From Komagataeibacter melomenusus (GTDB taxonomy: Bacteria > Pseudomonadota > Alphaproteobacteria > Acetobacterales > Acetobacteraceae), in contig NZ_JABJWC010000028.1 in the NCBI RefSeq assembly GCF_013155395.1, positions 1 through 47,233 on the forward strand: DNA of 47,233 nt. The letters are read 5' to 3'. Below are positions 1 through 47,233 of this stretch, piece by piece. The position numbers and the translations under genes are program-made. Under the pieces are notes generated by a model that was not told where the DNA came from, ran no database searches, and saw only the letters and a program-made list of their open reading frames with translations. Numbering within the stretch: the first letter of the stretch is position 1; every line of letters begins with the position of its first letter.

Positions 1-5
1 TTTCA

Positions 6-374
6 TCATTGACCTGTTTTCAAATGATCGCTGCGCCAGGGTCCGGGGCTGTGCGCGGGCGGTAATTGACGGCCTGCCGTTTGTACCCCACACAAACAGC
101 CCGTATTGTCTGGAACAGGGTCATCATCCTCGAACATGGCCCGGCAGCGGGGGGAAAGCTGGTCGAGCTTGCTTTCCAGGCATTCCGTCATCAGCTTTTC
201 GTTCGGAATGTCGAGAAAGCACAGCCTGAACACGTCGCTCTTGCATGCACTGGCCTGATCACCGCGCTCGGCTGCATGGGCGGGTGGGGTGGCGCAGGCA
301 ACACCCGTGGCAACACAGACTAGCGCAAGCAGCCCATGCGTGGTGGAACGCCGGGCATCGGGCAGGCGTCGCAT
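6..374 (-). CDS. Small exported cysteine-containing protein, unknown function
   Basis: Codes for about 122 residues. The start at 374 is chosen because a good ribosome site (AAGGAG) lies just upstream; a longer in-frame start at 428 has none. The N-terminus is a signal peptide (basic MRRLPDARR, a hydrophobic stretch, then a PAHAAE cleavage-like site). The mature part carries a conserved-looking block of four cysteines (ACKSDVFRLC, TECLESKL, SPRCRAMF) followed by an acidic patch and a Gly/Pro-rich tail with a CLC. Short exported proteins of this cysteine pattern occur in many alphaproteobacteria, sometimes misleadingly labelled as cyclic-nucleotide phosphodiesterases; no catalytic motif of such an enzyme is visible. 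It is probably periplasmic and disulfide-bonded. Function unknown. Confidence 0.7.
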   Translation of the reverse strand: MRRLPDARRSTTHGLLALVCVATGVACATPPAHAAERGDQASACKSDVFRLCFLDIPNEKLMTECLESKLDQLSPRCRAMFEDDDPVPDNTGCLCGVQTAGRQLPPAHSPGPWRSDHLKTGQ

Positions 375-603
375 CGCGTTTTCTCCTTTGTGCTCAAGGT
401 TGCGTGGTCTCGCTGCATCACAGCGCATTGCAGTTTGCTACAACTGTCAACCCTTTTTGTCATAACAGGACAGGCAAGGGCGTGGTCCGGAAGTTTCCTG
501 AAAAATACACGACAGTCTTCATAAATCCGTGATGGCACGAATGCCGTCCTGCCTTCGTTGGCCTGTCATGACCACAACGTCAGACCACAAAGGAGCAGAT
601 ACC

Positions 604-960
604 ATGGCTACCACCCGTACTGATCAGATCGGACAGGCCGCAGGCAGGGTTGCCGATGTGCTGACCGGCGCCCGCACCGATACATCGGGCCTGATGAGCG
701 CGGTCATTGCCTATATGGGCAATGCCGGCAGCCCCGGCCGCAAGGACCTGCATGCCCGCGCCCGCAAGGCCGGGCTGGAAGATCAGGTCACCCGCTGGGA
801 AAACCACCCCACCAACACCACGGCTGACGAATCCGTGGTGACGACCCTGATCCCCGGCCCCGTTATTGACCGGTTCTCCGCTGAAACGGGGCTGTCGCGT
901 CCCGCCACCATCAAGGGGCTTGGCGATCTGCTGCCCCACCTTGCGCGACTGGATGGCTGA
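604..960 (+). CDS. YidB-like (DUF937-type) protein
   Basis: 118 residues, starting at 604 after AAAGGAG. An upstream in-frame ATG at 529 lacks a ribosome site. The C-terminal half shows the YidB-family pattern: a helical segment ending in GLEDQVTRWENH, then a motif around TLIPGPVIDRFSAETGLS and a final GLGDLLPHLARLDG. Related proteins are small, soluble and widespread in Proteobacteria, and their role is not settled. There is no signal peptide. It is transcribed alone, about 100 bases ahead of a reductase on the same strand. Confidence 0.75.
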   Translation: MATTRTDQIGQAAGRVADVLTGARTDTSGLMSAVIAYMGNAGSPGRKDLHARARKAGLEDQVTRWENHPTNTTADESVVTTLIPGPVIDRFSAETGLSRPATIKGLGDLLPHLARLDG

Positions 961-1063
961 TATACGCCTGCCGCCTGCAGATGGATGCATTTTCCTGTTT
1001 GCAGGCGGGGGCAGGGGCCTATGATCCCTTTATCAGACATCCCCTATCAGGCAGGACGACTTC

Positions 1064-1828
1064 ATGACCAGCGTCACTTCCCCCGCTTTTACCCAAGGCC
1101 CTGGCGTCGTGATCGTAACGGGGGGCAGCCGGGGCATTGGCCATGCCATCAGCGCCCTGCTGGCGCGTGAAGGCCATGCGGTGGCCATCAATTACGCCGC
1201 CAACGCCGCCCCGGCGGAAGCGCTGGCGCGCACCATTACCGAACAGGGTGGCCAGGCAATGGCCATCAAGGCCGACCTGTCCCGGCCGGAAGAGATCCGC
1301 ACCCTGTTCGCCCGTGCGCAGGAACTCGGGCCGCTATGGGGGCTGGTCAACAATGCGGGCGTGACCGGCGCCAGGGTGCGGGTGGAGGAACAGACTGCCG
1401 AGACGCTTGATGCACTGTTCGACATCAATGTCCGCGCCACCATGCTGGCGGCGGGCGAGGCGGTGCGCCGCATGTCCACCCGGCATGGTGGCAGGGGTGG
1501 TGTGATCGTGAACCTGTCTTCCGTTGCGGCACGGTTGGGCGGGTTGCCGGGTTTTGCGCCCTATGCCGCCACCAAGGCGGCGGTCGAGGCGTTTACGCGC
1601 GGCCTGGCCAATGAGGTCGCGCGCGAGGGCATTCGCGTCAATGCGGTCGCCCCCGGCCTGACCGCGACCGACATGGTCCCCCCCGAGACCGTGAAACTGG
1701 CTGAAACCGTCGTGCCCATGGGCCGCGTGGGCCATGTGGACGAGATTGCGCAGGCGGTGGCGTTCCTGCTTTCGTCCGCATCATCGTACATGACCGGCAG
1801 CGTCATGACGGTATCGGGCGGGCGCTGA
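1064..1828 (+). CDS. SDR-family 3-oxoacyl-[ACP] reductase-like protein
   Basis: 254-residue classical short-chain dehydrogenase/reductase. The cofactor site TGGSRGIG is at residues 19-26, NNAG at 96-99, the catalytic serine near 152, and the YxxxK pair is Tyr167/Lys171. The C-terminal MTGSVMTVSGGR is typical of FabG-like enzymes, which reduce a keto group with NADPH or NADH. Asn44 shortly after the second beta strand (INYAAN) suggests NADPH, by inference. It is a stand-alone gene, so the substrate cannot be read from context; a general aldehyde/ketone reductase is as likely as a fatty acid role. The start has AGGACG upstream. A palindromic repeat follows the stop. Confidence 0.85.
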   Translation: MTSVTSPAFTQGPGVVIVTGGSRGIGHAISALLAREGHAVAINYAANAAPAEALARTITEQGGQAMAIKADLSRPEEIRTLFARAQELGPLWGLVNNAGVTGARVRVEEQTAETLDALFDINVRATMLAAGEAVRRMSTRHGGRGGVIVNLSSVAARLGGLPGFAPYAATKAAVEAFTRGLANEVAREGIRVNAVAPGLTATDMVPPETVKLAETVVPMGRVGHVDEIAQAVAFLLSSASSYMTGSVMTVSGGR

Positions 1829-1834
1829 AAATAT

Positions 1835-1915
1835 AAAGGTTTTGGGTGTCGCCTTTTTTCAAGAAGGCGGCATTCTTCTTTGAAGCTTTTTGCAAAAAGC
1901 TTCACCAAAAACTTT
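1835..1915 (+). repeat. Double-hairpin intergenic repeat, copy A
   Basis: The element starts AAAGGTTTTGGGTG, then has a GCC-TTTTTTC-AAGAAGGCGGC hairpin, a TTC spacer, a GAAGCTTTTTGCAAAAAGCTTC hairpin split by its loop, and ends CACCAAAAACTTT. Its two ends are inverted copies of roughly AAAGTTTTTGG. It lies between the convergent reductase (plus) and small membrane protein (minus) genes, where it may act as a bidirectional terminator. Eight further full, half or degenerate copies are in the window. Confidence 0.8.
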
Positions 1916-1937
1916 CATTACTTTTCAATGATTTATT

Positions 1938-2147
1938 TTAAAGCGAAGGCCCCCACATGCCCGCCACGAACACGATGGCCCCAAGCGCCAGCATGGCGAT
2001 ATGGAACATGACCTGACCCGGCATGGCATCGGGGCTGATGTTCAGCCCGTGAATGAACTGGACGAGCACCAGCGTCAGCCCGACCACGCACAGCCCGATC
2101 CGCACGGGGCTGATGGTGGTGGGCCATATCGGGTTTCTGCGGTTCAT
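1938..2147 (-). CDS. Small two-helix membrane protein
   Basis: 69 residues with two predicted membrane segments (about 17-33, IGLCVVGLTLVLVQFIH, and 47-64, MFHIAMLALGAIVFVAGM). The start at 2147 is supported by GGAGG eight bases upstream; longer in-frame starts extend into sequence upstream of the divergent phosphatase gene. No family recognised. The gene is divergent from the acid phosphatase and the two share about 150 bases of upstream sequence. Confidence 0.65.
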   Translation of the reverse strand: MNRRNPIWPTTISPVRIGLCVVGLTLVLVQFIHGLNISPDAMPGQVMFHIAMLALGAIVFVAGMWGPSL

Positions 2148-2301
2148 CAGGTCGCGCCTCCAGCTTGTCGGGCCAGCATGCCATAAAACCGGCCGGGGCA
2201 GAAGATGCCTGTGGTTCATGCGGCATTTGCCCCTTCCGCGCCCCATGCTATGGGCAGGTATGGCCGTGCCTTGCGGCAAAAGGTGAACTGACAGGAACAA
2301 G

Positions 2302-3153
2302 ATGCGTCTCGATCGTTCTGCCATGGCGCGCGGGCTGGCCGCCTGTGCCGTAACGGGGCTGCTGGCCATGCCGCCCGTGGTGGCCTGCGCGCATCCGCAC
2401 ACCCATCATCATGCCGCCCCTGTCCACCACCACCGGGCCGCGCAGGCCGAAGTGCCGGCAGGCCCGCCTTTGCCAGACGGGCAGGTGTTCCTGCCGCCCC
2501 CGCCCGGCCCGGACACGGCGCAGCGTGCGGCGGATGCCTCCATCTTTGCCGCGACCCGCGCCCTTGAAGGCACGCCCCGGTGGAAACTTGCCCAGGCCGA
2601 TAACCGCGATACGCCCGCGCATATGGTCTCGGCCTTTTCCTGCGCAGCGGGCTTTACCCTGCCGCCCGAGCAGTTGCCTGAACTCGTGGGCCTTGTGGCG
2701 CGGATCGAAAAGCGCCTCACACCTGCCGTCAATACCGAGAAAGCACTATGGAATCGCCCCCGCCCCTTTACCGAGGCCGAGCTTTCCACCTGCATCCCGC
2801 TGCGCGCCGACCTCAAGCGCGATCCGTCCTACCCCTCGCTCCATGCCACCCTGGGCTGGGTGACGGGGCTGATCCTGTCCGATATCCTGCCTGACCGCAC
2901 GGCTGCGATCATGCAGCGCGCCCGCGTGTTTGGCGAGAGCCGCGTGGTGTGTGGCGTGCAGTGGCAGAGCGATGTCGTGGCAGGCTGGCTCAATGGCGGG
3001 GTGCTGTATTCGGCCATGGAGCAGGATGACGGCTTCCGGCAGGAAATGGATGCCGCGCGGGCGGAGGTCACGGCGCTGCATGCCACCATGGCCGCCCCCC
3101 CTGCCGCCGAATGCGCCATCGAGGCCGATGCCGCAGCCCACCCGCCCCAATGA
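2302..3153 (+). CDS. Exported PAP2/class A acid phosphatase-like protein, altered catalytic motif
   Basis: 283 residues. A signal peptide (to about residue 30) is followed by a histidine-rich stretch (HPHTHHH, VHHHR, residues 31-44) that could bind metal. The class A non-specific acid phosphatase signature is present: K147-x6-R154-P155 and PSLH (178-181). The third motif, normally SR-x5-H-x3-D, reads SRVVCGVQWQSD (213-224), so the expected nucleophilic histidine is Gln220 (codon CAG). Family members release phosphate from organic esters in the periplasm through a phosphohistidine. With Gln at that place the protein may be inactive or use another histidine. The start has AGGAA five bases upstream. 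Confidence 0.85.
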   Translation: MRLDRSAMARGLAACAVTGLLAMPPVVACAHPHTHHHAAPVHHHRAAQAEVPAGPPLPDGQVFLPPPPGPDTAQRAADASIFAATRALEGTPRWKLAQADNRDTPAHMVSAFSCAAGFTLPPEQLPELVGLVARIEKRLTPAVNTEKALWNRPRPFTEAELSTCIPLRADLKRDPSYPSLHATLGWVTGLILSDILPDRTAAIMQRARVFGESRVVCGVQWQSDVVAGWLNGGVLYSAMEQDDGFRQEMDAARAEVTALHATMAAPPAAECAIEADAAAHPPQ

Positions 3154-3208
3154 CCGGAAGTTTCCCGGCCCCGCCTTTTTGAAAAGATGCGGTAGCCGGA
3201 CACTTTCA
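3152..3208 (+). repeat. Degenerate half copy of the intergenic repeat (copy B)
   Basis: GGAAGTTTCCCGG, then GCCCCGCCTTTTTGAAAAGATGCGG, then GCCGGACACTTTCATGA. It resembles only the GCCGCC-TTTTTT half of the element, with outer arms AAGTTTCCCGG and CCGGACACTTT still partly inverted. It follows the phosphatase stop and faces the convergent sodC. Confidence 0.45.
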
Positions 3209-3260
3209 TGACCTGATTACGGTGGGCTGCGTCCCAACAGTCCCTGATCGGCCATCTGCC

Positions 3261-3812
3261 CTAATGAATGACGGCGCAGGCCACGCGGTCGCCCGCCCCG
3301 CCGATCGGCTGCGTGCGGTAATCATCGGGATTGGCGTGGATGACAAGGGCCGATCCATCGGAATCAAGCAGTCCCGGGTGGCCGTCCGTGCCGTTAAGGG
3401 TCACCAGCGTCGAATACAGTTCGACCGTCGCGCTGCCATCCTGCCCGACAAAGATATTGGGCAGGTCCCCCGCATCGTTCGCATTGGCGTTCAGCAGGCC
3501 ATGGACCACCGGTGTGGCGGCATGGACATGCGCGCCCGCGTCGGTGAATTTCGGCGGTCCGCAGACACCTTTTTCATGGAAATGCACGCCATGCCATCCG
3601 GGAATCAGCCCGGTGGCCTCGATACGCAGCAGCACCCCCTTCGGCGCCGCCGTCACATGGATCGCCCCCCGCGCCGTGCCGTCCGTACCCATCAGGGCGC
3701 CCGATGCCGTATCGGCTGCCCGGGCGGGGGTGGCGAATGCCGCGTAACCGCTGGCAAGGGAAAGCAGGCCGAGGAAAAACAGGCCAGAAAGCCGGAAACG
3801 TCGTGTGGGCAT
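3261..3812 (-). CDS. sodC: Cu/Zn superoxide dismutase, exported
   Basis: 183 residues with a signal peptide ending near ARAAD (about residue 33). It dismutates superoxide in the periplasm. Copper ligands are His77 and His79 in GVHFHE, the bridging His95 in DAGAHVH, and His159 in ALVIHAN. Zinc ligands His104 and Asp116 are present, but the third zinc-site histidine, usually before AGD, is Asp113 (NDAGDLPN). Cys84 and Cys179 are placed for the usual disulfide. The end (YRTQPIGGAGDRVACAVI) is typical. It is monocistronic, with AAGGAAA upstream of the start. Confidence 0.93.
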   Translation of the reverse strand: MPTRRFRLSGLFFLGLLSLASGYAAFATPARAADTASGALMGTDGTARGAIHVTAAPKGVLLRIEATGLIPGWHGVHFHEKGVCGPPKFTDAGAHVHAATPVVHGLLNANANDAGDLPNIFVGQDGSATVELYSTLVTLNGTDGHPGLLDSDGSALVIHANPDDYRTQPIGGAGDRVACAVIH

Positions 3813-4057
3813 GGATGGATTTCCTTTTCGACGGAGGCGCTATGTTGCGGATGGGCACGCGGTGGCGGGACCGCGATGCATCGGCCGGTTGCCCGGATGC
3901 GCCCCCGTCCGCCATGTGATGGGCATGCAGTCTCGACCCATGCGCGGGGAACCGGAATCCAACTCTTTGTGAGGGTGGAACACCCACAATGAAAATACGC
4001 TCACCCGACAGGCCGCTGCCCGGCACCTGATGGATGCGGGCCTGCGACGGCAGGGGG

Positions 4058-4090
4058 TAAAAGGTTCCGGGTGCCGCCTTTTTTCACGAC
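4058..4090 (+). repeat. Half copy of the intergenic repeat (copy C)
   Basis: AAAAGGTTCCGGGTGCCGCC followed by TTTTTTCACGAC. Only the first arm and the start of the first hairpin remain. It abuts and slightly overlaps the 3' end of the double AAA ATPase gene, so the last codons of that gene may have been shaped by the insertion. Confidence 0.5.
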
Positions 4091-6174
4091 AGGAAACCGA
4101 TCTTTCGATTCCCCTCGCGGCCTGCGGTTTCCGCGCGCAGGCGCTCGAGCAGTTCCTCCGGGGTTGGGTTTTCATCCAGCAGCCGAGCCCGGCGCAGCAC
4201 CAGCGCGAAGTCTGATGGCACCAGCGTGTGCAGGTGCCGCAGGGCAGCGGGCGCCTCCTGCCCGAAAAAGCGCGAGAACGCATGCGCCGCCTGCACCGCG
4301 TTCAGGTAGCCAAAGCGCGCGCGGAACAGGAAGCGCCGCATGCTGGCCGGGTCGAGTTTTTCCACGAGGTTGGTGGTGCAGGCGAATGGCAGCGGGTGCT
4401 GCTCCATCCAGGTCAGCATCTCGTTGACCTGGCTGATCTCCCATGACCGCTCGGCGGAGCGGCGGTCGCCTAGCAGGCTGTCGGCCTCGTCAATGATCAG
4501 GAAGGCCCCGCTGTCGCACGCCTCGGCAAAGGCGGCTGCAATCTGCTGTTCGCTCTGGCCCACGTATTTGTCCAAAAGGTCGGAGGCGCGTTTTTGCAGC
4601 ACCGGCATGTCCATCTCGGCTGCGAGGTGGCGGGCATAGGCACTCTTGCCCGAGCCCGGCGGCCCGGATAGCAGGAGCGATACCGCACGCGGTGCGCCGG
4701 GGCGGGCGAGGCGTTGCGTCAGCGCCTGCAGGTCGCAATCGGCGTTGATGAGGGTTGCGTCATAATCCGTGACATCAGGCTGCGATGGCATGGGCATCTG
4801 CCCGCCTGCGGCAGCGCGGGCAATGCCGGTGGCGATCAGGCTGGCCATGGCCGAATCGCCGCCTGCAAGATGGGTGGAGCGCAGGGCGTTGCGGAATATG
4901 CCTGGTGCCGCCGGTATGGTGCGCGCCAGATCGGCTGCATCCTGCGGGGCGAGGGCCACTTTTTCCTCGCGCGCCATGTCCTGCCACAGCCGCGTGCGCA
5001 CGCCGATGCCGGGCTGGCGCACCTCGATGCACAGCGCCATGCGCCGCGCAATGGCGGGGCCGAGGGTATCGAGGTCGTTGGCGGTCCAGATCACCGGCGT
5101 GCCGCCCTGCTCGAGCAGGCGGTGGAAGAACACGCGGCTGTAGGATTGCGGCGCGTCGAACAGGCTGGAGGTGAACAGGTCCTCCGCCTCATCGAACAGG
5201 AGGATGGATTCGGTATTGCGCAGCAGGCGCGTGCTGCACCGCAGGTCGGCCAGGCGCTCATGGCGCGAGGGCTCATCGCCCGCGCTGTCGGCCTCGCCCA
5301 CGGGGTACAGCGTCGCCCCGATATGCCGCGCAAGGGTGGCGGCAAACTCGGTCTTGCCGGTGCCCGGCGGGCCATAAAGCAGGATGTTGATGCCGCTGGC
5401 ATGGGTGGCCACCGCCGCCTTGAGCAGTTTTGCCGCGATCTCGGCCTGCTGGCCCAGATGGGCAAAGGCTTCCCACGGCAGGGTGGCGGTGCGGGGCTGG
5501 CCGAGCAGCATGGAGCGGATGTCGCCCACCACGCTGGCGCGGCGGTTCATCAGCGCCATCAGGCGGGGCAGCAGCGTGATGTCGCCATCCTCGTCCACGG
5601 TCATCAGCCCGCTCATGCGCAACTGGCCATCAGGCGCAAGGGCGGTGGCAATGTCATCTTCCTCCTGGCCCAGCAGCAGGTGGAGCAGCGGAATGTCCTC
5701 GCACAGGAACGGCCCGCGCGAGCGGTTCTCGCACAGATCATCCCATAACTGCTCGAAATGCCCGTTCAGGCGGTAGCACATGGCAAGACCCAGCACTTCG
5801 CTGGCCACGCTGCCCAGGCCGGTGGCGTGGCTGAGTTCATCCAGCCAGGCATCTACGTAGCCCCGGTCGTTCATGTGCTGGAGGCGGATTTCCTCCAGCG
5901 CGTGGCCCAGGCGCTTCCATTCCGTGGCGGTGGGCGGGTTCTCGCCATCGTGCCGGGGGGCGGCGGGCAGGTCCTTGTCGGGCAGGCCAAGATCGGGCTG
6001 GGCCTGCACCACGCAGCGCACGAGGGCACCGGCATCACGGGACCCGCGATGGATCGAACCATGCAGTTCGCACAGCATTTCCAGCAGGCGGCGGGTCTCG
6101 CCGCGTACGCGCGGTGAGCGGGGCTGTACCGTCCTGCGGCGGGGTGCCGGTCGTCTGCTTTTGGCCAATGCCAT
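4084..6174 (-). CDS. Tandem AAA ATPase
   Basis: 696 residues with two AAA modules. Module 1 has Walker A GPPGTGKT (268-275), Walker B ILLFDEA (324-330) and a sensor-like VIWTANDLD (361-369). Module 2 has Walker A GPPGSGKS (504-511), Walker B FLIIDEADS (558-566) and ACTTN as sensor 1. The first 250 residues are a helical region with an Arg/Pro-rich N-terminus and no recognised domain. Such proteins use ATP to remodel other proteins; the partner is unknown. It is cytoplasmic, with no membrane segment. AGGAG lies upstream of 6174. It sits 89 bases downstream of an unrecognised gene on the same strand and may be co-transcribed with it. Confidence 0.88.
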   Translation of the reverse strand: MALAKSRRPAPRRRTVQPRSPRVRGETRRLLEMLCELHGSIHRGSRDAGALVRCVVQAQPDLGLPDKDLPAAPRHDGENPPTATEWKRLGHALEEIRLQHMNDRGYVDAWLDELSHATGLGSVASEVLGLAMCYRLNGHFEQLWDDLCENRSRGPFLCEDIPLLHLLLGQEEDDIATALAPDGQLRMSGLMTVDEDGDITLLPRLMALMNRRASVVGDIRSMLLGQPRTATLPWEAFAHLGQQAEIAAKLLKAAVATHASGINILLYGPPGTGKTEFAATLARHIGATLYPVGEADSAGDEPSRHERLADLRCSTRLLRNTESILLFDEAEDLFTSSLFDAPQSYSRVFFHRLLEQGGTPVIWTANDLDTLGPAIARRMALCIEVRQPGIGVRTRLWQDMAREEKVALAPQDAADLARTIPAAPGIFRNALRSTHLAGGDSAMASLIATGIARAAAGGQMPMPSQPDVTDYDATLINADCDLQALTQRLARPGAPRAVSLLLSGPPGSGKSAYARHLAAEMDMPVLQKRASDLLDKYVGQSEQQIAAAFAEACDSGAFLIIDEADSLLGDRRSAERSWEISQVNEMLTWMEQHPLPFACTTNLVEKLDPASMRRFLFRARFGYLNAVQAAHAFSRFFGQEAPAALRHLHTLVPSDFALVLRRARLLDENPTPEELLERLRAETAGREGNRKIGFLS

Positions 6175-6263
6175 ATATCGGGTCTCCTGCTACTCCTGCT
6201 GAATATAGGTATTGCAGGCCCGGATGTCGTGGGGGGAGACGAATATGTTTTCTCCCCCCTGTC

Positions 6264-7259
6264 CTATCGCCCGTCCGAGAGGGCGAATCCGGTTTCAACC
6301 CCGTTGAGCATGGCCACGAGTTCCGCCTGGCGCAGCGGGTCGGTGCCGGTGGTGACATGGGCGTGGGCGCGCTGCTTCAGGCTGTCAACCATGTTGGGGC
6401 TGACCGCATGCCCGTCACCCTGGCGCAGCATGTCGGCCAGGCTCAGCCCCTGCTCATGGGCGGCATGGGCCACGGCAAAGGCCATGTGGTTGACGATGTT
6501 CTCGAACACAAACCGCCCGAATCGCGACTGGCACCGGCTGAACTGCTCGAGCGCGCTGGCATAGCGCGCCACGGGATCGGCCTGCCCCACGATGTGGAAG
6601 TGCCGGGCATGGTGGCGCGCGGCTTGGATATGCTCCTCGCGCGCTTGGTCCCATTCGCCAATGGCGGCGCATTCCGTCTCGATCAGGCAGTGCAGCGCGC
6701 GGGCGTTGAGGCTGGCGGCGATGAAATCCGCGTGGGTGATGTCGTTCCATGTCAGCGGCTGGCCCGGGCGGCGCATGGCGAAGCGGAAGCCCCGATGCCC
6801 GTCAATGCCGTACACGATGGTGGTGCCGCCGCGATAGAGCGGGTCGGTGCCGGTCACCATGATGTGCCCGCTATCGGCGCGGTGCATGTAATGCTGCCAT
6901 GTCATGACATCGAGCATCGTTTCATCATCCACATGCCGCGCGGTGTGGCGATGGGCGTGCTCCATGAAGTGCGGCACCGACAGCCCCGTTACGGCGCGGG
7001 CCGAGAAATCGACCTGCCACCATACGCAGGCCTTGAGCAGGTGGAAGGCTAGCGAATCACGCAGTTGCGCCAGCGCGCCGTCCTCCGGGGCGAGGGCGTC
7101 GCGGTCGGCGTCGCACAGGGCTTTTACGGCCTGGAAGCGGCTGGCAAGCAGGTCAAGCTGGCGCGCGACGGGCTGCCAGGGGTCGAAATAGCTTACCAGG
7201 CATTCGGGGCGTGAATGCTGCAGATGCCAGGCAGCCAGGGCGGTACGTGTTTCACGCAT
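6264..7259 (-). CDS. Unrecognised protein, about 331 residues
   Basis: The start at 7259 (MRETRTALAAW) has AAGGAC seven bases upstream; an in-frame ATG at 7352 has no such site. The protein is soluble, with many His, Ala and Arg residues and no signal peptide or membrane segment. Notable stretches are FMEHAHRHTARHVDDETMLDVMTWQHYMHRADSG in its middle (shown only in part as a family clue; it is rich in His and Asp) and HARHFHIVGQADP further on. No known fold or catalytic motif is recognised. Its neighbour is the AAA ATPase downstream, so it could be a substrate or adaptor of it; this is only inference from position. Confidence 0.7.
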   Translation of the reverse strand: MRETRTALAAWHLQHSRPECLVSYFDPWQPVARQLDLLASRFQAVKALCDADRDALAPEDGALAQLRDSLAFHLLKACVWWQVDFSARAVTGLSVPHFMEHAHRHTARHVDDETMLDVMTWQHYMHRADSGHIMVTGTDPLYRGGTTIVYGIDGHRGFRFAMRRPGQPLTWNDITHADFIAASLNARALHCLIETECAAIGEWDQAREEHIQAARHHARHFHIVGQADPVARYASALEQFSRCQSRFGRFVFENIVNHMAFAVAHAAHEQGLSLADMLRQGDGHAVSPNMVDSLKQRAHAHVTTGTDPLRQAELVAMLNGVETGFALSDGR

Positions 7260-7703
7260 CGGACGGTCCTTGAAGTATCTGTGGCCAGAACGGTTGGGGC
7301 TGGGGGGTGGAGCGGGCAGGACGGGCCTGCACCGCGCGGAACCATGCGCCACAGGGATGGGGGCGGGTCACATGGAGGTACGGCATGCGCCCTGGTTAGG
7401 GGGGTGGGGCCTGTGTGAAGGGTCGTTGAATGCCGTAATGATGTATATCATAGGCATATTATGTGATAATAGTAATTAATATCACATTAAATCCACGACA
7501 GGTTTCTCCCTGACTAAGCGGAATCAGTTTTTATTCAGTCTGTTAAGTCAACGGCACGCAGGGCGCAGGCGTTCGGTGCAGACGGCATGTACCCGCCCGT
7601 GGCCCCGCGCGGCGGCGTGGCATGACGCCAGAAGGGGATTTGCCAAGACTGATGGGCTGCAATATCCAGATATCATCGTAACGCATATGGATATGGCAGG
7701 AAA
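7260..7703. other. Intergenic region, AT-rich core
   Basis: Lies between two divergent genes. 7430-7500 is clearly AT-rich against the GC-rich surroundings and holds the near-palindrome ATGATGTATATCAT and AGTAATTAATATC. This would suit promoters for both directions, but I cannot place -35/-10 boxes with certainty. No coding signal seen. Confidence 0.4.
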
Positions 7704-8543
7704 ATGGCAGGCATGGGCAAGGGCGAACAGCCCCGGCGGCGGACCATCCGCGATGTGCGCAAGGGCACGGAACCCGGTGTATGGCTTACGGCCTATACCG
7801 CGCCCATGGCCCGCAGGCTCGATGCGCATGTCGATGTGATGCTGGTGGGGGATTCGCTGGGCATGGTGGTGTACGGCATGCCCGATACGCTGGCCGTGAG
7901 CATGGATATGATGATTGCCCATGGCGCGGCCGTGGTCCGCGCCTCGCACCAGGCCCTGGTGGTGGTGGACATGCCCTTTGGCGCCTATCAGGAATCACCG
8001 CAGCAGGCCTTCCGCAACGCAGCCCGCCTCATGGCCGGGACCGGCTGCGGCGCGGTCAAGCTCGAAGGCGGGGTGGAAATGGCCGCAACCGTGCGCTTCC
8101 TGGCCGAGCGCGGCATTCCCGTGTGCGGGCATGTGGGGCTGATGCCGCAGGCGGTCAACGCCACGGGCGGCTTTCGCACGCAGGGGCGGGACGAGGCACA
8201 GGCGCGCAAGGTGCGTGATGATGCCCATGCCATTGCGGATGCAGGCGCCTTTGCCGTGGTGCTCGAGGGCACGGTCGAATCCGTCTCGCGCGAGATCGTG
8301 GCCGCCGTGCCGGTGCCGGTGATCGGCATCGGGGCCTCGCCTGCATGCGATGGGCAGGTGCTGGTGGTTGATGACATGCTGGGCATGTTCGGCACCGACA
8401 CCCCGCGCTTCGTGCGCCGTTATGCCGATGTGGGCGATGTGATCGACAGCGCGGTGGCCCGGTATGCCGGGGATGTGCGCACCCGCCGCTTTCCGGGGCC
8501 GGAAGAATGTTTTGGCACCCGCCGCGCGGTCACGCCGGGATGA
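7704..8543 (+). CDS. panB: 3-methyl-2-oxobutanoate hydroxymethyltransferase (ketopantoate hydroxymethyltransferase)
   Basis: 279 residues. It transfers a one-carbon unit from methylene-tetrahydrofolate to 2-oxoisovalerate, making ketopantoate, the first committed step to pantothenate and CoA. Family hallmarks are [25 protein letters not shown] (metal-binding Asp), [24 protein letters not shown] (substrate Lys), [13 protein letters not shown] (catalytic Glu) and [16 protein letters not shown] second in-frame ATG at 7713 could be the true start, as GGAAAA is better spaced for it. The gene ends in ATGA, overlapping the start of an MFS transporter gene, so the two are probably translated together. 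No panC follows. Confidence 0.94.
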
Positions 8544-9771
8544 TGCGCCCGCCCGCGCCGGTGCCGCCTCCTCCCGCCCGTGTGGGGCTGAAGGAGATCG
8601 TGGCATTTGGCGCGGGTGATGCGGGGTTCAACATCATCTGGGGGCTGATGCTCAGCTACCTGGCGTATTTCTATACCGATATCTGCTTTTTCCCCGCCCG
8701 GATGGTGGGGTTCATGCTGCTTGCCGCGCGCGCGGCAAGCCTCGTGACCGACCCGGCCGTGGGGTTGTGGATCGACCGCAGGCCCCCCGGCCACCAGGCC
8801 CTGCCGCTGCTGCGCGGCGGGCTTGTGCCGTTCATGGTGCTGGTGGTGCTGACCTTCGTGCCGCTGCCGCGCGGCTGGCCCATCGTTGCGCGCGCGCTGT
8901 GCGCGGGTGTGGCTTATATGGCGCTGTGCGTGAGCTACGGGGTGGTCAATACCGCCTATGGGGTCATGACCAGCCTGATTTCATCCGATCCCGCCATCCG
9001 CCTGCGCCTGGCCACGAGCCGCATGGTGGGGGCCACGCTGGGCGGGCTTGTGGTCAGCATGGTCACCCTGCCGGCGGTGGACTTTCTGGGCCATGGCAAC
9101 CGGCAGGCGGGCTTTGCCCTGTTCATGATGGTGGTGGCGTGCGTGGTGGGCGCGCTGGTATGGCTGCCCGCGCGGTTGTGCCATGAGCGGGTGGCAACGG
9201 CGGGGGGCGATATGGCGCCCCGGCAGCTCGTTGTATCACTGCTGGCCAACCGGGCCTGGCGGCGGCTGACCGGGGCCATGCTGCTGACCATGCTGGGCAG
9301 CACGTTCCTGTTCGGCGCGCTGGTCTATGACGTGCGCTACGTTTTGCATGCGGGCGACCGGCCTACGGGCTGCCCGCGCGGCTGGACCTGACCGGGGCGG
9401 GGCTGGCGCTGTTCGGGCTGTGCGTGGGCGTGTGCAATCCCGCCTGCTTCACCCTGCTGGCACACGCCATGCGGCACGAAGGCGGTGCGGGCGGCCTGCA
9501 TACGGTGGGGCTGGGCTGGGCGCTCAATTCCATGGCCTCGAAAATGGCGTTTGACATTGGCGGCAGCCTGCTGGCGGGGGTGCTGGCGGCGGCGGGTCTG
9601 GTCAGTGGCGCTGCCGGGCAGACGGCGCAGGCGCAGGCAGGCATCCATGCCGGGTTCCTGCTGGTGCCCGCCGTGCTGTACCTGCTGGCGGGCGGGCTCG
9701 TGCTGCGCGGCCTTGTGGCTCAGAACCCGGTTGCGGCGGTAAACAGCACCGCAAGCCCGCCGCCCACGTAA
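8540..9771 (+). pseudogene. MFS transporter (sugar:cation symporter-like), broken by a frameshift
   Basis: Reads well as an MFS_2/GPH-type transporter in one frame from 8540 to about 9360 (AFGAGDAGFNIIWG, YFYTDICFFPA, the DPAVGLWIDR loop). It then continues in another frame from 9361 (AYGLPARLDLTGAG, MASKMAFDIGGSLLAG) to the stop at 9771. Joining the frames needs one extra base near 9355-9361 (GCGGGCGACCGGCC), so a single-base deletion is the simplest reading. Together about 410 residues with 10-12 membrane segments would be restored, normal for the family. It overlaps panB by four bases and runs 52 bases into the 3' end of the convergent TonB receptor gene. It could be a real null allele or a sequencing error. 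Confidence 0.75.
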
Positions 9772-12047
9772 TATTGCGGCCCGTCGGCCCTGGTCAGCGT
9801 GGGGGTCGCCACGCCCGAGAGATAATGCTGGTTGGTGATGTTGATGAAATTCATGCGCAATTCGGGGTGCGAGAGGAAGGCATGGTCATCCATGCGGTAG
9901 CCGATGGCGAGGTTGCCGGTCGTGTGGTCGGGCATGCGCTCGTCATTCATGAAGGTTGAATATTGCCGCCCGGTGTAATGCACCGAGGCCATGCCGAAGA
10001 AATGCCCGTCATCATAACTCAGCCCCGCCGATGCCTGGAGTGTCGGGCTTTCCACCGCCGTCTTGCCGCGGGTTGCCAGCATGCCGGTAGCTGATGGAAT
10101 ATCGCTGTCGATGGTGGCATGCAGGTATTCGCCCGACAGGTAGGGCGCGAAGTGGTGCCACGGCTTGAGCCCGATCTCGACATCCACCCCGCGCGAGGTC
10201 TGGCCGCCCCCGTTGATGGTGGAATCGACCTGCGCGCCGTTCACGTTGAGCAGGGTCTGGATTTCGCGGTTGGTGAAATCATAGTTGAACAGCGTCAGGC
10301 TGCCCACGATCAGGTCGCCGTTGTAGCGGTAGCCGAGTTCCTCCGACACGGAATATTCGTTTTTAAGCTGGGTCGTGATGCCGCTGGCCGTCACCCCGCC
10401 AAACAGCGCGCTTTCATCGGGCGTGCGGAAATTGGTGGTGGTGTTGAAGAACACCATGTGGCGCGGCGTGATCTGGTAGCGGATGGCGATGCGCGGCAGG
10501 GGGGTGGCGCTGTTGCTGCCCGCCGCCGTCTGCACCCCGCCCGATGTGGTGGTGCCGGTGCGGTCGAGCATGACTTCCTTGAAGCCCACATCCACCATCA
10601 GCTTTTTGTGCAGGAAGTGCATCCGGTCGCCAAGATAGAGCGCATTGGTCTGCGAGATCATGTGGTAGCTGCCCGCGTCAACCTGCTGGCCGCTGGCGTC
10701 GAGCAGGGTGCGGCTGATGCGGTCCACCCAGATATCGGGCGCATAGCCCTGTGCGTTGACGGCGGTGAAGGGCTGGTGCTCGCTGTCATCGGAGTAGTCG
10801 TACCAGTAACCGAACACGAGGTCGTGGTTGCCAAGCTGCCAGTCGAGGGTTGTGTTGAAGCCCGCGCGGTAGCTGGTCTGGGTCCAGTTCGCGCGCACCA
10901 CCGTGCCCGCATCCGCCCCGCCTGAAAGCCCGGCATCGCCCAGTGTCGTGCCGCCGGGGTCGTTGCCGTAGCTCCACTGGGCATAGGGCGTGACCTTGAG
11001 GTGCAGCCCGCGCGCGAGTGTAAAGCGCGCGGGGGCCGCAAGGTAGGCGATGCGCTCGGGCTGGCGGTACAGCTCCCAGTAATCGGTACCACCGGCGGCG
11101 TTGTTGGGGTTGTAGGTGGCGGCGAGGTTGTTGGCCGCGCCATGCACGCCCTGGGCCTGCCAGTCCGCCTTGTCCACCGGCGGGTAGTAGCTGGCCACCA
11201 TGGTGTTCCAGGTGCCGATCAGCGAGACGCGGTTACCCTGCCCCCATTCGCGCAGGAACTTGAAGTCGATATGCTGGCGCTCGTCATGGCCCGGCCCGCG
11301 CCAGTTATCGGTATAGCCGTGCGAGTAGGACACGAAGCCGCGCAGGCCGGTATGCCCGATCTGCCCGGTTTCAAGCCGCAGGAACTGGCGGTTGGTGTTG
11401 TAGGAACCATAAGACACATCGGCATACCCCCCCGCCCGCAGCGAGGGGTCGCGGAAGGTCATGCTCATCAGCCCGCCCGCCGCGTTGAGCACGGGCGAAT
11501 CAAGATCCGCCGAGCCCTGGGCCAGCGAGACGCTCTGGTAGTTCTCGGTATCGGCGAACTGGCCGGGATAGCCGTTGTAATAGGCAATATCATTGAGCGG
11601 CATGCCCTCGAGCACGTAGCCCAGCGAATCCCCGCCCAGGCCCCGCACGCTGATATTGGTCTGCGGCGAAAAGCCCAGCGGGTCGGAGGAGGAGACATTC
11701 GCACCCGGCAGCAGGCTGACCATGTCGAACGCCGTGGCACTCGGGGCCTGCTTGCGCATGAAGTCCGTGCCGATGGTGCTGACCGATTTCGCCGCATCCT
11801 CCACCCGGATGAGCCCGCCACCGGGCTCGGTGCCCACCACGCGCTGGCTGGTTACGGTCAGCCTTTCCACCTTGCCCGCGGCAGGCGGGGCGGGCGGTTT
11901 TGCGGTGGTGGCCGTGGGGCGGCTATCACCAGCCGCCGCCATGCCCGGCCCGAGGCCAAGCACGGCGCTGATGGCTGCACTCAGCACATGCAGGCGGCCA
12001 GCGGTGGGGAGAGGGAACACAACGGGGCGGCAGGGCGGGCGCGGCAT
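9720..12047 (-). CDS. TonB-dependent outer membrane receptor
   Basis: 775 residues. A signal region (to about 39, PGMAAAGD) and a Pro/Ala-rich linker precede a plug domain (about 75-200) with the family pattern SVRGLGGDSLGYVLEGMPLND. A long beta-barrel follows, with many alternating aromatic strands, ending LAVLFTAATGF with the expected terminal Phe. Family members import iron-siderophores, cobalamin, sugars or other large solutes using TonB energy. The substrate cannot be told here and no uptake genes are adjacent. AGGAACG precedes the ATG. I saw no clear Fur box in the 170 bases upstream. Confidence 0.92.
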   Translation of the reverse strand: MPRPPCRPVVFPLPTAGRLHVLSAAISAVLGLGPGMAAAGDSRPTATTAKPPAPPAAGKVERLTVTSQRVVGTEPGGGLIRVEDAAKSVSTIGTDFMRKQAPSATAFDMVSLLPGANVSSSDPLGFSPQTNISVRGLGGDSLGYVLEGMPLNDIAYYNGYPGQFADTENYQSVSLAQGSADLDSPVLNAAGGLMSMTFRDPSLRAGGYADVSYGSYNTNRQFLRLETGQIGHTGLRGFVSYSHGYTDNWRGPGHDERQHIDFKFLREWGQGNRVSLIGTWNTMVASYYPPVDKADWQAQGVHGAANNLAATYNPNNAAGGTDYWELYRQPERIAYLAAPARFTLARGLHLKVTPYAQWSYGNDPGGTTLGDAGLSGGADAGTVVRANWTQTSYRAGFNTTLDWQLGNHDLVFGYWYDYSDDSEHQPFTAVNAQGYAPDIWVDRISRTLLDASGQQVDAGSYHMISQTNALYLGDRMHFLHKKLMVDVGFKEVMLDRTGTTTSGGVQTAAGSNSATPLPRIAIRYQITPRHMVFFNTTTNFRTPDESALFGGVTASGITTQLKNEYSVSEELGYRYNGDLIVGSLTLFNYDFTNREIQTLLNVNGAQVDSTINGGGQTSRGVDVEIGLKPWHHFAPYLSGEYLHATIDSDIPSATGMLATRGKTAVESPTLQASAGLSYDDGHFFGMASVHYTGRQYSTFMNDERMPDHTTGNLAIGYRMDDHAFLSHPELRMNFINITNQHYLSGVATPTLTRADGPQYYVGGGLAVLFTAATGF

Positions 12048-12224
12048 GGGGGCGTTCCTGAAAAATATCTTTTTATTTCATTATTCTGTCTCATCCGGGT
12101 GGGATATGACATCGTCTTGAACAAATCGGGGACCGATATAGTATAGTCACGCAAGGCATCGTAAGCCCCGTTATCGGGCGGATCATGCATAATTGCGCGG
12201 GCAGGCAGGCAAAAAAGGTTGCGG

Positions 12225-12932
12225 GTGGTGGGACAGGAATCAGCACATATCGTACGCAGTTACGAGCAGGAACTCGAGCAGTTGCGCTCCATGATGGCGC
12301 GCATGGGCGGATTGGTGGAACGCCAGACCTCGCAGGCCGTTGCCGCCATTGCCGACCGTGACGAGAACGCCGCAGGCATCGCTGCCGATCTTGACCCGCA
12401 GGTCGATGCGCTCGAGCGCGACGTGGAGGCGATGGTCATCCGCATCCTCGCCCTGCGCTCGCCCGTGGCGGGTGACCTGCGCGAGGTGGTCTCGGCACTG
12501 AAAATCACCGGCGACATGGAGCGCATCGGTGATTGCGCCGCCTCCATCGCGCGCCGTTCGCTGCGCGCCGAACTGCTGGCCTCGCGCATCTCGCTCAGCG
12601 GCCTGCGCAGCATGGGCCGACTGGTGCAGGACAACCTGCGCCGCGCCATCGATGCCATGAGCCAGCGCAACCCCGACCTTGCGCGCGAGGTGTGGCAGTC
12701 CGACACGGCGGTGGATGAACTCTACAACGCCATGTTCCGCGAACTCGTGACCTACATGATGGAAGACCCGCGCAATATCGGGCCGTGCACGCACCTGCTG
12801 TTCATAGCCAAGAACCTCGAGCGCATCGGCGACCACGCCACCAATATTGCCGAGCGCGTGTACTACACCGCCACCGGCGAGATCCTGCCCGTGGTGCGGC
12901 CACGTGGCGGGTTCTCGGGCCAGGGAAGCTAG
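12225..12932 (+). CDS. phoU: Phosphate signalling/transport regulator PhoU
   Basis: About 236 residues in two PhoU helical repeats: the first around LDPQVDALERDVEAMVIRILALRSP to MERIGDCAASIARR, the second ending NLERIGDHATNIAERVYY. The repeated ERIGDxAxxIA motif binds metal. PhoU restrains phosphate uptake and PhoR-PhoB signalling when phosphate is plentiful. There is no ATG: GTG at 12225 sits six bases after AAAAAAGG and is preferred, though TTG at 12219 is also open. phoB follows after five bases. The usual pstSCAB genes are not upstream; instead a TonB receptor diverges from it. Confidence 0.93.
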   Translation: MVGQESAHIVRSYEQELEQLRSMMARMGGLVERQTSQAVAAIADRDENAAGIAADLDPQVDALERDVEAMVIRILALRSPVAGDLREVVSALKITGDMERIGDCAASIARRSLRAELLASRISLSGLRSMGRLVQDNLRRAIDAMSQRNPDLAREVWQSDTAVDELYNAMFRELVTYMMEDPRNIGPCTHLLFIAKNLERIGDHATNIAERVYYTATGEILPVVRPRGGFSGQGS

Positions 12933-12937
12933 ACCCC

Positions 12938-13666
12938 GTGCAGGCTGCCGACCAACCGCTCCGCATCCTTGTTGCGGAAGACGATGCCGCCCTGTCCGTC
13001 ATGCTCACCTACAACCTCGAGGCGGCGGGGCATACGGTCATGCCGGTCGATAACGGGCTTGATGCCCTGACCGGGGTGACAAGCTGGAAACCCGACCTCG
13101 TGCTGCTGGACTGGATGATGCCCGGCCTGTCCGGCGTCGACCTGTGCCGCAGGCTGCGCATGGCGGCAGCGACGCGCTACCTGCCCATCATCATGCTCAC
13201 CGCGCGTGGCGAGGAGCGCGATTCCATCCACGCGCTCGATACCGGGGCGGATGACTACCTCGTCAAGCCCTGCGGCATGGACGTGCTGCATGCCCGCGTG
13301 CGTGCCGTCATGCGCCGCAGTGCCGGGCGCGGGGCTACGGCTGCCGTGGCGGAGGGCGATGTCCTGACCTTTGCCGATGTCACGGTTGACCATGGCGGCC
13401 GCCGCGTGTCACGCGCGGGCGGCACCATTGCGCTGGGGCCGACCGAATACCGCATCCTGCTGCACCTCATGCGCCATCCGCGCCGGGTGTTCTCGCGCGC
13501 TGAAATCCTGGCCGCCGCGTGGGATGACCGCATCCATGTGGAGGAACGCACGGTGGATGTGCATATCCGCCGCCTGCGCCTCGCACTCAATGCCACGGGC
13601 GGGGCGGACCTGATCCGCACCGTGCGCTCGAGCGGCTACATGCTTGATGATGGCCAGGCGGACTGA
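12938..13666 (+). CDS. phoB: Phosphate regulon response regulator PhoB
   Basis: 242 residues starting at GTG 12938, five bases after phoU. The receiver domain (9-122) has the acidic pair in LVAEDD, phospho-acceptor Asp58 in LLDWMMPG, Thr88 and Lys110 (LVKPCG). The C-terminal winged helix has the OmpR/PhoB signature GPTEYRILLHLMRHP, SRAEILAAAW and VEERTVDVHIRRLR. When phosphorylated by PhoR it activates phosphate-starvation genes. No phoR is visible next to it. A longer frame runs back into phoU, but the receiver fold begins after the GTG. Confidence 0.93.
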   Translation: MQAADQPLRILVAEDDAALSVMLTYNLEAAGHTVMPVDNGLDALTGVTSWKPDLVLLDWMMPGLSGVDLCRRLRMAAATRYLPIIMLTARGEERDSIHALDTGADDYLVKPCGMDVLHARVRAVMRRSAGRGATAAVAEGDVLTFADVTVDHGGRRVSRAGGTIALGPTEYRILLHLMRHPRRVFSRAEILAAAWDDRIHVEERTVDVHIRRLRLALNATGGADLIRTVRSSGYMLDDGQAD

Positions 13667-13671
13667 CAGAA

Positions 13672-13732
13672 GTTGCTGGTGAAGCTTTTTTCAAAAAGCT
13701 TCAGAAGGCGGCACCCGGAAACCTTTATCCCC
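13672..13732 (-). repeat. Intergenic repeat, copy D (compact, reverse orientation)
   Basis: TGGTGAAGCTTTTTTC-AAAAAGCTTCAGAAGGCGGCACCCGGAAACCTTTAT (split by its hairpin). The GAAGCTT hairpin is complete; the GCCGCC hairpin is reduced to one arm. It lies between the convergent phoB and deformylase-like genes and overlaps the last codons of the latter. Confidence 0.7.
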
Positions 13733-14222
13733 GCTCCAGCTTCGCATACCGCCTGAGCGCGCGCTCGCGCCGCAGGCGTGACAGCCGCCGGGTCCAGAAC
13801 AGGCCGTTGGTCTGGTCGATCTCGTGTTGCAGGCACGCTCCCAGCAGGCCATCGGCCTCGTCTTCGGCCACGGTGCCATCGGGGCGGTCGTAGCGCACCC
13901 GCACGCGCGCAGGGCGGGTGACGGGTGCGTGGATGCCCGGCATGGACAGGCTGCCTTCCTCCATCGTGGCGGTGTCATCGGCATGCCAGATGATCTCGGG
14001 GTTGGCATAGACACGCGCGCCCGCGCCATCATGCAGGTCGATCACCACCAGCCGCACGGGCTGGCCCACGTGGCTGGCGGTAATGCCCAGGCCCGGTGCC
14101 GCGCGCAGGGTGTCGAGCAGGTCGCGGGCCAATCGGGCCGTTTCGGCGCTGGTGGCGTCAACGGGGCTGGCAACCTGTTCGAGGCAGGCATGCGGGTAGC
14201 GGATGATCGGCACGATGGCCAT
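13725..14222 (-). CDS. Peptide deformylase homologue lacking metal ligands
   Basis: 165 residues, alignable along its length with peptide deformylase, which removes the formyl group from new proteins using a metal held by one Cys and two His. All three signatures differ here. GxGxAAxQxG reads GLGITASHVG (44-53, with His51 for Gln). EGCLS reads EGSLS (89-93, Ser91 for the metal Cys). QHExDH reads QHEIDQ (132-137, Gln137 for the second metal His). Only His133 and Glu134 remain. The DNA codons (AGC, CAG) confirm the reading. Normal deformylation is therefore unlikely; a binding or altered-metal role is possible. It is followed upstream by a lipoprotein gene 17 bases away on the same strand. Confidence 0.85.
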   Translation of the reverse strand: MAIVPIIRYPHACLEQVASPVDATSAETARLARDLLDTLRAAPGLGITASHVGQPVRLVVIDLHDGAGARVYANPEIIWHADDTATMEEGSLSMPGIHAPVTRPARVRVRYDRPDGTVAEDEADGLLGACLQHEIDQTNGLFWTRRLSRLRRERALRRYAKLERG

Positions 14223-14239
14223 GGCGGGGGTCCCGGGCT

Positions 14240-14872
14240 TCAGTACAGGAAGGGACCGTTATCATCCGCGTTGAGGTTGGTGTAGTAGGGAATGTAGAAA
14301 TTCAGGCCAAACGGGCTGTAGGTATGCTCCACGCCCGATACGGGGCGCAGCGGCTTGACGTCATGCGCGGCCAGGCAGTCATACAGCGTCTCGCGCAGGT
14401 GGTCGGTGTCCTTGTCCGATTTCGGGGCGCCATAGAACAGGTCATGCGCGTAGGGCTTGCAGGCCTGCGGCGTGTGTTCGTAGTAATTGGCGTAACGGTC
14501 CTGCCTGTTGCGCGCGATATCGGCATCCGACATCCACTGGTGGGTGGCGGCCGTGGTGCTCCACAGGGCTTTCCAGTCCGTATGCATGTGCGACAGGCGG
14601 GCAATGGCCACGCCATCCTCACGCGTGCCATCGCCCCGCACGAGGCTGCCATGGCAGGCAAGCACCTGCACGTGGTCATTATAGACCGAGCTCTTGACCG
14701 TGCCCCCCTCGAAACGGATGGCGGGCGAGGCCGTGGGCGCGCCCTGGTTGGCCGTGCGCACGATGGCCGCGGTAATGGCAGGCTGGCTGCAGTAATTGAC
14801 CATGGGCCGGGGTGCATGCTGCGCGCAGGCGGCCATGGTGAGCGGAAGGCATAAAGCAACAAGACGGCGCAA
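14240..14872 (-). CDS. Putative lipoprotein, unknown function
   Basis: About 210 residues. A TTG at 14872 is preferred as start: AAAAGGA lies about eight bases upstream and the product then begins as a compact lipoprotein signal (MRRLVALCLPLTMAAC, with lipidated Cys16). The alternative ATG at 14911 has no ribosome site. The mature protein has conserved-looking Tyr/His/Cys blocks (HVQVLACHGSLVRGDG, QACKPYAHDLFYGAP, LYDCLAAHDVKPL) and no family I recognise. It lies just upstream of the deformylase-like gene on the same strand. Confidence 0.7.
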   Translation of the reverse strand: MRRLVALCLPLTMAACAQHAPRPMVNYCSQPAITAAIVRTANQGAPTASPAIRFEGGTVKSSVYNDHVQVLACHGSLVRGDGTREDGVAIARLSHMHTDWKALWSTTAATHQWMSDADIARNRQDRYANYYEHTPQACKPYAHDLFYGAPKSDKDTDHLRETLYDCLAAHDVKPLRPVSGVEHTYSPFGLNFYIPYYTNLNADDNGPFLY

Positions 14873-15060
14873 CGGTTTTTTCCTTTTTGGTGGGGCGCAT
14901 GAACCCGTCATGCGCCGGCCGGGTCATCATGGCTCCATATAATGCAAAAAGAAGGCGTGAAACTGTTTTTGCCTGATGGCTGCGATGTTTTTTTAAGGCA
15001 ACTGTCCCCGTGCGATGGGCGGCGCATCACGTTGCGTATTTCTTGCCGTCGGACCTGGGG

Positions 15061-15606
15061 CTACGTGAAGAACCATTTCACCAGCCCGAGGAAGCCACGG
15101 CGCCTGCGCCCTGCCTGCCTGCCGCGTGCGTAGGTGGGGTTATAGTGCAGGGTGATGCTGGCGTAGTCATAGACGATGCAGACCGGCGTGGGCGGGCGGG
15201 TATACAGGTCGTATGTTGCGCAATGGATGATGCTGCACACGTCATAGGCCCGATCCGGCGGCGCGCATGAGGGCGCGCCCGCCCCCAGCACTTCATAATC
15301 CTCAAGATCATGCAGCACGAGATAATCCGGCTGCATGATGTGCGTGATGGCTTTGACGCCAAGCGTGCCCGCGAGTTCATGGATGGGATCATCAAAATTA
15401 TGCAGGGGGTAGCGTTCGGCGTCGCCGATGTTCTGGTACAGCGTCGTGCCATCATATTCCAGCTTCAGCCGGATGATGTTGCAGATATCGAGAAGGATGA
15501 AGGTGGTTCTGTCTTTGGGGTTGGCAGGGGAACATTCCAGCCATCGGTTATTGGCCACCGTGCGCATGATGGTCCGGACATCATCAAATCTGTCATAGTA
15601 AGACAT
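15061..15606 (-). CDS. Unrecognised protein, 181 residues
   Basis: Starts MSYYDRFDDVRTIMRTVANNRW with GGGAGGA five bases upstream, a strong site. It is soluble, with a Tyr/Asp-rich middle (HIMQPDYLVLHDLEDYEVLG) and a basic tail (RGRQAGRRRRG) followed by a short hydrophobic end (FLGLVKWFFT) that might touch the membrane. No domain recognised. About 190 bases separate it from the lipoprotein gene downstream and about 150 from the porin gene end. Confidence 0.65.
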   Translation of the reverse strand: MSYYDRFDDVRTIMRTVANNRWLECSPANPKDRTTFILLDICNIIRLKLEYDGTTLYQNIGDAERYPLHNFDDPIHELAGTLGVKAITHIMQPDYLVLHDLEDYEVLGAGAPSCAPPDRAYDVCSIIHCATYDLYTRPPTPVCIVYDYASITLHYNPTYARGRQAGRRRRGFLGLVKWFFT

Positions 15607-15757
15607 GAGTTCCTCCCCTGTTGTTTATAGGACGGGGGAAGGGCGCAACAATCATGCAAATTTTCAATGCGGCCCTGTGCTTTTTTTCCTTTACGCACAT
15701 GCATCGTTGCAGGGTCAGTGGCCTGACCGGCCCCGCGCGCGGTGGCGGGGCCGCCTG

Positions 15758-17380
15758 TCAGAATGTCAGGCTGGTGTGCAGGCCAAAAATGGCCTCGTTG
15801 CCCACGCGGCGGTTGTAACCCACGCCATAATCCGGCACGCCGCCCGAGGGGTTCCACACGTACTGGAAGTCAGGCTGCATCACCATCCACGGCGTGACCT
15901 GCGCCTGATAGGTGAGTTCAAGGTGGTTTTCATTGCCCTGGGTGAGTGTCTGGCTGTCGCGGTCGAACTGGCGCAGCCCCGAACTGGCCCGGCCAATGCC
16001 CCAGCCCAGCCCGATCGTGTCGTTGTCGCGGCCCCTGAACGGGGCCTTGAGGTTCAGCCCCGCATCAATGGCGAAGCTGATCTCGTTACGATCGCCACCA
16101 TTGCCCGTGGCGCGCACGAACACGCCCACCGACCGGGCCGATGTGAGCGAGGGGCGCCAGATCATCTGGTCGATGATGCCGTATACCAGCCAGTTGCCCC
16201 GGTCCCAGCGCGGGGTGAGATCGGCCTGCGAGGGGTTGGCCGCCAGCGTGGCGGCCCCGAGCGAACCGCCGTTGCGGTTATAGCGGTAATCGGCAAATTT
16301 CGCGGTATCGTAATACCCGCCCAGCTTGTACACGCCCGGCAGGCCGGGGCTCCTGGCTGCGTGCGCCATGTCGGCGGGCTGGGGGTTGAGCGCGTATTGC
16401 AGTTCGGTGATGAGCAGCGCGCCGGTGCCCATGTTGAAATTCGTGCCATTGGCGCCGTTATAGGTCTGGCTGGTGGGGTCCGGGTTATAGCCGCTCGTCG
16501 CCTGCTGGATGGGCAGCGAGTTGTATCGGTTGCCCGGCGGATTGTCGTCTGCTGCGGCGAACATGAAGGTAAACTTCTGGCTTGGCCGGTAACGGATGCG
16601 GATGGCGGGGGACGAGAGCGGCCAGGACGGCCCGCCACCATACAGGTTGAGCGAGGGCGCCATGGGCCAGCCAAAGTTCGCATTGAGGTAAAGCGAGGCG
16701 TAATCGCTGATCAGGAACTCGGTATCAAGATCCTGCTGGCCGATCTTCACATCAAGTTTGCCCTGCAGGAAGGACTGCTGGTACCACAGCTCGAACAGGC
16801 GGGTGGAGCGGTCGGCCTCGAACCCGCTGACCGGGTTGAAATTGGCCAGGTGATCCTGCGAGATCGAGCGCCCGCGTGTCTGCAACGCGCTGACATTGAA
16901 CAGGCCGCCCTCAAGGCCAAACAGCTTCTCGGTATCGATGGTGAGCGTGGGCATGGTTACGCCATCATAGGCAGGCCCGGTGCCCGAGCCACTGGAGCCG
17001 TCACTGCTTGAGGGCGTACCGCCCGTGCCATTGCCCCAGACTTCATCGACTTCCTGAATGTCGAAGCTGATGCCGTGCCTGTACAGCCATGGCCGCGCGC
17101 CCCACATATTGCCCAGCAGGTTACCGCTGGTATCGAGCCTGTCGCCATCACCCGCGGCTTTTTCCTCCGCTTCAGCGGTGGCGCGTTCGGAATCGCGTAC
17201 CGTAGCCGGGTCGATCTGCTGGATCAGCGGTGTGGAATTGCCCAGGCGGGCACGGTCCTGTGCGATCTGGGTCTGGACCTGGGCATGGGCTGCGGTGCAG
17301 CAGGCACCGCCCAGGGCGCCCGACAGCAGCAGCATGCGCGACAGGAACTGCCGATGCGCGAGGAGAATATGCAGTGTCAT
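15758..17380 (-). CDS. OprB-family carbohydrate-type porin under a cobalamin riboswitch
   Basis: About 540 residues. The start MTLHILLAHRQ at 17380 gives a signal peptide ending AHA-Q; ATG 17392 is the alternative. A short polar region is followed by the OprB pattern: LLGNMWGARPWLYRHGISFDI, then a Gly/Ser-rich insert (GTGGTPSSSDGSSGSG), KLDVKIGQQDLDTEFL, FGWPMAPSL, IRIRYRPSQKFTFMFA and a final strand ending FGLHTSLTF. OprB porins let sugars and related solutes through the outer membrane. The gene lies 168 bases downstream of a cobalamin riboswitch on the same strand, so its expression should fall when cobalamin is abundant. That suggests a role in taking up a corrinoid or a compound used with B12, by inference. 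Confidence 0.88.
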   Translation of the reverse strand: MTLHILLAHRQFLSRMLLLSGALGGACCTAAHAQVQTQIAQDRARLGNSTPLIQQIDPATVRDSERATAEAEEKAAGDGDRLDTSGNLLGNMWGARPWLYRHGISFDIQEVDEVWGNGTGGTPSSSDGSSGSGTGPAYDGVTMPTLTIDTEKLFGLEGGLFNVSALQTRGRSISQDHLANFNPVSGFEADRSTRLFELWYQQSFLQGKLDVKIGQQDLDTEFLISDYASLYLNANFGWPMAPSLNLYGGGPSWPLSSPAIRIRYRPSQKFTFMFAAADDNPPGNRYNSLPIQQATSGYNPDPTSQTYNGANGTNFNMGTGALLITELQYALNPQPADMAHAARSPGLPGVYKLGGYYDTAKFADYRYNRNGGSLGAATLAANPSQADLTPRWDRGNWLVYGIIDQMIWRPSLTSARSVGVFVRATGNGGDRNEISFAIDAGLNLKAPFRGRDNDTIGLGWGIGRASSGLRQFDRDSQTLTQGNENHLELTYQAQVTPWMVMQPDFQYVWNPSGGVPDYGVGYNRRVGNEAIFGLHTSLTF

Positions 17381-17430
17381 GGTGAAAAACATCCCGTCAG
17401 GATGGGTCTGGCGGCAGGGGGCCAGAAAAT

Positions 17431-17454
17431 GACAGGCCGGAGGAAAAGCCTGTC
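17431..17454 (-). terminator. Hairpin in the riboswitch leader, possible expression platform
   Basis: On the minus strand GACAGGC and GCCTGTC form a 7-bp stem around a 10-base loop, followed by ATTTTCTGG. It lies between the cobalamin aptamer and the porin start. It could be the terminator formed when the aptamer binds its ligand, but the T-run is short, so control of translation is also possible. Confidence 0.4.
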
Positions 17455-17547
17455 GCTGTAATGGCATACGGGATGTCAGGTCGGAGGGCGCATGGTCTCA
17501 CATCCATCTCCGGTCATGCCCGCCCGGCGATATCGTTAAAGGACAAT

Positions 17548-17738
17548 GGCAGGTCTCCTGACTTGCGGGTCGCTGCACTGCATCTCCCTTCCCGGCCAAA
17601 GCCAGTGGTCGCCATTGGTACAGCGCCAGATGCAGCACTCTCCGCCTACAGTTGCGGGTACAGTTGCCGACTGCACCCCCGGGCCGGATACCCTGCCGGG
17701 GCTTACGGCATTCCCTTTTCACCCGTTTGCACGGGACC
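17548..17738 (-). promoter_or_regulatory. Cobalamin (B12) riboswitch
   Basis: Read on the minus strand from 17738 to 17548, the conserved parts of the cobalamin aptamer occur in order. GGTCCCGTGCAAACGGGTG is followed by AAAAGGGAA, then GGTGCAGTCGGCAACTGTA, then GACCACTGGC and GGCCGGGAAGGG. The closing B12 box is GACCCGCAAGTCAGGAGACC + TGCC. The match to the closing box is nearly complete. These elements bind adenosylcobalamin and usually switch off B12 uptake or synthesis genes. The only gene downstream on this strand is the OprB-type porin. Confidence 0.93.
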
Positions 17739-18049
17739 ATTGACTTGTCGGGCTGGACTATAGCGTGCGTGGATCAATGTGCAAGATCAGCGCATTATCA
17801 CGCTGCTGGCCATGTTGGCACCGGCATGGGCACGCGCGGGCCGCGCCATTGGCGCAGGCCGGGTCCTGGTTGCGTGGCTGGGGTCCTGCGCGGGGCGTGC
17901 GTGGCGGATGGGCCTTTTGTGCCCCGCTGGCAAGGCGTTGAATGGACTATATTGATAAGAAATGGTTTTGTTAAAAAGGGCAGCCTTGCAGGCAGCTTTC
18001 CGAAAAAAAAAGCTGCACCCGGAACGTGCTTATGATTGACAGGCCGGTT
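17739..18049. other. Intergenic region with a degenerate repeat (copy E)
   Basis: Upstream of the riboswitch, so it should contain that promoter; I cannot place it with confidence. At about 17966-18036 a worn copy of the double-hairpin repeat is visible (GTTAAAAAGGGCAGCC, CAGCTTTCCG, AAAAAAGCTGCACCCGGAACG), next to the 3' end of the GGDEF-EAL gene. No coding signal seen. Confidence 0.4.
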
Positions 18050-20587
18050 TCACGCCGCCGGTACCGGCTCGGCCCGGCGTTCCCTGATCCATGTATCAAG
18101 GGCTGCGGTATCCATCGGGCGGCCAAAGTAATAGCCCTGTATCACGTCGCAATCGATGTTGCGCAACTGGGCGCACTGGGCGGCGTCCTCCACGCCTTCG
18201 GCCACCACGGTCATGCCCAGCGTGTGGCCGATGCGGATGATGGCGGTCACCACCTGCCGCACGTTGCCGGTGCTGCCAAAGCCGTTCATGAAGCTGCGGT
18301 CGATCTTGACCTCGCTTATGGGCAGGCTGGCCAGGTTGGACAGGCTGGAATACCCGGTGCCGAAATCATCCATCGACAGCCCGATGCCCAGTTCGCGGAT
18401 GGCCCTGGCGGTGGCCACCGTCTGCTCGAAATTCTCGATCATGGCGGTTTCTGTCAGTTCCACGATCAGGCGCTCGGGTGGCACGTTGGTCTCGTGCAGG
18501 ATGGTGGCAAGCTGCGATACCAGCTCGGGGTCCTGGAACTGGATGGCCGAGACATTGACCGATACGGTGGGCACGCGAATGCCGCGCGCGATCCACTGCG
18601 CCATCTGCGTGCATGCCGCGCGCAGCGACCACACGCCGATGGCGCGGATCTGCCCGGTTTCCTCGGCTACGGGAATGAACCGTCCCGGCGAGACCATGCC
18701 CAGCACCGCGTCATTCCAGCGTGAGAGGGCCTCCACGCCATGCAGTTCGCCCGTGCTCAGGTCAACCTGGGGCTGGTAGACAAGGCTCAGCCGGTTATCG
18801 GCAATGGCCTCGCGCAGGGCGGAGGCGAGGATGATGTGATCTTCCGCCTGCCGGTTCATGGAGGGGTGGAAGAAACGGTAGCAGCACCGCCCCGCCTTCT
18901 TGGCCTGCGCCAGTGCGGTATAGGCCTGGCGCAGGGTTTCTTCCACCGGCTGGCCGTCCTGATGGGTGCTGATGCCGATGCTGCCCGAAATGTTGATGGG
19001 AATGTTGTCGACCGTAAACGGCTCTTCCAGCGTGTGGAGGATGCGCTCGGCCAGATGCGTGATGTCGGTGGCGTCCTGCGTGGTCAGCACCACGAATTCA
19101 TCGCCCTCCGTGCGCACCAGCACGTCGCGGCCCACAATGCCGTGGCGCAGGCGGCCCGCGAGTTCGAGCAGCATCTGGTCGGCCCGGCCCTGACCCAGCG
19201 CCTGCACGATCTTGCGGAACCGGTCGAGGTCGATGACCATGATGCTCAGCGCTGTTGCAGGCAGGCGGGCCACGAGTTCGTTGAGGCGACGGTTGAGCCA
19301 CAGGCGGTTGGGCAGGCTGGTCAGCCGGTCGGTATAGGACAGGCGGATGATGGATTCACGGCTGCGCTGCTGCTCGATGGCCAGCATGGCCAGGTGCACG
19401 CAGGCATGGACAATGCGCCGGTGCCACGCCCCCGGCTGGCCGGGCGTGCGGAAATAGAGCGAGAAGCTGCCCGCCACCTCGCCATTGCGCAAAATGACAG
19501 GCACTGCCCATTCCGCCGCCAGCGCATGCTCGGCCACGACCGCGCGCAGGGCGTGCCAGCGGTCTTCCGCCGCAAGGTCGGGCACCACCACTTCCTTTGC
19601 CGTGGCGATGGCCGTGCCACACGCGCCGCCTGCGGTGCCGGCCTCCAGCCCCTCGAACGCGTGGAGTACGGGCAGGGGCATGGCGCCGTGGCCACCGGCA
19701 TGCAGCACGCCGCCGGTGCTGAGCATGACCACGGCCAGGCAGTCCGGCGCGATCAGTTCGATACGGCGGCACATGAAATCGAGCATCTCGCGTAGCGAGA
19801 ACTGGTCTGTCAGCGCCTCGACCACGTCACGTTGCAGGTTGCGCAACTGCCGGTCATGCGTGATGTCGTGGATGACGATGATGATATCGGCCAGCGTCCC
19901 GTCATCCCCATAATGCGGCGTGACCGCGCAGCGCAGCCACAGTGCCGCGCCCTGCGGGCCACGGGCCTGCACATCCACCTCGAAGCCGGTGCGGCGGGCA
20001 AGGTGTGCGCGGAACTGGCGCAGGGTGCCGATATCGTTTTCCGCCCCCGCCAGCAGCGTGCCAAACGGCGCGCCGTGCAGCGCGTCGGGCTTTACGCCGA
20101 GCATGGCGGCAATGGCGGCATTGGCGTGGGTGATGCGGTACTGCGCATCAAGCACCACGATGCCCCGGTCGGTCGCCTGCACGATCATGGCGCTGATCTC
20201 GGCCTGTTCGCGCATCAGGTCTTCATGCGTGCGGTCATGCAGGGCGATCAGCTCATAGGGTTCGCCATCCCATTCCAGGTGTTCGCGGTACAGGCGCACG
20301 GGCAGGCCCAGCCCGTCCCTGCGGCGCAGCGTGGCGCAGGGCGCGGGTGTTGGCCCGTGCTCCGGCTGGGGCGGCAGGCCCGGTGCTGCCGCTGCATCCG
20401 CCCCTGGCAGCGGCCCTTGGGTGAACAGGCGGCCCAGCCGGGTGGCGGCGAGTTCGGTCGCGCTGTAGCCAGTCATGGCACAGGCGCATGCATTGCCATA
20501 GAGCACATGGCCCGCGCTGTCCGCCATCATCAGTGCCAGCGGCAGTTTCTCCAGAAGCGGGGAAGAAATCTGTGTGATATCTGGCAT
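18050..20587 (-). CDS. PAS-PAS-GAF-GGDEF-EAL cyclic-di-GMP protein, probably a phosphodiesterase
   Basis: 845 residues from MPDITQIS (GGAAAG upstream). Order: PAS (about 12-115), PAS (135-245), GAF (265-405), GGDEF (411-575), EAL (590-835). The GGDEF site reads TEGDEF (493-498) and the metal/substrate segment is DLDRFRKIVQALGQGRAD instead of the usual NDxxGHxxGD form, so cyclase activity is doubtful. No RxxD inhibitory site is in place. The EAL motif is intact (VEALSRW, Glu619) with MDDFGTGYSS and EGVE. It should hydrolyse cyclic-di-GMP, the activator of cellulose synthesis in acetic acid bacteria, in response to signals sensed by PAS/GAF. Soluble, no membrane segment, monocistronic. Confidence 0.9.
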   Translation of the reverse strand: MPDITQISSPLLEKLPLALMMADSAGHVLYGNACACAMTGYSATELAATRLGRLFTQGPLPGADAAAAPGLPPQPEHGPTPAPCATLRRRDGLGLPVRLYREHLEWDGEPYELIALHDRTHEDLMREQAEISAMIVQATDRGIVVLDAQYRITHANAAIAAMLGVKPDALHGAPFGTLLAGAENDIGTLRQFRAHLARRTGFEVDVQARGPQGAALWLRCAVTPHYGDDGTLADIIIVIHDITHDRQLRNLQRDVVEALTDQFSLREMLDFMCRRIELIAPDCLAVVMLSTGGVLHAGGHGAMPLPVLHAFEGLEAGTAGGACGTAIATAKEVVVPDLAAEDRWHALRAVVAEHALAAEWAVPVILRNGEVAGSFSLYFRTPGQPGAWHRRIVHACVHLAMLAIEQQRSRESIIRLSYTDRLTSLPNRLWLNRRLNELVARLPATALSIMVIDLDRFRKIVQALGQGRADQMLLELAGRLRHGIVGRDVLVRTEGDEFVVLTTQDATDITHLAERILHTLEEPFTVDNIPINISGSIGISTHQDGQPVEETLRQAYTALAQAKKAGRCCYRFFHPSMNRQAEDHIILASALREAIADNRLSLVYQPQVDLSTGELHGVEALSRWNDAVLGMVSPGRFIPVAEETGQIRAIGVWSLRAACTQMAQWIARGIRVPTVSVNVSAIQFQDPELVSQLATILHETNVPPERLIVELTETAMIENFEQTVATARAIRELGIGLSMDDFGTGYSSLSNLASLPISEVKIDRSFMNGFGSTGNVRQVVTAIIRIGHTLGMTVVAEGVEDAAQCAQLRNIDCDVIQGYYFGRPMDTAALDTWIRERRAEPVPAA

Positions 20588-20774
20588 GATGGCGTCTTTC
20601 CACAAGGTCCTGGCCTGCCGCTGCATGGCATGTCCATGATGAAGGAACATAAAAGGCGCGGTTTTTCAGGCGATAAGGGGCATTCGTGTTTCTTTGACTC
20701 TATTGCGGCAGTTTTATGGCCTGCTGCCGTATTGTCTTTACTGTGCCGCCACGCGCGCATATTGCCGCAGTGGG

Positions 20775-21242
20775 TCAGTATTCCGGTTTTTCTCCCTTCG
20801 CGGGAACGGAGGTGGGCATGCCCGGCGTGCCGGCATAGGTCAGCAGCACGACGGTGCGGGTATCGCCCGTTTCCCCACGATGCGTATCATTTACGGACTC
20901 CGCAAACGCTTCACCCTGATGGAAAGTTTCCGTCCTGCCGCTCTCACGATCATGAATCGTCAACTGCCCTTCCAGCACGTAGCCCGCGTTGGGCACGGGG
21001 TGGGTGTGCCACGGCAGCGCGGTATGGGCGGGAATGGTCAGGCGGATCATGGTCAGTTCCGGGCGCGTGGCGGGGTATTTTTCATAGGCCACGCCATTCC
21101 ACGAATGATCGGCCTGCAGCAGGATGTCACGATGGCCGGAGGCAACCGTCTGGGCATGGGCTGCTGTGGCGGCAAGGCTGGCAAGGCAGAGGCAGGCGGC
21201 GGCCAGGCGGCCATGCAGGCAGGGTGCAGGGTGCAGGGGCAT
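20775..21242 (-). CDS. Exported cupin-domain protein
   Basis: 155 residues. The signal peptide ends at AAHAQ (about residue 31). A single cupin domain follows: motif 1 LPWHTHPVPNAGYVLEGQLTI supplies two His and a Glu-like position, and motif 2 GEAFAESVNDTHRGETGD supplies the last His. Family members bind a metal and act as dioxygenases, isomerases or sensors; the substrate is unknown. GAAAGA lies eight bases upstream of the start. It is downstream of the polyene-cluster lipoprotein gene, but separated by a strong hairpin and 160 bases, so it is probably not part of that operon. Confidence 0.82.
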   Translation of the reverse strand: MPLHPAPCLHGRLAAACLCLASLAATAAHAQTVASGHRDILLQADHSWNGVAYEKYPATRPELTMIRLTIPAHTALPWHTHPVPNAGYVLEGQLTIHDRESGRTETFHQGEAFAESVNDTHRGETGDTRTVVLLTYAGTPGMPTSVPAKGEKPEY

Positions 21243-21301
21243 GATGTGTCTTTCGGCTCATGGTTCGCTCCTTTTTCTAGCGTTCCATTGCGCGCGGCGT
21301 T

Positions 21302-21343
21302 GCCCGCACTGGCGCTCACATGCCTTTGAGCGCCAGTGCGGGC
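21302..21343. terminator. Perfect 17-bp inverted repeat after the polyene operon
   Basis: GCCCGCACTGGCGCTCA and its exact reverse complement TGAGCGCCAGTGCGGGC flank an 8-base loop. It lies between the stop of the last cluster gene and the cupin start. The stem is very stable but has no U-run, so it could protect the operon mRNA 3' end, stop transcription with help, or be an operator for the cupin gene. Confidence 0.6.
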
Positions 21344-21404
21344 GCAGCCTTCATGGCCGCTATGGGGGGCCGTGATGCGCCACGGGCACGCCACCGCCCC
21401 CTTG

Positions 21405-22724
21405 TTACCGGCCTGCCGGGGGCGCGGTGTTGCGCAGGTCGGCAAGGGCCTGCTGCACCTTGGCCTGCTGGGCTGCAATATAGTCGTAGTAACGCTGGTA
21501 GAACGCAGGGAATGGCCCCGATGCCCGCGCAAGGGCGGGGTGGTGCGCCTGCCACCATGAAAGTGGCTGGCGCGCCTGCATGATGCGGGCATAGCGGGTG
21601 GCAAAATATTCAAGGTTGGTGCGGAGGTCGTAGTAATGCGCGTTCTTGAGGTAGCGGGCGAAATTGCGGTGATACGATCCCAGCACCGGGTCATCATAGA
21701 AGATGAGCGACAGCGAGGTGTTGTAGACCTCGTTGGGGGTGTGCACCGGCTCTGATTCCAGCAGCACGCCCGGTTCATCGGCCAGCCAGTCATATTGCAT
21801 GAAGGTCTGGTAGGTCAGCTTGTCGTTGAATATGGCCTGGATGTTGTCCACCGGCACCGCATCGGTGCGGTGGATCAGGTTGACGAGTTCATTCTTGGGC
21901 ACGGGAAAGCTGAGGGCTGCCAGCATGACAAAGCGGTTGATCGGCCATTCGCTCCAGAATCCCGCCGCCGCCAGCGCGTTATGGGTCAGGTGGTTGCAGT
22001 TGTCCTGCAACACGTTGGACTCATAGGTCTTTGGCCCGTTGCGATAGAGGGCGTTGCGCTCGTTGAGGAAATCCATGATCTTGCGCATCTGGGGCTCGGT
22101 CACGGGCAGGCGGGCACAAAAGCGTGCGCGCCCCAGCGTGGTGGCGTAATCGGTGCCGACCGACATCTCGTATTTCCAGTCCACGGCGGACATGTTGGCA
22201 GGCTTGCCGTTGAACACCTCCTTGTGGAAGATCACGCCATCATAGATGCCGCGCCGCTTGGCCTCGTCCTGCGTTGCCACGTAGCCTGCGCGTGTCAGCC
22301 CCTGCCCCGGCGCCAGCGTGCCATCAAAGTAGAAGGCGCTGCTCTCCGCCCCGGTCCAGTTGGCGTTGCTGTAATGCGAGTTCATGCTGAAGCCCACGCC
22401 ATCGGGCCGGTCGGCAGTACGCGTGGCATCGCATTCGGTCAGCACGGGGTAGCCTGCCTTGCGGTCAAGGCACACGCCGCCAAGGAACATGACCGCATGC
22501 CCGCCAGCACCCCCGCTGATATCCGCGCCAAAGCCGGGCTTTTTCGAGATCTGCGAGACCGCGCACAATTCGGCGTAATACGGGAAGGCCTGGTTGTACA
22601 CATCAGGCCGACTCACCTGGCCGGGATGGGTGAAGTTGGTCGGCGCGCAGGCGGCCAGCAGGGCCGTGCCCGCCAGCAGGGCCGCGCAGGCCATGCGGCG
22701 CAGGGGGTGCGGTACCATGGCCAT
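21405..22724 (-). CDS. Lipoprotein with a permuted papain-fold (NlpC/P60-like) pattern, last gene of the polyene cluster
   Basis: 439 residues. The lipoprotein signal ends in the lipobox LLAAC (Cys26). GGHAVMFLGG (His76) lies early. Further on come RARFCARLPVTEPQMRKIM, DFLNERNALY and NVLQDNCNHLTHNALAAAG (Cys243). A His-first, Cys-later order with an NCNH block is the pattern of circularly permuted papain-like proteins (LRAT, PPPDE, permuted NlpC/P60), which cleave or transfer acyl or amide bonds. The rest is helical and Tyr-rich. It is translationally coupled (TAATG) to the halogenase-like gene. A role in attaching, trimming or anchoring the polyene lipid at the outer membrane fits but is inference. 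Confidence 0.82.
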   Translation of the reverse strand: MAMVPHPLRRMACAALLAGTALLAACAPTNFTHPGQVSRPDVYNQAFPYYAELCAVSQISKKPGFGADISGGAGGHAVMFLGGVCLDRKAGYPVLTECDATRTADRPDGVGFSMNSHYSNANWTGAESSAFYFDGTLAPGQGLTRAGYVATQDEAKRRGIYDGVIFHKEVFNGKPANMSAVDWKYEMSVGTDYATTLGRARFCARLPVTEPQMRKIMDFLNERNALYRNGPKTYESNVLQDNCNHLTHNALAAAGFWSEWPINRFVMLAALSFPVPKNELVNLIHRTDAVPVDNIQAIFNDKLTYQTFMQYDWLADEPGVLLESEPVHTPNEVYNTSLSLIFYDDPVLGSYHRNFARYLKNAHYYDLRTNLEYFATRYARIMQARQPLSWWQAHHPALARASGPFPAFYQRYYDYIAAQQAKVQQALADLRNTAPPAGR

Positions 22725-24067
22725 TACCGCCGCCCCCGCTCAAGCTCGGGGCATGATTGTGGCCTGTCGCGCTCCAGCCACAGCCTGGCCGAGACAAGAT
22801 AATACGCTGCCTTGAACACGGCCATGGGCAGGCGCGTTTTCAGCCTGCCCCGGAAGTCGCCCGCCAGCAGCGAGATCACCCCGTCACGCATGCGGAACTC
22901 GTTGCGCGGGTTCATGAACAGGTGGCGGATGACCGGCGTGTTGATGCGGTAGATCAGCCACGCGACCCGTTTCATGGCGGCACGGGTTTCCTGCTCCGCC
23001 CTGTGTGCGGCCCGCCGCCCCGCCCTGGGGGATTTGAGCCACGCATCGGCAACCGACACGCCGCGCTCGGCACTGCTCATGGCCAGCAACACGCCCGAGG
23101 AGAACACGGGGTCGAGAAAGCCGAAGGCGTCGCCGATCATGTAATAGCCTTCCCCCCATGACTGCCCGGCATGGTAGGAGTAATTGCCCGTGGCCATGAT
23201 CTCGCGCAGCGGTGTTGCGTTGCGCATGCGCGCGCTTACGCTCGGGCTGGCCCTGACCCTGCTCCAGAACAGGTCCGCCGGGCTGCCCTTGCGGCCTTCA
23301 AACGCCACGCGGTCGCCCACAAAGCCCACGCTCATCAGCCCGTCGGGCAGCGGGATCATCCAGAACCAGCCATTCTCCACCAGATGGATGGAAATATAGC
23401 CCTCCCTGTCGCCATCGCGGAATTCGACGCCGCTGAAATGGCCGAACAGGGCAGCGGTGGAATTGTATTTGTTGCTGGTCTTGTTACCCGCCCGGCTGGC
23501 GAGGAAGGTATCGCGCCCCGAGGCATCGAGTATGAAGCGCGGCGCAAAGGCCAGTCTTGCGCCATCAGGCCCCACGGCCTCCACATGGCCGCGCGCGCCC
23601 TCCTGCCCCGGCGTCACGCTGGTCACGCGGGTGTTTTCCAGCAGGGTCGCCCCTTCCCTGCCCGCGTGGCGGAACAGCATTTCATCGAATTCGGAGCGTA
23701 CGACCTGGTAGCTGTTGGTATAGCTTTTGTCGATGCCATAGGCGAACGGGAAGGCCACGCTACGCCCGGTCACGTCGGAGACGAACTCGGCACCCGGCTT
23801 GAACACCCCGAACGCACGCACCCGGTCCATCAGGCCAAGGCGCTCGAGAATGGGCAGGTTCCACGCCAGCAGGGATTCACCGATATGAAAACGCGGATGG
23901 CTGTCCTTTTCCACCACGATCACCCTGCGCCCCTGCCCGGCCAGCAGGGCGGCGGCGGTTGACCCCGCAGGGCCACCGCCGATGACAAGGACATCGCATT
24001 CCTGCGCGGGGTGGCTGGTGGTGGGGGGTGTCATGGGGCGTTCTTTCGTGCTGGGATGCGGGGTCAT
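22724..24067 (-). CDS. FAD-dependent oxidoreductase of the tryptophan/phenol halogenase type
   Basis: 447 residues. FAD-binding GGGPAG is at 30-35, followed by VVEKDSHPRFHIGESLL. A lysine in GVFKPGAEF (Lys90) lies where phenol-type flavin halogenases keep their catalytic lysine. GWFWMIP (233-239) matches the WxWxIP signature that separates halogenases from monooxygenases, and GDAFGFLDPVFSSGV closes the FAD site. It could halogenate the aryl head group, as in brominated xanthomonadins, or work as an oxidoreductase. It overlaps the ketoreductase gene by ATGA and the next gene by TAATG. An internal ATG at 24034 with GAAAGAA upstream is an alternative start. Soluble or membrane-associated. Confidence 0.87.
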   Translation of the reverse strand: MTPHPSTKERPMTPPTTSHPAQECDVLVIGGGPAGSTAAALLAGQGRRVIVVEKDSHPRFHIGESLLAWNLPILERLGLMDRVRAFGVFKPGAEFVSDVTGRSVAFPFAYGIDKSYTNSYQVVRSEFDEMLFRHAGREGATLLENTRVTSVTPGQEGARGHVEAVGPDGARLAFAPRFILDASGRDTFLASRAGNKTSNKYNSTAALFGHFSGVEFRDGDREGYISIHLVENGWFWMIPLPDGLMSVGFVGDRVAFEGRKGSPADLFWSRVRASPSVSARMRNATPLREIMATGNYSYHAGQSWGEGYYMIGDAFGFLDPVFSSGVLLAMSSAERGVSVADAWLKSPRAGRRAAHRAEQETRAAMKRVAWLIYRINTPVIRHLFMNPRNEFRMRDGVISLLAGDFRGRLKTRLPMAVFKAAYYLVSARLWLERDRPQSCPELERGRR

Positions 24068-24783
24068 GCCATGCCACCATTGATCGAGATGGTCTGGCCG
24101 TTGATGTAGCCTGCGCGACCGGAGGTGAGGAAGGCGACAAGGTCGGCCACTTCCTCCGGCTGGCCCGCGCGCTTTGCGGGCACGAGGTCGGCAATCTGGC
24201 GCGGGGTCATCACCGCGTCGATGGCAGGCGAGGCAATGATGCCGGGCGCCACCACATTGACCGTAATGCCCCGGCTGGCCACCTCACGCGCGAGTGCGCG
24301 CGCCGCCCCGCTCAGCCCCGCCTTGGCTGCCGCGTAATTGGCCTGTCCCCGGTTGCCCATGATGGCCGCGACCGAGGAGATGCCCACGATCCGCCCCCAG
24401 CGCGTACCGATCATGGGCAGCAGGAGCGGCTGGAGGGTGGCAAAGAAACCATCAAGCGATACGGACACGACCGCGCGCCACTGCCGGGCACTCATGCCCG
24501 CCATGGGTGCATCATCATGAATGCCCGCGTTATGGACCACCACCTGCACCACGCCTTCGGCCAGCAGGGTCTCGAGTGCGGTGGCGGTGGCTTCCATGTC
24601 CGACAGGTCGCACTGCCATGCCTGTGCCGAGCCGCCGGTGGCGCGGATTGCGGCTGCAATGGCGCGCGCCCTGTCGATGGCGTTATGCGCATGGACGATG
24701 ACGTGCAGCCCGTCCTGTGCCAGGCGCTGGCAGATGGCCTGGCCGAGCGGGCTGGCGCCCCCGGTTACGAGTGCGCGTTTCAT
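24064..24783 (-). CDS. 3-ketoacyl-ACP reductase (SDR) of the aryl polyene cluster
   Basis: 239 residues, ApeQ-like. TGGASPLG at 7-14 is the cofactor site, HNAG at 84-87, and the catalytic residues are Ser137, Tyr150 and Lys154 (ANYAAAKAG). The end INGQTISINGGMA is FabG-like. It would reduce each beta-keto group on the growing ACP-bound chain before dehydration to a conjugated double bond. Four-base ATGA overlaps join it to the dehydratase gene before it and the flavoprotein gene after it. Confidence 0.9.
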   Translation of the reverse strand: MKRALVTGGASPLGQAICQRLAQDGLHVIVHAHNAIDRARAIAAAIRATGGSAQAWQCDLSDMEATATALETLLAEGVVQVVVHNAGIHDDAPMAGMSARQWRAVVSVSLDGFFATLQPLLLPMIGTRWGRIVGISSVAAIMGNRGQANYAAAKAGLSGAARALAREVASRGITVNVVAPGIIASPAIDAVMTPRQIADLVPAKRAGQPEEVADLVAFLTSGRAGYINGQTISINGGMA

Positions 24784-25223
24784 GCCTGTTGTCCCTGTGG
24801 TTGCAGCACGACAAAACCGTGCCCCGTGACCAGCGCCGCGCCCGCTTCGCTCTCTACGCTGAAATGGTAGCGCATGCCCTGTTCATCGGCCTGTTCGCAC
24901 GTGGCCCTGACCTGCAACGTGCCCCATTGCGGCTGGTCCAGCCGCCCCGGCGCAAGACTGACCTGGCGCAGGGTGGTCAGGTAGCCGATGCGCGGGCCGC
25001 CCGCCTGCCTGTGCAGCCCCCCATGCAGGGCGGCGGCCTGCATGCCGATTTCAACCCCGCACACCATATCAAGCCGCCCGTTGCGGCGCAGCGGGTTGGC
25101 GGGGTCGAGATGCGCGCGGGTGGTGCAGTAAATCGTGCGCATGTCATGGCGCACCACGCGCTCAAGCAGGCAGCTTGCCCCGGCATGGGGCATGTGGGCC
25201 TCGATGTCCGCCCGGCTCAGCAT
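24780..25223 (-). CDS. 3-hydroxyacyl-ACP dehydratase-like (hotdog), ApeP-like
   Basis: 147 residues with the hotdog dehydratase layout seen in polyene clusters. An N-terminal MPHAGASCLLERVV holds the likely catalytic His13. A helix, GVEIGMQAAALHGGLH, follows, then beta strands ending in GHGFVVLQP. It would remove water to create each trans double bond. It overlaps the synthase-like gene upstream by seven bases and the ketoreductase downstream by four. A second dehydratase domain is fused to the ligase in this cluster, so the two may form a heterodimer as in other APE systems (inference). Confidence 0.85.
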   Translation of the reverse strand: MLSRADIEAHMPHAGASCLLERVVRHDMRTIYCTTRAHLDPANPLRRNGRLDMVCGVEIGMQAAALHGGLHRQAGGPRIGYLTTLRQVSLAPGRLDQPQWGTLQVRATCEQADEQGMRYHFSVESEAGAALVTGHGFVVLQPQGQQA

Positions 25224-26026
25224 GGCGTCACCTTGATGGCCACGTGGCCGATATCGCCCGCAACGCGGATTTCATGCGGGCCGCCATTGGCCAGGGCGGC
25301 CAGGAGCGGCAGGGCGCGTGCTGCCGGGTTGTCGTGGCACAGCGTGCGCAGGGCGGTCGTGGTCTGCGCATCGGGCAGGATCAGCGGGGTGTCGGTGGCC
25401 TCTTCAGGCCCGTATTCTATATCCAGCATGGCCAGCGCGTGCGGCACGGAGCGGGGGGAGAGCACGAGCCCCACGCCAAACGTGCCCCGCGTGGGCCGTT
25501 TCTGGCCCAGTGGCTGCGGCATGGCCATGTCATAGACACACAGCAGAACGGTCCTGTCTTCCACCACGGCCTCGGCTGCGGCCTGCAGCAGGGAAAAGCC
25601 CCAGCTCCAGTCATACCCGCCAAAACAGGCCACGGGCTGGCGGGACTGGCTGCCGATGGTCCAGTACCCCGCCGCCGCGTTATGCACGCAGTTATGGAAC
25701 TGCGTGGGCGACAGGCCCGCTGCCGGGTCGGCGAGTGCCTGCAGGATGGCATTGACGACCCTGCCATCGCCATTGGAACTGCCAAACACGTTATGCACCG
25801 CAGCAGGATCGCACCCGGCTGCGGTGCAGGCATCGCTTGCCACCGCCATGGCAAGGCGCACGATGGGGCTGGTGCGGCGCCGTTCGTTGGGGGCCAGTGT
25901 GGCGGGCGGCGGCAGGGCGCAGGGCGTGGGCTGCCATGCGGCCTCCCCGCGCAGGATGGCGCGGGCGGCCGCCCATCCCGCCATGCCATCGGCCAGTACG
26001 GCCAGGCCCGAAATCCATACGCGCAT
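25217..26026 (-). CDS. Beta-ketoacyl synthase-like chain length factor, ApeC-like
   Basis: 269 residues, starting MRVWISGL at 26026 in a TGATG overlap with the ketosynthase stop. It matches the short Ketoacyl-synt_2 type: FGSSNGDGRVVNAILQAL, then QFHNCVHNAAAGYWTIGS, where a true synthase would have its Cys loop, and a final segment lacking the second His of the active site. Such proteins pair with the ketosynthase and set chain length without condensing themselves. Its place directly after the KS gene fits a KS-CLF dimer. A longer frame to 26056 would overlap the KS gene further and is not favoured. Confidence 0.83.
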   Translation of the reverse strand: MRVWISGLAVLADGMAGWAAARAILRGEAAWQPTPCALPPPATLAPNERRRTSPIVRLAMAVASDACTAAGCDPAAVHNVFGSSNGDGRVVNAILQALADPAAGLSPTQFHNCVHNAAAGYWTIGSQSRQPVACFGGYDWSWGFSLLQAAAEAVVEDRTVLLCVYDMAMPQPLGQKRPTRGTFGVGLVLSPRSVPHALAMLDIEYGPEEATDTPLILPDAQTTTALRTLCHDNPAARALPLLAALANGGPHEIRVAGDIGHVAIKVTPC

Positions 26027-27240
26027 CAGGCGGCCTTTCCAAAAATCAGGCTGCAATTTGCCCCGCCAAAGCCAAAGGCGTTGCTCATGACATGGCGCAT
26101 GGGCCGGGCCTCGTTGGTGGTCAGCACGTCTGCGCGGAAAGCGGGGTCCACTGCCTCCACGCCTAGGCAGCCGGGCATGAACCCGTGCTCAAGGGCCAGG
26201 GCGCAGATCATGGCCTCGATCACGCCGCACGCGCCCAGCGTATGTCCCGTCCAGCCCTTGGTGGAGGAACATGGCACATGCGCGCCAAACAGCGTGCTGA
26301 CCGCCTTGTCCTCCATCGCGTCATTGGCGCGGGTGCCGGTGCCGTGCAGGTTGATGTAGTCAATGGCAGCCGCCGGCAGGCGCGCACTGTCCAGCGCACG
26401 CTGCATGGCCAGCACAGCACCCGCGCCGTGGGGGTGCGGGGTGGACATATGGTGCCCGTCGCTGCTCGCCCCATAGCCGAGCACGGTGGCATGAAACCCG
26501 GCTGGCGGCCCGCTGATCGTGCGGCCATCAGGGCGTTCGAGCAGCACGATGCCCGCCGCTTCCCCGATCGAGATGCCATCGCGCCGCGCATCGCACGGGC
26601 GGCAGCGCCCGGCCGAGACCAGTTCAAGGGCGGCGAACCCGCGCAGCGTCATGCGGCACAGGCTGTCCGCGCCGCCCACCACCACCGCATCGCAGAGACC
26701 GGCACGGATCAGGTAGGCCGCATCCATGAACGCGCGCGAGGAAGATGCGCACGCCATGGACACGCACAGCGCAGGCCCGCGCAGGTCCAGTGCCGCGCGC
26801 ACGTACCGCGCGAGCGAGAACAGGTCCTGCGTATGTTCATAATCGAAGTTCGCGGGCAGCCTGCCCTGCGCATCCATGGCGCAGAAGGCGTCCTCGCTGG
26901 CCAGCACGCCCGATGTGCTGGTGCCCATGACCACGCCAATGCGCCCCGCCCCATAATGCGCGCGGGCCGCCATGATGGCATCAGCCACGCCATCGGTGCG
27001 CAGGGCCATGTCGACCAGCCGGTTGTTGCGGCAGGCATAGGCGGCAAGCCGCAGGGGCAGGGCGTGGTCTTCCACGCCCGCAACGGAGCCTGCATAGCCG
27101 TGGGTGATGCCGGCAAAATCGCACGGCTCCAGCCCGGTGCGCCGGGTGCGCAGGGCGGCAAGCGTCTGCGCCACGCCAAGGCCCATGGCGCTGATGCCGG
27201 TGCCCGCGGTCAGGCGCAGGGCGGTCAGGGCGGCGGTCAT
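26026..27240 (-). CDS. Beta-ketoacyl-ACP synthase of the aryl polyene cluster (ApeO-like)
   Basis: 404 residues, KAS II-like. The nucleophile is Cys164 in VSMACASSSRAF, and the two catalytic His are His299 in NLHGTGTRAND and His333 in STKGWTGHTLGACG. The C-terminal gate NAFGFGGANCSL is intact. It should condense malonyl units onto the aryl starter, repeatedly, on the cluster ACP. Many APE clusters have two active ketosynthases; only this one is seen here. It overlaps the exporter gene by ATGA. Confidence 0.92.
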   Translation of the reverse strand: MTAALTALRLTAGTGISAMGLGVAQTLAALRTRRTGLEPCDFAGITHGYAGSVAGVEDHALPLRLAAYACRNNRLVDMALRTDGVADAIMAARAHYGAGRIGVVMGTSTSGVLASEDAFCAMDAQGRLPANFDYEHTQDLFSLARYVRAALDLRGPALCVSMACASSSRAFMDAAYLIRAGLCDAVVVGGADSLCRMTLRGFAALELVSAGRCRPCDARRDGISIGEAAGIVLLERPDGRTISGPPAGFHATVLGYGASSDGHHMSTPHPHGAGAVLAMQRALDSARLPAAAIDYINLHGTGTRANDAMEDKAVSTLFGAHVPCSSTKGWTGHTLGACGVIEAMICALALEHGFMPGCLGVEAVDPAFRADVLTTNEARPMRHVMSNAFGFGGANCSLIFGKAA

Positions 27241-29570
27241 GAACGGGCCTGCCGGGGGGTGTCGGCTACGGGTGCCGCCATCATGAAACTGAACAGCATG
27301 GCCAGGAACGCTCCTATCGCGACGGTTGAGCCGATATCACGCAAAAGCGGGGTGCGGCAGCAGGCCAGGATGCCAAAGGTCAGCAGGGTCATTGTATTGC
27401 AGGTGAGCAGGGTGCGTAAGGTGCGGGCGCGTTCGGCCCGGTCGATCTGGGGGCGGGCGAAGAACAGGGCGTAATCCAGCCCCACCCCCATCACGAACTG
27501 AAGCGAGATGACATGGATGAGCGACAGCCTCACCCCCAGCACCGCCATCGCCGCCACGATCACGATGCCCGCACTCCCCACCGCCGCGCACACGCGCGCC
27601 AGCCGCCGCCCGTCGCGCAGGCCCAGCGCCAGCACCGCTATCGCCATGAGGGTGCCAGCCACCGTCCACCACAGGGCCTGATGCATGTGATCGGCCACGA
27701 TGGCGTTTGTCTCGTTGCGCATGTTCAGCATCATGACGCCGGGCTGCGTGGCGAAGGCTGCGGCAAGCGCTGCCGTATCATGCACGGTTTCAGGCAGGAT
27801 GATGCCGAACCACCGGCCCTGGCGCGCAAACAGCAGCGGGGCCAGGCGGGTGGCCACGAGCGGGGATGTCATGTCGCCCGGCTGTAAGGGCGCCATGGCG
27901 CGTGTGGCTGCGACATCCTGCACGAAGGGGGCAAACGCATCGGGCTGGAACGGCAGGTCGGCGCGGGCTTCATCAAGCCTGTGGGTCAGGACTGGCGTAT
28001 CGGGCAGGCTTGCGATGCGGGCGCGCTGGATGCTCATGCTGGGCAGGAAGCGGGCAGCGTATTCCGCATCACCCATCACCCCGTGTGCCTGAAGGGCGTC
28101 GAGCACGGGCATGAGGCGTTCCTCGCGTTCCAGCACGCCCTGCGCGGTGGGCGCCTGCACGATAATGGCCTGACCTGCATCGGGGGCGCCAATTTCGTGG
28201 CGCAGTTGCGCATCGAGCGCGCGCAGCGCGGGCGGCACGGGGCTGAGGGAGGCGATATCCGTCTCGCGCGCGGGCGGATGGAGCACGAGCACGCCCGCGC
28301 CAACCACCGGCAGGACCAGGCACCACAGGCGGTAGCGCCGCCAGGATTCAATGCGCAGAATACCATCTGCATGGGTTGCGACACCGGGGGAAAGGTCGGC
28401 CCTCTGGATCAGGCGCGGCAGGAGCCACAATGTCGTGGCCGCGGCACTCAGCAGCCCCACGACCGAAAACACGCCAAGCTGCGCCAGCCCCGGCAACCCG
28501 CAGAACACCATGCCCGTCAGCCCCAGGCACGCGCTGCTTGCCGCAAGCCGCAGGCTGGTGCCGATCCGGCGCAGGGGGGCATCCGCCGCCTCGCCCTGGT
28601 CGCGGTGGCCGATCAGCAGCACGGGGTAGTCGAGCGAGACACCAAGCATGGCCATGCCAAAACCGAACGAGATGCCATGCACGTAGCCAAACAGCACCCG
28701 CACCACAATCATCGCGACACTGAGCGACAGCGCAAACGGAATGCCCATGGCCGCCAGCACCCATGGCGAGCGGAAGCGCCAGATCAGCACCGCCGTAACC
28801 AGAATCATCGAGGCGGTGGACAGGAACTCCACATCCCCCTGCATGGCGTGCGAGGCCCTGAGCGCAAACACCGCAGGCCCGGACATGAGCAGGTGCATGC
28901 CCGGTCGCGCCGCCGCCGTGTAAGCTGCATTGATCGCGGCCTGCACCTGCTTTTGCGCATACAGGTCCATGCCGTTGGCGCGGGTGCGCAGCAAAAGCAG
29001 CGCGCGGTCACGCTCGGGCGCAAACCACACGCCATCAATGCTGCGCCCGTGGCTGTGCGGCGCCCACGCGCGCAGCAGCGCCATGAAGGCGCCGGTCGGG
29101 TCAGCCAGGCCATAATGCTGGGCCAGTGGCTCGGCGGAGGAGTCCATCATGTCCAGCACGGCCTGCATGTCATCATGCAGCGCATCGACGGAAAAATCCC
29201 GCGCGGAATCCTGTGGGGCCAGCAGGTAGCGGTGGCTGAACAGAAAGGCTTCATCCGCGCCATCGGGCGGGCGGCTGCCATTGGTCACGGTGATAAACAG
29301 CCCGCTGCGGGCAAGGCTGTCCGCCATGGCCTGGCTGGCCTGTGCCAGCATGTCGGGCGCAGCGCCCTCGATCCCGGCCAGGATGACCGTGGCGGCACTG
29401 CCGGACTGGATCTCGCGCAGGATGAAGCGCGTGTTGTCCGTGCGGCCCGCAGGCAGGAAGCCCGCCATGTCGGTGCGCAGCGGTATGGCCATGAATACGC
29501 ACGCCGCCACCACCAGCGAGACCAGCAGCCCGATGGCCAGCGGCTTTATGGAGCGCGGGCGTGCCGTCAT
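27237..29570 (-). CDS. MMPL/RND-family exporter of the aryl polyene cluster
   Basis: 777 residues with two similar halves. Each has one N-terminal membrane helix (about 10-30 and near 415), a periplasmic domain of about 200 residues and a bundle of five helices, giving about 12 in all. Recognisable stretches are FGYVHGISFGFGMAMLGVSLDYPVLLIGH in the first bundle (shortened here as GVSLDYPVLLIGH) and HVISLQFVMGVGLDYALFF in the second, with the Asp-Tyr pair common in MMPL transporters. It probably lifts the lipid-linked polyene from the inner membrane toward the outer membrane, together with the LolA-like protein encoded just before it. It overlaps both neighbours by four bases. Confidence 0.9.
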   Translation of the reverse strand: MTARPRSIKPLAIGLLVSLVVAACVFMAIPLRTDMAGFLPAGRTDNTRFILREIQSGSAATVILAGIEGAAPDMLAQASQAMADSLARSGLFITVTNGSRPPDGADEAFLFSHRYLLAPQDSARDFSVDALHDDMQAVLDMMDSSAEPLAQHYGLADPTGAFMALLRAWAPHSHGRSIDGVWFAPERDRALLLLRTRANGMDLYAQKQVQAAINAAYTAAARPGMHLLMSGPAVFALRASHAMQGDVEFLSTASMILVTAVLIWRFRSPWVLAAMGIPFALSLSVAMIVVRVLFGYVHGISFGFGMAMLGVSLDYPVLLIGHRDQGEAADAPLRRIGTSLRLAASSACLGLTGMVFCGLPGLAQLGVFSVVGLLSAAATTLWLLPRLIQRADLSPGVATHADGILRIESWRRYRLWCLVLPVVGAGVLVLHPPARETDIASLSPVPPALRALDAQLRHEIGAPDAGQAIIVQAPTAQGVLEREERLMPVLDALQAHGVMGDAEYAARFLPSMSIQRARIASLPDTPVLTHRLDEARADLPFQPDAFAPFVQDVAATRAMAPLQPGDMTSPLVATRLAPLLFARQGRWFGIILPETVHDTAALAAAFATQPGVMMLNMRNETNAIVADHMHQALWWTVAGTLMAIAVLALGLRDGRRLARVCAAVGSAGIVIVAAMAVLGVRLSLIHVISLQFVMGVGLDYALFFARPQIDRAERARTLRTLLTCNTMTLLTFGILACCRTPLLRDIGSTVAIGAFLAMLFSFMMAAPVADTPRQARS

Positions 29571-30169
29571 GCGGGCGGGTCGATGCGCATGACCTGCGTA
29601 TCCCCATTGGCCTGCACCACGCGGATGACCGTCATGGCGTTGTTCTGGCCATCGATCGTGATCGTGCGCACGTAGCGCGCCATGGCGGGCAGGGGGGTGA
29701 GTTGCAGCGTCCAGTGCGCCACGTCGCCCTGTGCCGCCAGCGCATAGTCATGGCGCAGGGCGGTGATGTCGCCATCAAGCGGCGCGCGGATGGCCTCGAC
29801 CAGGGCGGCAAGCTGCGCATGGTGCGACAGGTCCACCACGCGCGCCGGCCCCTGCCCGCGCGCCAGGCTCAGCGTCGTGCCCTGCACGATCAGGGTCTCG
29901 GGCCGGGGGGCGCGCGTGATCTTCTGCACATGGCCGGGCCGGGCATAGATCAGTTCACCTGATGAATCGAGGTCATGCGTCAACGCCGCGATATGCTTGC
30001 TTTCATGGAAGGCGTTGTGCCGCGCGGGCACCATGCCGATGCGGGCGATGACGGTGGCGGCCAGGTCGGGCTGCGGCGGGGTTGTGTCCTGTGCGCGTGC
30101 GCTTCCTGCCCCCCACAGCACGGCCAGCGCCATGAAGGCGGGCGCAAGGGCACGTTTATGGTTCCTCAT
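29567..30169 (-). CDS. LolA-like outer membrane lipoprotein carrier of the cluster
   Basis: 200 residues from MRNHKRALAPAFM at 30169, whose ATG overlaps the previous stop (ATGA). The signal peptide ends near GSARAQ. The mature part follows the LolA fold: ARHNAFHESKHIAAL, then SSGELIYARPGHVQKITRAP, which is the typical LolA motif, and later QLTPLPAMARYVRTITIDGQ. LolA proteins carry hydrophobic lipid groups across the periplasm. Here it would hand the polyene lipid from the MMPL exporter to the outer membrane. Confidence 0.87.
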   Translation of the reverse strand: MRNHKRALAPAFMALAVLWGAGSARAQDTTPPQPDLAATVIARIGMVPARHNAFHESKHIAALTHDLDSSGELIYARPGHVQKITRAPRPETLIVQGTTLSLARGQGPARVVDLSHHAQLAALVEAIRAPLDGDITALRHDYALAAQGDVAHWTLQLTPLPAMARYVRTITIDGQNNAMTVIRVVQANGDTQVMRIDPPA

Positions 30170-31095
30170 GGCTCTCCCCCGTGTTTTCCCACCTGCGGGG
30201 CAACCCATACATCGTGGAAATTGAACCAGTTGTAAGGATGGGCGCGGCACAGCCCTTCCATCCAGCGGGCGTACTGCCCCATCCATGTGGCCAGTCCCTC
30301 CGCCCGCCTGCCGCGCGGGATGGTGATCTGGTCCGCCAGCAGTTCGAAGCGCACCGTATAGTGCCTGTAGCCCGTGCGCACCCCGCTGAACAGGATGACC
30401 GGCACCCCCAGCATGCCCGCCACCAGTAGTGGCCCGGCGGGAAAGGCCGCCACGCCGCCAAGGAACGGGGTGGGCACGGATTTTTCATGCCCCGGCGCCC
30501 TGTCGCCCAGCATGCCCACCAGTTCGTTGCGTGCCAGGCTTTCCTGCACGCGGATCATGGCATCAGGCTCGCCGATATCAATGATATTGCGCGCGAATTC
30601 GGGGGCAAGCTGTTCCAGCAGGCGCGTGGGCGCGCCCGCATTGCGCCGGAACATGAGCACCCTGACCGGAAAGGGCGACATGCGGCCCACGCTGCGCAAT
30701 GCCTCGAACGAGCCGATATGCGCACCGAGCAGGATGCACCCGCGCCCGCCCGCCATGGCCGCATGCACGCAGTCCAGCCCGTTGATGTCGATTGTATAGC
30801 CCCTGTAACGCCCTGAGAGGAAAAAGACCCGGTCCAGTATGGCCGCGGCAAAGGTGTGGAAATGCCGCGCCACGTCCATCGTGCGCGCGGGCCGGTCGAG
30901 CACGCGGGCCAGGTACTGGCGCGAGGCCCGGCGCGCCTGCCGCGCCGTGAGCAGGAAATACAGCGTGATGAACGGCAAGATGGCCTCGCCAAACGGGCGG
31001 CCCACCCGCAGCGTCAGCCAGATCATGAAGCGCGACAGCGCGGCTGTGCCGCGCTCGGGCCGGACCCAGCCGGGTTCGGGCCTACCCATGGGCAT
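30166..31095 (-). CDS. LpxL/HtrB-like lipid acyltransferase of the cluster
   Basis: About 309 residues from ATG 31095; ATG 31089 is equally close. An N-terminal membrane helix (about 37-52) is followed by a lysophospholipid acyltransferase domain with the HxxxxE motif at His126-Glu131 (AHIGSFEAL). Further family segments are GMLGDRAPGHEKSV and FPAGPLLVAGMLGVPVI. Enzymes of this type add an acyl chain to lipid A or similar lipids at the inner membrane. It may attach the polyene acyl chain or a fatty acid to the lipid anchor. It overlaps the ligase gene by 14 bases. Confidence 0.85.
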   Translation of the reverse strand: MPMGRPEPGWVRPERGTAALSRFMIWLTLRVGRPFGEAILPFITLYFLLTARQARRASRQYLARVLDRPARTMDVARHFHTFAAAILDRVFFLSGRYRGYTIDINGLDCVHAAMAGGRGCILLGAHIGSFEALRSVGRMSPFPVRVLMFRRNAGAPTRLLEQLAPEFARNIIDIGEPDAMIRVQESLARNELVGMLGDRAPGHEKSVPTPFLGGVAAFPAGPLLVAGMLGVPVILFSGVRTGYRHYTVRFELLADQITIPRGRRAEGLATWMGQYARWMEGLCRAHPYNWFNFHDVWVAPQVGKHGGEP

Positions 31096-32728
31096 TGTTG
31101 CGCAAGCGCCCTTTTGCCACGACCTGCGTGCCCACCGTGCAGGTAAACGCCAGGGGCTGTATCGTGTGCGTAACCCGCACGGTATCGCCCGGCCGCACGG
31201 GGCGGAGGAACTTGATCTGTTCAAGCCGGGCGGGCTCGACCCCCATGAGACCGAAGACTTCGCTCAGCACCACCGCGCCGGGCACGATGGGGTTGCCGGG
31301 AAAATGCCCCGCCAGGGCAGGGTGGTCCACGGCTATGCTGAAGCAGCCTGCCTCCTGCGCCGTCGTGGCCGGGGCGGTGGCCTCGGTGGCGGGGCGGGGT
31401 CCATGCACAAGGGCCAGCAGGGCCGCACGGGTCAGCTTGCCCAGTTCGTTGCGGGGCAGGACACTCACGCGCACGACCCGGCGCGGCAGGAAGGCGGGGG
31501 GCACGCGCGTGCGCAGTTCGGCCAGGATGTCGGGTGCCGTGCGGGTGGGCGCCACCACCACAACCTCCATCCGCCCCACGGGCTGGCCCGGCGCGGCATC
31601 GGGCGCGGGGGCGAGAAAGGTGCCATCCTCAACGCCGGGCAGGCCGAGCAGGATGGCGTTCAGCCCGGCAAGGGAGGTGCGCTGCCCCGCGATCTTGATG
31701 ATGTCGGTCATGCGGCCTTCGAGCCGGAACGTATCGGGCGTGAGGGGCCTTAGCGCATCGGCCACGACGTGGCTCGTGGTATCGGGCGCATGGATGCTGG
31801 CCGTGCCATCGGGGCGGGGGTGCAGGCGGATGCCGGAATGCAGGCGCCACGCCTGCGTTGCGGTTGTGCGGCGCGTGGCGATGGAGCCGGTTTCGGTGCT
31901 GCCATAAATCTCGAAAACGGGGGCCTGCCAGCAGCGTTCCGCCCTCTCGGCGGTGGCGGCATCAAGCGGTGCGGTGGCGGATATGACCCGCGCAATGGGT
32001 GGCAGGGGCGTGGGGTCAGCCAGGAACGTGCGGAGGTGCAGCGGCGTGGTGAGCAGGATGCACGGCTGCGGCCCCTGCTCGAGGCGGGTGCGGATATCGG
32101 CAGGGAACAGGGCCGGCCCCGTGGTGCTGATGCAGCCGGTGACAAGGGGCTGGATGACCGTCGTTTCGAAACCGTACATATGATAGGGCGGCACCGTGCC
32201 CACGATGGTGGCAACCCGGCCCGGCACGGGCGTGAACAGCCCTGTGCTGGCCTGTGCCCGGCGGTTCAGTCCGCCCCATGTCTTGGCATGGGCGACCGGC
32301 GTGCCGGTGCTGCCCGATGTCAGGATATGCGCCACGACCTGCATGGCTGCAATATCGGGGTTGGCAGGCCTGCCCGCGCCACCAGCGTGCAGGGTGGAAA
32401 GGCGGATGACAGGCATGCCGGCCGGGCGCGGGCAGGGCGGCAGGTCGGTATCGGTCACGATGGCCGCATCGGGGTAGCAGGCGAGCAGGTGCGCAAGCGG
32501 GCCTGCGGCGTGACTGCCCGGCAGCACGCTGTACTGCCCGCGCAGCACGGCGGCACAGAAGGCGACGGTAAAGTACAGCCTGTCACGGCACAGGTTTATG
32601 ATCGGTCGCGGCGGCAGCGTGGCGGCAAGGGCGTGGGCTGCATGGAGCACGTCGTTGCCGGTTACCAGGCGTTCCGGTGTCCTGAACAGGAGGGCTGCCG
32701 GATGGCCGAGCAGGGGAAACGCATGCAT
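31082..32728 (-). CDS. Aryl acyl-ACP/CoA ligase fused to a 3-hydroxyacyl dehydratase
   Basis: 548 residues. Residues 1-450 are an adenylating ligase (ANL family): phosphate loop ILTSGSTGTPVAHAK (135-149), PYHMYGFE, a YGSTETGSIATR loop and a C-terminal RNELGKLTR lysine motif. It would activate an aromatic acid starter and load it on the ACP (ApeH-like). From about 461 a hotdog dehydratase domain follows, with VDHPALAGHFPGNPIVPGA, in which His475 should be catalytic (ApeI-like). The two roles are usually two genes, so this is a fusion. It lies nine bases after the ACP gene. Cytoplasmic. Confidence 0.9.
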   Translation of the reverse strand: MHAFPLLGHPAALLFRTPERLVTGNDVLHAAHALAATLPPRPIINLCRDRLYFTVAFCAAVLRGQYSVLPGSHAAGPLAHLLACYPDAAIVTDTDLPPCPRPAGMPVIRLSTLHAGGAGRPANPDIAAMQVVAHILTSGSTGTPVAHAKTWGGLNRRAQASTGLFTPVPGRVATIVGTVPPYHMYGFETTVIQPLVTGCISTTGPALFPADIRTRLEQGPQPCILLTTPLHLRTFLADPTPLPPIARVISATAPLDAATAERAERCWQAPVFEIYGSTETGSIATRRTTATQAWRLHSGIRLHPRPDGTASIHAPDTTSHVVADALRPLTPDTFRLEGRMTDIIKIAGQRTSLAGLNAILLGLPGVEDGTFLAPAPDAAPGQPVGRMEVVVVAPTRTAPDILAELRTRVPPAFLPRRVVRVSVLPRNELGKLTRAALLALVHGPRPATEATAPATTAQEAGCFSIAVDHPALAGHFPGNPIVPGAVVLSEVFGLMGVEPARLEQIKFLRPVRPGDTVRVTHTIQPLAFTCTVGTQVVAKGRLRNNAHG

Positions 32729-32737
32729 GCTGATGGC

Positions 32738-33010
32738 TTAGGGCGTGGCGTGCGCTGCTATGTAATGGGTCAGGCTGCGCACGGAGCGGAAGATATCCAC
32801 CTTATCGGCAGTGTCCGAACGGAGTTCCACGCCGTACTGCCGCTTTATGGCCAGCGAGAGTTCCAGCGCATCAATGGAATCCAGGCCAAGGCCATCGCCA
32901 AACAGGGGGGCGTCCATCTCGATGGTGGAGACGGGCATGTCCAGTTGCAGGGTCTCTACAATAAGGGCCGCTACTTCGGTTTCTGATGGAGATGGAGGGT
33001 TTGCCGCCAC
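32738..33010 (-). CDS. Acyl carrier protein of the aryl polyene cluster
   Basis: 90 residues from a GTG at 33010. The phosphopantetheine site is GLDSIDALEL with Ser45. The size and helix pattern are those of an ACP. It is the first gene of an eleven-gene minus-strand operon running to 21405, so its upstream region (33011-33175, AT-rich, shared with a divergent membrane protein gene) should hold the main promoter. Many APE clusters have two ACPs; only this one is seen. No clear SD sequence precedes the GTG. Confidence 0.92.
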   Translation of the reverse strand: MAANPPSPSETEVAALIVETLQLDMPVSTIEMDAPLFGDGLGLDSIDALELSLAIKRQYGVELRSDTADKVDIFRSVRSLTHYIAAHATP

Positions 33011-33175
33011 TAATTTATGCCTATTATTTACATTAATATCAGAAGATTTCTGACCGGGAGCATACCCTGCCCCATGGCTTGTAACAATGCTGAATCATTC
33101 TGTAACAGCAGCCGGGGTTTGCATCGCGCTGCAGCGCGGTGCCTGTATGCTGGGTCATTACGGTCAGGCGGTTGT

Positions 33176-33787
33176 ATGCGTTTAGCTGGCATTATCATGC
33201 TGTTTGTGGCGAGTATTGGGGCGCATGTCCTCTCGGGCATGGGGCTTGAGGCGCCTGCCGCGCGCTGGCTGGTAACGGGGCAGGCCATGGCGGGTTGCGT
33301 GCTGCTGGCGGCATCCGTCATGCGCGGGCGGGTGGCATGGGGTGTGTGCCTTGTACTCCTTGCGGCACTTGGATACGCGCTGCCCCCCGGTTTTGTGCTG
33401 CTGGCGGATTCCGTGGTGCTGTATGGCCTGCTCCAGGGCGCGCTGCTGCTGCTGTTTGCCCGCACCCTGCGGCCGGGGCGTGAGCCGCTTGTCACCATGC
33501 TGGCCCGCCAGGTGCATGGCGCGCTGCGGCCCGATGTGCTGCTCTATACCCGGCAGCTGACATGGGCATGGAGCCTTTTCTTTGCGGCGCAGATGCTTCT
33601 GCCCGCCCTTGTGGCGCTGGTGGGGCCTGCGGGGTGGTGGCGCGCGGTGCTGCATGGGGCGAGCATGCCGCTGGTGCTGGTCATGTTCGCGGTTGAGGCC
33701 GGGGTGCGGCGCTGGCGCATCCGCAATTTCGATCATGCCACGATCATGGAGTCCGTCAGGGCCTTCAACAACCGGGCGCGCAGGTAA
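33176..33787 (+). CDS. Polyene-cluster integral membrane protein (COG4648-like)
   Basis: 203 residues starting MRLAGIIM; a longer frame to 33017 has no convincing start. There are five or six membrane segments (for example IIMLFVASIGAHVLSGMG, LVLLAALGYALPPGFVLLADS, FAAQMLLPALVALVGPAG). The last 60 residues are the most conserved part of this family in aryl polyene and xanthomonadin clusters (LTWAWSLFFAAQMLL, then FNNR near the end). Its biochemical job is unknown. It is the only cluster gene on the plus strand, divergent from the ACP and convergent with the glycosyltransferase. Confidence 0.78.
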   Translation: MRLAGIIMLFVASIGAHVLSGMGLEAPAARWLVTGQAMAGCVLLAASVMRGRVAWGVCLVLLAALGYALPPGFVLLADSVVLYGLLQGALLLLFARTLRPGREPLVTMLARQVHGALRPDVLLYTRQLTWAWSLFFAAQMLLPALVALVGPAGWWRAVLHGASMPLVLVMFAVEAGVRRWRIRNFDHATIMESVRAFNNRARR

Positions 33788-33799
33788 GGGGTGGTTCCC

Positions 33800-34564
33800 T
33801 CACGCCCGTGCGCCGCGCCTGCGCAGGGGGCGCAGCAGCAGGCGGCCCAGGAAGATGACCATGAGCCGCACATGCATGCGGATCAGCAGCAGGTTGTCGC
33901 GCAGGTAATGGAAGTGGGAGATGCCCCCTTCATCGCGGCTGGGGTAGCGCACGGGTGCATCAAGATTGACGCAGGCCAGCCCGCGCCAGCACAGGCGCAC
34001 GGCGGCCTCGGGGTCGAAATCATAGCGGCGCATGCCCGATACCCCGTCCATGACCGCCAGCAGGTCGGCTGCCGGATAGACGCGCAAGCCGAACAGCGAA
34101 TCCCCGATGTCGCTGCCCGGCGTTTCCAGCCGCGCCCACCAGTTGGATACCCGGCGCCCCTGCACCCGCAGGGCGGGCGCGTCAGCAGCAAAGACGGGTC
34201 GGCCCAGGATCAGCGCCGCCGGTGCATTGCGTGAAGCCTTGATGAACCGGCCAATCTGCTCGGCCGGGTGCTGTCCGTCGGCATCCATGGTCAGGATATG
34301 GGTGTAACCGCGCGTGCGTGCCCAGCGCAGCCCGTGATGGATGGCCGCCCCCTTGCCCCGGTTGCGGGGCAGGCGCGTGACCGACAGGCCGGGATGGGTG
34401 GCGGCTAGGGCGGGCAGGCTGTCGGCGCTGCCATCGGTGCTGCCATCGACGACAACCAGCACATCGGGCCAGAAGGCCAGCGCCCCGGCCACCGTGCGCG
34501 CCAGGACCGGGCCGGTATTGTAGGAGGGAATGACGACAAGATGCCGCGGGGCGGGCGGGTTCAT
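33800..34564 (-). CDS. Family 2 glycosyltransferase of the cluster
   Basis: 254 residues, GT-A fold. VVIPSYNTG opens the domain, VVDGSTDGS is at 38-46, and the DxD metal site is Asp94-Asp96 in LTMDADGQHP. Dolichyl-phosphate-mannose-synthase-like. Its short C-terminal hydrophobic segment (LMVIFLGRLLLRPL) may bind the membrane. It would add a sugar to the lipid or aryl part of the polyene. In other APE clusters this domain is fused to an acyltransferase; here it is separate. It overlaps the PlsC-like gene by ATGA. Confidence 0.9.
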   Translation of the reverse strand: MNPPAPRHLVVIPSYNTGPVLARTVAGALAFWPDVLVVVDGSTDGSADSLPALAATHPGLSVTRLPRNRGKGAAIHHGLRWARTRGYTHILTMDADGQHPAEQIGRFIKASRNAPAALILGRPVFAADAPALRVQGRRVSNWWARLETPGSDIGDSLFGLRVYPAADLLAVMDGVSGMRRYDFDPEAAVRLCWRGLACVNLDAPVRYPSRDEGGISHFHYLRDNLLLIRMHVRLMVIFLGRLLLRPLRRRGARA

Positions 34565-35343
34565 GCCATGCCTCCATGGGGGGCCTGCCGGGCAAGGGCC
34601 TCGGTCAGCCCGACCTGCACCTGCCCGGCCAGTTCGCGTGATGTCATGGCGCCGGTGGCCTGCGGCGGCAGGATCGCGCCGCGCGTGACGGTATAGATAA
34701 TGGGCAGCGCGGGGCGACGCAGCAGGGAAGCCCCCTTGCGCAGGTAGGGCGAATTGCTGGTAATGATCATGGTCTGCACCGTGCAGCCCGCCTGCATGGC
34801 AATGGCGGCGAAGGCGGGATGAAAGGTGTCATTCGCCCCCGCCCGGCCCGAGCGCGTGCCTTCGGGAAACAGCAGGATGGGCTGGCCTGCCCGCGCCTGC
34901 GCCACCGTGCTGCGGATCAGGCGCAGCGGCGTGTCGTTGCCGGGATATTGCGCAAGCCGCAGTGCCGCCCCGCAGAACGGGTGATCGAGCAGGGACTGCT
35001 TGGTCACGCACACAAGATCGGGCAGGTAGGCGGTGAACAGCATGGCATCCAGCAGCGAGGGATGGTTGGCCACCACCACGGTGTTGCGCAGAGGGGCCAG
35101 GGCTTTCAGGTCGCGCGGGTTGCACCGGATTCCGCCCAGCCCGCGCAGCACGTTGAGCGACAGCCGCGACATGATCCACACCCACCGCCGCCCGACCATG
35201 CCCCGCCACCGGCGCGGCACAACAGGGGCCAGCAGCAGCGCGACAGTATTGAATACGGCAAAGGCCCAGACAGAATAGACAAGGCCGATGCAGAAAATAA
35301 GTCTATGCCAGCCTCTCCGCAGCATCTTGCGTATCATATCCAT
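34561..35343 (-). CDS. PlsC-like 1-acylglycerol-phosphate acyltransferase of the cluster (ApeD-like)
   Basis: About 260 residues from MDMIRKML at 35343. A membrane helix (about 13-40) precedes the acyltransferase domain, with HxxxxD at His94-Asp99 (NHPSLLDAM) and FPEGTRSG (159-166). Such enzymes move acyl chains from ACP or CoA to a glycerophosphate lipid. In this setting it may join the polyene chain to a lipid. An in-frame stretch up to 35430 is open but reads as non-coding. The glycosyltransferase gene follows with a four-base overlap. Confidence 0.87.
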   Translation of the reverse strand: MDMIRKMLRRGWHRLIFCIGLVYSVWAFAVFNTVALLLAPVVPRRWRGMVGRRWVWIMSRLSLNVLRGLGGIRCNPRDLKALAPLRNTVVVANHPSLLDAMLFTAYLPDLVCVTKQSLLDHPFCGAALRLAQYPGNDTPLRLIRSTVAQARAGQPILLFPEGTRSGRAGANDTFHPAFAAIAMQAGCTVQTMIITSNSPYLRKGASLLRRPALPIIYTVTRGAILPPQATGAMTSRELAGQVQVGLTEALARQAPHGGMA

Positions 35344-35481
35344 AAAACAGAACCGGGCTCTCCCTGCCGGGCAGGCACCTGATAGCCCATTATGGCGGAA
35401 GGCGGCGTAACTGCCTAATAGGCCCTGCATCGCCCCCGGTCATGGCTGATGCGCCCGGCAGGGTTCACGGCCTGGAAACAC

Positions 35482-35503
35482 AAAAAGCGCCGGCGCGCCA
35501 GCG
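35482..35503 (-). terminator. Probable intrinsic terminator of tRNA-Tyr
   Basis: On the minus strand CGCTGGC-GC-GCCGGCG folds into a GC-rich hairpin (one G-T pair) followed directly by CTTTTTG. It lies 40 bases after the tRNA 3' end and before the polyene-cluster acyltransferase gene. Confidence 0.55.
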
Positions 35504-35542
35504 TTGTGATGCAGATTGCAGCAATTTTGGAAAAAAAGAGAA

Positions 35543-35628
35543 TGGTGGAGGGAGTTGGATTCGAACCAACGTAGGCGTACACCAGCGGATTTACAGTCCG
35601 CCCCCTTTAGCCACTCGGGCATCCCTCC
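35543..35628 (-). tRNA. tRNA-Tyr (GTA anticodon)
   Basis: On the minus strand the acceptor stem GGAGGGA (35628-35622) pairs with TCCCTCC, the discriminator is A and CCA is encoded (35545-35543). The anticodon loop reads ACTGTAAAT inside a CGG/CCG stem, so the anticodon is GTA. A long variable arm (GCTGGTGTACGCC region) and the T-arm GTTCGAATCC are present, as expected for bacterial tRNA-Tyr. Length 86. Confidence 0.96.
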
Positions 35629-35745
35629 AGGTTGGGCGGGTAATTACGGGGTATGGGGGGGTGAGTCAAGGGCGTTGGTGAAAAATTTGCGCCAATTTCC
35701 GTTTGAGGGAATGACGCGGGTGCCCGTTGGGCTTAAAGAGCGGTC

Positions 35746-36576
35746 ATGAACATGCGCACATCCCGCCGCCGTGGCGCTTCGTCCGGGGCTCATTCCGCTT
35801 CTCCCGCCCGCGCCACGCCCGAAAGGGGCGGCAGGCGGGGTGGCCGTGGGGCCGCATCGGCACCCGCTGGCACGTGCTGGCTGTACGGCCTGCATGCGGT
35901 CCAGGCCGCGCTTGAAAACCCGGCCCGCAAGCTGCGCCAGCTGCTGGTCACGGCGGAAGCGCAGGAAACCTTGGCAGCAAGGCTTGAAGGCGGCTTTCCC
36001 ATCCAGGCGGTCCGCGCCGAGCGCGCCCAGCTTGATGCGCTGTGCGGCGCTGACGCCGTGCATCAGGGCATGGCCCTGCTGGCCGACATGCTGACCCCGC
36101 CCGACCTTGATACGGTGCTTGAGCAGCCCGGCCCGGTGCTGGTGCTCGATCAGGTGACCGACCCGCGCAACGTGGGTGCCATCCTGCGCTCTGCGGCGGC
36201 CTTTGGCGCGGTGGCGGTGGTGATGCAGGACCGCAATGCCCCTGACGAGACCGGCACGCTCGCGCGCGCGGCCTCGGGCGCGCTCGAGATCGTGCCGCTG
36301 ATCCGCGTGGTCAATCTCTCGCGCGTGCTCGATGCGCTCAAGGCGCGTGGCCTGTGGGTGGTGGGGCTTGATGCGGGGGGCGGCATCCTTGATGGCGCGG
36401 CCTTCCACCAGCGCCGGGTCGCCCTTGTGCTCGGGGCGGAGGGCGCAGGGCTGCGGCGGCTGACGCGCGAGCATTGCGATGAAATCGCGGGGCTTGCCAT
36501 GAGCAGCCAGATGGAAAGCCTCAACGTATCCAACGCCGCCGCCGTGGCGTTGTACGAGATGTTCCGCCACCGCTAG
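35746..36576 (+). CDS. rlmB: 23S rRNA 2'-O-ribose methyltransferase RlmB (SpoU family)
   Basis: 276 residues. A basic, Gly/Arg-rich N-terminal extension of about 40 residues is followed by the substrate-binding domain (WLYGLHAVQAALENPARKLRQLL) and the SpoU knot domain. Its motifs are LDQVTDPRNVGAILRSAAAFGA, LVLGAEGAGLRRL and SLNVSNAAAVALYEM, which form the SAM-binding trefoil knot. It methylates G2251 of 23S rRNA in E. coli. It lies 118 bases from tRNA-Tyr, on the other strand, and a palindromic repeat follows it. Confidence 0.94.
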   Translation: MNMRTSRRRGASSGAHSASPARATPERGGRRGGRGAASAPAGTCWLYGLHAVQAALENPARKLRQLLVTAEAQETLAARLEGGFPIQAVRAERAQLDALCGADAVHQGMALLADMLTPPDLDTVLEQPGPVLVLDQVTDPRNVGAILRSAAAFGAVAVVMQDRNAPDETGTLARAASGALEIVPLIRVVNLSRVLDALKARGLWVVGLDAGGGILDGAAFHQRRVALVLGAEGAGLRRLTREHCDEIAGLAMSSQMESLNVSNAAAVALYEMFRHR

Positions 36577-36589
36577 AACAACGCAACAA

Positions 36590-36668
36590 GTCCCTGCTGA
36601 AGCTTTTTTAAAAAAGCTTCAGCAGAATGCTGCCTTTTTGCAAAAAGGCAGCACATGGAAGCCTTTAT
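36590..36668 (-). repeat. Intergenic repeat, copy F
   Basis: CTGAAGCTTTTTTAAAAAAGC-TTCAG hairpin, then GCTGCCTTTTTG-CAAAAAGGCAGC hairpin, then ACATGGAAGCCTTTAT. Both stems are complete (the second with GCTGCC for GCCGCC). Reverse orientation. It directly follows rlmB and probably ends its transcription. Confidence 0.8.
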
Positions 36669-36862
36669 CCTTGTGGGTCTGCACGCGCAGCGCCAGCGTG
36701 CGTAACGCCCGGCGAAGCGGCTGGGAAACATGAAAAACTATTTACGTTATAACATGTAGATTTGTTCCCCCATTGTTGCCATTGGGAGGACATGACACGA
36801 TTACGTGATAGGGGCATTCCACCACGCCGCATGCACTGGGGCAGGGCACTGCGGCGCCGGGC

Positions 36863-39007
36863 ATGACGGATGGCTTCCTGCGGCGCTTCCGCTGGCTTTA
36901 TGCCCCGCGCCTGAGCAATTTCGGCTTTGCGCTGCGCACGACCATCGCTGCCCTGCTCGCACTCGTGCTGGCCTTGTGGATGGAAATGGACAACCCGCAA
37001 TGGGCCGCCATGACCACATGGATCGTGGCCCAGAATTCACGCGGGCAGAGCCTGTCCAAGGCGCGGTGGCGGCTTGTGGGCACCTGCCTTGGCGCGGTGG
37101 CGGGTGTGGCGCTGATTGCCGCCATGCCGCAATCGGCGTGGCTGCTGTTTCCCGTGCTGGCCATATGGGTGGGGGCGTGCTGCGGGCTGGCCACGTTCCT
37201 GCGCAACTTCCATTCCTACGCGCTGGTGCTCATGGCGTTTACCAGCGGGCTGATTGCGCTGAACGCGGCCAATGCGCCGCATCAGGTGTTTGACATCGCC
37301 CTGTCGCGCTCGACCTACATCTTTCTGGGCATAGTGTGCGAGAGCGCGCTGGCCGCCGTGTTCGCCCCCAGCCTGATTGACGTGGCCCGGCGCGAGATCG
37401 GCCAGAAGGTGGGCGCCGCCATAGGGCAGGCAGTACAGGCGCTTGGCAGCATGATGCAGGGGCGCGAGGGGGCGTTCCTCAAATCACGCACGTTGCTGGG
37501 CTCGGTCTTTTCCGTATCGGACCAGATCGAGTTCAGCGAGGTGGAGATGCAGCACCGCACCCGCGCGGGCGACCATGCGCGTGCGGCCCTGGCCTCGATT
37601 GCGGTGGTGATGTCACGCGGGCTGGGGCTGAGTGCGCGCATGCATACCACGGGTGTCCTGCCGCCTGCCTTCGTCACCCCGCTTGCGCGCGCGCAGGTGC
37701 TGTTTGCCAGCATTCAGGCAGCCATGGCGGGGCCTGACCCGCTGGCCGCCATTCCCGCCCTGCGCGCGCAACTGCGCGACCTCGGGGCGGAATGCCGCCA
37801 GCAGCTTGTCAATGACATCATCGCCGTATCCGGCGCCACCTCGCCGGGCCGGGCGGCGGGGCAGCGGCATCTTGATGGCTACATCCTCAACGCCTCGCTC
37901 GGCGTGCTGCTGGTGCGGCTTGACGCGGCGCTGGCGCATCTGGCGGCAACGCAGGTGGCACCCGCGCATGACCACTTCCATTTCTCGATGCCGCCATGGC
38001 GCGACCGCACGGCGGCGTGGCATAACGGCATCCGCTCGGCAGGTGCCGTGCTGATGGGCGGGCTGGTGTGGGAGTGCACCGGCTGGCCCGATGGCGCGAC
38101 GTTTGCCATGTTCGTGGTGGTGACATGCAGCCGCTTTGCCGCCAATGAAAACCCGGTGCGCGACAGCATCGGCTTCCTGCGCGGGGCAGTGTGGGCGGTG
38201 CTGGTCGCGGCCATCATCACCTTCATCGTGCTGCCTGACCAGGCGGTGTGGGAGACGCTGGTGCTCTCGCTGTTCGTGCCCATGATGGTCGGCGGCCTTG
38301 CATTGCGCGATGCGCGCACGGCGGGTACGGCGGCGCCCTATAACAACTTCCTGCCGTTCATGGTCTATCCGGGCAACCAGTCGCGGCTTGATGAACTGAC
38401 CTTTTTCAACACCAACAGCGCGGTGGTGCTGGGCATCGGGTGCAGCGTGCTGGTGTTTCGCCTCGTGCTGCCCTTCGACCTTGATGCCGAGCGGTGGCGC
38501 ATGCGCCGCCAGATCGTGCGCGACCTGCGCCGCATCGCCCAGGCGCCCGCCATACCCGACCCCGGCGCGTGGGTGAACCGGCTCACCACCGGCTTTGCCC
38601 GGCTGGTGCGGCATGCGGCCACCATGTCCGATGCACAGACCAATGCGTATCTCGATGGCGTGCTGTCAGCCATGACGGTGGGGCTGAACCTGATCCGCCT
38701 GCGCGGCCTGCTGGCCCGTGGTGGCCTGCCGCCCGCCATCGGGGCTGCGGTGGCGCGCACGCTGGCGGCCTTTGGCACGTGGAAGGGCGGCCTGCCGGTG
38801 GAACTGGCCCGCATCGTGGCGGCCTCGCTTGCGCAGATGCGGGCTGCGGTGGCGGGCGAAGTCAACCTGTCGCGCCGCCTCGACCTGGGGTGGTGCGTGG
38901 CCTATCTGGAAATACTCGAGCGCGAACTGCATACCAATGCGCGGTTTTTCGATATTACGCGCCGTTTTCATCTGCCGCCTGATGGGGCGGGCAAGGATGC
39001 TGCATAG
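36863..39007 (+). CDS. FUSC-family (aromatic acid exporter-like) membrane protein
   Basis: 714 residues in two similar halves. Each has a bundle of membrane helices: the first about residues 20-180 (TTIAALLALVLALWMEM, WLLFPVLAIWVGACCGL), the second about 390-540 (AVLMGGLVWECTGWPDG, FLRGAVWAVLVAAIITFIV). Each is followed by a cytoplasmic helical domain. The conserved AxxTxWIVAQNSRGQSLSKARWRLVGT segment is typical (abbreviated WIVAQNSRGQSLSK). Related proteins (AaeB, fusaric acid resistance, YccS) expel aromatic acids. No membrane fusion partner lies beside it, unlike aaeAB. A link to aromatic polyene precursors is possible but unproven. Confidence 0.88.
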   Translation: MTDGFLRRFRWLYAPRLSNFGFALRTTIAALLALVLALWMEMDNPQWAAMTTWIVAQNSRGQSLSKARWRLVGTCLGAVAGVALIAAMPQSAWLLFPVLAIWVGACCGLATFLRNFHSYALVLMAFTSGLIALNAANAPHQVFDIALSRSTYIFLGIVCESALAAVFAPSLIDVARREIGQKVGAAIGQAVQALGSMMQGREGAFLKSRTLLGSVFSVSDQIEFSEVEMQHRTRAGDHARAALASIAVVMSRGLGLSARMHTTGVLPPAFVTPLARAQVLFASIQAAMAGPDPLAAIPALRAQLRDLGAECRQQLVNDIIAVSGATSPGRAAGQRHLDGYILNASLGVLLVRLDAALAHLAATQVAPAHDHFHFSMPPWRDRTAAWHNGIRSAGAVLMGGLVWECTGWPDGATFAMFVVVTCSRFAANENPVRDSIGFLRGAVWAVLVAAIITFIVLPDQAVWETLVLSLFVPMMVGGLALRDARTAGTAAPYNNFLPFMVYPGNQSRLDELTFFNTNSAVVLGIGCSVLVFRLVLPFDLDAERWRMRRQIVRDLRRIAQAPAIPDPGAWVNRLTTGFARLVRHAATMSDAQTNAYLDGVLSAMTVGLNLIRLRGLLARGGLPPAIGAAVARTLAAFGTWKGGLPVELARIVAASLAQMRAAVAGEVNLSRRLDLGWCVAYLEILERELHTNARFFDITRRFHLPPDGAGKDAA

Positions 39008-39016
39008 GTCAGGCAT

Positions 39017-39098
39017 GAAAATTTCCGGGTGCCACTTTCTTTTCAAGAAGGCGGCTTTCTTCTGAAGCTTTTTGAAAAAAGCTTCACCAAAAACGTTT
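39017..39098 (+). repeat. Intergenic repeat, copy G
   Basis: GAAAATTTCCGGGTGCC, then a CTTTCTTTTC-AAGAAGGCGGC hairpin region, TTCTTC, a GAAGCTTTTTG-AAAAAAGCTTC hairpin and the end CACCAAAAACGTTT. Forward orientation, after the FUSC gene. Confidence 0.8.
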
Positions 39099-39153
39099 CT
39101 TGTTTCATCAAGGCGTTATTGTTGGAAATTCACAAGAATAAAGGACCGGTTTC

Positions 39154-39504
39154 ATGACCATCAAACGCCTTCAGCCAGAAGAACGCCTCGCCGGGGCGGT
39201 CGTGCATGGCGGGCTTGTCCATCTGGCCGGACAGGTTGCTGATGATGCCGACCTCGATGCCGAGGGCCAGACCGCCGACATCCTGCGCCAGATCGATGCC
39301 ATCCTTGCCGAGGCAGGCACCAGCAAGGCCAACCTGCTTTCGGTCCAGATTTTTCTGAGCGACATGAACGACATGGCCGCCATGAACCGCGCATGGGATG
39401 CCTGGCTCGACCCCGCCAGCAAGCCCGCCCGCGCCACGGTCGAGGCCCGTCTGGCCAACCCGAAATGGAAGGTCGAGATCACGGGCATCGCAGCCCTGGC
39501 CTGA
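39154..39504 (+). CDS. RidA-family protein (YjgF/YER057c/UK114)
   Basis: 116 residues covering the whole small trimeric fold: VVHGGLVHLAGQVADD, TADILRQIDAILAEAGTSKANLL, VQIFLSDMNDMAAMNRAWDAW and the catalytic-site segment KPARATVEARLANP with its conserved Arg. RidA hydrolyses reactive enamine/imine intermediates from PLP enzymes; this shorter subgroup may have other substrates. AAGGACC precedes the start. It is monocistronic, with repeat copies on both sides. Confidence 0.9.
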   Translation: MTIKRLQPEERLAGAVVHGGLVHLAGQVADDADLDAEGQTADILRQIDAILAEAGTSKANLLSVQIFLSDMNDMAAMNRAWDAWLDPASKPARATVEARLANPKWKVEITGIAALA

Positions 39505-39510
39505 AAAAGA

Positions 39511-39556
39511 TAAAAGTTTTTGGGTGCCGCCTTTTTTCAAAAAGGCGGCGGCTTTC
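39511..39556 (+). repeat. Intergenic repeat, half copy H
   Basis: TAAAAGTTTTTGGGTGCCGCC then TTTTTTCAAAAAGGCGGC and GGCTTTCT. It has only the GCCGCC hairpin half, with a perfect stem, and no GAAGCTT half. It lies just after the RidA stop. Confidence 0.75.
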
Positions 39557-39713
39557 TACACGCAACATATTGACCGGACAGGATTGCCACGAAGCCTTTC
39601 CGGCACCGGACGGTCACAAAACCCGCCCGGCATGCAACCGCGCGGCAGGCGCATTGTTTGATCTGTAAACGCGGGGTCACCCGCGCCCCTGTTACAGATA
39701 CGGAGCCTGCGCC

Positions 39714-40721
39714 ATGCCAGATGACAGCCATACTGCTTCCTCCCGCCGCACCGTGCTGGCTGCGGCGGCGGGGCTTGTAACGGCAACGGCGGCCTCTGCC
39801 TCGGGCCGGGCGCAGGCCGCCGAAATGGCCGCCCCCCGCCCGCCACTGGTCGACCCTGAAAACGCCTATCCCCGCCCGCCTTTTCCCGCGCAGTCACAGC
39901 CCTGGCCCGGCCTTGCGGGCAAGATGAACCCCCGCCCCGACCATGGCGAGACGAGCTACCGGGGCTCGGGCCGGCTGGCCGGGCGCAAGGCGCTGATTAC
40001 CGGGGGGGATTCCGGCCTGGGACGGGCCGCCGCCATTGCCTATGCCCGCGAGGGGGCGGATGTGGCCATAGCCTACCTGCCGCAGGAGGAACCCGATGCG
40101 CGCGAGGTCGTGGCCCTCATCCGCGAGGCGGGGCGCAAGGCGGTCGCCCTGCCCGGTGACCTGCGTGACAGCCAGTACTGCGCCCAGCTTGTCCAGCGCG
40201 CGCATGATGAACTCGGCGGGCTGGACATACTGGTCAGCAACGCGGGCCGCCAGCGCCATCAGGCCAGTATCCTTGATATTAGCGACGAACAGTTCGACGA
40301 GACCTTCCGCACCAATATCCATGCCCTGTTCTACCTGAGCAGGGCGGCCATTCCGCTCATGCCGCGGGGGGCTGCGATCATTGCCACGGCCTCGGTCAAT
40401 GCGTTCAGCCCGTCGGAGATCCTGCTGGATTATTCCGCGACCAAGGGCGCCATTGTCGCCTTCGTCAAGTCGCTGGCCAAGCAGATGGTGCACAGGGGCA
40501 TTCGCGTCAACGCTGTCGCCCCCGGCCCGTTCTGGACCGCGCTGCAGGTCAGTGGCGGGCAGACGGAAGAGAACATCCACAATTTCGGTGGCGAGACCCC
40601 GATGGGCCGCGCAGGCCAACCGGCGGAAATCGCGCCGATCTACGTGCTGCTGGCTTCATCTGAGGCCAGCTACATTACCGGGCAGGTCTATGCGGCCTCG
40701 GGCGGCACGGGGGTGGGCTGA
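39714..40721 (+). CDS. Tat-exported short-chain dehydrogenase/reductase (YghA-like)
   Basis: 335 residues. The N-terminus has a twin-arginine signal (SSRRTVLAAAAGLV, Arg11-Arg12, then ASASGRAQAAEM), which would export the folded, cofactor-loaded enzyme. A Pro-rich segment (PRPPLVDPENAYPRPPF) precedes the SDR domain, which has TGGDSGLG (96-103), SNAG, Ser227, and Tyr240/Lys244 (LDYSATKGA). The GRLAGRKALITGG and PMGRAGQPAEIAPIYVLLASSEASYITGQ stretches (shown by family; abbreviated) place it with YghA/YhdF-type reductases. GGAG is eight bases upstream. An exported NAD(P)-dependent enzyme is unusual because the periplasm lacks free cofactor turnover. Confidence 0.88.
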   Translation: MPDDSHTASSRRTVLAAAAGLVTATAASASGRAQAAEMAAPRPPLVDPENAYPRPPFPAQSQPWPGLAGKMNPRPDHGETSYRGSGRLAGRKALITGGDSGLGRAAAIAYAREGADVAIAYLPQEEPDAREVVALIREAGRKAVALPGDLRDSQYCAQLVQRAHDELGGLDILVSNAGRQRHQASILDISDEQFDETFRTNIHALFYLSRAAIPLMPRGAAIIATASVNAFSPSEILLDYSATKGAIVAFVKSLAKQMVHRGIRVNAVAPGPFWTALQVSGGQTEENIHNFGGETPMGRAGQPAEIAPIYVLLASSEASYITGQVYAASGGTGVG

Positions 40722-40766
40722 AACCTTGCGCTACGGCGCGCACGGTGGCACAGCACAGGCATGCGC

Positions 40767-40874
40767 ATGATCATTCCTGCCCTGCTGATGCTGCTTGGTG
40801 TCGCAGCGTGTTATTTCGCCATTGGCATGATTACCGATGCCGGGCGTTTCATATCGGATTCCCATCCGTGGTGA
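40767..40874 (+). CDS. Possible small membrane peptide
   Basis: About 35 codons, MIIPALLMLLGVAACYF, then AIGMITDAGRFISDSHPW. One membrane helix with a short polar tail. ATG 40767 is placed seven bases after CAGG; ATG 40761 is also in frame. It lies 45 bases after the Tat-exported reductase gene. The single clean helix and ribosome site support it, but there is no family evidence. Confidence 0.4.
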   Translation: MIIPALLMLLGVAACYFAIGMITDAGRFISDSHPW

Positions 40875-40916
40875 CGCGCTCCTTCATGAAAGAGCGTTTT
40901 AAAACAACGTCTTGAT

Positions 40917-40996
40917 AAAATTTTTTGGTGAAGCTTCTTTCAAGAAGCTTCGAAGGATGCCGTCTTTTTGCAAAAAGGTGGCACCCCAAGACTTTC
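40917..40996 (-). repeat. Intergenic repeat, copy I
   Basis: AAAATTTTTTGGTGAAGC, TTCTTTC-AAGAAGCTTCG, GGATGCCGTCTTTTTG-CAAAAAGGTGGC, ending ACCCCAAGACTTTCAT. Reverse orientation, both hairpins present, terminal arms recognisable. Confidence 0.8.
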
Positions 40997-41063
40997 ATCA
41001 TTTCAAGGCATTATCGGGTCTGTCTTTTCAAGCAGTCTCTTGACGGTAAAGGGGGATGACAGG

Positions 41064-41201
41064 ATGACCGATCAGCACCTTGCCGCGCCGGGCCTTGCGG
41101 GGCTGTTATGGCCCCGTCGCAGCCTGTGCTACCGGCGCCTTGCCGGGTGGCTCATTCCCGACATGCGGTGGATGGAGCGCCCCGGCCCGCTGGATATCTG
41201 A
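41064..41201 (+). CDS. Small basic protein, unknown
   Basis: 45 codons: MTDQHLAAPGLAGLLWPRR, then SLCYRRLAGWLIPDMRWMERPGPLDI. A very good ribosome site (GGGGGA, seven bases ahead) supports translation. No family recognised. It is too short to judge codon use well. Confidence 0.5.
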   Translation: MTDQHLAAPGLAGLLWPRRSLCYRRLAGWLIPDMRWMERPGPLDI

Positions 41202-41368
41202 AAGGCGCGTCACGGCACTTTTTTTAAGGGCCTGGCAACCTCATGGCCCTACAGGGATTTGTGTTGCGCGGCCTCGGGGTTCATGCATGTGATACGCATT
41301 CACGTTACGACGATCATATAAAAACCTGAACAGGACATGCGGGCCATGATCCGCACTGGAGAAGAGAG

Positions 41369-41806
41369 ATGATCCGTTTTTCCGCCCTGCCGGCCCTTGT
41401 CGTGGCCAGTGTTGCCCTTGCCTCGCCCGCGCTGGCGTCGGTCGTGCGCCTTGAAGGGCATTTTGCAGGCGAACATGGCGCGACATCCCACCCCGAGGGC
41501 AAGGTCGAGGCCGCGCTGAACACGCGCACCAATCTGGTCAAGTATGTCATTACATGGAGCGGGCTGAGCGGCCCGGTCACGGCGGCGCATTTCCACGGCC
41601 CCGCCCCGGCAGGCGAGGAAGCGGGCGTGCTCGTGCCCATTCCCAGCCCCTACAAGTCCGGCCAGCACGGTGCGGTGCTGCTCTCGGCCGAGCAGGCGCA
41701 GGCGCTGCAGAACGGGCAGGTTTACGTCAACCTGCACACGGCGGCCCTGCCCAATGGCGAGGCCCGCGCCCAGATCGAGCGCCTGACCCCGCCCGCCAGG
41801 CCGTAA
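41369..41806 (+). CDS. Exported CHRD-domain protein
   Basis: 145 residues. The signal peptide ends near PALASV (about residue 24). The rest is a CHRD domain: RLEGHFAGEHGATS, GKVEAALNTRTNLVKYVITWSGLSGPVTAAHFHGPA, then GQVYVNLHTAALPNGEARAQI (segments abbreviated). The HFHG and NLHT..PNGE..GQ patterns are the hallmarks. CHRD domains occur in secreted bacterial proteins and chordin; their ligand is not known. GGAGAAGAGAG precedes the start. A stand-alone gene. Confidence 0.88.
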   Translation: MIRFSALPALVVASVALASPALASVVRLEGHFAGEHGATSHPEGKVEAALNTRTNLVKYVITWSGLSGPVTAAHFHGPAPAGEEAGVLVPIPSPYKSGQHGAVLLSAEQAQALQNGQVYVNLHTAALPNGEARAQIERLTPPARP

Positions 41807-41950
41807 AGCGGGCGCGGCTGCCATAAAGTCCATGATAGGGTTTGCATGGCTGCTATTTGTGCGGCACTGTTGGCGTTACGGCATGGAAGCCATGCCAATC
41901 CTTCATGGACCCGGGCGACACCATCTCGCCAGAAGTCAGGGAGTTTGCTT

Positions 41951-42490
41951 TTGCGCCTAGCATGTGTGGCCGCGACCGCGGCTGTTATATCCCTGTCCGG
42001 TTTTGGCCCGCTATGCGCCCATGCCCGCGCGGCGGATGCGCTTGGTGACCATACGGGAACGATCACCTTCACCATTTCAGCGGCGGATGTCGGGGCAGGC
42101 GTGTCATGGGGCAAGGGCGTGCTGAGCTTCGAGGGGCATGACTATCCCTTCCGCATCCGTGGTGGCTCGGGGGCTGCCATCGGTTTCTCGCGCACCAGGG
42201 CGGTCGGCACCGTCTATAACCTGTATCGCGTGTCCGATATCGAGGGCACGTACTGGTCCGTTCAGGGTGAGGCCACGGTGGGGGCGGGCAAGGGCGGCGC
42301 CGTCATGGAAAACAATAACGGCATCTACATCAAGTTCACCTCCACGAGCAGCGGCGCGCGGCTTGCCTTCTCGGTCGAGCGGCTGACCATTCGGCTCACC
42401 CCCGGCGCCACGTCCACCGCCCAGCCCCCTGCCGCGGCACCCGCGGTCCCTGCCACGCCCCCGGCCAGCAGCCCTGCATCACACCAATAG
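41951..42490 (+). CDS. Exported protein of unknown function
   Basis: About 179 residues if translated from TTG 41951, which follows AGGGAG at a good distance and gives an immediate signal peptide (RLACVAATAAVISLSGFG, cleaved near AHARA). A frame to ATG 41846 is open but would bury that signal. The mature domain has a repeated Gly/aromatic beta pattern (GTITFTISAADVGAGVSWGKG, YPFRIRGGSGAAIGFS, GTVYNLYRVSDIEGTYW, abbreviated) and ends in a Pro/Ala/Ser-rich tail. It resembles some periplasmic beta-proteins of alphaproteobacteria, but no family is assigned. Confidence 0.7.
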   Translation: MRLACVAATAAVISLSGFGPLCAHARAADALGDHTGTITFTISAADVGAGVSWGKGVLSFEGHDYPFRIRGGSGAAIGFSRTRAVGTVYNLYRVSDIEGTYWSVQGEATVGAGKGGAVMENNNGIYIKFTSTSSGARLAFSVERLTIRLTPGATSTAQPPAAAPAVPATPPASSPASHQ

Positions 42491-42551
42491 GCAGGGGACC
42501 GCCTGATCGTGCATGGTAGGCTCCATCATGAAATCTGATGGAGCCACCAGC

Positions 42552-43421
42552 ATGACAGACAGTACCCATAGCTTTGGCGATGGCCGCCTTGCCGCCAGCG
42601 TGCACGCGAAGGGGGCCGAACTGTGCGCCCTGCGCGCGGGCGGGCGCGACCTGCTGTGGGGCGGTGGCGCGCCGTGGCAGCGGCAGTCGCCGGTGCTCTT
42701 CCCCATCGTGGGGCGGCTGGTTGATGATACCGCCTGGGTGGCGGGCAAGCCCTACCGCATGACCCAGCATGGCTTTGCGCGCGACTGCACCTTCCGCTGG
42801 CTTGAGCGCGACGAGACCGGCTGCCGCCTCGAACTCGTCGATACGGACGAGACGCGCGCGATGTTCCCCTTCGCCTTCAGCCTCGTGATCGAATACCGGA
42901 TCGAGCACGGCACCCTGTCGGTGCGCTACTGCGTGACCAACCCCGACAGCACGCGCGTGCTGCCCGCCTCGCTTGGCGCGCACCCTGCCTTCATCTGGCC
43001 GCTTGCCCCCGATGTGCCCAAGAACCGGCATGTCATTACCTTTGATGCACCCGAGCCCGCCCCCATCCGCCGCCTCGAAGGCGGGCTGCTGCTGCCCGAG
43101 GCCCAGCCCACCCCCATAAAGGGCCGCACGCTGGCCCTTGACGAGGCCCTGTTCGCGCCCGATGCGCTGATCCTTGACCAGTTGGCAAGCCACGGCCTGA
43201 CCTACCGCATCCCCGATGGGCCGGGCCTGCGGCTGACATGGCAGGGCTTTCCCTACCTGGGCCTGTGGATGAAGCCGGGCGGTGATTTCCTGTGCATCGA
43301 ACCCTGGCATGGCATTGCTAGCCCCGTGGGTTTCAGTGGTGAATTTTCCACCCGTCCGGGCGTGTTTCACCTTCAGCCGGGGCAGGAATGGCAGGCGGGC
43401 TGGCAGGTCGGCTGCATCTGA
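42552..43421 (+). CDS. Aldose 1-epimerase family protein (LacX-like)
   Basis: 289 residues from MTDSTHSFGDG (GGAG eight bases upstream; ATG 42528 is possible). The galactose mutarotase-like beta-sandwich has AELCALRAGGRDLLWGGGAPWQRQSPVLFP (abbreviated), YRMTQHGFARD with a catalytic His, SLGAHPAFIWPL with the second His, and CIEPWHGIASP with the catalytic Glu. It interconverts anomers of free or phosphorylated sugars; the LacX/YeaD-like subgroup has uncertain substrates. Cytoplasmic. It lies 61 bases after an exported protein gene with no sugar genes around. Confidence 0.88.
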   Translation: MTDSTHSFGDGRLAASVHAKGAELCALRAGGRDLLWGGGAPWQRQSPVLFPIVGRLVDDTAWVAGKPYRMTQHGFARDCTFRWLERDETGCRLELVDTDETRAMFPFAFSLVIEYRIEHGTLSVRYCVTNPDSTRVLPASLGAHPAFIWPLAPDVPKNRHVITFDAPEPAPIRRLEGGLLLPEAQPTPIKGRTLALDEALFAPDALILDQLASHGLTYRIPDGPGLRLTWQGFPYLGLWMKPGGDFLCIEPWHGIASPVGFSGEFSTRPGVFHLQPGQEWQAGWQVGCI

Positions 43422-43607
43422 GCGCGGCAGGGTCCGGCGGGTGTATTTTCCGCGCAACACCCGCCGGAATAAGCCTTGCGAAAACAGCATGGATCGGCCC
43501 GTAAATCTGCGAAAATATCGGATGTGCAAGGCGTTGGTTGCAGCGTAGTAGAGCAACAGGAGCAGCATGCGGCAGTATCGCCCGCTAGGCTCACGGGAAA
43601 CGCCTCG

Positions 43608-43835
43608 ATGCGTAGTTTTTCTCCTGTCCCCGCCGTGGGATTTTCCCCGTCTTCCCCCTCCCTCCCGATCCGTTCCTTCCGCCAGCGCGTGAGTGCGTGG
43701 GTGGGTGCGGCCTATCGCAGGCAGGGGATGATGCTGCTCTCTACACTGCCCAGCGTGGCCGTGCCCTCGGGCTGCCATAGCGGCATGGAGGGCAGCCCCT
43801 CGCTGCTCGCGCTGCGCGGCTGGGACCGCAGCTGA
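43608..43835 (+). CDS. Possible small protein, unknown
   Basis: 75 codons, MRSFSPVPAVGFSPSSPSLP onward, with RQRVSAWVGAAYRRQGMMLLS and ending LALRGWDRS. GGGAAAC lies eight bases upstream. It sits in a 530-base gap between two well-supported genes. Ser/Pro-rich N-terminus, no known domain; weak evidence. Confidence 0.35.
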   Translation: MRSFSPVPAVGFSPSSPSLPIRSFRQRVSAWVGAAYRRQGMMLLSTLPSVAVPSGCHSGMEGSPSLLALRGWDRS

Positions 43836-43951
43836 AAGCTGCTGCCAGCGGGCAGGCCAGTTCTGTGATAGTGTATATGGCGGCGCATTCCGGTGCGCCG
43901 CCATATTCATGACTGCCGCATGGTGCGGGCGAACAGGAAGGGCACAGGGCA

Positions 43952-44590
43952 ATGCACAGGCGCATGTTGAACTGCATGGGGGGAATCGGTCTTGCCATGC
44001 TGGCGCATGGCGGCCCTGCTGCGGCGGCGACGACCGCCTTCAACAAAATGCCGGATTACGAGAAATTCGGCATCACGGTGTCCTCCGCCTACCATGTGCG
44101 GCGCTGCGAGGTGACGGTGCGCGTCAACCCCGCCCGTTTTGCCCAGAGTGCGACCGCGCTGGAAAACGAGGGCATTCTCGATAACGCCACCACCGATCTC
44201 ATCAACAAACGGCCTGAATATTATATTGGCCAGGCCATGCACGAGATCGTGCCGACCATCATCTACCATACCTTCCTGCGCTATACCGATGCGGCGACGT
44301 GCCGGTTCATGTTCCGCAACCGGGCGGGGCAGGATGATGCGCTGTACGGCTATGCCGCATCCGAGCCGACCTTCCTCAGCTTTGTCGTGCGCAGCCATAC
44401 CATGACGCAGGTGGACTGGTACAAGGCCAGTTTTGACGAGATCAGGGAAGTCTCGGCCCAGTTCAGCGAAGATCCCGCCTACGCCACGCCCGTAACGCAG
44501 GAGGAAGGCATTCCCCCGCCCCAGCCCACCGCCGCGGGTCTGCCCGATGCGGGCGATGAGGGGCTGGGGGTGACAGACGGGCTGCGATGA
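43952..44590 (+). CDS. Exported protein of unknown function
   Basis: 212 residues. Signal peptide MHRRMLNCMGGIGLAMLAHG, then GPAAAAT with cleavage near residue 26. The mature part contains YHVRRCEVTVRVNPARF and a second Cys in DAATCRFMFRNRAG (possible disulfide), then FLSFVVRSHTMTQVDWYKA. The C-terminus is Pro/Gly/Asp-rich. AGGAAGGG precedes the start. bluB starts 13 bases after its stop, so the two may share a transcript. No family recognised. Confidence 0.72.
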   Translation: MHRRMLNCMGGIGLAMLAHGGPAAAATTAFNKMPDYEKFGITVSSAYHVRRCEVTVRVNPARFAQSATALENEGILDNATTDLINKRPEYYIGQAMHEIVPTIIYHTFLRYTDAATCRFMFRNRAGQDDALYGYAASEPTFLSFVVRSHTMTQVDWYKASFDEIREVSAQFSEDPAYATPVTQEEGIPPPQPTAAGLPDAGDEGLGVTDGLR

Positions 44591-44603
44591 ACCACAAACA
44601 GGC

Positions 44604-45248
44604 ATGACCACCACCGCGCCGGAATTTTCATCGCCCTTCATGGACCAGTTGCGCGACCTGCTGCGCTGGCGGCGTGATGTGCGCCATTTCCGCCCCGACC
44701 CCGTGCCCGAGGCGGTGCTTGATGAACTGCTGCGCACGGCCTGCCTTGCGCCCTCGGTCGGGCTGAGCGAGCCGTGGCGCTTCGTGCGCGTGGATGATCC
44801 GGCCCGGCGGGCAGCGGTGCGGGCCGATTTCACCCGTTGCAACGCGGCGGCCCTGGCCGATCGTGACGGACCCGATGCCCTGCGCTACGCAAGGCTGAAA
44901 CTGGCCGGGCTGGATGATGCGCCCCACCATGTGGCCGTGTTCTCGCACCCCGATCCCGCGCAGGGGCGCGGGCTGGGGCGGGCGACCATGCCGCAGACCA
45001 CCACCTGGTCCACCGTCATGGCCATCCATACCTTCTGGCTGGCGGCGACGGCGGCAGGCGTGGGGGTGGGCTGGGTCTCGATCATCGATCCCGACCGGAT
45101 TGCCGCCGTGCTGGAGATGGACCCCGCACTCGAACTCGTGGCCTATCTGTGCGTGGGCTACCCTGCGGCCCCTGCCAGCACCCCCGAACTGGAGCGGCGC
45201 GGCTGGGAACGCCGCGCGCCCGAGCGGCGGCAGTGGGTCCGGCGCTAG
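44604..45248 (+). CDS. bluB: 5,6-dimethylbenzimidazole synthase
   Basis: 214 residues, nitroreductase-like fold of the BluB type. It breaks down reduced FMN with oxygen to make 5,6-dimethylbenzimidazole, the lower ligand of vitamin B12. Diagnostic stretches are RRDVRHFRPDPVPE, LAPSVGLSEPWRFVRV, YARLKLAGLDDAPHHVAVF, GLGRATMPQTTTWSTVMAIH and VGVGWVSIIDPDRIAAVLEM. The short lid and the Asp after the GLGRATMP loop are BluB-like rather than general nitroreductase. No other cobalamin synthesis genes are adjacent, but a cobalamin riboswitch is in the same window near 17.6 kb. The ribosome site is weak (ACAGG close to the ATG). Confidence 0.93.
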   Translation: MTTTAPEFSSPFMDQLRDLLRWRRDVRHFRPDPVPEAVLDELLRTACLAPSVGLSEPWRFVRVDDPARRAAVRADFTRCNAAALADRDGPDALRYARLKLAGLDDAPHHVAVFSHPDPAQGRGLGRATMPQTTTWSTVMAIHTFWLAATAAGVGVGWVSIIDPDRIAAVLEMDPALELVAYLCVGYPAAPASTPELERRGWERRAPERRQWVRR

Positions 45249-45269
45249 GCCGCGGGCAGGTGGTTACCC

Positions 45270-45767
45270 ATGCGCGCCAATGAGCGGATGCTGCGCGCGC
45301 TGGCCCGCGTGCCTGCCCGCGCGGTCCTGCGCGTGGCGCGTCGTTTCGCCCCGGTGCTCGATGCGGGCCTTGTGGATGAAGGGGGATGCACATACCTGGC
45401 CTATTGCCGCGCCCGCGTGGCATGGCCCGCGGGTCTTGATGAGACGGGGCGGGAATGCTGGGTCAATTCCCTGCATGTGGAAGACTGGTACCGCACCCAT
45501 GTGCTGCTGGCCGCCCTCGCGTTTTCCGATGCGGTTCTTGCGTTATGGGAAAAGCGGCAGGGCAGGCCAGAGGGCCTTGTGTGCCTGATCTCGCAAAGCC
45601 GGGTGGCGGCCAGCAGGCGGCAGGCCGTTGTGTGGAAGATGCATCGCCAGCGCCCCGGCCATGACTGGCTGGCCCCTGATCTGTCCGGTTATGACGATGC
45701 GGTGCTGGAACTGGCATCACGCGATGATATCGCCCTTGTAAAGGCGCGGCTCTGCCAGCGTGCATGA
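45270..45767 (+). CDS. Unrecognised protein, 165 residues
   Basis: Starts MRANERMLRALARVPARAVLRVARRF 21 bases after bluB. A basic helical N-terminus, a central segment WVNSLHVEDWYRTHVLLAALAFSDAVLALW, and a C-terminal VCLISQSRVAASRRQAVVWKMHRQR with an acidic end. No membrane segment is certain. Probably co-transcribed with bluB. No function is suggested. Confidence 0.65.
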   Translation: MRANERMLRALARVPARAVLRVARRFAPVLDAGLVDEGGCTYLAYCRARVAWPAGLDETGRECWVNSLHVEDWYRTHVLLAALAFSDAVLALWEKRQGRPEGLVCLISQSRVAASRRQAVVWKMHRQRPGHDWLAPDLSGYDDAVLELASRDDIALVKARLCQRA

Positions 45768-46079
45768 GGGGCAGGCGCGCGGGCATGCGGTCCGGCCCTC
45801 GGTGTGCGTGTATTCGTATGTTCGTGGCGCCGTTACAGGGGGCTGGCAGGCAGCGGGGGCCGGTACTGACGGCCGCTTTCACGAATGGTTGAAAAAACGG
45901 GTGGCAGATATTCGTTAAATCCGGTTTTGCCGGGCGTCTGTTTCACCCATTGTACGGGCCGGATTTCAGGCCGGGGCGCGTGCGCCTGCCTGCTTCGTAT
46001 CGCGTATCTGGTCCGGGCGTGCCCTGTCTATGTTCCGCCAAGAAATCATGATGACCTGCCCGGCACGGAGGACTGAACG
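45768..46079. other. Intergenic region before the DedA-family gene
   Basis: 312 bases with no convincing open frame. GGAGG at about 46066-46070 belongs to the following gene. No clear hairpin, repeat copy or promoter that I can name. Confidence 0.4.
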
Positions 46080-46730
46080 CTGCTGCATCATTTTGAATAC
46101 CTGTTCCAGCATTATGGCTATGGGGTCATTACCATCATTGTCATGATGGAAAGCATGGGCCTGCCGCTGCCTGCCGAGACGCTGATCATTTCCGCCTCCG
46201 TCTATTGCGCCGCCACCCATCGGCTCGATATCCGCTGGGTGGCGCTGGCCGCCGTGATGGGTGCCGTCATTGGCGATAACATCGGGTACATGATCGGGCG
46301 CCGCGTGGGTCTGCCGCTGTTGCAGAAATATGGCAGCCGCATCAAGCTGACGCCGCAGCGGCTGCTGCTCGGGCGCTTCCTGTTCCGCCATCATGGCAGT
46401 GGCATCGTGTTTTTCGGGCGTTTCGTGGCGCTGCTGCGTGTTTTCGTGGCGCTGCTTGCCGGGGCCAATCACATGCCGTGGCCGCGCTTCATGATCTTTA
46501 ACGCGCTGGGCGGGCTGTGCTGGGCAGGGGGATATGCCACGGGGGCGTATTACCTGGGGCGCAAGGTCACGCAGGTATCAGGCCCGGCAAGTATCGGGCT
46601 TGGCATTGCGGTGGCAGTGGGGTTGGTGGCGAGTGCAGTGTTCCTGCGGCGCAATGAACAGCGCCTGACCGCGCAGGCCCTGCGTGAGGCCGAGGCGGAA
46701 AATGCGGCGGAAGGAACGCGGGCCGCCTGA
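46080..46730 (+). CDS. DedA-family membrane protein, apparently starting at CTG
   Basis: 216 residues if begun at CTG 46080. An in-frame stop lies at 46074 and the first ATG in frame is at 46140, which would remove the conserved N-terminus (LHHFEYLFQHYGYGVITIIVMMESMGLPLP). CTG 46080 is exactly eight bases after GGAGG. The protein shows the DedA signatures ESMGLPLPAETLI, GAVIGDNIGYMIGRRVG, FFGRFVALLRVFVALLAGANHMPW and four or more membrane helices. DedA proteins act in lipid carrier recycling (undecaprenyl phosphate/phosphatidylethanolamine flippases) and membrane homeostasis. It lies upstream of and convergent with the truncated nsrR. Confidence 0.85.
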   Translation: MLHHFEYLFQHYGYGVITIIVMMESMGLPLPAETLIISASVYCAATHRLDIRWVALAAVMGAVIGDNIGYMIGRRVGLPLLQKYGSRIKLTPQRLLLGRFLFRHHGSGIVFFGRFVALLRVFVALLAGANHMPWPRFMIFNALGGLCWAGGYATGAYYLGRKVTQVSGPASIGLGIAVAVGLVASAVFLRRNEQRLTAQALREAEAENAAEGTRAA

Positions 46731-46739
46731 GTGCCGGTG

Positions 46740-47112
46740 TCAGGCGCTTTTGGCGAGCGGCTGCTGCGTCTGTTGCTCCTGGGCCGGGCCAGGCAGGCGG
46801 GTGAGCAGGTGCGCGCGTTCATGATCTGGCAGCAGGTCGGCCAGCGTTGTTGAATCGAGCACGTTCATGAAGGCGTCGAGCGCGGTCGAGAGCACGCCGC
46901 GCAGCTTGCACATGTCCGACAGGATGCAGCAGTTGCCATCAGGCTGGGCGGGTTCGCAATGGACCAGTTGCAGGTCATCCTCGGTCTGGCGCACGACATC
47001 GCCGATGCGGATATCCTCAGGCGCATGACCAAGGACGAGGCCGCCACCCCGACCGCGCCGCGCATCAACCAGCCCGAGGCGCGACAGGCGGTGAATGACC
47101 TTGACAAGGTGG
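46740..47112 (-). pseudogene. nsrR: Rrf2/NsrR-type regulator cut by an insertion sequence
   Basis: The sequence codes for HLVKVIHRLSRLGLVDARRGRGGGLVLG, the second half of the Rrf2 winged helix, then CEPAQPDGNCCILSDMC with the iron-sulfur cysteines, and a dimer helix ending with a Gln-rich tail. The first 30-35 residues, including the first helix-turn-helix part, are missing: upstream of the His codon the sequence becomes the left end of an IS5-type element. NsrR senses nitric oxide through its cluster and represses NO-detoxifying genes; this copy can no longer bind DNA normally. An open frame from the IS (start at 47159) could still give a fused truncated protein. Confidence 0.85.
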
Positions 47113-47233
47113 AGGGTTCTAAAAACCTCTTGGTATTGAGGCCTACGCTGTGATTCCATTTTTCTGGTTCTGGTTGGAGGAATGGCGCTATGAAACAGGC
47201 GGGATTTTTTGACGTTGAAGAGCGACTTGCTCG
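47113..47233 (+). mobile_element. Left end of an IS5-family (IS1031-type) insertion sequence
   Basis: From about 47113 the sequence no longer fits the regulator gene it interrupts. It holds GAGGGTTCTAAAAACCTC-like sequence that could be the terminal repeat, then a short leader and a transposase start at 47190. The right end lies outside the window. I cannot define the target duplication because only one side is visible. Confidence 0.75.
47190..47233 (+). CDS. IS5-family transposase, N-terminal fragment
   Basis: Starts MKQAGFFDVEERLA, the N-terminus I associate with IS1031/IS5-type transposases of acetic acid bacteria, with GGAGG upstream (GGAGGAATGGCGCT, then ATG). Only 14 codons are inside the window; no catalytic residues can be seen. 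The identification rests on this short match and on the gene disruption next to it. Confidence 0.75.
   Translation, partial: MKQAGFFDVEERLA

Follow-up and report, generated by a model that had tools for sequence, protein, structure and literature searches.

The 14 genes at positions 21405 to 35343 of the window (the whole 47,233-nucleotide stretch of Komagataeibacter melomenusus DNA that was analyzed) very probably encode the biosynthesis and export of an aryl polyene (APE), in a cluster of the usual Acetobacteraceae type, as judged from their sequences. All 14 frames are intact, and the set includes homologues of the proteins that load, elongate, reduce and dehydrate the chain, attach it to lipid and export it; 12 of the 14 proteins each pair with the corresponding component of the E. 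coli CFT073 APE cluster, so that the observation is not a matter of chance. Motifs that we take to be characteristic of their protein classes were sought in 11 of the proteins (all except the COG4648-like, LolA-like and MMPL proteins) and found in each. Pfam and NCBIfam scans recognized no regulator among the 14 genes.

The original prediction, an APE or xanthomonadin-like cluster in an acetic acid bacterium, stands in its main lines. Each gene it named was located as an intact frame, its outer coordinates are correct (the PlsC-like frame has an ATG start at 35343, and the lipoprotein gene ends at 21405), and the 12 functions it listed fit; missing from that list of 12 for 14 genes are a halogenase-like FAD enzyme and a lipoprotein. 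It had staked its reading on APE similarity turning up in a search, and the genes indeed pair with E. coli ape genes. The host assignment holds, since among named sequences those most closely related to the terminal gene come from Komagataeibacter, and the xanthomonadin comparison is apt because of the halogenase-like gene. Its wording omits that gene, however, and the cluster type is already in print for Acetobacteraceae (PMC8776678, in the parts used here).

Gene order and transcription units

Eleven genes on the minus strand, from the acyl carrier protein (ACP) gene to the terminal lipoprotein gene, are joined by overlaps of 1 to 14 bases or a 9-base gap, as had been predicted and as we reproduced from starts and stops: the gap separates ACP and ligase, the 14-base overlap joins the ligase to the LpxL-like gene, and the remaining overlaps are of 1, 4 or 7 bases. 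The genes for the PlsC-like and GT2 proteins form a separate pair on the same strand, overlapping by 4 bases, and the COG4648-like gene (33176 to 33787) lies on the plus strand, divergent from the ACP operon. The genes thus fall into three or more transcription units, divided between the two strands, and a single 14-gene operon is ruled out.

Predicted polyene-building genes

At the core of the cluster is an ApeO-type ketosynthase (KS) with an adjacent ApeC-type chain length factor (CLF), both on the minus strand like the other polyene-building genes. The KS (404 aa, 26026 to 27240) scores 497 bits with NF006618, over the cut-off, shares 40% identity with E. coli ApeO (E 3e-78) and has the CASSS site. 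Its top PDB matches are 7f28_B, then 6qsp_A, which we take to be the Xenorhabdus ApeO structure. The half-length CLF (269 aa, 25217 to 26026) matches PF13723 (E 3.9e-20) and ApeC (E 8e-5), and its sole PDB match at E 0.1 is 7f28_A (204 aa); KS and CLF pair with separate chains of a single PDB entry, 7f28. Together they would extend the starter with malonyl units.

Loading would depend on the aryl-acid adenylating ligase fused to a FabA/Z-like hot-dog dehydratase (548 aa, 31082 to 32728), a counterpart of ApeH (E 1.5e-21) plus ApeI (E 0.001). This protein matches PF00501 (E 3.3e-14) and, under its cut-off, the FabA family PF07977 (7e-4), and carries the motifs TSGSTG and HFPGNPIVPG. Its ligase part is predicted to activate a hydroxybenzoate-type acid and load it on the ACP, the ApeE counterpart (90 aa, 32738 to 33010; PF00550 E 1.2e-9; ApeE E 1.3e-22), which scores over the cut-off of NCBIfam NF006617 and contains the GLDSI site. 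The ACP gene is the first of the 11-gene run.

Each added unit would be turned into a conjugated double bond by the ketoreductase and the two dehydratases. The FabG-like ketoreductase (239 aa, 24064 to 24783) is the ApeQ counterpart, with 45% identity (E 1e-62) and 328 bits with NF004200, over the cut-off. The second dehydratase (147 aa, 24780 to 25223) matches ApeP (blastp E 0.002, phmmer 3e-4) and has no Pfam match; its sole PDB match, 6qsr_B, is non-significant (E 0.14). The set of ligase, ACP, ketoreductase and two dehydratases expected of an APE cluster is therefore present, with both dehydratases recognized weakly; E. coli matches are also weak for the CLF and for the LolA-like and COG4648-like proteins.

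As for the source of the starter acid, neither an aromatic ammonia-lyase nor UbiC was found in the bacterium's own genome. Of the 150 sampled Acetobacteraceae genomes, 147 have no UbiC, so that its absence does not set this cluster apart.

Predicted lipid attachment and export

The set of genes expected for lipid attachment and export is likewise present. The PlsC-like acyltransferase (260 aa, 34561 to 35343, minus strand), an ApeD counterpart (blastp E 3.5e-20), carries HPSLLD and FPEGTRS motifs and matches PF01553 (E 4.1e-15, scored on a longer frame reaching 35430). The two halves of ApeJ correspond to separate minus-strand genes. The GT2 glycosyltransferase (254 aa, 33800 to 34564; PF00535 E 5.4e-23) aligns with the N-terminal half (residues 9-238, E 2e-46), and the LpxL-like acyltransferase (309 aa, 30166 to 31095; PF03279 E 2.4e-8), with an HIGSFE motif, aligns with the C-terminal half (residues 263-554, E 4e-36). 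These three enzymes may mount the polyene on a (glyco)lipid.

Movement of this lipid to the outer membrane would involve an MMPL/RND exporter, a LolA-like periplasmic carrier and the COG4648-like membrane protein. The exporter (777 aa, 27237 to 29570, minus strand; PF03176 E 2.5e-13) is the ApeM counterpart (E 2e-17). The carrier (200 aa, 29567 to 30169, minus strand; PF19574 E 1.2e-15), the ApeL counterpart (blastp E 0.002, phmmer 2.3e-8), matches the NCBIfam flexirubin LolA2 model at E 7e-9, under the cut-off. The COG4648-like protein (203 aa), encoded by the plus-strand gene at 33176 to 33787, has no Pfam or NCBIfam match at E 0.001 and is the ApeG counterpart (blastp E 3.7e-4; phmmer 3e-6 against 18 proteins). 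The resulting pigment would quench reactive oxygen.

Comparison with known clusters

With the E. coli CFT073 cluster (apeA-R; L010), for which protein roles are taken from parts of PMC8253772, counterparts of apeC, D, E, G, H plus I, J, L, M, O, P and Q are shared. That source also mentions a preprint structure for another species. The present cluster differs by the fusion of ApeH and ApeI, the splitting of ApeJ in two, the orientation of the COG4648 gene on the opposite strand, and the addition of the halogenase-like gene and a 439-aa lipoprotein. No counterparts of apeA, B, K, N and R, and only one ACP, were recognized among the 14 genes, nor was any chain-release homologue; DUF3261, the ApeN family, was not found in the bacterium's own genome. 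Not every APE-type cluster has the ApeK thioesterase, ApeN, ApeR, ApeB and a second ACP, and these were not counted as defining.

Xanthomonadin clusters of Xanthomonas and Lysobacter, likened by description alone in the parts used of PMC3691225 and PMC3949708, resemble the cluster in the half-length CLF-like protein adjoining the KS, the two dehydratases, and the LolA-like and glycosyltransferase genes; that of Xanthomonas also contains a halogenase. For the XanB2-type chorismatase that supplies 3-HBA, the profile PF21168 finds nothing in the present genome, and nothing in the control genomes either. In the APE clusters already described across Acetobacteraceae, a KS homologue is linked to adenylation, dehydrogenase, probable halogenase and transport genes (PMC8776678), as here; the parts of that paper used here single out neither the lipoprotein nor its co-occurrence with the cluster. 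In the Acetobacteraceae version, several E. coli parts are missing, and a halogenase-like enzyme and, in 24 of 58 KS carriers, a distinct lipoprotein are added, which makes it a genetically simple place for studying chain release, halogenation and outer-membrane placement.

Distribution

The cluster type is common in Acetobacteraceae. Strong KS matches (>220 bits, a threshold chosen after the scores were seen) occur in 58 of the 150 sampled genomes; the lowest counted, a contig-edge piece, scores 223 bits, and the next genome among the matches listed 171. APE clusters with a probable halogenase have been reported in 28 of 96 acetous and 19 of 43 acidophilic species of the family (PMC8776678). 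One genome of the same genus, G135, has the same 14 genes in the same order, with 86-96% protein identity.

Another genome of the genus is without the whole unit, beside tRNA-Tyr. The tRNA-Tyr(GTA) gene (35543 to 35628, minus strand) marks the right edge of the cluster, and the presence/absence boundary lies at about 35538, just past the 3' end of the tRNA. We looked for an insertion with an att-like repeat at this tRNA and rejected it: the longest exact repeat shared by a 130-base stretch at the tRNA and an 800-base stretch at the left boundary is 10 bases. No integrase was recognized among the 14 genes. With a single empty site, gain and loss are indistinguishable. A search for plasmid copies gave a single match among 72,556 records, which covers 7% of the query and lies at the ketosynthase.

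The halogenase-like gene is found in 54 of the 150 genomes, and the 58 strong-KS genomes account for 52 of these (Fisher p 7e-31, genomes being treated as independent), six KS genomes being without it. For one of the two exceptions, G017, the matching named contig (L065) contains a KS piece. Of the 25 genomes with the lipoprotein, 24 are KS carriers (p 6e-11, again treating genomes as independent), although in 11 KS and lipoprotein were not located near each other. Related genomes are in fact not independent, which limits both tests.

The halogenase-like enzyme and the terminal lipoprotein

The FAD enzyme (447 aa, 22724 to 24067, minus strand) has the FAD motif, the WxWxIP motif and the conserved lysine of flavin-dependent halogenases. 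It scores 89.5 bits with Pfam Trp_halogenase (PF04820, E 2.9e-25; cut-off 21) and matches the PDB halogenase 3e1t_A at E 2e-47. Among 20 aligned halogenase-like proteins, its own included, Lys90 and WxWxIP (residue 234) are kept in all, and GxGxxG in 18, the other two being altered or cut off there; matches below 150 bits, with an in-frame stop, or with no more than 300 aligned residues were excluded. The lysine aligned with that of 3e1t is catalytic in this class of flavin-dependent halogenases. The enzyme thus resembles the CndH/CmlS/PltA class in sequence, lysine and motif, but differs in falling under every NCBIfam halogenase cut-off (CmlS, 169.9 against 900 bits). It would probably chlorinate or brominate the aryl head.

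The last gene of the run (21405 to 22724, minus strand) encodes the 439-aa lipoprotein, which would act last and outside the cytoplasm, placing or editing the lipid. It has a LAAC lipobox, belongs to a family without a curated name, and matches no Pfam or NCBIfam family at E 0.001. Lipoprotein sorting follows the residue at +2, which in this lipobox is Ala. His76, Asn242, Cys243 and His248 are invariant in 51 of 51 aligned lipoproteins, together with four further Cys, and we infer that Cys243 would be the nucleophile. Alignment A2 comprised 50 of 52 loci plus the present lipoprotein, leaving out L051 and L054 (stop, frame break); alignment A1 left out L022 (internal stop) and lipoprotein-search matches without a locus. 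The order of a conserved His and then Asn-Cys is shared with the Lnb/DUF4105 proteins (permuted NlpC/P60), from which the lipoprotein differs by its lipid anchor and the four further Cys. PF13387 gives weak matches in seven of the 51 aligned sequences (best E 4.7e-5), all of them relatives of the present lipoprotein. The lipoprotein itself is absent from the PF13387 matches even at E 10 (with HMMER filters on), and an hhalign profile-profile comparison with nine proteins of the PF13387 family gave a probability of 1% (E 0.055). The family thus appears to bear only a weak likeness to Lnb acyltransferases, any homology being putative.

Alternative interpretations

Several other readings have to be considered. 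It is highly improbable that the unit has decayed into a remnant or is silent: one genome of the genus lacks it and no regulator was recognized in it, whereas the intactness of every frame and the conserved, collinear set in G135 argue against decay. A question also arises as to whether the FAD enzyme is a halogenase at all, as it could be a flavin monooxygenase or dehydrogenase hydroxylating or oxidizing the aryl head or the polyene. Non-halogenases of the same superfamily score near it (QhpG, 149.7 bits, next to CmlS, both under cut-off), and so does the 'flavoprotein/dehydrogenase' 3nix in the PDB search (149 bits). However, of the six best PDB matches, five carry the name halogenase, ChlB4 or CmlS, the 3e1t-aligned lysine and WxWxIP are universal in the alignment, and Xanthomonas xanthomonadin clusters combine a halogenase with brominated pigments (PMC3691225, in the parts used), so that we consider the monooxygenase reading rather unlikely.

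The lipoprotein allows two views. It is tentatively possible that it is no enzyme, and serves as an outer-membrane acceptor in place of ApeN (DUF3261, LolB-like). In five of eight listed named loci (L040, L042, L045, L047 and L079) it lies between exporter and KS, the position of apeN in E. coli, although in L047 a hydrolase gene also intervenes; moreover, DUF3261 occurs in just five of the 150 genomes, and the Ala at +2 fits. Yet three of these five (G014, G015 and G106) have both proteins, which are therefore not mutually exclusive, and a strict replacement is weakened. In addition, the lipoprotein is absent from 34 of the 58 KS genomes, of which 32 have no DUF3261 either, the gene lies at the end of the present cluster rather than between exporter and KS, and the invariant His, Asn and Cys residues suggest an active site. 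The enzymatic view, that the lipoprotein founds a largely acetobacteraceal family of outer-membrane-anchored cysteine acyltransferases (Lnb/LRAT-like) moving or trimming the polyene acyl chain after export, is a long shot. If true, it would add a maturation step outside the cytoplasm that is absent from the parts of the aryl polyene literature compared. The lipoprotein is the part of the cluster worth testing.

Lipoprotein loci without a nearby KS match

Among 21 hand-chosen named lipoprotein loci without a nearby KS match, no other family was present in more than six. The most widespread partner family (6 of 21) is confined to Belnapia and a Craurococcus MAG. Neighbor gene calling was crude (GC3 filter), giving some wrong frames and missing the lipoprotein itself in 6 of the 21 loci. 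L066 contains a halogenase-like gene, and five others (L069, L072, L073, L076 and L081) have weak matches, at 26-33%, to the ligase or the halogenase.

A further member of a known cluster type

Because aryl polyene (APE) clusters are already in print for Acetobacteraceae, the 14 intact genes within 21405-35343 add one more member to a known type. According to the accessible text of PMC8776678, 28 of 96 acetous and 19 of 43 acidophilic members of the Acetobacteraceae have such clusters; the linked genes include a 'probable halogenase', and the cluster products are undescribed. That of PMC12131263 lists APE genes as one of the three most frequent categories in acetic acid bacteria from kefir and kombucha. 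The window is one contig (C67) of a 3.64-Mb genome. Start and stop coordinates bear out the claim that eleven minus-strand genes, from the ACP to the lipoprotein, are joined by overlaps of 1 to 14 bases or a 9-base gap. The PlsC and GT2 genes form a separate pair, overlapping each other, and the COG4648-like gene lies on the plus strand between this pair and the ACP gene. The original prediction of an acetic acid bacterium is correct, since the closest named relatives of the lipoprotein belong to Komagataeibacter (K. xylinus K2G30 and K. nataicola LMG 1536, 95% identity).

Gene identities come from family scans and from matching the proteins directly against the 18-gene APE cluster of E. coli CFT073, with roles as given in the accessible text of PMC8253772. 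The expected partner was found for 12 of the 14 proteins. Five blastp matches against the 18 proteins are weak (COG4648, 3.7e-4; LolA, 0.002; chain length factor, 8e-5; second dehydratase, 0.002; dehydratase part of the ligase, 0.001), yet all five still pair with the right E. coli protein. ApeH and ApeI, separate in E. coli, are fused in one protein here, whereas the counterpart of the single ApeJ is split into two. The only ACP matches ApeE best and ApeF more poorly. For apeA, B, K, N and R the window has no separate counterpart. The ketosynthase (KS) has 7f28_B and 6qsp_A as best PDB matches; the chain length factor matches one PDB chain only, 7f28_A (204 aa), from the entry that also contains 7f28_B.

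A halogenase-like enzyme

The gene at 22724-24067 (minus strand), not named in the original list of cluster functions, encodes a tryptophan-halogenase-type FAD enzyme (PF04820, E 2.9e-25; PDB halogenase 3e1t, E 2e-47). All 20 proteins aligned, that of the window included, share its WFWMIP motif and Lys90, a lysine that is catalytic in halogenases. The protein is probably a halogenase, an assignment that is not firm because no NCBIfam halogenase model reaches its cut-off and a dehydrogenase-labelled PDB relative scores close to the halogenases. Among 150 sampled Acetobacteraceae, the gene occurs in 54 (the window's genome included), 52 of which are among the 58 with a strong KS match (>220 bits); six of these 58 lack it. 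As described in the accessible part of PMC3691225, Xanthomonas xanthomonadin clusters carry a halogenase gene and Lysobacter is without one. In a metagenome-assembled genome (L045), two halogenase-like genes (15170-16474 and 16911-18224) adjoin one APE cluster.

A lipoprotein family that accompanies the ketosynthase

The terminal gene (21405-22724, minus strand) encodes a 439-aa lipoprotein with an LAAC lipobox, for which no Pfam or NCBIfam family was found at E 0.001. It is present in 25 of the 150 Acetobacteraceae; in a phylum-wide sample of 299 genomes, the window's genome is the sole carrier. Scanning named genomes by sequence pattern gave 52 loci. Of these, 48 carry the name of an Acetobacteraceae genus, of Acetobacteraceae or of Rhodospirillales; the remaining four come from MAGs with the labels Gammaproteobacteria, Proteobacteria, Alphaproteobacteria and Myxococcales. 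The retrieved flanks of 28 of the 52 contain a KS match, many flanks ending early at contig ends.

A strong KS is found in 24 of the 25 lipoprotein genomes, and in the remaining one (G017) the matching contig (L065) contains part of a KS. Judging from coordinates, the two genes lie within about 10 kb in 14 genomes. For the other 11, no such proximity was seen: in two (G100 and G121) they are far apart on one contig, and in nine they are on different contigs, so that linkage may still hold in all nine. All 11 are nevertheless KS-positive (hypergeometric p 2e-6, genomes taken as independent). The family is not mentioned in the accessible text of PMC8776678, PMC12131263, PMC8253772, PMC3949708, PMC3691225, PMC12994826 or PMC5069965.

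In the lipoprotein, His76, Asn242, Cys243 and His248 are invariant across 51 aligned sequences, as are Cys54, Cys85, Cys98 and Cys203. The Pfam model with the highest number of matching family members is PF13387 (Lnb_N; 7 of 51, best E 4.7e-5), and NCBIfam TIGR04099 is matched by 8 of 51 (best E 0.048). Permuted NlpC/P60 enzymes, DUF4105/Lnb included, act on lipids, according to the accessible part of PMC12994826. An acyltransferase role is a lead only, because these matches are weak, the window protein itself matches neither model, and a profile-profile alignment to nine PF13387 proteins, over the stretch around the Asn-Cys motif, has a probability of 1%. Alternatively, the lipoprotein could simply substitute for ApeN. 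The ApeN family (DUF3261) occurs in 5 of the 150 genomes, the five with a weaker KS match (44-49% identical); three of them also carry the lipoprotein, which argues against plain substitution. The same genome has a separate, clear Lnb_N protein (L086, contig C69, 98358-98777; E 4.5e-34), unlike the cluster lipoprotein.

Starter acid and release

Searches of the genome for an aromatic ammonia-lyase (control positive in 5 of 14) and for UbiC (control positive in E. coli) found neither; a XanB2-type search gave no match in the genome, but no control match either. UbiC (chorismate lyase) is present in 3 of the 150 Acetobacteraceae and absent from 147, so the hydroxybenzoate source is a gap across the family more widely. 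By this search, UbiC scarcity also bears on the family's supply of 4-hydroxybenzoate for ubiquinone. Adjoining RlmB beside the cluster, a FUSC-family pump (36863-39007, plus strand) resembles the p-hydroxybenzoate exporter AaeB at a score under the model's cut-off, and a 47% identical protein lies near the APE cluster in Brytella acorum; the pump may have a connection with the aryl starter acid, or its position may be due to chance. At another locus (L047), an alpha/beta hydrolase-like gene (9450-10013) between exporter and lipoprotein is a candidate releasing thioesterase, with no equivalent in the window.

A site beside tRNA-Tyr

In one genome of the same genus (G060), an EAL gene and its neighbour are separated from tRNA-Tyr and RlmB by about 470 bases; between the corresponding points of the window (about 21160 and 35538) lie 14.4 kb. 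A second congener (G135) has all 14 genes in unchanged order. Among the three genomes compared, the unit is thus either complete or missing altogether next to the tRNA-Tyr 3' end. A search for repeats common to the two boundaries gave none of more than 10 bases. One of 16 related loci scanned for tRNAs (L045) also has tRNA-Tyr (285-370) and an RlmB-like gene (1101-1919, 51% identical) just before its APE genes (2607 onward), a placement like that at the right edge of the cluster in the window. The PAS-GAF-GGDEF-EAL protein encoded at 18050-20650 (minus strand), DosP-like but under the DosP model cut-off, is kept beside the empty site in G060, and a cobalamin riboswitch (102 bits) lies at 17531-17756 (minus strand).
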